A stretch of 32,568 nucleotides of DNA. It comes from Gulosibacter hominis. Its GTDB lineage: Bacteria > Actinomycetota > Actinomycetes > Actinomycetales > Microbacteriaceae. Shown here piece by piece: positions 1-32,568 of the stretch. The notes below the pieces were generated by a model, which ran no database searches, was not told the DNA's origin, and saw nothing but the letters and a program-made list of their open reading frames with translations. The position numbers were made by a program, and so were the translations under genes. Positions within the stretch are counted from its first letter, which is position 1. Every line of letters begins with the position of its first letter. The stretch spans positions 1-32,568 of the forward strand of contig NZ_CAJGWQ010000020.1 in the NCBI RefSeq assembly GCF_904842695.1. Direction: 5' to 3'.

Positions 1-68
1 TCATGCCGAGGCAAAAAAATAAACTGGCATTCAAAAAAGTGCACGCTGTTGAGTTCTCAAGGACCAAA
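1..68 (-). promoter_or_regulatory. 16S rRNA operon leader (5' transcribed spacer, operon continues off the left edge)
   Basis: Read on the minus strand, positions 64-41 give GGTCCTTGAGAACTCAACAG followed by CGTGC. This is the conserved actinobacterial pre-16S leader box, thought to act in antitermination and RNase III processing. It is followed by A/T-rich sequence toward position 1. The mature 16S gene is not in the window and should start shortly beyond the left edge. The box is seen directly; its role is taken from related rRNA operons. Confidence 0.75.
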
Positions 69-196
69 CACACCCCAAACCCACCAACACAACAAACCAT
101 GTCAGCTTCACTGGGAGTGGTAGTTCTGGTCGCCTACCGGTTGAATCCGATTTCGTGACCCTCGCGCTCTCTGGCGCTTGGCGTCTCGCGGCGACA

Positions 197-232
197 AGGG
201 AATAATTTACGCACTTGTGGCCGGTTATGCAA
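197..232 (-). promoter_or_regulatory. Putative rRNA operon promoter
   Basis: On the minus strand there is a -35 TTGCAT (227-232), a 17-nt spacer and a -10 TAAATT (204-209), pointing at the leader box at 41-64. The expected transcription start is near 197. The -35 lies only about 34 bp past the thiQ stop, so thiBPQ transcription runs straight into this promoter. Assignment rests on spacing, hexamer match and the leader downstream. Confidence 0.6.
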
Positions 233-265
233 ATCGCTCTTGAATCCCGGGCGTGTCGCGCTTAC

Positions 266-943
266 TTATGCGGTTTGTGGGCGCAGAGCGCCATCGCGGA
301 TTTCGACGATGCGATCGGCCATCATGCGAGCTTCCTCCCAGTCGTGGGTGACGTGCACGGCGGCGGTTGCCTGTCCGCGCAGGATCTCCCGTACCTCGAT
401 TGCCAGCCGCTCGCGTAGTTCGCGATCGAGAGCCGAGAACGGTTCATCGAGCAGCATGATGCGCGGCCGTGGTGCTAACGCTCGCGCCAGTGCCACCCGC
501 TGGGCCTGCCCGCCCGATAGCTGCGCAACCGATCGGTCGCCGAGTTGCGGCATCCCCACCAGTTCAAGTAGCTCAGTCACGCGGTCGCGGCGCTGCGCCG
601 CTGACATCCGCTGCACCTCGAGCCCGTACGCAATATTGCGAGCCACCGAACGATTCGCGAACAGCTGCGCATCCTGAAAGACCATGCCGCAGCCCCGCCG
701 GTGCGTGGGCACATCAGTAACGTCATCGCCCGACATCAGGATGCGTCCCGACCACACCGGCTCGAGCCCGGCAATGGCGCGAAGTAGCGTCGATTTTCCG
801 CAGCCGCTTGCGCCAAGCAACACCACAATTTCGCCCGGCTGCAGTTCGAGGTCGGCACCGGCAACCACCGGTTTTCCGGGTTCGTAGCCCACCGTGACCG
901 CTTCAAGCTGCAGCGCCGGTAACGAGTTCGTCGAATCGGTCAT
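266..943 (-). CDS. thiQ: Thiamine ABC transporter, ATP-binding subunit
   Basis: This 225-residue cytoplasmic ATPase drives import of thiamine or a phosphate ester through the ThiP permease. All ABC motifs are present: Walker A GASGCGKST (44-52), Q-loop Gln90, signature LSGGQ (142-146), Walker B IMLLDEP (162-168) and switch His200. It lacks the C-terminal regulatory domain of larger CUT1/Fe-type ATPases, which fits the short ThiQ type. The ATG overlaps the thiP stop by 4 nt (ATGA), implying translational coupling. Iron(III) or sulfate ATPases look similar; the TPP riboswitch at the head of the operon decides for thiamine. It is the last gene of the operon, and no terminator is visible before the rRNA promoter. 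Confidence 0.88.
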   Translation of the reverse strand: MTDSTNSLPALQLEAVTVGYEPGKPVVAGADLELQPGEIVVLLGASGCGKSTLLRAIAGLEPVWSGRILMSGDDVTDVPTHRRGCGMVFQDAQLFANRSVARNIAYGLEVQRMSAAQRRDRVTELLELVGMPQLGDRSVAQLSGGQAQRVALARALAPRPRIMLLDEPFSALDRELRERLAIEVREILRGQATAAVHVTHDWEEARMMADRIVEIRDGALRPQTA

Positions 944-2595
944 ACTGTGCTCGCTTTCTTTGGCTGAATGAGCAGGCTCTCGGTAGCGCGCGCCCCGGGG
1001 AGCTGGCGCGGGCGCAGTTGCTCGCTCAGCAGCAGAATCGCTCCGGTCAATAGCGCCAGCACCACCGCACCGGCCATTGCCATGCCGTAGTTGAAATCAC
1101 CGGGGCGGCCGAGCAGCCGCACGATCACGACCGGCAGAGTGGGAGCATCCGGGCGCGCCAAAAAAGTGGTGGCTCCAAACTCTCCGAGCGACAGCGCGTA
1201 GGCAAACCCCGCAGCCGGCCCCACCATGCGCGCCAGCACGGCACCGTCAACTGTCAGCAGCACGCGAAGTGGTGAAGCTCCGAGCACCGCCGCCGCTTCG
1301 CGCTGCCGGTTATCGATCGCTCGCAGCGCCGGCACCAGCAACCGCACCACAATCGGTACGGCAATCACGGCCTGCGCCGCAGGGACGAGCGCACCTGAGG
1401 TGGCGAGGTTTGGCCAGGCGGCTTGGATCGAAACCACCATGCCGAAGCCCACCGTCACCGCTGAAACCCCCAGCGGCAGCATGATGGCAGTGTCGAGCAG
1501 CCTGGTTATTCGGGATGCGTTGGGTCGCGATAGCAGCAGCGACAGTGGCACCCCGATAATGAGCGATAGCACTGTGGCATCCACGCCGATGCGCAGCGAA
1601 TTTTCGAGCGCTGCAAGCACGGTCACCCCACCACCGAACCCGGTTCCAGAGGTGGCAAGTTTGGCGAAGTTTTCGATACTCAACTCACCACCGACCGTGA
1701 ACGCGGCCCGAAACAGTCCCAAAAGTGGCAACACGATCAATCCGGCGATCACCGCAACTGTGACGATCACCGCCGGCGAGGTGCGCGCGGTGATCGGTCG
1801 CAATCGCGGCTGGTGTTGCCGTAGCGGCTGGTGATTTCGGCGCGTGAGCGCATTCGATGCGGTAACGGTCAGCACCACGATCACCAGCTGTAGGCACGAC
1901 AACACTGCCGCCGCACGAAGATCAAACGCCGCCGTGGTTTGACGATAAATTTCGGTTTCGAGAGTGCCGACACCTGGCGTTCCCAGGGTGCGGACAATGC
2001 CGAACGCGGTTGAGCAAAACAGCAGCACGAGACTCGCCGCGGCGGCAATTGCGGGCATCAATTGCGGCAGGGTCACCGTGAGAAACACCCGCGTGGGCCC
2101 GGCACCGAGGGTTGCTGCGGCCTCGGCGGCGCGATAGTCGAGCCCTCGCCACAGGGTGCCGACCGTGCGCGCCACCAGACCGTAGTTAAAAAACATCATG
2201 GCGAGCACGACGGCGGTAATGCTCCCCTCGAGCCCCAGCGAGCGGAACGCCATACCCACCACGACGGTGGGCAATACGAACGGCATGGTCGCGGCCATGC
2301 GCAAGGCGGTTTGACCGCGGAATCGCACTCGATACAGGGCCCAGGCTCCGGGCACCCCCAACAGCACGCAACCAGCGGTCGCGGCCAGCGCCATCCCTAG
2401 CGTTTGCGCAACAATTCGCCAGGTGCGCCCTTCGGTGAGCACGCTTGCGGCCACCGAAAGGTCAATTCGGGCCCCGTCAGTAAAGCCGCGCACGAGCATG
2501 GCGGTGACCGGCCACGCGAACAGCACCGCAAGCAGTGCCGCCGGAACGAGGCCGGCCACCAGCCACAGGGACCAGAGCCCGTCGCACCGTTTCAC
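940..2595 (-). CDS. thiP: Thiamine ABC transporter, fused-dimer permease
   Basis: This 551-residue integral membrane protein has two tandem binding-protein-dependent permease domains, as in ThiP/FbpB-type permeases, so one chain forms the whole channel. An EAA-type loop that docks the ATPase is visible in each half: EAAATLGAGPTRVF near 158-171 and EAAAVLGASPLRVL near 435-450. Many hydrophobic segments (roughly 12) fill the rest. The start is GTG at 2595, 4 nt after the thiB stop; the stop overlaps thiQ. Thiamine as substrate is inferred from the riboswitch and gene order, since related permeases carry iron or other solutes. Confidence 0.87.
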   Translation of the reverse strand: MKRCDGLWSLWLVAGLVPAALLAVLFAWPVTAMLVRGFTDGARIDLSVAASVLTEGRTWRIVAQTLGMALAATAGCVLLGVPGAWALYRVRFRGQTALRMAATMPFVLPTVVVGMAFRSLGLEGSITAVVLAMMFFNYGLVARTVGTLWRGLDYRAAEAAATLGAGPTRVFLTVTLPQLMPAIAAAASLVLLFCSTAFGIVRTLGTPGVGTLETEIYRQTTAAFDLRAAAVLSCLQLVIVVLTVTASNALTRRNHQPLRQHQPRLRPITARTSPAVIVTVAVIAGLIVLPLLGLFRAAFTVGGELSIENFAKLATSGTGFGGGVTVLAALENSLRIGVDATVLSLIIGVPLSLLLSRPNASRITRLLDTAIMLPLGVSAVTVGFGMVVSIQAAWPNLATSGALVPAAQAVIAVPIVVRLLVPALRAIDNRQREAAAVLGASPLRVLLTVDGAVLARMVGPAAGFAYALSLGEFGATTFLARPDAPTLPVVIVRLLGRPGDFNYGMAMAGAVVLALLTGAILLLSEQLRPRQLPGARATESLLIQPKKASTV

Positions 2596-2599
2596 GGTG

Positions 2600-3637
2600 C
2601 TATTCGCTCAGCTTCGTGAACTCGTTCAGCCAGGTCTCCCGCTCGGCCGCAACCTGGGCAGGGTCGACATCAATCGGCGTCGTTGATGGCTGGGCATGTT
2701 TCGCCCACTCCTCAGGAAGGTCGACCTGGTCGCTGACCGGGTACATGTACATCTGCTCGGGAATCGTGACCTGGTATTCGTCGCTGAGCAGGTAGTCAAT
2801 GAACGCCTGCGCGCCCTCGGGGTTTTTCGCGCCGGCAACCACACCGGCATACTCAATCTGGGCAACGCAGCTCGCCTCGAGATTGCCGGTCTTGCCGCCC
2901 TCAGCGGCCGGCGATGAGGCATAGCTCAGCACCAGCGGGTAATCGCCCTTGCCTTCTGACCCCGAAAAGTCGCTGTAGTACGCATCCGACCAGCCGGCTG
3001 CCACACGGGTGCCGCCATCAAGCAGCTTCGACATGTAGCTCTGCCAGCCGTCTCCGTACTTGCTTACAACACCGGCCAAGAAGGCAAGCCCCGGTGATGA
3101 GGTGCTCGGATCGGTGATCACCAGCAGCTTTGCATATTCGGGTTCGGCCAGCTGGTCGAGGCTAGTTGGTTCGGCAACGCCATTGTCGGCGAACCAGTCG
3201 CGGTCAATGTTGATGCACACCTGGCCGTGGTCGATCGGGGTGAGCGTTTTACCCATCGCGTAGTTGGCGGCGCTATCGGGCAGTGCGGCTGATTGATATT
3301 CGCTCAGCACATCGGCATCGGTAATGGTGGTTGCCGAAAAGTTGTCAATACCAAACACACCGTCGACGGTCGGTGCATCCTTACCCAGCAGCAGTTGGTT
3401 CACCACGAAGCCGGCATCGCCGGGTGCGGTGGTGACCAGTTTGTAGCCCGACTTTGTTTCAAAATCGGCTTTTTGCTCGGCGGTGATCTGGAATGAATCG
3501 TGCGTCAGGATGGTGACGGTGCCGCCGGCGCCGTCGGTGCCGGTTGCGTCGGTGCTCGGCGAGGCGCTGATGCTGCACCCGCTGAGCGCGAGCGCGGCCA
3601 CTGCCGCTGCGGCAATGAATCGGATTTGACGACGCAT
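2600..3637 (-). CDS. thiB: Thiamine ABC transporter, substrate-binding lipoprotein
   Basis: This 345-residue extracellular binding protein would be anchored to the membrane by lipid and capture thiamine for ThiPQ. The signal peptide has an Arg-rich start (MRRQIR), a hydrophobic core and lipobox LSGC with Cys21. The mature part reads as a periplasmic-binding fold of the ThiB/iron-binding cluster. The frame stays open back to 3751, but that stretch lies inside the riboswitch. ATG 3637 is preferred because it has GGAGG (3643-3647) 5 nt upstream and begins the signal peptide. The SD lies in a hairpin described with the riboswitch. Confidence 0.88.
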   Translation of the reverse strand: MRRQIRFIAAAAVAALALSGCSISASPSTDATGTDGAGGTVTILTHDSFQITAEQKADFETKSGYKLVTTAPGDAGFVVNQLLLGKDAPTVDGVFGIDNFSATTITDADVLSEYQSAALPDSAANYAMGKTLTPIDHGQVCINIDRDWFADNGVAEPTSLDQLAEPEYAKLLVITDPSTSSPGLAFLAGVVSKYGDGWQSYMSKLLDGGTRVAAGWSDAYYSDFSGSEGKGDYPLVLSYASSPAAEGGKTGNLEASCVAQIEYAGVVAGAKNPEGAQAFIDYLLSDEYQVTIPEQMYMYPVSDQVDLPEEWAKHAQPSTTPIDVDPAQVAAERETWLNEFTKLSE

Positions 3638-3642
3638 GTGAA

Positions 3643-3679
3643 CCTCCACTGTGTATGGAGGGCTCGCATTAACTGCGAG
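3643..3679 (-). promoter_or_regulatory. Expression platform: Shine-Dalgarno sequestering hairpin
   Basis: Between aptamer and thiB, the SD sequence TGGAGG (3648-3643) can pair perfectly with CCTCCA (3661-3656) over a 7-nt loop. Just upstream is a 6-bp hairpin CTCGCA/TGCGAG (3679-3674 and 3668-3663). No T-run follows, so control is probably translational, not by termination. In the absence of TPP the aptamer's GGAGGAA could pair with the CCTCC strand and free the SD; that switch is inferred. Confidence 0.6.
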
Positions 3680-3692
3680 GAGAGGTAAAGCT

Positions 3693-3781
3693 CGACTTCC
3701 TCCGCCGGTGCTAACCGGTTCAGGTTCGAGGGTCAGCGGTCCGTACCGCACTCTCAGCGCCCCGGTGGCGCTCCCCTGTCG
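3693..3781 (-). promoter_or_regulatory. TPP riboswitch (THI element)
   Basis: Read on the minus strand the aptamer shows AGGGGAGC near 3777, GCTGAGAG near 3757, GACCCTCGAACCTGAACCGG (3735-3716) and GGAGGAA near 3703. These are the conserved blocks of TPP sensors in the usual order. P1 can form from CGAC (3781-3778) and GTCG (3696-3693). A -10-like TAGCAT (3790-3795) would start the RNA almost at P1. It should repress thiBPQ when TPP is plentiful. Confidence 0.92.
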
Positions 3782-3863
3782 TGCCTCTGATGCTAGTGGA
3801 TTCCGCGGCAGAACTGGCCAACCGCGGCGTCTGCCGGAGTGGCTGCGGCATTCAGCAACAAGT

Positions 3864-5222
<1,359 letters not shown>

Positions 5223-5282
5223 TCACCTCGCTAAGTCGGTTTGTGCCGCGCCGTAAGGCGAGCGCAGCAACTGAACGATCAT

Positions 5283-5311
5283 CATTTATTTCACGGGATG
5301 CAATAAAAGAA
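5283..5311 (-). promoter_or_regulatory. Possible gdhA promoter
   Basis: On the minus strand TTCTTT (5306-5311), a 17-nt spacer and TAAATG (5283-5288) form a weak sigma-70-like promoter aimed at gdhA. Its -35 overlaps the left arm of the inverted repeat at 5309-5344, so a protein bound there would touch the promoter. Weak consensus; tentative. Confidence 0.3.
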
Positions 5312-5344
5312 TGCCATTAACCACTCACGCGGCTAATGGCATTC
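5309..5344. repeat. Inverted repeat upstream of gdhA, 11-bp perfect arms
   Basis: GAATGCCATTA (5309-5319) and its exact complement TAATGGCATTC (5334-5344) flank 14 bases. A related imperfect palindrome lies 22 bp to the right and a further half-site (AATGCC) near 5396. A shared sequence core suggests operator sites of one regulator. On the minus strand the hairpin is followed by TTTTATT, so it could also end transcription from the unknown gene that stops at 5450. Confidence 0.6.
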
Positions 5345-5366
5345 ATACCGGAGTAACCCCGGCGCA

Positions 5367-5393
5367 CTAATGACATTTAATGAATGTAATTAG
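5367..5393. repeat. Second inverted repeat upstream of gdhA
   Basis: CTAATGACATT (5367-5377) and AATGTAATTAG (5383-5393) are complementary at 10 of 11 positions with a 5-base centre. The half-site matches CTAATGGCATT of the first repeat at 10 of 11 positions. No regulator is recognised from the sequence; it does not look like the known AmtR or GlnR sites. Confidence 0.55.
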
Positions 5394-5449
5394 TTAAATG
5401 CCAACTCGCCATTGAGATTGGTCACTTGAACAATAGCACGATAATTATT

Positions 5450-6121
5450 TTATCGCTGCGCCAAAATCTGGCCGGTTCGGCTCACCAACCGCCACCAACC
5501 GGCCGCGATATGCACGGCGATGGGGTCACCGGCGCGCCAGAAGCCGAGCGCGTGTCCGGCAAAGGCGACCCCCGCCGGCGGTCGAGTGTCACCGGCCAGC
5601 GCCCCGCAGCTGTCTGGCAGCTCACGCGTCCAAGTGTCGGTACGGCCCGCCTGCTGGTCAGCGCTGTTCGCCACCGCAGCGATCCCAGCTTCGGCTGCGG
5701 CAAGCACGGCCGCAGCATCCAGCTGGCCGACAAGCGTCCAGCCATGTAGCGGCGGACGCCGGCCCGTCCACGATTCCAGCCGCCGCTCGGGTGGAACCGA
5801 CAGTTCCAGTGCCGCGTCCCCGGAGGCTTCACGTGCGAGCCGATCGAGAAACCCTCGCAGCGGCACCACCGCCTCAAACCGGCCGGAGGCGCAGTCGCTT
5901 GAATCAGCATCCAGCACCTCGCCGGCGATGGCCCGCACGCCGATGGTCAGCGGTGAACGGTCGAGAATGCCAGCTGGGCGCAGCACCGGCACCCAAAAGG
6001 CCACCGCCGAGCCGATCTGCTCAACCAGCACCGAACCGTCCTCGATCCGGCCCGCCCGGCCAAAATAGGTGGCCAGATCATCGCGCACCCGCGCATCCTC
6101 GAAACGAATCCGGGCGCTCAT
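5450..6121 (-). CDS. Conserved hypothetical protein in the ettA-thioesterase operon
   Basis: A 223-residue protein I cannot assign to a family. It is soluble, without signal peptide or membrane segment, rich in Ala and Arg, and contains scattered Trp residues (ESWTGRRPPLHGW, AAGWWRLV). No catalytic motif is evident. Its ATG overlaps the stop of the upstream thioesterase by 4 nt (ATGA), so the two are translated together, and codon use matches its neighbours. This placement supports a real, expressed gene, perhaps tied to the thioesterase. A repeat-rich gap follows its stop. Confidence 0.7.
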   Translation of the reverse strand: MSARIRFEDARVRDDLATYFGRAGRIEDGSVLVEQIGSAVAFWVPVLRPAGILDRSPLTIGVRAIAGEVLDADSSDCASGRFEAVVPLRGFLDRLAREASGDAALELSVPPERRLESWTGRRPPLHGWTLVGQLDAAAVLAAAEAGIAAVANSADQQAGRTDTWTRELPDSCGALAGDTRPPAGVAFAGHALGFWRAGDPIAVHIAAGWWRLVSRTGQILAQR

Positions 6122-6678
6122 TTGACTGCCGCTTCGCCACCGGGCGTGTGCTCGCCGGCGCGATCCACCCGGTCGACGCGCAGCTTCGGCGGCTCACCCA
6201 AAAATGGCTGCCAGGCCGCGCGTTCGGCGTCGTTGAGCCGGCGCGGCCGCTGCGACTCGGCGTCGAGAAACACAATCGATGAGCGCGCCGCAGTGTGCAG
6301 GATGCGTGACCCATGCCCAACCGGGCTCCACACCTCGTAGGCAATTTCGGCCGATGCCGCACCGAGATGGCTCACCCAAATCTGCACGTCGAGCGGTTCG
6401 GGATAGTGCGGGATCGGCGCCCGGTAGTCAATCGCGTGGCCGGCGATGAGTGTGAGTGTGTCGCCGCCGCTGCCGGCATCCACAATGCCCATCGGGCGGT
6501 TCGTTTCGGTACCAGGCTGCGGTTTCCAAAACGCCGCGATACGCGCTTCTTCGAGCAACGTGAATAGTGTCGCGTTATTGACATGACCGTACGCATCCAG
6601 GTCGCGCCAGCGTACCGGCACGGCCACGTGGAATCGGCGTTCGCCGTCCACGTGGCCGCTTTCGAATGTTTCGAGCAT
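6118..6678 (-). CDS. Acyl-CoA thioesterase, 4HBT/hotdog family (YbgC/FadM-like)
   Basis: A 186-residue single-hotdog protein expected to hydrolyse an acyl-CoA thioester in the cytoplasm. The family signature is near the N-terminus: DLDAYGHVNNATLFTLLEEA, with Asp28, His32 and Asn34/35 in the positions used by 4-hydroxybenzoyl-CoA thioesterase relatives, followed by the long hotdog helix (EEARIAAFW). It is longer than the usual 130-150 residues because of a C-terminal tail that ends in charged residues. The start ATG overlaps the ettA stop (TAATG) and its stop overlaps the next gene, so it sits in the middle of a tightly coupled operon. Substrate unknown. Confidence 0.82.
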   Translation of the reverse strand: MLETFESGHVDGERRFHVAVPVRWRDLDAYGHVNNATLFTLLEEARIAAFWKPQPGTETNRPMGIVDAGSGGDTLTLIAGHAIDYRAPIPHYPEPLDVQIWVSHLGAASAEIAYEVWSPVGHGSRILHTAARSSIVFLDAESQRPRRLNDAERAAWQPFLGEPPKLRVDRVDRAGEHTPGGEAAVK

Positions 6679-8360
6679 TAGTCGCGAGTGAGCTTTCGGT
6701 AGGTGACTCGCGAGGGTTTGGCCGCTTCCGGGCCGAGGCGCTCAATCTTGTTCGCCTCATAGCCCTCAAAGTTGCCCTCAAACCAGTACCAGTTCGACGG
6801 GTTTTCATCGGTGCCTTCATAGGCAAGGATGTGCGTGGCCACGCGGTCGAGGAACCACCGGTCGTGGGTGATCACCACGGCGCAACCGGGGAACTCGAGC
6901 AGCGCGTTTTCGAGGCTCGACAGCGTTTCAACGTCGAGGTCATTCGTGGGCTCGTCAAGCAGCAGCAGGTTACCGCCCTGTTTGAGAGTGAGCGCCAGGT
7001 TCAGCCGGTTGCGCTCACCACCCGACAGCACGCCCGACTTCTTCTGCTGGTCTGGGCCCTTAAAACCGAACGACGACACATAGGCGCGCGAGGGAATTTC
7101 GACCTGACCAACCTGGATGAAGTCAAGACCGTCGCTCACAACCTCCCAGACCGACTTTTCGGGGTCGATACCGGCGCGGTTCTGGTCGACGTACGAAAGT
7201 TTGACGGTTTCGCCAATCTTCAGGTCACCCGAGTCGAGCGGCTCAATACCAACGATGGTCTTGAACAGCGTTGATTTACCAACACCGTTCGGACCGATGA
7301 TGCCGACGATGCCGTTGCGTGGCAGCGAGAAGCTGAGGTTATCGAACAGCACGCGGTCGCCGAAGCCCTTTTTGAGGTCGGTGGCTTCGAGCACGATATT
7401 GCCCAGACGCGGCCCCGGCGGAATTTGAATCTCTTCAAAATCAAGCTTCCGGGTGCGCTCCGCCTCGGCCGCCATCTCTTCGTAGCGTGCCAGACGGGCT
7501 TTCGACTTGGCCTGGCGCCCCTTGGTGTTTGAACGCACCCACTCGAGCTCTTCGGCGAGGCGCTTGGCCAGCTTGGCGTCTTTTTTGCCCTGAATCTGCA
7601 GTCGTTCTTTTTTCTTCTCGAGATACGTCGAGTAGTTGCCCTCGTAGGGGTAGAGGCGGCCGCGGTCGACCTCGGCGATCCACTGGGCGACGTGATCGAG
7701 GAAGTACCGGTCGTGGGTGATCGCGATCACCGCACCGGGGTACTTCTGCAGGTGCTGCTCGAGCCACAGCACGCTCTCGGCGTCGAGGTGGTTCGTGGGC
7801 TCATCGAGCAGCAGCAGATCCGGCTTTTCGAGCAGCAGCTTGCACAGCGCCACTCGGCGGCGCTCACCACCCGAGAGGTTGGTGACGGGTTCATCAGCGG
7901 GCGGGCAGCGCAGCGCGTCCATCGCCTGCTCGAGCTGCGAGTCGAGGTCCCAGGCATCGAGCTGGTCGATCTCGGTCTGCAGCGTGCCCATCTCTTCCAT
8001 GAGCGCATCAAAGTCGGCGTCTGGCTGCGCCATTTCTTCGGAGATCTGGTTGAAGCGGTCGAGCTTGCCCTTAATATCGGCAACTCCCTCTTCGACGTTC
8101 TCACGCACGGTTTTCGACTCGTCCAGCGGCGGTTCCTGGAGCAGGATGCCAACGCTGAAGCCGGGGGTGAGCTTGGCCTCACCATTCGACGGCTCGTCGA
8201 GACCGGCCATGATTTTGAGGATGGTCGATTTACCGGCACCGTTCGGGCCGACCATACCGATCTTGGCACCGGGGAAAAACGACATTGTTACGTCGTCGAG
8301 AATCAGCTTGTCGCCCACCTTCTTGCGGGCGCGAACCATTTGATAGATGTACTCGGCCAT
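6678..8360 (-). CDS. ettA: Energy-dependent translational throttle protein EttA (ABC-F)
   Basis: A 560-residue ABC-F protein without membrane domain that binds the ribosomal E site and gates the first steps of elongation according to ATP/ADP level. It holds two ABC domains: Walker A GPNGAGKST (38-46) with signature LSGGERRR (162-169) and Walker B LLLLDEP (182-188), then a second Walker A GPNGVGKST (356-364) and signature LSGGERNR. Between them, roughly 241-300, is the Lys/Arg-rich helical arm (P-site tRNA interaction motif) typical of EttA. Length matches the family. There is no SD; a TAGACT box 7 nt before the ATG suggests a leaderless mRNA. The thioesterase and unknown gene follow in one operon. 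Confidence 0.94.
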   Translation of the reverse strand: MAEYIYQMVRARKKVGDKLILDDVTMSFFPGAKIGMVGPNGAGKSTILKIMAGLDEPSNGEAKLTPGFSVGILLQEPPLDESKTVRENVEEGVADIKGKLDRFNQISEEMAQPDADFDALMEEMGTLQTEIDQLDAWDLDSQLEQAMDALRCPPADEPVTNLSGGERRRVALCKLLLEKPDLLLLDEPTNHLDAESVLWLEQHLQKYPGAVIAITHDRYFLDHVAQWIAEVDRGRLYPYEGNYSTYLEKKKERLQIQGKKDAKLAKRLAEELEWVRSNTKGRQAKSKARLARYEEMAAEAERTRKLDFEEIQIPPGPRLGNIVLEATDLKKGFGDRVLFDNLSFSLPRNGIVGIIGPNGVGKSTLFKTIVGIEPLDSGDLKIGETVKLSYVDQNRAGIDPEKSVWEVVSDGLDFIQVGQVEIPSRAYVSSFGFKGPDQQKKSGVLSGGERNRLNLALTLKQGGNLLLLDEPTNDLDVETLSSLENALLEFPGCAVVITHDRWFLDRVATHILAYEGTDENPSNWYWFEGNFEGYEANKIERLGPEAAKPSRVTYRKLTRD

Positions 8361-8367
8361 GTTGTCC

Positions 8368-8373
8368 AGTCTA
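8368..8373 (-). promoter_or_regulatory. Leaderless -10 box of ettA
   Basis: TAGACT on the minus strand ends exactly 7 nt before the ettA ATG (8360), which would place transcript +1 on the A of the start codon. No SD is present. The same layout recurs at seven other genes in this window. Confidence 0.55.
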
Positions 8374-8418
8374 TGAATTGCGGTTATCGGATGTGGTCAA
8401 GTCGCGGTAAAGCTGTGG

Positions 8419-8904
8419 CTACCAGTCAATATCGATCGACTTGGCAAGCTGACACTTGCCGCTGCTAATCGGTTTGGAGACCAGCGATGCGTAGCGGCCA
8501 TCTGGGCCGCGCTCGCCCAAAAGGCACATATTGTCGGGCATGTGCACCGACACAATCACAAAGGTGGTGTCGAGCCCGATCGGCGTTTTATCGCTGGTCA
8601 CTTCCATTTTTGACTTGTCGAAGCCGGCGTCTACGAGCGCGTTGACGAGGTCTTTGGAGCCCGCGCCGGGATTTGCCGACAGCACCTGTTTGAGCGTCGC
8701 GTCAAAGTAGGCGTGGTTCGCCTCTGCCCCGCCGTCGGGCACAAACTCGGGCGCCTGAGTGGGCGTGGCTTCGGCCGCGGTGGTGGTTTCGACCGGCCCG
8801 CCGTTGGTGGCGCCGCTCGTGCAACCAACCAGCGCCACACTCGCGAACAGGAGCGCGGACGTCGGCAGCAGCACCGCACGCGGAAAATTTTTGAAGCGAC
8901 TCAT
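8419..8904 (-). CDS. Putative lipoprotein (DUF6993-like)
   Basis: A 161-residue exported lipoprotein: basic N-terminus, hydrophobic core and lipobox LVGC with Cys28, then a Thr/Glu/Pro-rich linker (about 29-55) and a small folded domain. Two Cys in the domain (NMCLLGE and SGKCQL) could form a disulfide outside the cell. I recognise it as the actinobacterial lipoprotein commonly found between ssb and ettA and annotated DUF6993; that name is from memory. Function unknown. A strong TAGAAT box (8914-8919) lies 9 nt before the ATG, so the leader is very short or absent. Confidence 0.75.
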   Translation of the reverse strand: MSRFKNFPRAVLLPTSALLFASVALVGCTSGATNGGPVETTTAAEATPTQAPEFVPDGGAEANHAYFDATLKQVLSANPGAGSKDLVNALVDAGFDKSKMEVTSDKTPIGLDTTFVIVSVHMPDNMCLLGERGPDGRYASLVSKPISSGKCQLAKSIDIDW

Positions 8905-9013
8905 CGAGTTGGCATTCTACGTGGCCAATTCCGCAAGATCGCCATCGGCCACTCAGCTTCCGCCGCAACGAAGCAGTCCCGAGCAATTGTGCGCGGGACT
9001 GCCCACGCTGACA

Positions 9014-9487
9014 TTAGAACGGTTTGCCCGCATCCGACAGCTCAGCCGTCTGCGCACCGATGTCGGCAAATCCGACTGCCGAATCGCTGGCAGGCGTAGT
9101 GATGTCGCTGTCTGCTTCTTCACGCTGCCGCGCGTTGCTGCTCACGGTAGCGGTGGCAAACGAAAGGTCGGGGCCGACGTGATTCGCGAGGATCTCGATG
9201 CGCTTGCCGTTGCTGTTGTCTTCGCGCTGAAACTCACTAATTTGCAGCCGCCCCTGCACCATGACCCGGTGCCCCTTGGCGAGGCTCGCCTTGACATTGG
9301 TGGCGAGATTACGGAAACAGGTGATGGTGTACCAGTTGGTGTGCTGGTCTTCCCACTTACCCTCTTCGTTGCGCCGACGCCGTGAAGAGGCGAGTCGAAA
9401 AGTGGTGATGGTGAGATCACCGTTATCGCTGTGTTTGTGTTCGGGATCGGTTCCGATAACTCCGACCACTGTGATCTGATCTGACAT
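9014..9487 (-). CDS. ssb: Single-stranded DNA-binding protein
   Basis: A 157-residue SSB with an N-terminal OB fold (about 1-110): ITVVGVIGTDPE, TFRLASSRRR, WYTITCFRNLATNV, KGHRVMVQGRL. The C-terminal tail is disordered and ends in Pro-Phe (AGKPF) like other SSBs, but the tip has a Lys and only one nearby Asp instead of the usual run of acidic residues, so partner binding may be weaker. This suggests a second, non-essential SSB paralogue instead of the rpsF/rpsR-linked housekeeping copy. Start ATG 9487 has GGAG a few bases upstream. Confidence 0.9.
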   Translation of the reverse strand: MSDQITVVGVIGTDPEHKHSDNGDLTITTFRLASSRRRRNEEGKWEDQHTNWYTITCFRNLATNVKASLAKGHRVMVQGRLQISEFQREDNSNGKRIEILANHVGPDLSFATATVSSNARQREEADSDITTPASDSAVGFADIGAQTAELSDAGKPF

Positions 9488-9672
9488 GCAGGCTCCAATC
9501 GTGCTGGGTGTTGAGACGATCGGCGAGCCCGTGCCGTGTCGAATGTTACGAGGCTCACCGACCGTGCCCGCAGTCTCTCGCGATCATGTCCGGTCACATC
9601 GGCAGCAAGACGGTCGCTGTGGATAACCCGCTATTAACAGGCCGGTCGGTTTCACAGTGATGCGGCGCGGCA

Positions 9673-9714
9673 CTACCCCATCCACTCAGCGAACTACCCC
9701 ATCCATTCAGCGAA
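9673..9714. repeat. 21-bp tandem duplication at the end of msrA
   Basis: Two adjacent 21-bp copies (9673-9693 and 9694-9714) differ at one base. On the msrA strand each reads Phe-Ala-Glu-Trp-Met-Gly-stop, so the last six codons plus stop are repeated in frame right after the first stop. The second unit is outside the protein unless the stop is read through. Confidence 0.85.
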
Positions 9715-10218
9715 TCGGGCACGCACTTTCCGCACCTTTGGTACCGCGACGGCATTGCAGTAGCCGTTGCCGGGGTTTTTTGCGAAAAAGTCCTGGTGGT
9801 AATCCTCAGCCGGCCAAAAATCGGTGGCGTCCTCGATCGCGGTCACCACCCCACCGCCCCACAGCTCATTGGCGCGATCGATGGCGGCGGTAAATTGTTC
9901 GCGCTGCTGCGCATCCGCCGGGAACATCGCCGAACGGTACTGGGTGCCAATATCTGCGCCCTGCCGGTTGAGTTGTCGAGGGTCGTGCAGAGTGAAAAAA
10001 ATGTCGAGCACGATATCGGCGGGAATGATCGTCTCGTCGAACTCGATGCGGATCGCCTCTGCGTGACCGGTTCTGCCGGTGCACACCTGCTCATAGCTCG
10101 GTTCGGCAACCGCGCCGCCGATATAACCGGCGGTGATGGCAGTCACGCCGCGTACATTGCGGTACACGGCATCAAGACACCAAAAGCAGCCACCGGCGAG
10201 AACAAATGTTGTAGTCAT
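9694..10218 (-). CDS. msrA: Peptide-methionine (S)-S-oxide reductase
   Basis: A 174-residue repair enzyme that reduces methionine-S-sulfoxide in proteins and free Met. The catalytic motif GCFWC is at residues 9-13, followed by typical blocks GYIGG, YEQVCTGRTGHAEAI and FFTLHDPRQLNRQGADIGTQYRSA. The frame is open to 10362, but ATG 10218 is chosen because the family starts just before GCFWC, and the longer version would run through the divergent pabC start. No SD; a TACTCT -10 lies 7 nt upstream, so the mRNA is probably leaderless. The C-terminal 21 bp are tandemly duplicated. Confidence 0.93.
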   Translation of the reverse strand: MTTTFVLAGGCFWCLDAVYRNVRGVTAITAGYIGGAVAEPSYEQVCTGRTGHAEAIRIEFDETIIPADIVLDIFFTLHDPRQLNRQGADIGTQYRSAMFPADAQQREQFTAAIDRANELWGGGVVTAIEDATDFWPAEDYHQDFFAKNPGNGYCNAVAVPKVRKVRARFAEWMG

Positions 10219-10225
10219 GCGCGCA

Positions 10226-10235
10226 AGAGTACGCT
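10226..10235. promoter_or_regulatory. Overlapping divergent -10 boxes for msrA and pabC
   Basis: The 24 bp between the two start codons hold TACTCT on the minus strand (10231-10226) and TACGCT on the plus strand (10230-10235), sharing the TA at 10230-10231. Each is exactly 7 nt from its start codon. The two promoters can hardly be occupied at once, so the genes may compete for RNA polymerase. Confidence 0.55.
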
Positions 10236-10242
10236 GAATTAC

Positions 10243-11106
10243 ATGACACCTGTTCCACTGGTAGCCTTTCTTGACGGCTCGCTGCACGACGTCACCAGCA
10301 TGATGGTGCGGCCCGACGACCTCGGTATCGTGCGCGGCGACGGAGTTTTTGATGTTGCGCACGGTTACGCCGGCCGGTTTGCCAACCTGGATGCGAACCT
10401 CGAGCGACTCGCAAATTCGGCACGCGTCCTGTCACTACCAGAACCGGATGCGGCCGGGTACCGCCGCGCGGTCGCTGCGCTCACCGACGCCTGGGATTGG
10501 GATGCAGCTCCCGAAACGACACTGCGCATGGTGCTCACTCGCGGACCGGAGACTGAGAGCCCTGAAACTCGCCAGCCGAGCGCCTGGGCGATGATCTCGG
10601 CAATCAGCAAGCGGGTGGTGCAAGAACGCGAGGGCGTACGAGTGCTCGTGCTCGACCGCGGAATTGAGGCCGAAGAAACGAGCGAGCTGCCCTGGCTGCT
10701 GCCGGGTGCCAAGAGCCTGTCTTACGGCATCAATATGGCAGCAAAGCGCTGGGCGGCGGCCCACGGTGCCGATGATGCGCTGTTCGTGTCGCCCAGTGGC
10801 CGATTGCTCGAAGGGCCGACCTCTTCGCTCGTGCTCGACATCGACGGCGAGCTGGTTACCCCCACACAAGATGGGCTGCTTCGCTCGCTCACCATTCAGG
10901 CCATGATCGACGGCGCGCCAGCCGCCGGCCTCACCGCCCGATTCGATGTGCTCAACCTCGCCGACCTTGACCGGGCTCGGGGCGGCTGGCTGGTTTCTAC
11001 CGGCCGCATCCTGGCACCGATTATTGAACTCGATGGCAAGCCGTTCCCGATCTCGCCGCTGCACGACCAGCTCGCGCAGCTGCTCGAGGTGCCCGGCAGT
11101 AACTAG
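10243..11106 (+). CDS. pabC: Aminodeoxychorismate lyase / class-IV aminotransferase
   Basis: A 287-residue PLP enzyme of fold type IV. The likely reaction is 4-amino-4-deoxychorismate to p-aminobenzoate and pyruvate, for folate. Motifs: RGDGVFDV (31-38), the Schiff-base lysine Lys157 in GAKSLSYGINMAAKRWA, and the cofactor-phosphate loop LLEGPTSSL. Branched-chain or D-amino-acid aminotransferases share these motifs, so substrate is inferred from family resemblance. The frame is open upstream to 9796, but ATG 10243 begins the conserved fold (PLVAFLDG) and sits 7 nt after a TACGCT box without SD, hence leaderless. Confidence 0.82.
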   Translation: MTPVPLVAFLDGSLHDVTSMMVRPDDLGIVRGDGVFDVAHGYAGRFANLDANLERLANSARVLSLPEPDAAGYRRAVAALTDAWDWDAAPETTLRMVLTRGPETESPETRQPSAWAMISAISKRVVQEREGVRVLVLDRGIEAEETSELPWLLPGAKSLSYGINMAAKRWAAAHGADDALFVSPSGRLLEGPTSSLVLDIDGELVTPTQDGLLRSLTIQAMIDGAPAAGLTARFDVLNLADLDRARGGWLVSTGRILAPIIELDGKPFPISPLHDQLAQLLEVPGSN

Positions 11107-11173
11107 CCGCTCAAGGTAATAATAGGGCTGTGCCCGCGGCCGCTTTGTAGTCGCGGGCGCAGTTCTATCTCAG

Positions 11174-12538
11174 CTAGTCCCACGGATCAAAACCGCTACC
11201 GCCTTCGAGACTGGCAGCAAAGTCTCTTAATTGATCAGCCGACTGATTATCGGACTCGATGAAGTCTTGAAGCGCAAGGTGGAGCTGCACCGCCCCGTTC
11301 TCAACTTCCCATGCCAAGTCCTTCGTCAGCTCGTAGTGCAGTATCGTCAAGTCGTAGAGTTCATAGGCAGGTCCATATGCACCAAGCCCGATATCAGCAG
11401 AGCGCGCCACCTGGTTCCCAATCGTGCAAGTGATCGTCTCAGACGCGGCAGCACTCAGCGCAGTTTGCACCTTTGGCATGTACCTCTCGGTAATGGCATT
11501 GACTTCGCTCTCGACCATATTTACAGAGCAGTCAAGATCGTAGATTCTGTCGAGCACCAGGTCATAAGTACCTTTTTGTGTTCCAACACCAGAAATCGTC
11601 CCTGTCAGGCTTTCGCGCAGGGCCTCTTCCTCAGCTCGGATCTGCTGACTCAGCGCATCGAGTTGCTTCGATAATGATTCCACGCCCTCAGAATATTTTC
11701 CTGGCGCCCCCACGCCTGCTCTCGAGTCTCCCTTGGGTTCCGGAACGAGGCTGACTCCAAATGAGGCAGTTTCGAGGACTTTTCCGAGCACTCCTGGCAT
11801 GAAGAGGCTGACGCCCTCGGCTGCCAAGCCGAAGACGTGGAGCTGATCTTGCCACGTGGCTGTAGTTCCTTGGGCGATCGCGTTGAATGCTTGGATCGCC
11901 GTTTCGAGCGTCGCCATCACGTCTTCACGTGCCTTCTCCCAGATCGCCTTTTCGGCGGCCACAACGCCGCCGCGAACAGCGGAAATCGCCAAGCTCCCGG
12001 CGATAGCCATAGGCAGTTTCAGCAGAAACTTATCTTTGAAAGCGTCGATCGTGTTGCCTGAAAGCCCGGCGACATGCGAGCTAATCCCGTTCATGCCCAC
12101 GGCCAAGTCTTCGGATGCTACTGAGATGTTCGAGTTCGCATCCGCCACAACCGGTTCTACCGACAAGTGGCCACTCACGGTTCGGCAGCGTTCGACTATC
12201 TCATCGACTTCAGCCGGGTCAGGTAGATCAGCCCACCTACCGACAATTGAGTCAATTGTATTTCGCACCTCCGCGAAATATCCCTGAAATTCCGCGTCTT
12301 TCTGGTCGTCAAATCCAAGCACGTCCCAGCCAAAGATATTAATCATCACCGGCCCCGACCAGTCACCACCACCTTCACCATCCTGCCCGGGACGGGTCAC
12401 TTTGGAACGACTATCACCTATCACTTGATAAACGTCGCCGCGTACCTCCCATCCCCAGCCGGTCTCGGAATACATCCATGCATCAATTGCGGCGCGTTTC
12501 AGTTCCCCCACCTTCGTGGCAAATTTCTCGTATCCCAC
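11174..12538 (-). CDS. WXG-like helical protein, possible type VII secretion substrate
   Basis: A 454-residue protein with no signal peptide and no firm family assignment. It is mostly helical. Residues about 100-220 resemble the WXG/ESX-type domain of actinobacterial secreted proteins (RWADLPDPAEVDEIVERC, LSGNTIDAFKDKFLLKLP, EKAIWEKAREDVMATL). A coiled-coil-like stretch covers 283-312 and a YxxxD motif (YELYD, 392-396) precedes an acidic C-terminus ending DPWD. Trp residues cluster near the N-terminus (21, 28, 30). Start GTG 12538 has GAGGAG 5 nt upstream, inside the end of the subtilase-like gene, 2 nt away, so the pair is coupled. By eye it is less GC-rich than its neighbours, suggesting an accessory origin. 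Confidence 0.65.
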   Translation of the reverse strand: MGYEKFATKVGELKRAAIDAWMYSETGWGWEVRGDVYQVIGDSRSKVTRPGQDGEGGGDWSGPVMINIFGWDVLGFDDQKDAEFQGYFAEVRNTIDSIVGRWADLPDPAEVDEIVERCRTVSGHLSVEPVVADANSNISVASEDLAVGMNGISSHVAGLSGNTIDAFKDKFLLKLPMAIAGSLAISAVRGGVVAAEKAIWEKAREDVMATLETAIQAFNAIAQGTTATWQDQLHVFGLAAEGVSLFMPGVLGKVLETASFGVSLVPEPKGDSRAGVGAPGKYSEGVESLSKQLDALSQQIRAEEEALRESLTGTISGVGTQKGTYDLVLDRIYDLDCSVNMVESEVNAITERYMPKVQTALSAAASETITCTIGNQVARSADIGLGAYGPAYELYDLTILHYELTKDLAWEVENGAVQLHLALQDFIESDNQSADQLRDFAASLEGGSGFDPWD

Positions 12539-12540
12539 GG

Positions 12541-13956
12541 CTACTCCTCAGTGTGTTCGATTTGATGCGATGATTCAGCTGCCACTTTGCGACGCTGAGT
12601 AATTGAGTTTGAAAACGCCACCGCGCCGGCAGCGATTACCGCTGTGAGCGCCGCAACTGGCCAAAACCACCCGGCTTGTTCGTCCGATTGAGCTTGCTGG
12701 CCTTCGTCCAGTCGCGATTCAGTGGTGGGCGCCGTCTGCCATGATTCCGCGACTGCACGCTCTGGGATCCATTCGAGCGCGCCTTCAAGAACCCCAACTC
12801 CCTGGCGATAGTGGCGGGGAGAATGCAGCCCTGATGACGGAGGCTCGCCAAGGAGGATCGAACGCACTCCGGAGAGTTCGGGATCACCAAAGCGCGGGTC
12901 ACTGAAGTGGTCAAAAGCGGGCTCATCGGTAAACTCCTGTGCGTCAATTTCCAGGAGTCTGCCCGGGTCTATCGCCTCGACAGCCTGGTTGGGCCTTGGC
13001 GAATCAAGTGTGATTGGCTCAGCCGTGCTGCGTAGGAGCTGGGTGAGCTGATGGGTCGTCGCTTCCGGTGTCGCCTGTTGCAACAGTGCCAGAATGCCCG
13101 CAGTTGTGGCAGCTGCGTAAACCGAGCTCGATGCCGATTCGATGTCACCATCGGCGAGGTTGCGAACCGGTATGTCAACGCCAGGAGCGCCGAGCACTAG
13201 TCCCTCGGCGAGAGTCGATTGACTCCATAGCCGTGTCGGTGTTTCCAACGCCGCAACACCAATCGCACCAAAGTAACTGGCCGATTCAGGAGTGTTGTGT
13301 CCGCCGCGATCGCCCGCGGGAATGAGGTAGGCGTGATCGCGCAGTGCCCAATAGTCCAGTGCCCCGTTGCCCGGCTGCTGGGAGGCGAGATACTCGTCGC
13401 GCTGCACGTCATCACCAACCAGAAAAATATCGGCGCCGTCCTCATCCGCCTGCATCATGCGCGCCGCAAGATCGACACGTGCACGGTCGCAGTCAGCAGG
13501 CCAGCCTGCGCTCTCCGCATCAGCTCCGGCCGGCGGCACCTGGTAGACCAGCACCTTTGCGCGAGGTGCCACGCCGGCAATCATGCCGTCACCACCCTGC
13601 CCGACGATTGTGGTGACCGCGCCGGTCGTATACTCCGTACCTGGCGAATCTGCCGGCAGGTCGAATTGACACTGTTCCGGGAGAGGCACATACGTGGCAT
13701 CAGCACCGCGCAGATCAGGCACATCCGTAGCGAACCCCTCGCCAGCCACCGCGATCGTCACGCCTTCACCGGTGAGATCAGCATCGTGCAATTCATCAAT
13801 TCCAGATCCCTCGCCAACTGCGAAGGAGTGCTCCAGCTCGTAGGCACTGGCACCGGGCGCGGCCACAAACACAGCACCAATCACTACCGCCGCGGCAGCT
13901 GCTATGCGTTGAACTCGCGCGCGCAGCAGAGCACCTCTGTCATTGATGCCTGTCAC
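12541..13956 (-). CDS. Catalytically dead subtilase (mycosin-like) membrane protein
   Basis: A 471-residue exported protein with the architecture of a type VII mycosin: signal peptide (about 1-38, ending ASA), S8-like domain (about 55-310), a linker and a C-terminal membrane helix (429-448) with a basic then acidic tail. The fold is recognisable (GEGVTIAVAGEGF, GMIAGVAPRAKVLVYQV, AAATTAGILALL), yet the catalytic Asp aligns with Gly72, His with Tyr109, oxyanion Asn with Asp216 and Ser with Val279. It should not be a protease; a scaffold or regulatory role is inferred. Start GTG 13956 has GAGAGGGA upstream and is preferred over an in-frame TTG at 13974. It heads a two-gene operon. Confidence 0.72.
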   Translation of the reverse strand: MTGINDRGALLRARVQRIAAAAAVVIGAVFVAAPGASAYELEHSFAVGEGSGIDELHDADLTGEGVTIAVAGEGFATDVPDLRGADATYVPLPEQCQFDLPADSPGTEYTTGAVTTIVGQGGDGMIAGVAPRAKVLVYQVPPAGADAESAGWPADCDRARVDLAARMMQADEDGADIFLVGDDVQRDEYLASQQPGNGALDYWALRDHAYLIPAGDRGGHNTPESASYFGAIGVAALETPTRLWSQSTLAEGLVLGAPGVDIPVRNLADGDIESASSSVYAAATTAGILALLQQATPEATTHQLTQLLRSTAEPITLDSPRPNQAVEAIDPGRLLEIDAQEFTDEPAFDHFSDPRFGDPELSGVRSILLGEPPSSGLHSPRHYRQGVGVLEGALEWIPERAVAESWQTAPTTESRLDEGQQAQSDEQAGWFWPVAALTAVIAAGAVAFSNSITQRRKVAAESSHQIEHTEE

Positions 13957-13990
13957 GTATTCATTCCCTCTCAATACACGGATAACTCTA

Positions 13991-14026
13991 TGGTCGAGCA
14001 GCTACCCGAAATGCCTGGTTCGACCA
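13991..14026. repeat. Inverted repeat upstream of the pseudo-subtilase operon
   Basis: TGGTCGA (13991-13997) and TCGACCA (14020-14026) are exact complements separated by 22 bp. They lie 35-70 bp before the GTG start, in the likely promoter region, so they could be an operator. A chance match of this size is possible. Confidence 0.35.
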
Positions 14027-14111
14027 CAAATCAAACTTGCTAGCACCGGGTTCATCCCGGAGTGAGCAGTTAGCTAATTCTCGAGACCGATGCTGGCTAC
14101 GTCTCAGCCAT

Positions 14112-14144
14112 GAGAGCCCGCGTGAAGCGTTCACGCGGGCTCTC
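14112..14144 (-). terminator. Strong hairpin after nadE
   Basis: A perfect 15-bp GC-rich stem (GAGAGCCCGCGTGAA at 14112-14126 and its complement at 14130-14144) closes a 3-nt loop 27 bp past the nadE stop. No U-tract follows on either strand, which is common for terminator hairpins of high-GC actinobacteria. It separates nhaA-nadE from the pseudo-subtilase operon on the same strand. Confidence 0.75.
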
Positions 14145-14170
14145 GCTGTGTGCGCAAAACTGGCACCGTG

Positions 14171-14983
14171 CTAGCGCCACCACTGATCAGTGGGGGTTAC
14201 CGGTAGCTGCCGCTTGTGTCGAGTGCGCAGATAGTAGCCCTCGATTTTTGCGGCGATCTCGTCGGCGACTTCACCGCCGGTGAGATAGGTGTCGATATCG
14301 CGGTAGCTGAGCCCGAGCTCGGTTTCATCCGGCCGGCCGGGCACACCATCAAGCAGGTCGGCCGTGGGCACTTTTTCGTAGAGCCGCGCATCCGCACCGA
14401 GGTGCTGCAGCAGTTCGCGGCCCTGCTGTTTTGTCAGTCCACTCAGCGGCATCACATCCGCCGCACCATCGCCAAATTTTGTGAAAAAACCGGTGACAGC
14501 CTCAGCCGCGTGATCGCTTCCCAGCACCAGCATCCCGTGTTCACCACCGAGCGCAAATTGCGCCACCATGCGGATGCGAGCCTTAATATTGCCGCGATTA
14601 AAATCGCTCAATTGCGCTGGCGCAAACGCCTCACTCAGCCCGTCAACAGCCGCCTTAATGTTGACTGCCACCGTTTCATCCGGCCGGATGAATTGGAGCG
14701 CCAGCTGTGCATCCGCTTCGTCCACCTGCGTGCCGTGCGGCAGCCGCATCGCTACAAAGCGCGCATCCCCGCCATTGGCCCGCACCCGCTCAACCGCCAG
14801 CTGCGCTAGCCGGCCCGCCAGCGTCGAGTCTTGACCACCGGAAATTCCGAGCACGAACCCACACACTCCGGTTTTTTCGAGATAGTCGACCAAAAACTGA
14901 ACGCGACGCTCAATTTCATCGGCCGGATCGATAGTTGCCCGCACCGCGAGCGCGGTAATGATCTCTTGCTGTAGGGGACGCAT
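14171..14983 (-). CDS. nadE: NH3-dependent NAD+ synthetase
   Basis: A 270-residue cytoplasmic enzyme that amidates nicotinate adenine dinucleotide to NAD+ using ATP and ammonia. The PP-loop ATP motif SGGQDST is at 48-54, and later blocks ([41 protein letters not shown]) match the NadE of E. coli type, as does the length. No glutaminase (nitrilase) domain is present, so free ammonia is the donor. It starts 12 nt after nhaA on the same strand, without a good SD, so it is probably expressed by coupling to nhaA. A strong hairpin follows. Confidence 0.94.
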
Positions 14984-14995
14984 AGCCGGATTCTG

Positions 14996-16330
14996 TCACG
15001 CTCGGCTGACCGGTTCGTCGGTTTCGTCGGCGGCGGTTTGCGCGGCTTGCGATCGTTCGTGGGCGCGACCGCGCAGCCAGAGGAAAGTGCCGCCCAAAAT
15101 GGCAGCGAACGTGGATGCGATCAGAATTGCCGACTTCGACAGTTCGTGTTCGGGGATGCCGATCGGGAAGGCAAGTTCTGAGATGAGCAGCGACACCGTG
15201 AACCCGATACCCGCGATCATCGACACCGCGACAATATCGAGCCATTTAATGGCCGGGTCAAGGTTGATGCGCTGTACACGCGTGGTGAGGAAAACCGCCA
15301 GCGTTATACCGATGGGTTTACCGATGATGAGGCCGAGGGCGATACCCAGCACCAGCGGCGAGGTGAGGGCAGCGAAGTCCATGCCCGCAAACGAAACCCC
15401 GGCCGAGAAGAACGCGAACAGGGGCACGCAAATACCGGCTGAAAGCGGCCGGAAGCGGTGTTCGAACGTTTCAGCGAGGCTCATTTCGTCGCCGGTTTCG
15501 CCCCTGGCTGGCCGCACCGGCACCGAGAAGCCCAGCAGCACACCGGCGATGGTGGCGTGAATACCCGAGAGGTAGAACAGCGCCCACACGATGATGCCGA
15601 GCGGCAGCAGCAGAAACCATGCCGCTCCCTTGTCTTTCCGGAAGAGGTTGCGGCCGTAGTGCGCCAGCAACCAATAGCCGGCAAGCGGCACGAGCGCCGC
15701 AAAAAGGTGGCCGAGTGACAGCGCCGAGGTGTAGGCAATCGCGATAATGACGATGGCGATGAGGTCATCGACAACAGCGAGGGTGAGCAAGAAGGTGCGC
15801 AGCGCGAGCGGCAGCTTCGAGCCGACAACCGCAAGCACTGCCACTGCGAAGGCAATATCGGTGGCTGTGGGAATCGCCCAGCCGTGCGACAGTTGCGGAT
15901 CGTTACCGGCGAAAAAAATGTAGATGAGGGCGGGCACGATTACCCCGCCAGCAGCGGCCGCAATTGGCACTATCGCGCGGCTGGGTTTACGCAGGTCACC
16001 CTCGACAAATTCGCGCTTGAGCTCGAGACCCGCCAAAAAGAAAAACACTGCGAGCAGCCCGTCGGCGGCCCAGTGCCCCACCGTCATCTCGAATGACCAG
16101 TCGCCGAATTGAAAACCGGCCTTGGTGTCGCGAAGCCCCTCGTACCAGCCCGATAGTGGACTGTTGGCCAGCACAATCGCGATCACGGCGGCCACGATGA
16201 GCAGCCCACCACCGATGGTTTCTTTGCTGACGATCTGTGCGATTCGCTGCAGCTCGCTCGGCGACGAGGGCGCAAAAGCGGTTTCTTCTTGCGGGGCTGT
16301 ATCGGGTTGGGAGGCGGGTGCGTTAGTCAT
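14996..16330 (-). CDS. nhaA: Na+/H+ antiporter NhaA
   Basis: A 444-residue inner-membrane antiporter that expels Na+ (or Li+) in exchange for H+ and protects against salt and alkaline stress. Conserved motifs are GLELKREF (101-108), PTATDIAFA and the paired ion-binding aspartates in VVDDLIAIV (Asp188-Asp189). About a dozen membrane helices are evident. The chain is longer than E. coli NhaA, with an extra polar N-terminus (about 35 residues) and a charged C-terminal tail. Start ATG 16330 has GAGGAT upstream. Likely co-transcribed with nadE. Confidence 0.93.
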   Translation of the reverse strand: MTNAPASQPDTAPQEETAFAPSSPSELQRIAQIVSKETIGGGLLIVAAVIAIVLANSPLSGWYEGLRDTKAGFQFGDWSFEMTVGHWAADGLLAVFFFLAGLELKREFVEGDLRKPSRAIVPIAAAAGGVIVPALIYIFFAGNDPQLSHGWAIPTATDIAFAVAVLAVVGSKLPLALRTFLLTLAVVDDLIAIVIIAIAYTSALSLGHLFAALVPLAGYWLLAHYGRNLFRKDKGAAWFLLLPLGIIVWALFYLSGIHATIAGVLLGFSVPVRPARGETGDEMSLAETFEHRFRPLSAGICVPLFAFFSAGVSFAGMDFAALTSPLVLGIALGLIIGKPIGITLAVFLTTRVQRINLDPAIKWLDIVAVSMIAGIGFTVSLLISELAFPIGIPEHELSKSAILIASTFAAILGGTFLWLRGRAHERSQAAQTAADETDEPVSRA

Positions 16331-16489
16331 CGAGATCCTCAGAGCGTTTCGCGAACAATGCCATCCATTCCGGCAGTCACGCCGATGAATGCGCCGACCA
16401 GACTTCCCGGCTCACCGCGAATCACCTTAACGGCTGGGGGCTTGCGACCGCCACACCCGGCGCGTTTACCCCAGCACCGCCATTGACAG

Positions 16490-16562
<73 letters not shown>

Positions 16563-16619
16563 GAATGCTTCCAGCGTACCGGCACCAGCAACACCGTGAG
16601 GATGCACTTTGGCGGTGGC

Positions 16620-16625
16620 TACCAT
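16620..16625 (+). promoter_or_regulatory. Leaderless -10 box of orn
   Basis: TACCAT ends 7 nt before ATG 16633, with a weak -35 (GTGAGG, 16596-16601) 18 nt upstream. No SD is present, so translation probably begins at the 5' end of the mRNA. Confidence 0.5.
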
Positions 16626-16632
16626 TGGATGC

Positions 16633-17265
16633 ATGAGCAATGCGAATGACCGGCTGGTGTGGATTGACTGCGAAATGACCGGGCTCGACCCGCAAATCGA
16701 CGAGCTGGTTGAGGTTGCGGTATTCGTCACCGACTTCGAACTCAATGTGCTCGATACTGAGGGGCTCAGCGTGGTCATTAAGCCATCACAGGCGGCCCTC
16801 GACCACATGAACGATTTTGTCACCGAGATGCACCGCACCTCGGGGCTGTCCGAAGAAATCCCGCACGGCATTTCGCTGGCCGATGCGCAACAGCAGGTGC
16901 TCGACTATGTGAAGCGGTTTGTGCCCGCAGCCAAGCAGGCACCACTTGCCGGCAACACAATCGGCACCGACCGCATGTTCCTCGCCCGCTACATGCCCGA
17001 GCTGGATGAATTCCTGCACTATCGCAATATCGACGTGTCAACGTTCAAAGAGCTCGCCCGCCGCTGGTACCCGCGCATCTACTTCCAGTCGCCCGAAAAA
17101 CACGGCGGGCACCGCGCCGCCGCCGACATCCTCGAATCGATTCGCGAACTGCGTTATTACCGCGCGGCAATGTGCATCCCCCAGCCCGGCCCCAGCAGCA
17201 CCGAGTTGAAGGAAACCTCCAAGCAGGTTGCGGATGAGTTCGCGCCGCTACTCGAACGCGATTAG
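16633..17265 (+). CDS. orn: Oligoribonuclease
   Basis: A 210-residue 3'-to-5' exoribonuclease that degrades short oligonucleotides (2-5 nt), including pGpG, to mononucleotides. The DEDDh exonuclease motifs are intact: IDCEMTGLD with Asp12 and Glu14, the GTDRMFLARYMPELD block, and KHGGHRAAADILESI with the catalytic His and Asp. Length is slightly above the E. coli enzyme because of a C-terminal tail. The frame opens at 16609, but ATG 16633 is the family start and has a -10 box exactly 7 nt upstream. It lies between two tRNA genes and stands alone. Confidence 0.94.
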   Translation: MSNANDRLVWIDCEMTGLDPQIDELVEVAVFVTDFELNVLDTEGLSVVIKPSQAALDHMNDFVTEMHRTSGLSEEIPHGISLADAQQQVLDYVKRFVPAAKQAPLAGNTIGTDRMFLARYMPELDEFLHYRNIDVSTFKELARRWYPRIYFQSPEKHGGHRAAADILESIRELRYYRAAMCIPQPGPSSTELKETSKQVADEFAPLLERD

Positions 17266-17342
17266 CTAGCCGCGCCGCCGAGTCGCTATGTGCCGAGAAT
17301 TGGGCTATCATGGCCAAGTTGCATGCGTGAGCAAACAACATG

Positions 17343-17418
17343 GCGGACGTAGCTCAGTTGGTAGAGCGCTTGGTTGTGGTCCAGGAGGTCGCGGGTTCAA
17401 AACCCGTCGTTCGCCCCA
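17343..17418 (+). tRNA. tRNA-His (anticodon GTG)
   Basis: The acceptor GCGGACG pairs with CGTTCGC, the anticodon loop carries GTG (TTGTGGT), and the T-arm is GCGGGTTCAAAACCCGT. A G at 17342 can supply the extra G-1 typical of tRNA-His, opposite C73 at 17415. The CCA end is encoded (17416-17418). Confidence 0.95.
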
Positions 17419-17485
17419 ATACTTCTGTGTTCGCTTCTAATGCTGTCAGCGCTTCGTAGTTTCATCTGAACTCGAACGACTCCCC

Positions 17486-17515
17486 TTCGCACCGTTTAGT
17501 TCAAGACAGTAAAAT
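17486..17515 (+). promoter_or_regulatory. Putative promoter of the Fic/VbhA locus
   Basis: TTCGCA (17486-17491), an 18-nt spacer and TAAAAT (17510-17515) lie 31 bp before the antitoxin ATG. The predicted transcript starts near 17522 and includes the strong SD at 17532-17540. Confidence 0.45.
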
Positions 17516-17546
17516 GGCGAGCAGCAGACTTAGGAAAGGGCACATC

Positions 17547-17756
17547 ATGAGCACTTCCTCTATCACCACTACGGCATCCGCCACTATGACAGCCACTGAG
17601 CGTGAAGCGCTCGTAGCCGAGGCGATTCACAGCGGTGAAATGGAAGGCCTGCGTGTCGATCCAGTCACCCGTGAAGACGCGCAGGAGTACATCACCGGAC
17701 AAATCAGCTCGGATGAGCTTGTCGCCCGCGCACGCGCACGCTATGGCCTCGCCTGA
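17547..17756 (+). CDS. VbhA-like antitoxin of a Fic toxin
   Basis: A 69-residue antitoxin. The core (TATEREALVAEAIHSGEMEGLRV) carries the class-I Fic inhibitory motif [S/T]xxxE[G/N] as Ser29-Gly-Glu-Met-Glu33-Gly34. In this family the Glu enters the Fic active site and blocks productive ATP binding. The C-terminal part (YITGQISSDELVARARARYG) is typical of VbhA-family proteins. ATG 17547 is chosen because AGGAAAGGG lies 6 nt upstream; the in-frame ATG at 17514 falls inside the -10 box. The toxin ATG (17743) lies inside this gene, overlapping its last 14 nt. Confidence 0.85.
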   Translation: MSTSSITTTASATMTATEREALVAEAIHSGEMEGLRVDPVTREDAQEYITGQISSDELVARARARYGLA

Positions 17757-18434
17757 TTTTTTGGTTGACCCGTATATTGACCCCGATTCGGGCCTGTTAC
17801 GAAACTTGGTCGGCGCCCGGACTCAGCGCGCCTTGTGCAGCTCGTGGATCACCCGGTGAAACCGACTGGCGATCTCGAAGAATTACGTGCGATTCACCGC
17901 CACCTGTTTCAGGATGTCTATGCCTGGGCGGGTGAGCTGCGCACCGTTGACATCCGCAAAAACGAAGATGGCGCGCAGTTCTTCCTACCGGTGTCGATGA
18001 TCGAACGCGCGGCGATGTTTGCGGCCAAAGAGCTCCGCGATGACAATGAGCTGCAGGGCCTCCCCCGTAACGAGTTCATCGAACGACTGGCCTACCACTA
18101 CGATGCCTTCAACTACATCCACCCATTTCGTGAAGGTAATGGTCGGACTCAACGGGTGTTCTGGAGCCGAATCGCACGCGCCGCGGGGTGGCAGCTCGAC
18201 TGGCGTGCCGTGCGCGGCTCGACCAACGATCGAGCTGGTCGCGCGGCCTCAGATCAACGCGATTTCGCACCATTACACGATATGTTCGACCGAGTTGTCA
18301 CCGCCGCAAAACCGCAGCGTGAATTCGATGCGGCATGGCGCGGCCTGGAGCACGCAAGGCTCGCTTTTCGCACCATCGATGTAAAAACAGGCGAAAAACC
18401 GGACACACTCGACGAGAAAGCTAGAGACGAATGA
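17743..18434 (+). pseudogene. Fic family AMPylating toxin, reading frame broken near the N-terminus
   Basis: Fic enzymes transfer AMP to target proteins. The expected start, ATG 17743, overlaps the antitoxin and reads MASPDFLVDPYIDPDSGLLR, then NLVGART, but stops at 17857-17859. The rest continues in another frame (about 17823-18434), reading ARLVQLVDHPVKPTGDL onward. The active site HPFREGNGRTQR is intact (18120-18155), as is the flap region (FFLPVSMIERA). Homologues I recall have about a dozen more residues between the two pieces, so a deletion of 3n+1 bases near 17815-17835 best explains this. The only in-frame start downstream is GTG 17835, giving 199 residues, without SD. It may be inactive, or a weakly made short Fic. 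Confidence 0.7.
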
Positions 18435-18480
18435 GTGATAACTCAGCAAGTGTTCGCACGGCCCCGTTTTTGGAGGCAGC

Positions 18481-18831
18481 ATGATCGAGCTCAGCGCCGA
18501 AGATTTTGAACAGCTTGTCGTGAGCGAACTCGACGCGCTCCCCGACCGGGTGGTTGACGGCCTCGACAATGTGGTGTTCCTGATCGAAGATCGACCGCCC
18601 GACGGGTCGCTCGACATGCTCGGCGTATACGAAGGATTCGATCTCACCGAACGCGGCGCATACGGCTACGGCGAACTGCCCGACCGCATCATCCTGTTTC
18701 GCGAGCCGCTACTGGCAATCTGCGAAACCATCGAGGAGCTTCGCGATGAGGTGCACATCACGCTCGTCCACGAAATCGCGCATTACTACGGCATCGACGA
18801 CGAACAGCTTCACGAACTCGGTTGGGGATAA
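18481..18831 (+). CDS. Metallopeptidase family protein (zincin-like, PF06262 type)
   Basis: A 116-residue single-domain protein with the zinc motif HEIAH (97-101) followed by YYGIDDEQLHELG, the extended signature of the small actinobacterial and proteobacterial zincin_1/DUF1025 family. The N-terminal half has the usual pattern (DALPDRVVDGLDNVVFLIEDRP, LGVYEG, PDRIILFREPL). It has no signal peptide, so it is cytoplasmic. Substrate unknown. ATG 18481 has TGGAGG 5 nt upstream. It lies 46 bp after the Fic gene and could share its transcript. Confidence 0.88.
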   Translation: MIELSAEDFEQLVVSELDALPDRVVDGLDNVVFLIEDRPPDGSLDMLGVYEGFDLTERGAYGYGELPDRIILFREPLLAICETIEELRDEVHITLVHEIAHYYGIDDEQLHELGWG

Positions 18832-18970
18832 CGCATCCCGGGAACTTTCCGCCGCACTCGTTCCTCATAATTGGATGGTGCCCGTTCAGCGCGCCGACTC
18901 AGTCTCCCGATAGGTTGTCCGCACCGAGTCGACCTTCGATTCCCGAATCTGCCAGCAGAAAGAGTGTTCG

Positions 18971-19291
18971 ATGTCATTCCCTCAGATGAACTATCAGCCC
19001 GCGCATCAGCCCGTCCCGCCGTACGGCTATAACGCTCAGCCGCCGGAAGACCCCGAGGGGCTCGGCAGCTGGATTCTCACGCTTTTTGTTGCCGGCCTCC
19101 CACTCATCGGGTTCATCTATCTGCTGGTGCTTGCCTTCGGCTCTGATAGTTCCAAAGCCAAACAAAACTTCGCCCGCGCCTCGCTCATCCTCGGACTCGT
19201 GGCGTTTGTCATCATGTTCGTGGTGTTCATCGTGATCGGGGCCACTGTTGGGTTCGCCGCATTCTCGGTTGTGAACATGAGCGACTACTAA
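18971..19291 (+). CDS. Small membrane protein with Pro/Tyr-rich N-terminus
   Basis: A 106-residue protein with a Gln/Pro/Tyr-rich cytoplasmic-type N-terminus (about 1-30) followed by two hydrophobic segments (about 34-56 and 68-98) joined by a short basic loop (SDSSKAKQNFARASL). This is the layout of many actinobacterial DUF4870-like or DUF4190-like membrane proteins, but I cannot name a family with confidence. Function unknown. It starts 139 bp after the zincin gene with a weak AGAAAGAG upstream, and converges on the P-loop gene. Confidence 0.7.
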   Translation: MSFPQMNYQPAHQPVPPYGYNAQPPEDPEGLGSWILTLFVAGLPLIGFIYLLVLAFGSDSSKAKQNFARASLILGLVAFVIMFVVFIVIGATVGFAAFSVVNMSDY

Positions 19292-19301
19292 CTCCGGCCG
19301 C

Positions 19302-19889
19302 TTACTCGAGTCGGCCCTCGCTGCCGGGCGACTTCGCGAAGCCCCGCTGCCCGAGCAGCCTGTGCACCGCATCGATATCGCCCGGCATTTCGAATGTCGC
19401 ATCCGCCAGCTGGGCCGGCGCCTCCAACGCGTAGAGGGCGTCTTCCTGCGCGCGCCAGCCCTCCCACCAGTCGTCGGAGCCGTCACGTCTGCGGGCGCGA
19501 TCGCGCCGCAACGATTCGGATGCATCCAGCCAGAGCGAGGCATCGGCATACGGCAGCGATGCCCGGGTAATCGCCCCGCATCCCTCCACGATGAGATCGG
19601 GTTCGGGGGCAAGCATTGCGCCATCATGAAAACCGCCGCGGTGCCAATCCCACTCGCGCAACCGCACCCGCTCGCCGCGCGCCCGCGGCGCGAGCACCGC
19701 ATCCACCAGCCACCGTGCCCCGGCACTCAGTCCCTCCCAGCCGGGATAAAAATGCTCGACATGCACCAGCTCGCAACCGTACTCACGGGCGAGCGTGCGG
19801 GCCAGCTCGGTCTTGCCGGCACCAGATCGGCCATCAATAAGCAGCGTCCGGCCACAGGGTCGGCTGGATGCACGCGGTGCGACGGTCAT
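19302..19889 (-). CDS. P-loop ATP-binding protein, uridine/nucleoside kinase-like
   Basis: A 195-residue cytoplasmic protein with Walker A GRSGAGKTE at 20-28, a Walker B-like strand (DLIVEGCGA) and an Arg-rich lid (SLRRDRARRRDGSDDWW). This matches the (d)NMP/uridine-kinase-like fold often annotated 'ATP-binding protein' in actinobacteria. The Trp- and acid-rich region after the P-loop (HVEHFYPGWEGLSAG) may bind the acceptor. Substrate unknown. The frame extends to a TTG at 19928, but ATG 19889 is preferred: a TAGGTT box lies 7 nt upstream, indicating a leaderless start. Confidence 0.75.
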   Translation of the reverse strand: MTVAPRASSRPCGRTLLIDGRSGAGKTELARTLAREYGCELVHVEHFYPGWEGLSAGARWLVDAVLAPRARGERVRLREWDWHRGGFHDGAMLAPEPDLIVEGCGAITRASLPYADASLWLDASESLRRDRARRRDGSDDWWEGWRAQEDALYALEAPAQLADATFEMPGDIDAVHRLLGQRGFAKSPGSEGRLE

Positions 19890-19896
19890 AGCAGCG

Positions 19897-19902
19897 AACC
19901 TA
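19897..19902 (-). promoter_or_regulatory. Leaderless -10 box of the P-loop gene
   Basis: TAGGTT on the minus strand is followed by 7 nt and then ATG 19889; no SD. It supports the shorter start over the TTG at 19928. Confidence 0.5.
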
Positions 19903-20005
19903 CCCTGATTTGCTTTGCCAACCGGCAACCCACCGGTTACCGAAGCTCAGCGTTCCTGTCAGGGCAGCGCTCTATGGTTAGGGGCCTAAGAAAGGAACCT
20001 CGTTC

Positions 20006-22243
20006 ATGTCGCAAACCGAAACTCCGCACAGTTGGCCGGGCCAGCCATACCCGCTGGGGGCCACCTTCGATGGCACCGGCACCAACTTCGCCATCTATTC
20101 GGGCGGGGCAGAAAAGGTTGAACTGTGCCTGTTCGACCAGGACGGCACCGAAACCCGGGTGCGGCTTTTTGAACAGGATGCGTTTGTGTGGCACTGCTAC
20201 CTGCCGCAGGTGCAGCCCGGTCAGCTCTATGGCTACCGAATTCACGGCGCCTACGACCCCGCAACCGGCCACCGGTTCAACCCCAACAAACTGGTGCTCG
20301 ACCCGTACGCCAAAGCCATCACCGGCAATATCGAGTGGAACCAGGCGGTTTTTTCTTATAACTTCGGCGACCCCGACTCGCGCAATGACGAAGACTCAGC
20401 CAAGTACATGCCCAAGGGCGTGGTGATTAACCCGTTTTTCGACTGGGACGGCGACCGTCTCCCGCGCATCCCCTACGCCGATTCGGTCATCTACGAGGCG
20501 CATGTCAAGGGGCTCACGCAGCTGCATCCCGACATTCCCGAATCGATGCGCGGCACCTATGCTGGCGTGGCGCACCCGGCGGTAATCGAGCATCTCAAGC
20601 GCCTCGGCGTCACCGCACTCGAGCTCATGCCCGTGCACGAATTTGTGCACGACTCGACACTCGCCGAGAAGGGCCTGCGCAACTACTGGGGCTACAACAC
20701 CCTCAACTTTTTTGCGCCGCACGGCGACTACTCCTCCACCGGCGACAATGGCCAGCAGGTCCAGGAGTTCAAGAGCATGGTGAAAACCCTGCACGCCAAC
20801 GGCATCGAGGTCATCCTCGACGTGGTCTACAACCACACGGCCGAAGGCAACCACCTGGGCCCGACCCTCAGCTGGCGCGGTATCGACAACGCGGCCTATT
20901 ACCGACTCGAACCCGATGCGCGCTACTACACCGACTACACCGGCACCGGTAACTCGCTCAATATGCGTCACCCGCACTCGCTGCAGCTGATCATGGACTC
21001 GCTGCGCTACTGGGTGACCGAGATGCACGTCGACGGTTTCCGCTTCGACCTCGCCTCAACCCTCGCGCGAGAGCTGCACGATGTCGACAAGCTTTCGTCG
21101 TTCTTTGACCTTGTGCAGCAAGACCCGATCGTCTCGCAGGCGAAACTCATTGCTGAGCCTTGGGATGTGGGCCCCGGCGGCTACCAGGTGGGTAACTTCC
21201 CGCCGCTGTGGACCGAGTGGAACGGCAAATACCGTGACACTGTGCGTGATTTTTGGCGCGGTGAGCCCTCAACACTCGGCGAGTTCGCCACCCGCGTCAC
21301 CGGCTCGGCAGATCTGTATGAGCGGTCGGGCCGGCGCCCGGTGGCGTCGATCAACTTCGTCACCGCCCACGACGGGTTCACCCTGCGTGACCTGGTGTCA
21401 TACAACGACAAACACAATGACGCCAACGGTGAAGACAACCGTGACGGTGAATCGCACAACCGGTCGTGGAACTGCGGGGCCGAGGGCCCGACCGATGACC
21501 CCGCGATTAACGAGCTGCGTGCCCGCCAGCAGCGCAATTTCATCGCCACGCTGCTGCTGTCGCAGGGGGTTCCCATGCTCAGCCACGGTGATGAACTCGG
21601 CCGCACCCAGCAGGGAAACAACAACACCTACGCGCAAGACAGTGAGCTGTCGTGGATTAATTGGGAGCACGCCGACAAACCGCTCATGGAGTTCACGCGC
21701 GCACTCGCGGCACTGCGCCACGAGCATCCCACCTTCCGCCGTCACCACTTCTTTAATGGCCGCGTTGCCAAACGCGGCGAGGGTGAGGGGCTGGCGGATG
21801 TGATCTGGCTGTCGACCGATGGCAGCCAAATGTCGGATGAAGCCTGGAACGAAGCATTCGTGCGCGCCGTTGGGCTATTTCTCAACGGGGATGCGATTGC
21901 CGGTCGAGATGCGCGCGGCGAACGCATCCGCGACAAGAGTTTCATCATCTATTTCAATGCCTCAGAAAACGATGTCGAAACTCGCCTCCCCAACGCCGAT
22001 CTTGATTTCCGGTGGGAGCCGGTGATTGACACTGCCGGGAAGGCAACCCAGCTCGGTGCGCTCGGTCCCGGTGATACGTTCACCCTCGTTTCTCGGTCGC
22101 TGGTGCTGCTCCGTGAGTTCACCGAACCCGAGCCCGAACCCGATCACTCGGTTGCGGCTTCGGTTGCCACCACCACGCAGGCAATTCCGATCATCACGCA
22201 GGCAAACGAGCAGGCGTCGATATCAGACCCCACCGACCAGTAA
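20006..22243 (+). CDS. treX: Glycogen debranching enzyme TreX/GlgX type
   Basis: A 745-residue GH13 (subfamily 11-like) isoamylase that cuts alpha-1,6 branches of glycogen and frees linear maltodextrins for TreY. An N-terminal CBM48 domain (about 10-110, GTNFAIYSGGAEKVELCLFD) precedes the barrel: DVVYNHTAEG, nucleophile Asp in VDGFRFDLAS (about 348), acid Glu in LIAEPWDVGPGGYQVG (about 384) and the third Asp in TAHDGFTL (about 456). The C-terminus carries an unusual low-complexity tail of about 45 residues (EPEPEPDHS, then Ala/Thr/Gln-rich). ATG 20006 has AAGGAA upstream. It is the first gene of treX-treY-treZ. Confidence 0.94.
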   Translation: MSQTETPHSWPGQPYPLGATFDGTGTNFAIYSGGAEKVELCLFDQDGTETRVRLFEQDAFVWHCYLPQVQPGQLYGYRIHGAYDPATGHRFNPNKLVLDPYAKAITGNIEWNQAVFSYNFGDPDSRNDEDSAKYMPKGVVINPFFDWDGDRLPRIPYADSVIYEAHVKGLTQLHPDIPESMRGTYAGVAHPAVIEHLKRLGVTALELMPVHEFVHDSTLAEKGLRNYWGYNTLNFFAPHGDYSSTGDNGQQVQEFKSMVKTLHANGIEVILDVVYNHTAEGNHLGPTLSWRGIDNAAYYRLEPDARYYTDYTGTGNSLNMRHPHSLQLIMDSLRYWVTEMHVDGFRFDLASTLARELHDVDKLSSFFDLVQQDPIVSQAKLIAEPWDVGPGGYQVGNFPPLWTEWNGKYRDTVRDFWRGEPSTLGEFATRVTGSADLYERSGRRPVASINFVTAHDGFTLRDLVSYNDKHNDANGEDNRDGESHNRSWNCGAEGPTDDPAINELRARQQRNFIATLLLSQGVPMLSHGDELGRTQQGNNNTYAQDSELSWINWEHADKPLMEFTRALAALRHEHPTFRRHHFFNGRVAKRGEGEGLADVIWLSTDGSQMSDEAWNEAFVRAVGLFLNGDAIAGRDARGERIRDKSFIIYFNASENDVETRLPNADLDFRWEPVIDTAGKATQLGALGPGDTFTLVSRSLVLLREFTEPEPEPDHSVAASVATTTQAIPIITQANEQASISDPTDQ

Positions 22244-22285
22244 CCGCCAGCTGTCAATCGCGAAACCGCAAAGGAGCGAGCAACT

Positions 22286-24619
22286 ATGTCGGATCCGCAG
22301 TCATCGACCGTTGAGCGTCGGGTACCAAAGAGCACCTACCGGCTTCAGCTAACCCCCGAGTTTGGTTTCACAGCGGCCACCGCGCAGCTGCCCTATCTCT
22401 CCCAGCTCGGTGTCGACTGGATCTATCTGTCGCCCGTACTGCAGTCGACCAGCGGCTCGCAGCACGGCTACGACGTGGTTGACCCCACCCGTGTTGATGC
22501 AGCCCGCGGCGGCCGTGAACAGTTCGTGCGGCTGTGCGAGACGGCACACGAGTTCGGCATGGGCGTGTTGGTCGACATCGTGCCCAACCATATGGGGATC
22601 AGCGTGCCGCGCGAAAACCCCTGGTGGTGGGATGTGTTGCGGCACGGGCGTGATTCGACCTATGCCGAATTTTTCGATATTGATTGGGATGCTGGCGACG
22701 GTAAGCTGCTCATCCCCATCATCGGTGATGACGATATGCCCGAGCAGCCCGGCGATCCCATCAAACATGTCACCGTCGATGCTGATGCCGGGGTGCTGCG
22801 CTACTGGGATCTCGAGTTTCCACTCTCCCCCGGAACCGCAAGCGAAGACATCCGCACCACACACGCCAATCAGCACTACCGACTGGTGCACTGGCGGCTC
22901 GGTGACCACGCGCTGAACTACCGCCGGTTTTTTACGGTCACCACGCTTGCCGGCCTGCGTGTTGAACGTGACGAGGTGTGGGATGCGGCGCACGCCGAGA
23001 TCCTCTCGTGGCTGCGTGAGGGGCTCGTTGACGGGTTGCGCATTGACCATCCCGACGGACTGCGTGACCCGGCCGGCTATCTCGAGCGGCTTCGCGAGCG
23101 CACCGGTGGCGCCTATGTGATCGTCGAAAAAATTCTCGAACCCGGTGAGCAGCTGCCTGACTGGGCGTGCGAGGGCACCACCGGGTATGACGCGCTTGCT
23201 GCCACCGAACGACTCTTCGTGGATGCCGACGGAATTGCCGATCTCGAGCAGGCGGCCGCCGCGCTGTCGTCCCGCGATCTTGACGATTGGGATACGCTCA
23301 TCCACCACTGCAAGCGTGACGTCGCCGATGATGCATTGCAGGCTGAACTGCGCCGGGTAACTCGTGAACTGGATGACGCGAGCGACCAGACGCTCGATGC
23401 GCTGAGCGAAATTGCGGCGAATTTCAGTGTCTACCGCACCTATTTGCCGCACGGCGCCGAACTGCTCGAGCAGGCCGCGCGCAATGCCGCCGATTGGCAT
23501 CCAGATCTGGCCGGCGAAATCGAACGGCTGCTGCGAGTGCTGCGCGACCCGGCGCATCCCGCCGCGCTTCGCTGGCAACAAACCACCGGCATGATCATGG
23601 CGAAGGCGGTAGAAGACCGGGCCTTCTATCGGTTTTCGCGCCTCACCTCGCTCAACGAGGTCGGTGGCGACCCGAGCCATTTAGCCACGAGCGTGGCTGA
23701 CTTCCACGCCGCTCAGCAGGCGCGGCTTGCACGCTGGCCACACGCACAAACCACCCTGACCACGCACGACACCAAGCGTTCGGAAGACACTCGAGCACGG
23801 ATTGACGTGCTGAGTGAGATGCCCGATGACTGGGCCGAAGCGCTGCACGAGCTGCTTGAAATTCAGCCGATTGAAAACCCCGCCTTCGCCAATTTGATCT
23901 GGCAGGCCGTTGTGGGTGCGTGGCCGGCGTCACGCGAGCGGCTGCACGACTACGCCACTAAGGCGGCTCGTGAGTCTGGTGAAATCACCACCTGGACCGC
24001 AGTTGATGAGCAGTATGAGGCCAGTGTGCACGGGGCCATCGATGCCGCCTTCGATCACCCCGCTGCTCGGGCGATTATTACCCGGCTGCACGAAAAAATC
24101 ACGCCGCATGGCTACCACAACTCGCTGGTGATGAAAGCGATCCAGTTGCTTGCACCGGGGGTGCCGGATGTGTATCAGGGCACCGAGCTGTGGGACCGCT
24201 CACTCGTCGACCCCGACAACCGCCGCCCGGTCGATTGGGCCGCCCGGCAGGCGGCACTCGACGCGATCGGGAAGGGCGCCCGCCCGGCACTCGACGAGAC
24301 CGGCGCAACCAAACTCATGGTGGTTACCGCTGCACTGCGGTTACGGCGCAAACTGCCCGAACGGTTTACGCAGTACACACCCCTGACGGTGACCGGCGCG
24401 GCACAAGACCACGCGGTGGCGTTTGACCGCGGCGGAGTCGCACTCGTTGGTGCTATTCGCCCGGTGGGACTCGCCGAGGGCGGCGGCTGGCATGGCACGA
24501 CCGTCTCGCTTCCCGAAGGACGCTGGCTCGATCAGCTCACCGGCCGGGAGTTCAGTGGCGAGGCGCTGCTTGCCAGCATGCTTGATGAGTTGCCGGTGGC
24601 AATACTGGTGCGGTTTTAG
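22286..24619 (+). CDS. treY: Maltooligosyl trehalose synthase
   Basis: A 777-residue GH13 enzyme that isomerises the reducing-end alpha-1,4 bond of maltodextrins into alpha,alpha-1,1, giving maltooligosyl-trehalose. Signatures: STYRLQLTPEFGF at the start, YLSPVLQSTSGSQHGYDVVDP, VDIVPNHMG, the catalytic Asp in LRIDHPDGL (about 254), Glu in VIVEKIL (about 281) and Asp in TTHDTKRSED (about 495), then YQGTELWDRSLVDPDNRRPVD. Length is normal. ATG 22286 has AAGGAG 10 nt upstream; it follows treX by 42 bp. Confidence 0.96.
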   Translation: MSDPQSSTVERRVPKSTYRLQLTPEFGFTAATAQLPYLSQLGVDWIYLSPVLQSTSGSQHGYDVVDPTRVDAARGGREQFVRLCETAHEFGMGVLVDIVPNHMGISVPRENPWWWDVLRHGRDSTYAEFFDIDWDAGDGKLLIPIIGDDDMPEQPGDPIKHVTVDADAGVLRYWDLEFPLSPGTASEDIRTTHANQHYRLVHWRLGDHALNYRRFFTVTTLAGLRVERDEVWDAAHAEILSWLREGLVDGLRIDHPDGLRDPAGYLERLRERTGGAYVIVEKILEPGEQLPDWACEGTTGYDALAATERLFVDADGIADLEQAAAALSSRDLDDWDTLIHHCKRDVADDALQAELRRVTRELDDASDQTLDALSEIAANFSVYRTYLPHGAELLEQAARNAADWHPDLAGEIERLLRVLRDPAHPAALRWQQTTGMIMAKAVEDRAFYRFSRLTSLNEVGGDPSHLATSVADFHAAQQARLARWPHAQTTLTTHDTKRSEDTRARIDVLSEMPDDWAEALHELLEIQPIENPAFANLIWQAVVGAWPASRERLHDYATKAARESGEITTWTAVDEQYEASVHGAIDAAFDHPAARAIITRLHEKITPHGYHNSLVMKAIQLLAPGVPDVYQGTELWDRSLVDPDNRRPVDWAARQAALDAIGKGARPALDETGATKLMVVTAALRLRRKLPERFTQYTPLTVTGAAQDHAVAFDRGGVALVGAIRPVGLAEGGGWHGTTVSLPEGRWLDQLTGREFSGEALLASMLDELPVAILVRF

Positions 24620-24666
24620 CGGCTTGCGAGCCGGTTAACGTCGATCGATTTTAAGGAGCCCCCGCC

Positions 24667-26574
24667 ATGCGTGATGCCCGTTTTGATGTTTGGGCACCGA
24701 AGGCCAACCGAATGCGCGTCGTCATCGACGGCACCATCTACGAGATGGCTCGTTCGGACGAAAATTGGTGGCGCCCCATTGGGGTGCCAGAGCTGCCGGA
24801 TGAACCGATCGCGCTGGCCACCGCGGTCGCCGACGGAGATCTCACGCTCACCGGGCCAATCAGCGTTATCGCCGCCGAGCAGGCGGTGCCGGCGCCTGTG
24901 GTTAGTGAGCACGACTACGGCTACCTGATCGACGACGATGACACTCCCCGACCCGATCCGCGTTCGCGTCGCCAACCCGACGGCGTGCACGGGCTGTCGC
25001 GCACATTTGACGCCACTCGGTATCGCTGGTCGGATGCGGCCTGGACCGGCAGGCAGCTTGCCGGCAGCATCATTTACGAACTCCATCTGGGCACCTTCAC
25101 CCCCGAGGGCACCCTCGATGCCGCGATTGACAAGCTCGATCACCTGGCCGATCTCGGTGTTGATTTTGTCGAGTTGATGCCGGTGAACGCGTTTAATGGA
25201 CCGCGCGGCTGGGGCTATGACGGTGTGCTCTGGTATGCGGTGCATGAGCAGTACGGTGGCCCGGAGGCGTATCAGCGTTTTGTTGATGCCTGCCACCAGC
25301 GCGGTCTCGGAGTCATTCAGGATGTGGTCTACAACCACCTCGGTCCCTCCGGTAATTATTTGGGCATGTATGGCCCGTATTTGGCGGGCCAGCACACCAC
25401 CGCCTGGGGTGATGCGGTAAACCTGGACGGCTTCGACTCCGACCAGGTGCGCCGCTACATCATCGATAACGCGCTCATGTGGTTCCGGGACTTTCACGTT
25501 GACGGGCTGCGGCTGGATGCGGTGCACGCGCTGGTCGATACTCGTGCCACTCACGTGCTGGAAGAGCTGGCTGATGAGGTGGATGCGTGTTCGGCGCAGC
25601 TGCGCAAACCGCTTTCGCTGATTGCCGAGTCGGATCTCAACGCACCGCGAATGATTGCGAATCGCTCGGCGGGCGGGTACGGGCTCACTGGCCAGTGGTC
25701 GGATGATTTCCATCACTCGGCACATGTGGCGCTCACCGGCGAGGCTGGTGGCTATTACGCTGATTTTGCCGCCGACGGCGGTGGTTTGGGTGCGCTCGCG
25801 AAGGTGCTGCGCAAGGGCTTTTATCATGACGGGTCGCTGTCGAGCTTCCGCAACCGGCACCACGGGCGGGCGCTGCCCGAGGGGATGCGCGCCTGGCGGC
25901 TGGTCGTGTCGATTCAAAACCATGACCAGATTGGAAACCGCGCCACCGGCGATCGGTTGAGCGAATCGCTCACAATCGACCAGCTTGCGGTTGGGGCGAC
26001 GCTCATGCTTTGTGCACCGTTCACGCCGATGCTGTTTATGGGTGAGGAGTGGGGTGCAACCAGTCCGTTCCAGTTCTTTTCTTCGCATCCCGAACCCGAG
26101 CTCGCAAAAATGACCACCGAGGGACGCATCAGCGAGTTTTCGCGCATGGATTGGGCCGATGTGGAAGTTCCCGACCCGCAGGCGCTGGCGACGTTTGAGC
26201 GGTCAAAGCTCGATTGGCACGAGCTCGCTCAACCCGAACACGAGCGGCTTTTTGTGATCTACCGAGAGCTGATCGCGCTGCGGCGCACGCTCCCCGAACT
26301 TTCCTCGCCGTGGCTACGGGATGTGACGGTGAGCTATGACGAGGATGAGCGCACACTGTCGTTCTGGCGCGGAAATGTTCAGGTGGTGCTCAATTTTGCC
26401 GGTGAGATGCGCCGGGTAGAGGTGGATGTGGATGTGCGATGGACGCGGGTTATTGAGCAGCCGCTGCTCGAATATGCCACCAGCGCCGAAGTCAGGCTCG
26501 AGCACGTGAACGGCCGCAACTACGCAATAATGCCACCGCACTCGGCAGCGGTGTTTTCACCGGCAGCACCATAG
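24667..26574 (+). CDS. treZ: Malto-oligosyltrehalose trehalohydrolase
   Basis: A 635-residue GH13 enzyme that releases trehalose from maltooligosyl-trehalose, the last step of the pathway. It has an N-terminal beta-domain ([17 protein letters not shown]), then [28 protein letters not shown], nucleophile Asp in [11 protein letters not shown] (about 284), acid Glu in [11 protein letters not shown] (about 321) and Asp in [14 protein letters not shown] (about 419). [12 protein letters not shown] is also typical. It is slightly longer than the 560-600 residues common for TreZ. ATG 24667 has TAAGGAG upstream; 47 bp separate it from treY. It converges on dinB. Confidence 0.96.
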
Positions 26575-26631
26575 CCACTGCGCTGCCGACCAGCAGCTGT
26601 AAGTAAAAAAGCCGGTTTCAAAAAGTCGGTT

Positions 26632-27906
26632 CTAGTTGCTCGGCCGATTCGGACGCTCGGTAAGTCCTGTGCCTCGGTCACGGCGCTCATGACGGCCAAG
26701 CAGCGAAGCCGGGCGCAGAGCATCCCGACCAAATTTTGCTGTGGCCACATCCACCGCCCGCTCGGCAGCATCCCACTCGTCATCGTGCTGTTCATCCCAG
26801 AGCGTGAGCGCCGTCGCTTCCCCCGCCGGCGCCAGCTGATCGGCACGCACCCCGATCAGCCGCACCGCCTGGCCATCATGATGCATCCCGGCCAGCAATC
26901 GCGCCGCAGCCCGAAACAGCACCAGTCCCGTGCTAGACGGGCGGTCGAGGCGTTCCTGGCGGGTGATGGTTTCAAAATTGGCCCAGCGCAATTTCACGGC
27001 GACCGTACCCGCAACCAAATCTGCTTTGCGCAGCCGCTGCGCCACCGCATCCGCCTGCGCCCGCACCTCGCGTTCAAGCTCGGCGTGCGAAGTGACATCC
27101 TCCGAAAAAGTTTGCTCGTGCGACACCGATTTTTCTTGATGCTCGGTGATTACCGCCCGCTCATCGCGACCCCAGGCGAGTGCCGATAGCCGCTGTGCCA
27201 TTGCCTTACCGGCGAGCCGTTCGAGCACCGGCACGGGGGTGTGCGCCAGGTCGAACACCGTGTTGATGCCGCGGCCGTGTAATTTTTCGGCGAGCTTGCC
27301 GCCCACTCCCCACAGTGCACCCACCGGTAGCGCGTGCAAAAAGGGAAGCGTCTCATCGGGTGAGATCACCAGCATCCCGTCGGGTTTGCATTTGCCGCTG
27401 GCCAGCTTCGCCACAAATTTGGTGCTCGCCGCCCCCACCGAACAGGTCAGCCCGGTTTCGGCAAGCACGCGGCGACGAATCAGCCGCGCGATTTCGCCTG
27501 GCGACCCGAACAATTTGGTCGCTCCCGACACATCCAAAAACGCCTCGTCGATCGACAGCGGCTCGACCAGCGGCGTGATGTCGTGGAACACGCGCATCAC
27601 CTCGGCGCTAGCGGCACGATACTTGTGCATCTGGCCTGGAATCACCACCGCCTGCGGGCAAAGCTGCAGCGCTCGGCCAATCGGCATGGCGGCGTGCACC
27701 CCGTACGCGCGCGCCTCATAGCTCGCCGAAGAAACCACTCCCCGGGTGCCGTTACCACCAACGATTACCGGTTTGCCGCGCAGCTCGGGGCGCTCGAGCT
27801 GCTCTACCGAGACAAAAAACGCATCCATATCGACATGCAGGATCGTGGCACCGGTATCGTCACCACCGGTGCCGGTGATGCGACCCCCGAGATCCTTTTT
27901 TGTCAC
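26632..27906 (-). CDS. dinB: DNA polymerase IV (Y-family)
   Basis: A 424-residue error-prone polymerase for bypass of DNA lesions. The palm motifs are intact: ILHVDMDAFFVSVEQ with Asp26 and Asp28, SYEARAYGVHAAMP, and SIDEAFLDV with Asp120-Glu121. The thumb helix-hairpin-helix (WGVGGKLAEKLHGRGI) and little-finger region follow. A possible clamp-binding motif is ATALTLW near the C-terminus, which then continues with a basic tail. The open frame runs to 28464 but overlaps the divergent acyl-CoA ligase; GTG 27906 is chosen because it gives the usual short N-terminus before ILHVDMD. GGAGG sits unusually close to this GTG, so the exact start is uncertain. Confidence 0.9.
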   Translation of the reverse strand: MTKKDLGGRITGTGGDDTGATILHVDMDAFFVSVEQLERPELRGKPVIVGGNGTRGVVSSASYEARAYGVHAAMPIGRALQLCPQAVVIPGQMHKYRAASAEVMRVFHDITPLVEPLSIDEAFLDVSGATKLFGSPGEIARLIRRRVLAETGLTCSVGAASTKFVAKLASGKCKPDGMLVISPDETLPFLHALPVGALWGVGGKLAEKLHGRGINTVFDLAHTPVPVLERLAGKAMAQRLSALAWGRDERAVITEHQEKSVSHEQTFSEDVTSHAELEREVRAQADAVAQRLRKADLVAGTVAVKLRWANFETITRQERLDRPSSTGLVLFRAAARLLAGMHHDGQAVRLIGVRADQLAPAGEATALTLWDEQHDDEWDAAERAVDVATAKFGRDALRPASLLGRHERRDRGTGLTERPNRPSN

Positions 27907-27998
27907 CCCTCCAGACTGGCATGAGCCACCGACGTTTGGTAGCAGCTGCTGTGGCTGCGCTCCGGCACGGGCTACGGCAAGCGGGCGCAGATGTCTCG

Positions 27999-28004
27999 TA
28001 GGAT
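27999..28004 (+). promoter_or_regulatory. Leaderless -10 box of the acyl-CoA ligase gene
   Basis: TAGGAT is followed by exactly 7 nt and ATG 28012, with no SD. It lies inside the open but probably untranslated upstream extension of the dinB frame, supporting the shorter dinB start. Confidence 0.55.
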
Positions 28005-28011
28005 TTACCCC

Positions 28012-29745
28012 ATGCGTGCACAAGAGTTCAATGCCAAACGAGGCTGGCTGGCCAGCTATGCCGAAAATGTTCCCGCCGATATCGAGCCGGTAACCGGGTC
28101 GCTCTACGACGAACTCGCATCGCGGGCCGCCGACTACGCCGACTCGCCAGCGCTCGAATTTTTTGGCCGCGAACTCACTTTTGCCCAGTTCCACAACCAG
28201 GTGCTGCGCGCGGCCAAAGGGTTGCGCCGGCTCGGCGTGGGCAAGGGCGACCGGGTGGCGCTCATCATGCCCAACTGTCCGCAACACCTGATCGCCTACT
28301 ACGCGGTGCTGCGGCTGGGTGCGGTTGCTGTGGAACACAATGCGCTCTACACCCGCGACGAGTTTTACACCCAGTTTGCCGACCACCGTGCCGAATACGT
28401 CATCGTGTGGGACAAGGTCGCGCCGGTCATCCAAGACTTTGCCGAAGAACTCAGCATCAAGCACATCATTTCGATGAACATGACCCGCGCCATGCCGCTG
28501 AAAATGCAGCTCCTGCTGCGTCTGCCGGTGGCGAAGGCGCGCGAAAGCCGTGAAAAGCTCACCGCCCCGGCACCGGGAACCATCCCCTTTGAACAGCTAC
28601 TGAAGCACGGTGAGCTGCCCGAAACCTTCCCGAAGCCGGGCGCCGATGATATCGCCTCGCTCGCCTACACCTCGGGTACCACCGGAGCGCCGAAGGGCGC
28701 CATGCTCTCACACAGCAACCTGGTGTCAAACGGCCGTCAGGGTGCGGCCTGGATGCCCGAGTTCACCCCCGGCGAAGAAACTATTTATCTGTTCCTGCCG
28801 CTATTCCACACGTTCGGGATGCTGCTTGGCGGCCTGTACGGTGTGGTGTCGGCATCGCGTGTGGTGCTGTTCCCGACGTTCGACCCCGACATGGTGGTCG
28901 AGGCATCAAAGCGTCACCCAGCGACCTTCGTGCCTGGGGTACCGCCCATGTACGACCGGCTCGCGCGCGTGGCCCGCGACAACCCCGAGCTCGATCTTTC
29001 GCACGCCCGCTACGCCATGAGCGGCGCCATGACGCTCACCAACGCCATCGTTGACCGCTGGGAGGCGGTTGCCGGCGGCAAGCTCAACGAGGGTTATGGT
29101 CTCACCGAGGCCTCGCCGTTCGCGATGGTGAACCCGTTTGGTCCCACCCGCAAGGTCGGCACCATCGGCGTGCCGGCGCCATCAACGCTGATGCGCGTGG
29201 TCGACCCGAACGATCTCGAAAAAGAGGTCGAGTTCGGCGAGGTTGGTGAGCTTGTCATTAAGGGCCCGCAGGTGTTCCAGGGCTACTGGAAAAACGAAGC
29301 CGAAACCGAGCAGGTCATGCTGCCGGACGGCTGGCTGCGCACCGGCGATCTGGTCACTCAGGATGAAGACGGTTTTGTCACCGTTGTCGACCGCAAAAAA
29401 GAAATCATCATCACCGGTGGTTTCAATGTTTCGCCCTCCGAAGTCGAGCAGGTACTGCTGCAGGCACCCGGCGTGCTCGAGGTTACGGTGGTCGGTATCG
29501 CCCGCGGCAGCAACAAAGCCGAGTCGATCACCGCGGTGGTTGTGCCCGACCCAGAGGCCGAGTTTGACGAGCAGGCGGTGCGCGCTCACGCCCGTGAGCA
29601 CCTGGCAGAGTACAAGCGTCCGCGCAGCTATGTCCTCTGGGATGAGCTGCCGAAGTCGATGCTCGGTAAGGTGCTGCGCCGCAGCGTAAAAGAAACGCTC
29701 ACGGCCAATCCGAAGGCCACCCGCGCAGCCAGCGACGACGAGTAG
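28012..29745 (+). CDS. fadD: Long-chain fatty-acyl-CoA ligase (AMP-binding family)
   Basis: A 577-residue adenylate-forming enzyme that activates fatty acids to acyl-CoA by way of an acyl-AMP. Motifs: the phosphate loop YTSGTTGAPKGAML (about 220-233), GYGLTEASP, the hinge region GWLRTGDLVTQDEDGFVTVVDRKKEII, TGGFNVSPSEVE, and the C-terminal catalytic lysine in PKSMLGKVLRR. Size fits FadD-type ligases. Chain-length preference cannot be read from sequence. A TAGGAT box 7 nt before ATG 28012 points to a leaderless mRNA. An acyl-CoA thioesterase follows 46 bp later from its own promoter. Confidence 0.9.
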   Translation: MRAQEFNAKRGWLASYAENVPADIEPVTGSLYDELASRAADYADSPALEFFGRELTFAQFHNQVLRAAKGLRRLGVGKGDRVALIMPNCPQHLIAYYAVLRLGAVAVEHNALYTRDEFYTQFADHRAEYVIVWDKVAPVIQDFAEELSIKHIISMNMTRAMPLKMQLLLRLPVAKARESREKLTAPAPGTIPFEQLLKHGELPETFPKPGADDIASLAYTSGTTGAPKGAMLSHSNLVSNGRQGAAWMPEFTPGEETIYLFLPLFHTFGMLLGGLYGVVSASRVVLFPTFDPDMVVEASKRHPATFVPGVPPMYDRLARVARDNPELDLSHARYAMSGAMTLTNAIVDRWEAVAGGKLNEGYGLTEASPFAMVNPFGPTRKVGTIGVPAPSTLMRVVDPNDLEKEVEFGEVGELVIKGPQVFQGYWKNEAETEQVMLPDGWLRTGDLVTQDEDGFVTVVDRKKEIIITGGFNVSPSEVEQVLLQAPGVLEVTVVGIARGSNKAESITAVVVPDPEAEFDEQAVRAHAREHLAEYKRPRSYVLWDELPKSMLGKVLRRSVKETLTANPKATRAASDDE

Positions 29746-29778
29746 CGTGCAACTGGTAGCGGCGGCAGCCGGCGCGGT

Positions 29779-29784
29779 TACACT
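29779..29784 (+). promoter_or_regulatory. Leaderless -10 box of the TesB-type thioesterase
   Basis: TACACT ends 7 nt before the start codon GTG 29792, and no SD is visible. It is one of the examples with a GTG as the presumed first codon of the mRNA. Confidence 0.5.
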
Positions 29785-29791
29785 GTAGCCC

Positions 29792-30796
29792 GTGACCGAA
29801 TCCGCGAATCTTGCACCCACGCACGGCATGATGCCCGAGATGCCGCCGCTACCAAAAACGATGGCTGAGCTTGAGGCAATGCCGCCGCTCGACGCGTTCC
29901 TCGCCACGCTCAACCTCATCGACACCGGTGCACGCACCACCGAAGACATTTTCACCGGCGCCAGCCAGTGGATGCCCGGCGGCCGCGTCTTCGGTGGCCA
30001 GGTGGCAGCCCAGTCGATCGTGGCGGCCACTCGCACGGTGCCAGAAGACCGCAATATCCACTCGATGCGTGGCTATTTTTTGCGGCCCGGCGATATCCAA
30101 AAGCCCATCACCTTCTCGGTCAACCGGATTCACGACGGCAAGTCGTTCTCAACCCGTCACGTTGAAGCCTTCCAAGACGGGCTGCCGATCTGGTCGATGA
30201 TTTCGTCGTTCCAGGTGGAAGAGGAAAGCGCGGTCGACCACGATTTCCCGATGCCCGAGAACCTGCCGATGCCCGAGTCGCTGCCCAGCGAAGCCGAACT
30301 GGTTGAGCGGGCCGGGGTGAAACTCGCCAACTTTTGGGTGCACCGCCGCCCGTTCGTGATGCGGCACGTCGACGGCCCGATCTATCTGCAGCCGAGCACC
30401 TCGCGTGAACCCTTCGACCACGTGTGGGTGAAATCGGCTGCGCCGCTGCCAGACGATCCCGTCGTGCACGCCGCGGCGATCGCTTATGTGAGCGACTATC
30501 TCATGCTCGAACCCACGCTGCGCCGCCACGGCCTTACCTGGATCGATCCGCGGCTGCGGGTGGCGAGCCTCGACCACGGCGTGTGGTGGCACCGCTTTGC
30601 CCGCGCCGATGAGTGGATGCTGCTGCGCATTAAATCACCAAACGCACACGGCGGCCGCACGCTCGCGCAGGGCTATCTCTACACGCGTGACGGCAAGCTC
30701 ATTGCATCCGTTTCACAGGAGGCCATGCTGCGACTCAAAGAGGGCGCACCATCACGCCTTGCGGGTGTCAAGCTCCCCGAACCACCTTCTGCTTAA
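29792..30796 (+). CDS. tesB: Acyl-CoA thioesterase II (TesB family)
   Basis: A 334-residue double-hotdog thioesterase that hydrolyses medium- and long-chain acyl-CoA. Recognisable blocks: GRVFGGQVAAQSIVAA, HSMRGYFLRPGD, GKSFSTRHVEAFQDG, AYVSDYLML, ASLDHGVWWHR and SVSQEAMLR. The Asp of SDY and Gln of SQE fit two members of the Asp/Thr/Gln triad of E. coli TesB; the third, Thr before Ile-Asp-His, appears as Ser here, a mild change. An extra N-terminus of about 30 residues (MPEMPPLPKT) precedes the first hotdog. It starts at GTG 29792. It faces the NUDIX gene across a 13-bp gap. Confidence 0.9.
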   Translation: MTESANLAPTHGMMPEMPPLPKTMAELEAMPPLDAFLATLNLIDTGARTTEDIFTGASQWMPGGRVFGGQVAAQSIVAATRTVPEDRNIHSMRGYFLRPGDIQKPITFSVNRIHDGKSFSTRHVEAFQDGLPIWSMISSFQVEEESAVDHDFPMPENLPMPESLPSEAELVERAGVKLANFWVHRRPFVMRHVDGPIYLQPSTSREPFDHVWVKSAAPLPDDPVVHAAAIAYVSDYLMLEPTLRRHGLTWIDPRLRVASLDHGVWWHRFARADEWMLLRIKSPNAHGGRTLAQGYLYTRDGKLIASVSQEAMLRLKEGAPSRLAGVKLPEPPSA

Positions 30797-30809
30797 CGGC
30801 CCCGCCGCC

Positions 30810-31511
30810 TCATTCGAAGTCACGGATATACCGCCACGGCCGTTCACCGGTTTCGAGTCGGTGCCGAGCAGCGGGCCGCGATGCCGTGCCGAGTTCATCA
30901 ATCTGCCACTGGCTGTCACCAAACCAGTAGCAGCGCTGTTCGGCAACCTGCCGCGTTTCATAGTGTTCAAACGGGGTGTTCGCGACATGTGTCAGCACCG
31001 CCTCGCTGCTGCCCAGCTGCATGAGCTGCCACAGCGTCACCCAGGTGGGCACAATGAGTGTGCGTTCGGCTCGCTCATGTGCCGCGAGCATCTCATCGGG
31101 CCGCACCCAGGCAAGCTCGGCCACCTCGCTCAGCTGTGGCCGAGGGGTGCCGCAATACTCGGTGGCGATATAAAACCAGGTGCGAAACTTCGGCATCGAA
31201 TGCTGCGGCGGGCTCCACAGTGCATAGGGATGCAATGCGTTGGCCTCAACTCGCAGCCCGGTTTCTTCGCGCAATTCTCGCACCGCGGCCGCGCTCGTGA
31301 TTTGGCGTTCAGCGGCGGGGTGCTCGTGATTGACCGCGCCACCATCGCTCGCCTCCACCGCGCCGCCCGGCCACACCCACGCATCCGCGAACGAACCGCG
31401 CTTTGGCCGGCGCATCATGAGGGTTTCGAGCCCGTCGCGGCCATCGCGCAGCAACAGCACCGTCGCTGCCAGACGCATCCCGTCACGTGTCATATCCGCA
31501 CCAGTGGTCAT
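30810..31511 (-). CDS. NUDIX hydrolase with enlarged Nudix box (NUDT19/CoA-pyrophosphatase-like)
   Basis: A 233-residue hydrolase of nucleoside-diphosphate-linked compounds. The Nudix box is split: WPGGAVEASD (47-56) is followed by about 14 additional residues before AAAVRELREETGL (74-86), which holds the metal-binding REUxEE core. Such an insertion is known in the NUDT19/NUDT7-like group that can hydrolyse CoA and acyl-CoA. The position next to acyl-CoA ligase and thioesterase fits that, but substrate is inferred. The C-terminus (HRLETGERPWRYIRDFE) is typical of actinobacterial members. ATG 31511 has TAGCGT 6 nt upstream and no SD. It converges on tesB and diverges from the MBL gene. Confidence 0.82.
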   Translation of the reverse strand: MTTGADMTRDGMRLAATVLLLRDGRDGLETLMMRRPKRGSFADAWVWPGGAVEASDGGAVNHEHPAAERQITSAAAVRELREETGLRVEANALHPYALWSPPQHSMPKFRTWFYIATEYCGTPRPQLSEVAELAWVRPDEMLAAHERAERTLIVPTWVTLWQLMQLGSSEAVLTHVANTPFEHYETRQVAEQRCYWFGDSQWQIDELGTASRPAARHRLETGERPWRYIRDFE

Positions 31512-31517
31512 CCCCCG

Positions 31518-31523
31518 ACGCTA
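31518..31523 (-). promoter_or_regulatory. Leaderless -10 box of the NUDIX gene
   Basis: TAGCGT on the minus strand with 6 nt to ATG 31511; no SD. One base closer than the other leaderless genes here, still within the usual range. Confidence 0.4.
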
Positions 31524-31579
31524 CCGCACCCGTTCTCGCCACCGCCCGGTATGCCAGCGCGTACCTGCCGGCCAACAAG

Positions 31580-31585
31580 TACCCT
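31580..31585 (+). promoter_or_regulatory. Leaderless -10 box of the MBL-fold gene
   Basis: TACCCT ends 7 nt before ATG 31593 and there is no SD. It defines the start within a frame that is open much further upstream. Confidence 0.5.
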
Positions 31586-31592
31586 GGCCACT

Positions 31593-32399
31593 ATGGCCAC
31601 CTCCGAACGCGCCGCTGACGCGAGCTCCCACCGTGATGACGCAAGTTTTGCGGTGGCACCCGGTGTGCTGCGCATCCGGGCGAATAATCCGAGCCAGATG
31701 ACCCTCAGCGGCACCAATAGCTATTTGATTGATGGCCGCATCCTCATCGACCCGGGTCCCGATCTCGAGCCTCATGTTGATGCCCTCGCCCGCTGGCCCA
31801 TTGAGACGGTGCTCATCAGTCACCGGCACCGAGACCACACCGGCGCATTTGATGCGCTGGTGGCTCGCACCGGCGCCCGGGCGTTTGCCGCACTCGACGA
31901 ATACTGCCGGGATGCCGCGACGCTTCGCGGCGGCGAACGAATCGAAACTGAAAGCGGCGCAGTCGAAGTGCTGGCAACACCCGGCCACACCACCGATTCG
32001 CTGTCGTTCACACTGGTTCGCGACGGCGCCGACCGCGGGCTGGTATTCACCGCCGACACCATTCTCGGCGGCATCACCACGATGCTCGATTTCCCGGATG
32101 GCACGCTTGGCGACTACCTGGCAACGCTTGATCGGCTGGTCGCTACCGGTGAAAACCTGCCGCTGCAGATTTGCCCCGGGCACGGACCCACGCTGCCCGA
32201 CCTCGCGAGCGAAGCGCAGCGATTGCGGGGGCATCGGATGCGGCGGCTCGAGCAGGTGGCGACGCTGCGGGATGCGTGCGGTGACGACGCCGGTCGAATC
32301 GCGCGGCGGCTGTATGCGGATGCACCGGAGCAGGTGCTGTCGGTGGCCGAAAGCATGGTGCGGGCGAACCTCGCGCACCTGCAGACAGGAGATCGCTAG
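31593..32399 (+). CDS. MBL-fold metallo-hydrolase (LACTB2/glyoxalase-II-like)
   Basis: A 268-residue metallo-beta-lactamase-fold hydrolase. The metal ligands are complete: HRHRDH (77-82), His132 in ATPGHTTDS, Asp155 in FTADTILGG and His197 in ICPGHGPTL. The C-terminal helical part (HRMRRLEQVATLRDACGDDAGRIARRLY) matches the LACTB2-like family, whose members act on RNA or thioesters; substrate here unknown. The open frame runs back to 30597 opposite the NUDIX gene; ATG 31593 is chosen because of the TACCCT box 7 nt upstream and the fit with family length. An insertion-sequence end begins within 40 bp downstream. Confidence 0.87.
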   Translation: MATSERAADASSHRDDASFAVAPGVLRIRANNPSQMTLSGTNSYLIDGRILIDPGPDLEPHVDALARWPIETVLISHRHRDHTGAFDALVARTGARAFAALDEYCRDAATLRGGERIETESGAVEVLATPGHTTDSLSFTLVRDGADRGLVFTADTILGGITTMLDFPDGTLGDYLATLDRLVATGENLPLQICPGHGPTLPDLASEAQRLRGHRMRRLEQVATLRDACGDDAGRIARRLYADAPEQVLSVAESMVRANLAHLQTGDR

Positions 32400-32436
32400 T
32401 CGGGTTCGCACTAAAAAAACAGTGTGGGCCGGCGCT

Positions 32437-32568
32437 CTAGCTGTAGTTGGTCATGACGTTGTCGACACGGGTGTGGAGGCGTGAGGCCGGTGGCTGGTCA
32501 CTGCAGGCGGTGTGGGGTCGATGATAGTTGTAGTGATGGTTCCAGGCTTTAAGAGCTTCTCGTCGCTG
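32437..32568 (-). mobile_element. IS481-family transposase, C-terminal fragment (cut by window edge)
   Basis: The last 43 codons and stop of a transposase are read on the minus strand: REALKAWNHHYNYHRPHTAC, then SDQPPASRLHTRVDNVMTNYS. The YNYHRPH and PPxSR blocks are typical of the C-terminal integrase-core segment of IS481-type transposases. The gene continues beyond the right edge, so completeness cannot be judged. The element end should lie between 32400 and 32437 but no inverted repeat can be defined from one end. Confidence 0.85.

Follow-up and report, generated by a model that had tools for sequence, protein, structure and literature searches.

A mycosin-like subtilase of Gulosibacter hominis with all four catalytic positions replaced

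The locus and its two genes

We have analysed a mycosin-like pseudoprotease gene of Gulosibacter hominis, here called the pseudo-mycosin, within the window, that is, the whole 32,568-nucleotide stretch of DNA under study. The frame can be opened at two starts, and residues are numbered here by the 477-residue count, in which Gly78, Tyr115, Asp222 and Val285 are the Gly72, Tyr109, Asp216 and Val279 of the 471-residue count. A ribosome-binding-like sequence precedes the GTG start, and no promoter-like site was found, against 1.2 expected in shuffled sequences. Hydropathy peaks at residues 24-42 and 437-455, and the structure model also places helices at the two ends, the N-terminal one at residues 14-32, both with low pLDDT; judged by hydropathy, the protein has the signal peptide and C-terminal membrane helix of a mycosin (MycP) of the type VII secretion system (T7SS). 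Cys102 and Cys162 are its only cysteines, both columns are kept in the four nearest relatives aligned, and a disulfide between them is possible.

Table 1. Features of the pseudo-mycosin locus and its flanks, in window coordinates
Feature	Position	Strand	Remark
Aminotransferase class IV gene	10240-11106		Flank
Accessory stretch	11107..14170	.	Flanked by the aminotransferase class IV and NAD synthase genes
Co-encoded 454-aa protein (partner)	11174..12538	-	GTG 2 bp after pseudo-mycosin stop
Pseudo-mycosin ORF	12541..13956	-	GTG start, 471 aa; no internal stop
GAGGAG	12544-12549		Inside last pseudo-mycosin codons, ahead of partner GTG
Probable C-terminal membrane helix	12601..12666	-	Residues 437-458; hydropathy
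Val285, catalytic Ser position	13120..13122	-	GTS...P motif reads SSVYAAA
Asp222, oxyanion Asn position	13309..13311	-	Alignment
Cys162	13489..13491	-	Second conserved cysteine; alignment
Tyr115, catalytic His position	13630..13632	-	Alignment
Cys102	13669..13671	-	Conserved in the four nearest relatives aligned
Gly78, catalytic Asp position	13741..13743	-	Glu in nearest clade, Asp in most others
Probable signal peptide region	13837..13920	-	Residues 19-46 of 477; hydropathy
GAGAGGGA, ribosome-binding-like	13965..13972	-	5' of the GTG; read from sequence
Alternative TTG start	13974		Gives 477 aa
NAD synthase gene	14171-14983		Flank
tRNA-His gene	17343-17418		
VbhA-type antitoxin gene, then Fic/DOC-domain gene	17514-18434		Pfam; near the tRNA-His gene

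The spacing of 2 bp between the two genes and the GAGGAG in the last pseudo-mycosin codons suggest that the pseudo-mycosin and its 454-residue partner are probably translated together. In Pfam, NCBIfam and PADLOC, nothing matched the partner family above cut-off; the partner itself likewise reached no Pfam or NCBIfam cut-off, whether for WXG100 or for another known T7SS substrate profile. Weaker matches to PMEI (E 0.07, the partner itself), FadA (E 0.009, one of five homologues scanned) and HblD (E 0.0005 at best, two of six family members, the window's own not among them) were taken for chance matches of helical sequence and rejected as identities of the family. A profile search of solved structures returned nothing under E 0.1, comparison of the partner profile with three locus-type T7SS substrate N-termini gave a probability of 0.14%, and a single-sequence structure model with a pLDDT of 37 was set aside.

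The partner family occurs in 8 of 398 genomes of the taxonomic family, this one included, with weak matches in G277 and G289 lying outside the seven other loci. No mycosin adjoins the partner homologue in any of those seven loci, each of about 12 kb, so the pair is not a conserved one, although in one genome, G079, a mycosin lies 6.8 kb from the homologue. Of the 8 partner carriers, 6 have a mycosin-like match to alignment A2 that reaches 120 bits, vs 28 of 390 non-carriers (Fisher p 6e-6), a comparison counted by hand, ignoring phylogeny and using a bit-score line of the analyst's choice. Two of the homologues are broken, one being split over two frames (L064:4876-6022, G008) and the other carrying an internal stop (L060:5263-6576, G240).

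The junction that holds the pair differs between congeners. At the congener junction loci (L121/L122), the NAD synthase and aminotransferase genes are separated by 39 bp, measured between match ends, in G002, and an unrelated 1135-aa DUF2126/transglutaminase gene lies between both flanks in G004; among the other eight genomes of the genus, five show the flanks at a distance or on separate contigs, while three lack an aminotransferase match. By codon usage score the pair are the two most atypical of 34 genes (0.011 and -0.069), the remaining 32, the analyst's pick from the window and contig C7, having a mean of 0.223 and an s.d. of 0.049. Neither a transposase or integrase nor a T7SS gene was noticed in the ORFs read beside the pair (window 1-19000).

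Subtilase fold and catalytic positions

The sequence-only reading had proposed a subtilase of mycosin type with signal peptide and C-terminal helix, and this is borne out by the predicted fold, by hydropathy and by PF00082 (Peptidase family S8), which the protein matches at 39.4 bits, above the curated cut-off of 21.8. It scores 52.3 bits against the NCBIfam model of T7SS mycosins, TIGR03921, below the cut-off of 278.75; that cut-off is strict, because this genome's triad-bearing mycosin, encoded next to EccB, also falls under it at 260.9 bits. The CspC model NF040808 gave no match at E<=1.

Alignment with the four relatives places Gly78, Tyr115, Asp222 and Val285 in the Asp, His, oxyanion Asn and Ser columns. 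The Asp-motif stretch aligns gap-free, and in the Ser motif the G, T and P are replaced as well. The structure model, whose alignment comprised five rows, becomes unreliable immediately past residue 222, and therefore the assignment of Asp222 rests on the sequence alignment. Residues 64-213 contain no His, and for this reason a relocated triad was rejected. The protein thus lacks the Asp, His and Ser triad and oxyanion Asn of an active S8 protease; the alignment and the survey below confirm the earlier claim that all four positions are replaced, and the four residues then named are right in 471-residue numbering.

Relatives and conservation of the fold

The four columns were read in 66 mycosin-like proteins, in which the pseudo-mycosin alone has lost His or Ser, both residues being kept in 65 of the 65 others. 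The first set (53 rows, five of them without one or more positions) gave 48 complete rows: 39 Asp-His-Asn-Ser, 5 Glu-His-Asn-Ser, 3 Asp-His-Asp-Ser and the pseudo-mycosin. The second (20 rows, two of them repeats) added 18, with 15 Asp-His-Asn-Ser and one each of Glu-His-Asn-Ser, Gly-His-Asn-Ser and Asp-His-Ser-Ser. Among the 65 others the Asp position is altered in 7 and the Asn position in 4, counts that describe rows chosen by similarity rather than a random sample of mycosins, with containment duplicates removed and near-identical copies such as L009 and L015 kept. Glu replaces Asp, with His, Asn and Ser kept, throughout one clade (L005, L006, L007, L013, L041 and also L123; the Glu form). 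In another genus of the same order, with several mycosin-like paralogues per genome, one copy has Gly and one Glu at the Asp position and the other three residues are kept (L129:134-1369 and L127:1330-2547, both minus strand). Together, the Glu-form clade and these single changes suggest that the Asp position gives way first.

In a tree of 48 proteins, for which 5 of 53 rows were dropped as short or, in the case of L036, as far, the pseudo-mycosin and six Glu-form sequences, five from its own genus and one from Brevibacterium ravenspurgense, form a seven-row set with support 100/99. Its end branch measures 2.91 vs 0.28-0.71 in those six, with 3.31 for the core mycosin of the same genome, and its placement inside the set is unsure, the program having warned of long branches.

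The closest relatives found are 33-36% identical and are apparently paralogues. No orthologue sharing the substitutions was found among 60 relatives or in genomes of the genus (11), family (398) and order (396), overlapping sets of which the latter two had at most the first four candidates per genome scored in most rows. Two short peptide patterns taken from alignment A2 were also scanned against 84,980 species genomes; they hit three loci, of which those read were of the Glu form, and yielded no orthologue. The protein had no match in 72,556 plasmid records. The case against the sequence-only reading would have been orthologues that keep the triad, leaving this copy a lone mutant. The nearest homologues do keep His, Asn and Ser, and the pseudo-mycosin does stand alone among the proteins sampled, but these homologues are apparently paralogues, and the orthologue search in the genomes above found none.

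The pattern of loss does not look like random decay. There are 103 columns invariant in the four Glu-form relatives, of which the pseudo-mycosin keeps 64, and retention is 3 of 15 in the active-site windows, which were the analyst's choice, vs 61 of 88 elsewhere (Fisher p=0.0008), 27 of the 88 being lost. When the count is repeated with one of the four relatives in the pseudo-mycosin's role, each relative retains 15 of 16-17 columns in the active-site windows and 88 of 97-121 outside them. The frame has no stop in 477 codons; under simulated neutral drift, none of the 200 runs per identity level was stop-free from 0.66 down, and at 0.38-0.24 identity the mean was 10.7-13.2 stops. Losses cluster at the active site, most other invariant columns and both cysteines are kept and the frame is stop-free; as far as one sequence can indicate, this pattern argues that the fold stayed under selection once the active site had been freed. 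The earlier claim of a maintained pseudoprotease thus stands in its main part, loss being centred on the active site, with most other invariant columns and both cysteines persisting and no stop where the drift simulations gave stops, and is limited by the single sequence in which the dead state is known; relaxed constraint would likewise be compatible with the long branch and the atypical codon usage. Within that limit, the sequence supports a maintained, non-catalytic subtilase of mycosin type.

Secretion context and possible roles

The genome has three S8 matches: a mycosin with the intact Asp, His, Asn and Ser set, which adjoins EccB, a Glu-form paralogue, which adjoins two WXG100 genes, and the pseudo-mycosin. 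The T7SS genes found lie on contigs C7 and C9 of the 33-contig assembly, and the pseudo-mycosin lies outside any ESX/T7SS locus, its neighbours being the partner, NAD synthase and aminotransferase class IV genes. The one T7SS EccC found lies close to the beginning of contig C9 and is 70% identical to that of G008; the analyst read two weaker EccC matches, 39% and 30% across some 220 residues, as probable FtsK proteins.

The accessible text of PMC5082899 reports for M. marinum that protease-dead MycP1 and MycP5 restored secretion and that mycosins stabilise the complexes, which are unstable without them, and that of PMC8131196 describes a MycP5 trimer capping the EccB5 chamber of ESX-5. A dead mycosin can thus in principle act structurally, and by analogy a T7SS-stabilising role of the pseudo-mycosin is plausible. 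It shares the subtilase domain and C-terminal membrane helix of MycP1 and MycP5, but the five M. tuberculosis mycosins have an Asp-His-Ser triad according to the available part of PMC5156307, whereas the pseudo-mycosin lacks all four catalytic residues and lies outside any ecc locus. With the Glu-form proteins of Gulosibacter and B. ravenspurgense it shares both cysteine columns and the tree set, but those proteins keep His, Asn and Ser with Glu for Asp and it has none of the four. Use of a subtilase fold without catalysis is already known from CspC and CspA of Clostridioides difficile, which the portions consulted of PMC6636752 and PMC12880746 describe as subtilisin-like pseudoproteases; these are soluble germination sensors of another subfamily, in contrast to the pseudo-mycosin, which does not match NF040808. 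In the available text of the open-licence literature we found no report of a natural mycosin relative without all four residues, nor in that literature any paper joining mycosins with pseudoenzymes or Gulosibacter with type VII secretion; a fully dead natural relative is new within the literature searched.

We lean towards the view that the pseudo-mycosin is an accessory, non-proteolytic mycosin paralogue, probably kept by selection, with a putative binding role. In the simplest history, Asp would have become Glu in the ancestor of the Glu-form clade, a Glu-form mycosin would have been duplicated or acquired, and His, Asn and Ser would have been lost once cutting was no longer needed. The product may, less certainly, be exported and remain tethered through its C-terminal helix, the domain facing outwards, where it could work by binding, holding or presenting the co-translated partner, and/or could sit on the T7SS of the genome as a non-cutting mycosin, like the stabilising MycP of mycobacteria. 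The sequence-only reading had left only ESX-complex stabilisation as a remaining role; this restriction is not supported: the gene is in neither T7SS locus found, an intact mycosin lies by EccB, a Glu-form paralogue lies by two WXG100 genes, and a partner is co-encoded, on which the pseudo-mycosin may act instead.

It is unlikely, in our judgement, that the gene is a redundant extra mycosin under relaxed constraint, without catalysis and on its way to a pseudogene with no stop as yet. The long end branch fits this, though that of this genome's canonical core mycosin is longer still, as do the atypical codon usage, the other mycosins with His and Ser in the genome, the broken partner homologues of G008 and G240, and the failure to find an orthologue in the 11 genus, 398 family and 396 order genomes (first four candidates per genome in the larger two). 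Such constraint is harder to reconcile with the concentration of losses at the active site, retention of both cysteines and of 61 of the 88 invariant columns outside it, a frame free of the 10.7-13.2 stops simulated on average, an intact start signal and the presence of the downstream partner. We give similarly low weight to the possibility that the protein is built into the T7SS membrane complex as a structural subunit, in a place of the canonical mycosin, for example in a mixed cap: its mycosin kinship, predicted membrane helix, the single EccC found and the non-proteolytic role of MycP described in the consulted parts of PMC5082899 and PMC8131196 agree with it, but its gene is not near the T7SS genes found, which lie on contigs C7 and C9.

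More doubtful still is a mobile module for secreted interaction or conflict, a tethered binder with a helical exported protein, that uses the resident T7SS. The genes are adjacent, coupled and atypical in codon usage, their junction differs between congeners, the partner family occurs in genomes with accessory mycosins, and the accessible text of PMC3482391 places a mycosin-like protease in the neighbourhood of Ntox38, a T7SS toxin domain. Against this, neither protein matches a toxin, immunity or defence family over cut-off, the pairing is seen in one genome only, the 72,556 plasmid records gave no match and no transposase or integrase was noticed in the ORFs read alongside. Non-classical chemistry by shifted residues, Ser282, Ser283 and Ser284 just before Val285 and Glu79 just after Gly78, has these residues present in the sequence, and seems barely credible, since the Asp-position motif aligns gap-free, the stretch 64-213 without His provides no general base at the usual place, and the Ser motif has also lost its G, T and P.

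One further reading, which we hold to be quite improbable, is that the non-cutting mycosin and its own exported helical client form a portable unit, docking on the host T7SS as a second non-proteolytic cap or client gate. If so, the genome would hold three grades of mycosin (Asp-His-Asn-Ser, Glu-His-Asn-Ser and Gly-Tyr-Asp-Val) between which labour is divided. As presented in the available text of PMC5082899, the structural role of mycosins apart from proteolysis rests on laboratory active-site mutants; a natural relative without the catalytic residues, in a genome that also has a triad-bearing and a half-altered copy, offers an evolutionary test of that split between structure and proteolysis.

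In Gulosibacter, Glu-form mycosins sit in T7SS-type loci, as indicated by family matches in G008 (L046); WXG100 genes also occur on L044 and L047, and the rest of L044, L047 and L048 was judged T7SS-type by eye. No T7SS gene was seen in the stretch read of the B. ravenspurgense locus (L041). The G008 locus (L046:180-17953) encodes a MoxR-type ATPase, DUF58, transglutaminase and protein kinase proteins, a Gly-rich substrate-like protein, the Glu-form mycosin, two WXG100 proteins, and FHA, EccD-like and EccC proteins, with no EccB noticed in the stretch read. The Glu-form copy on contig C7 of the present genome groups with that of B. ravenspurgense (support 100/99), which suggests transfer between lineages.
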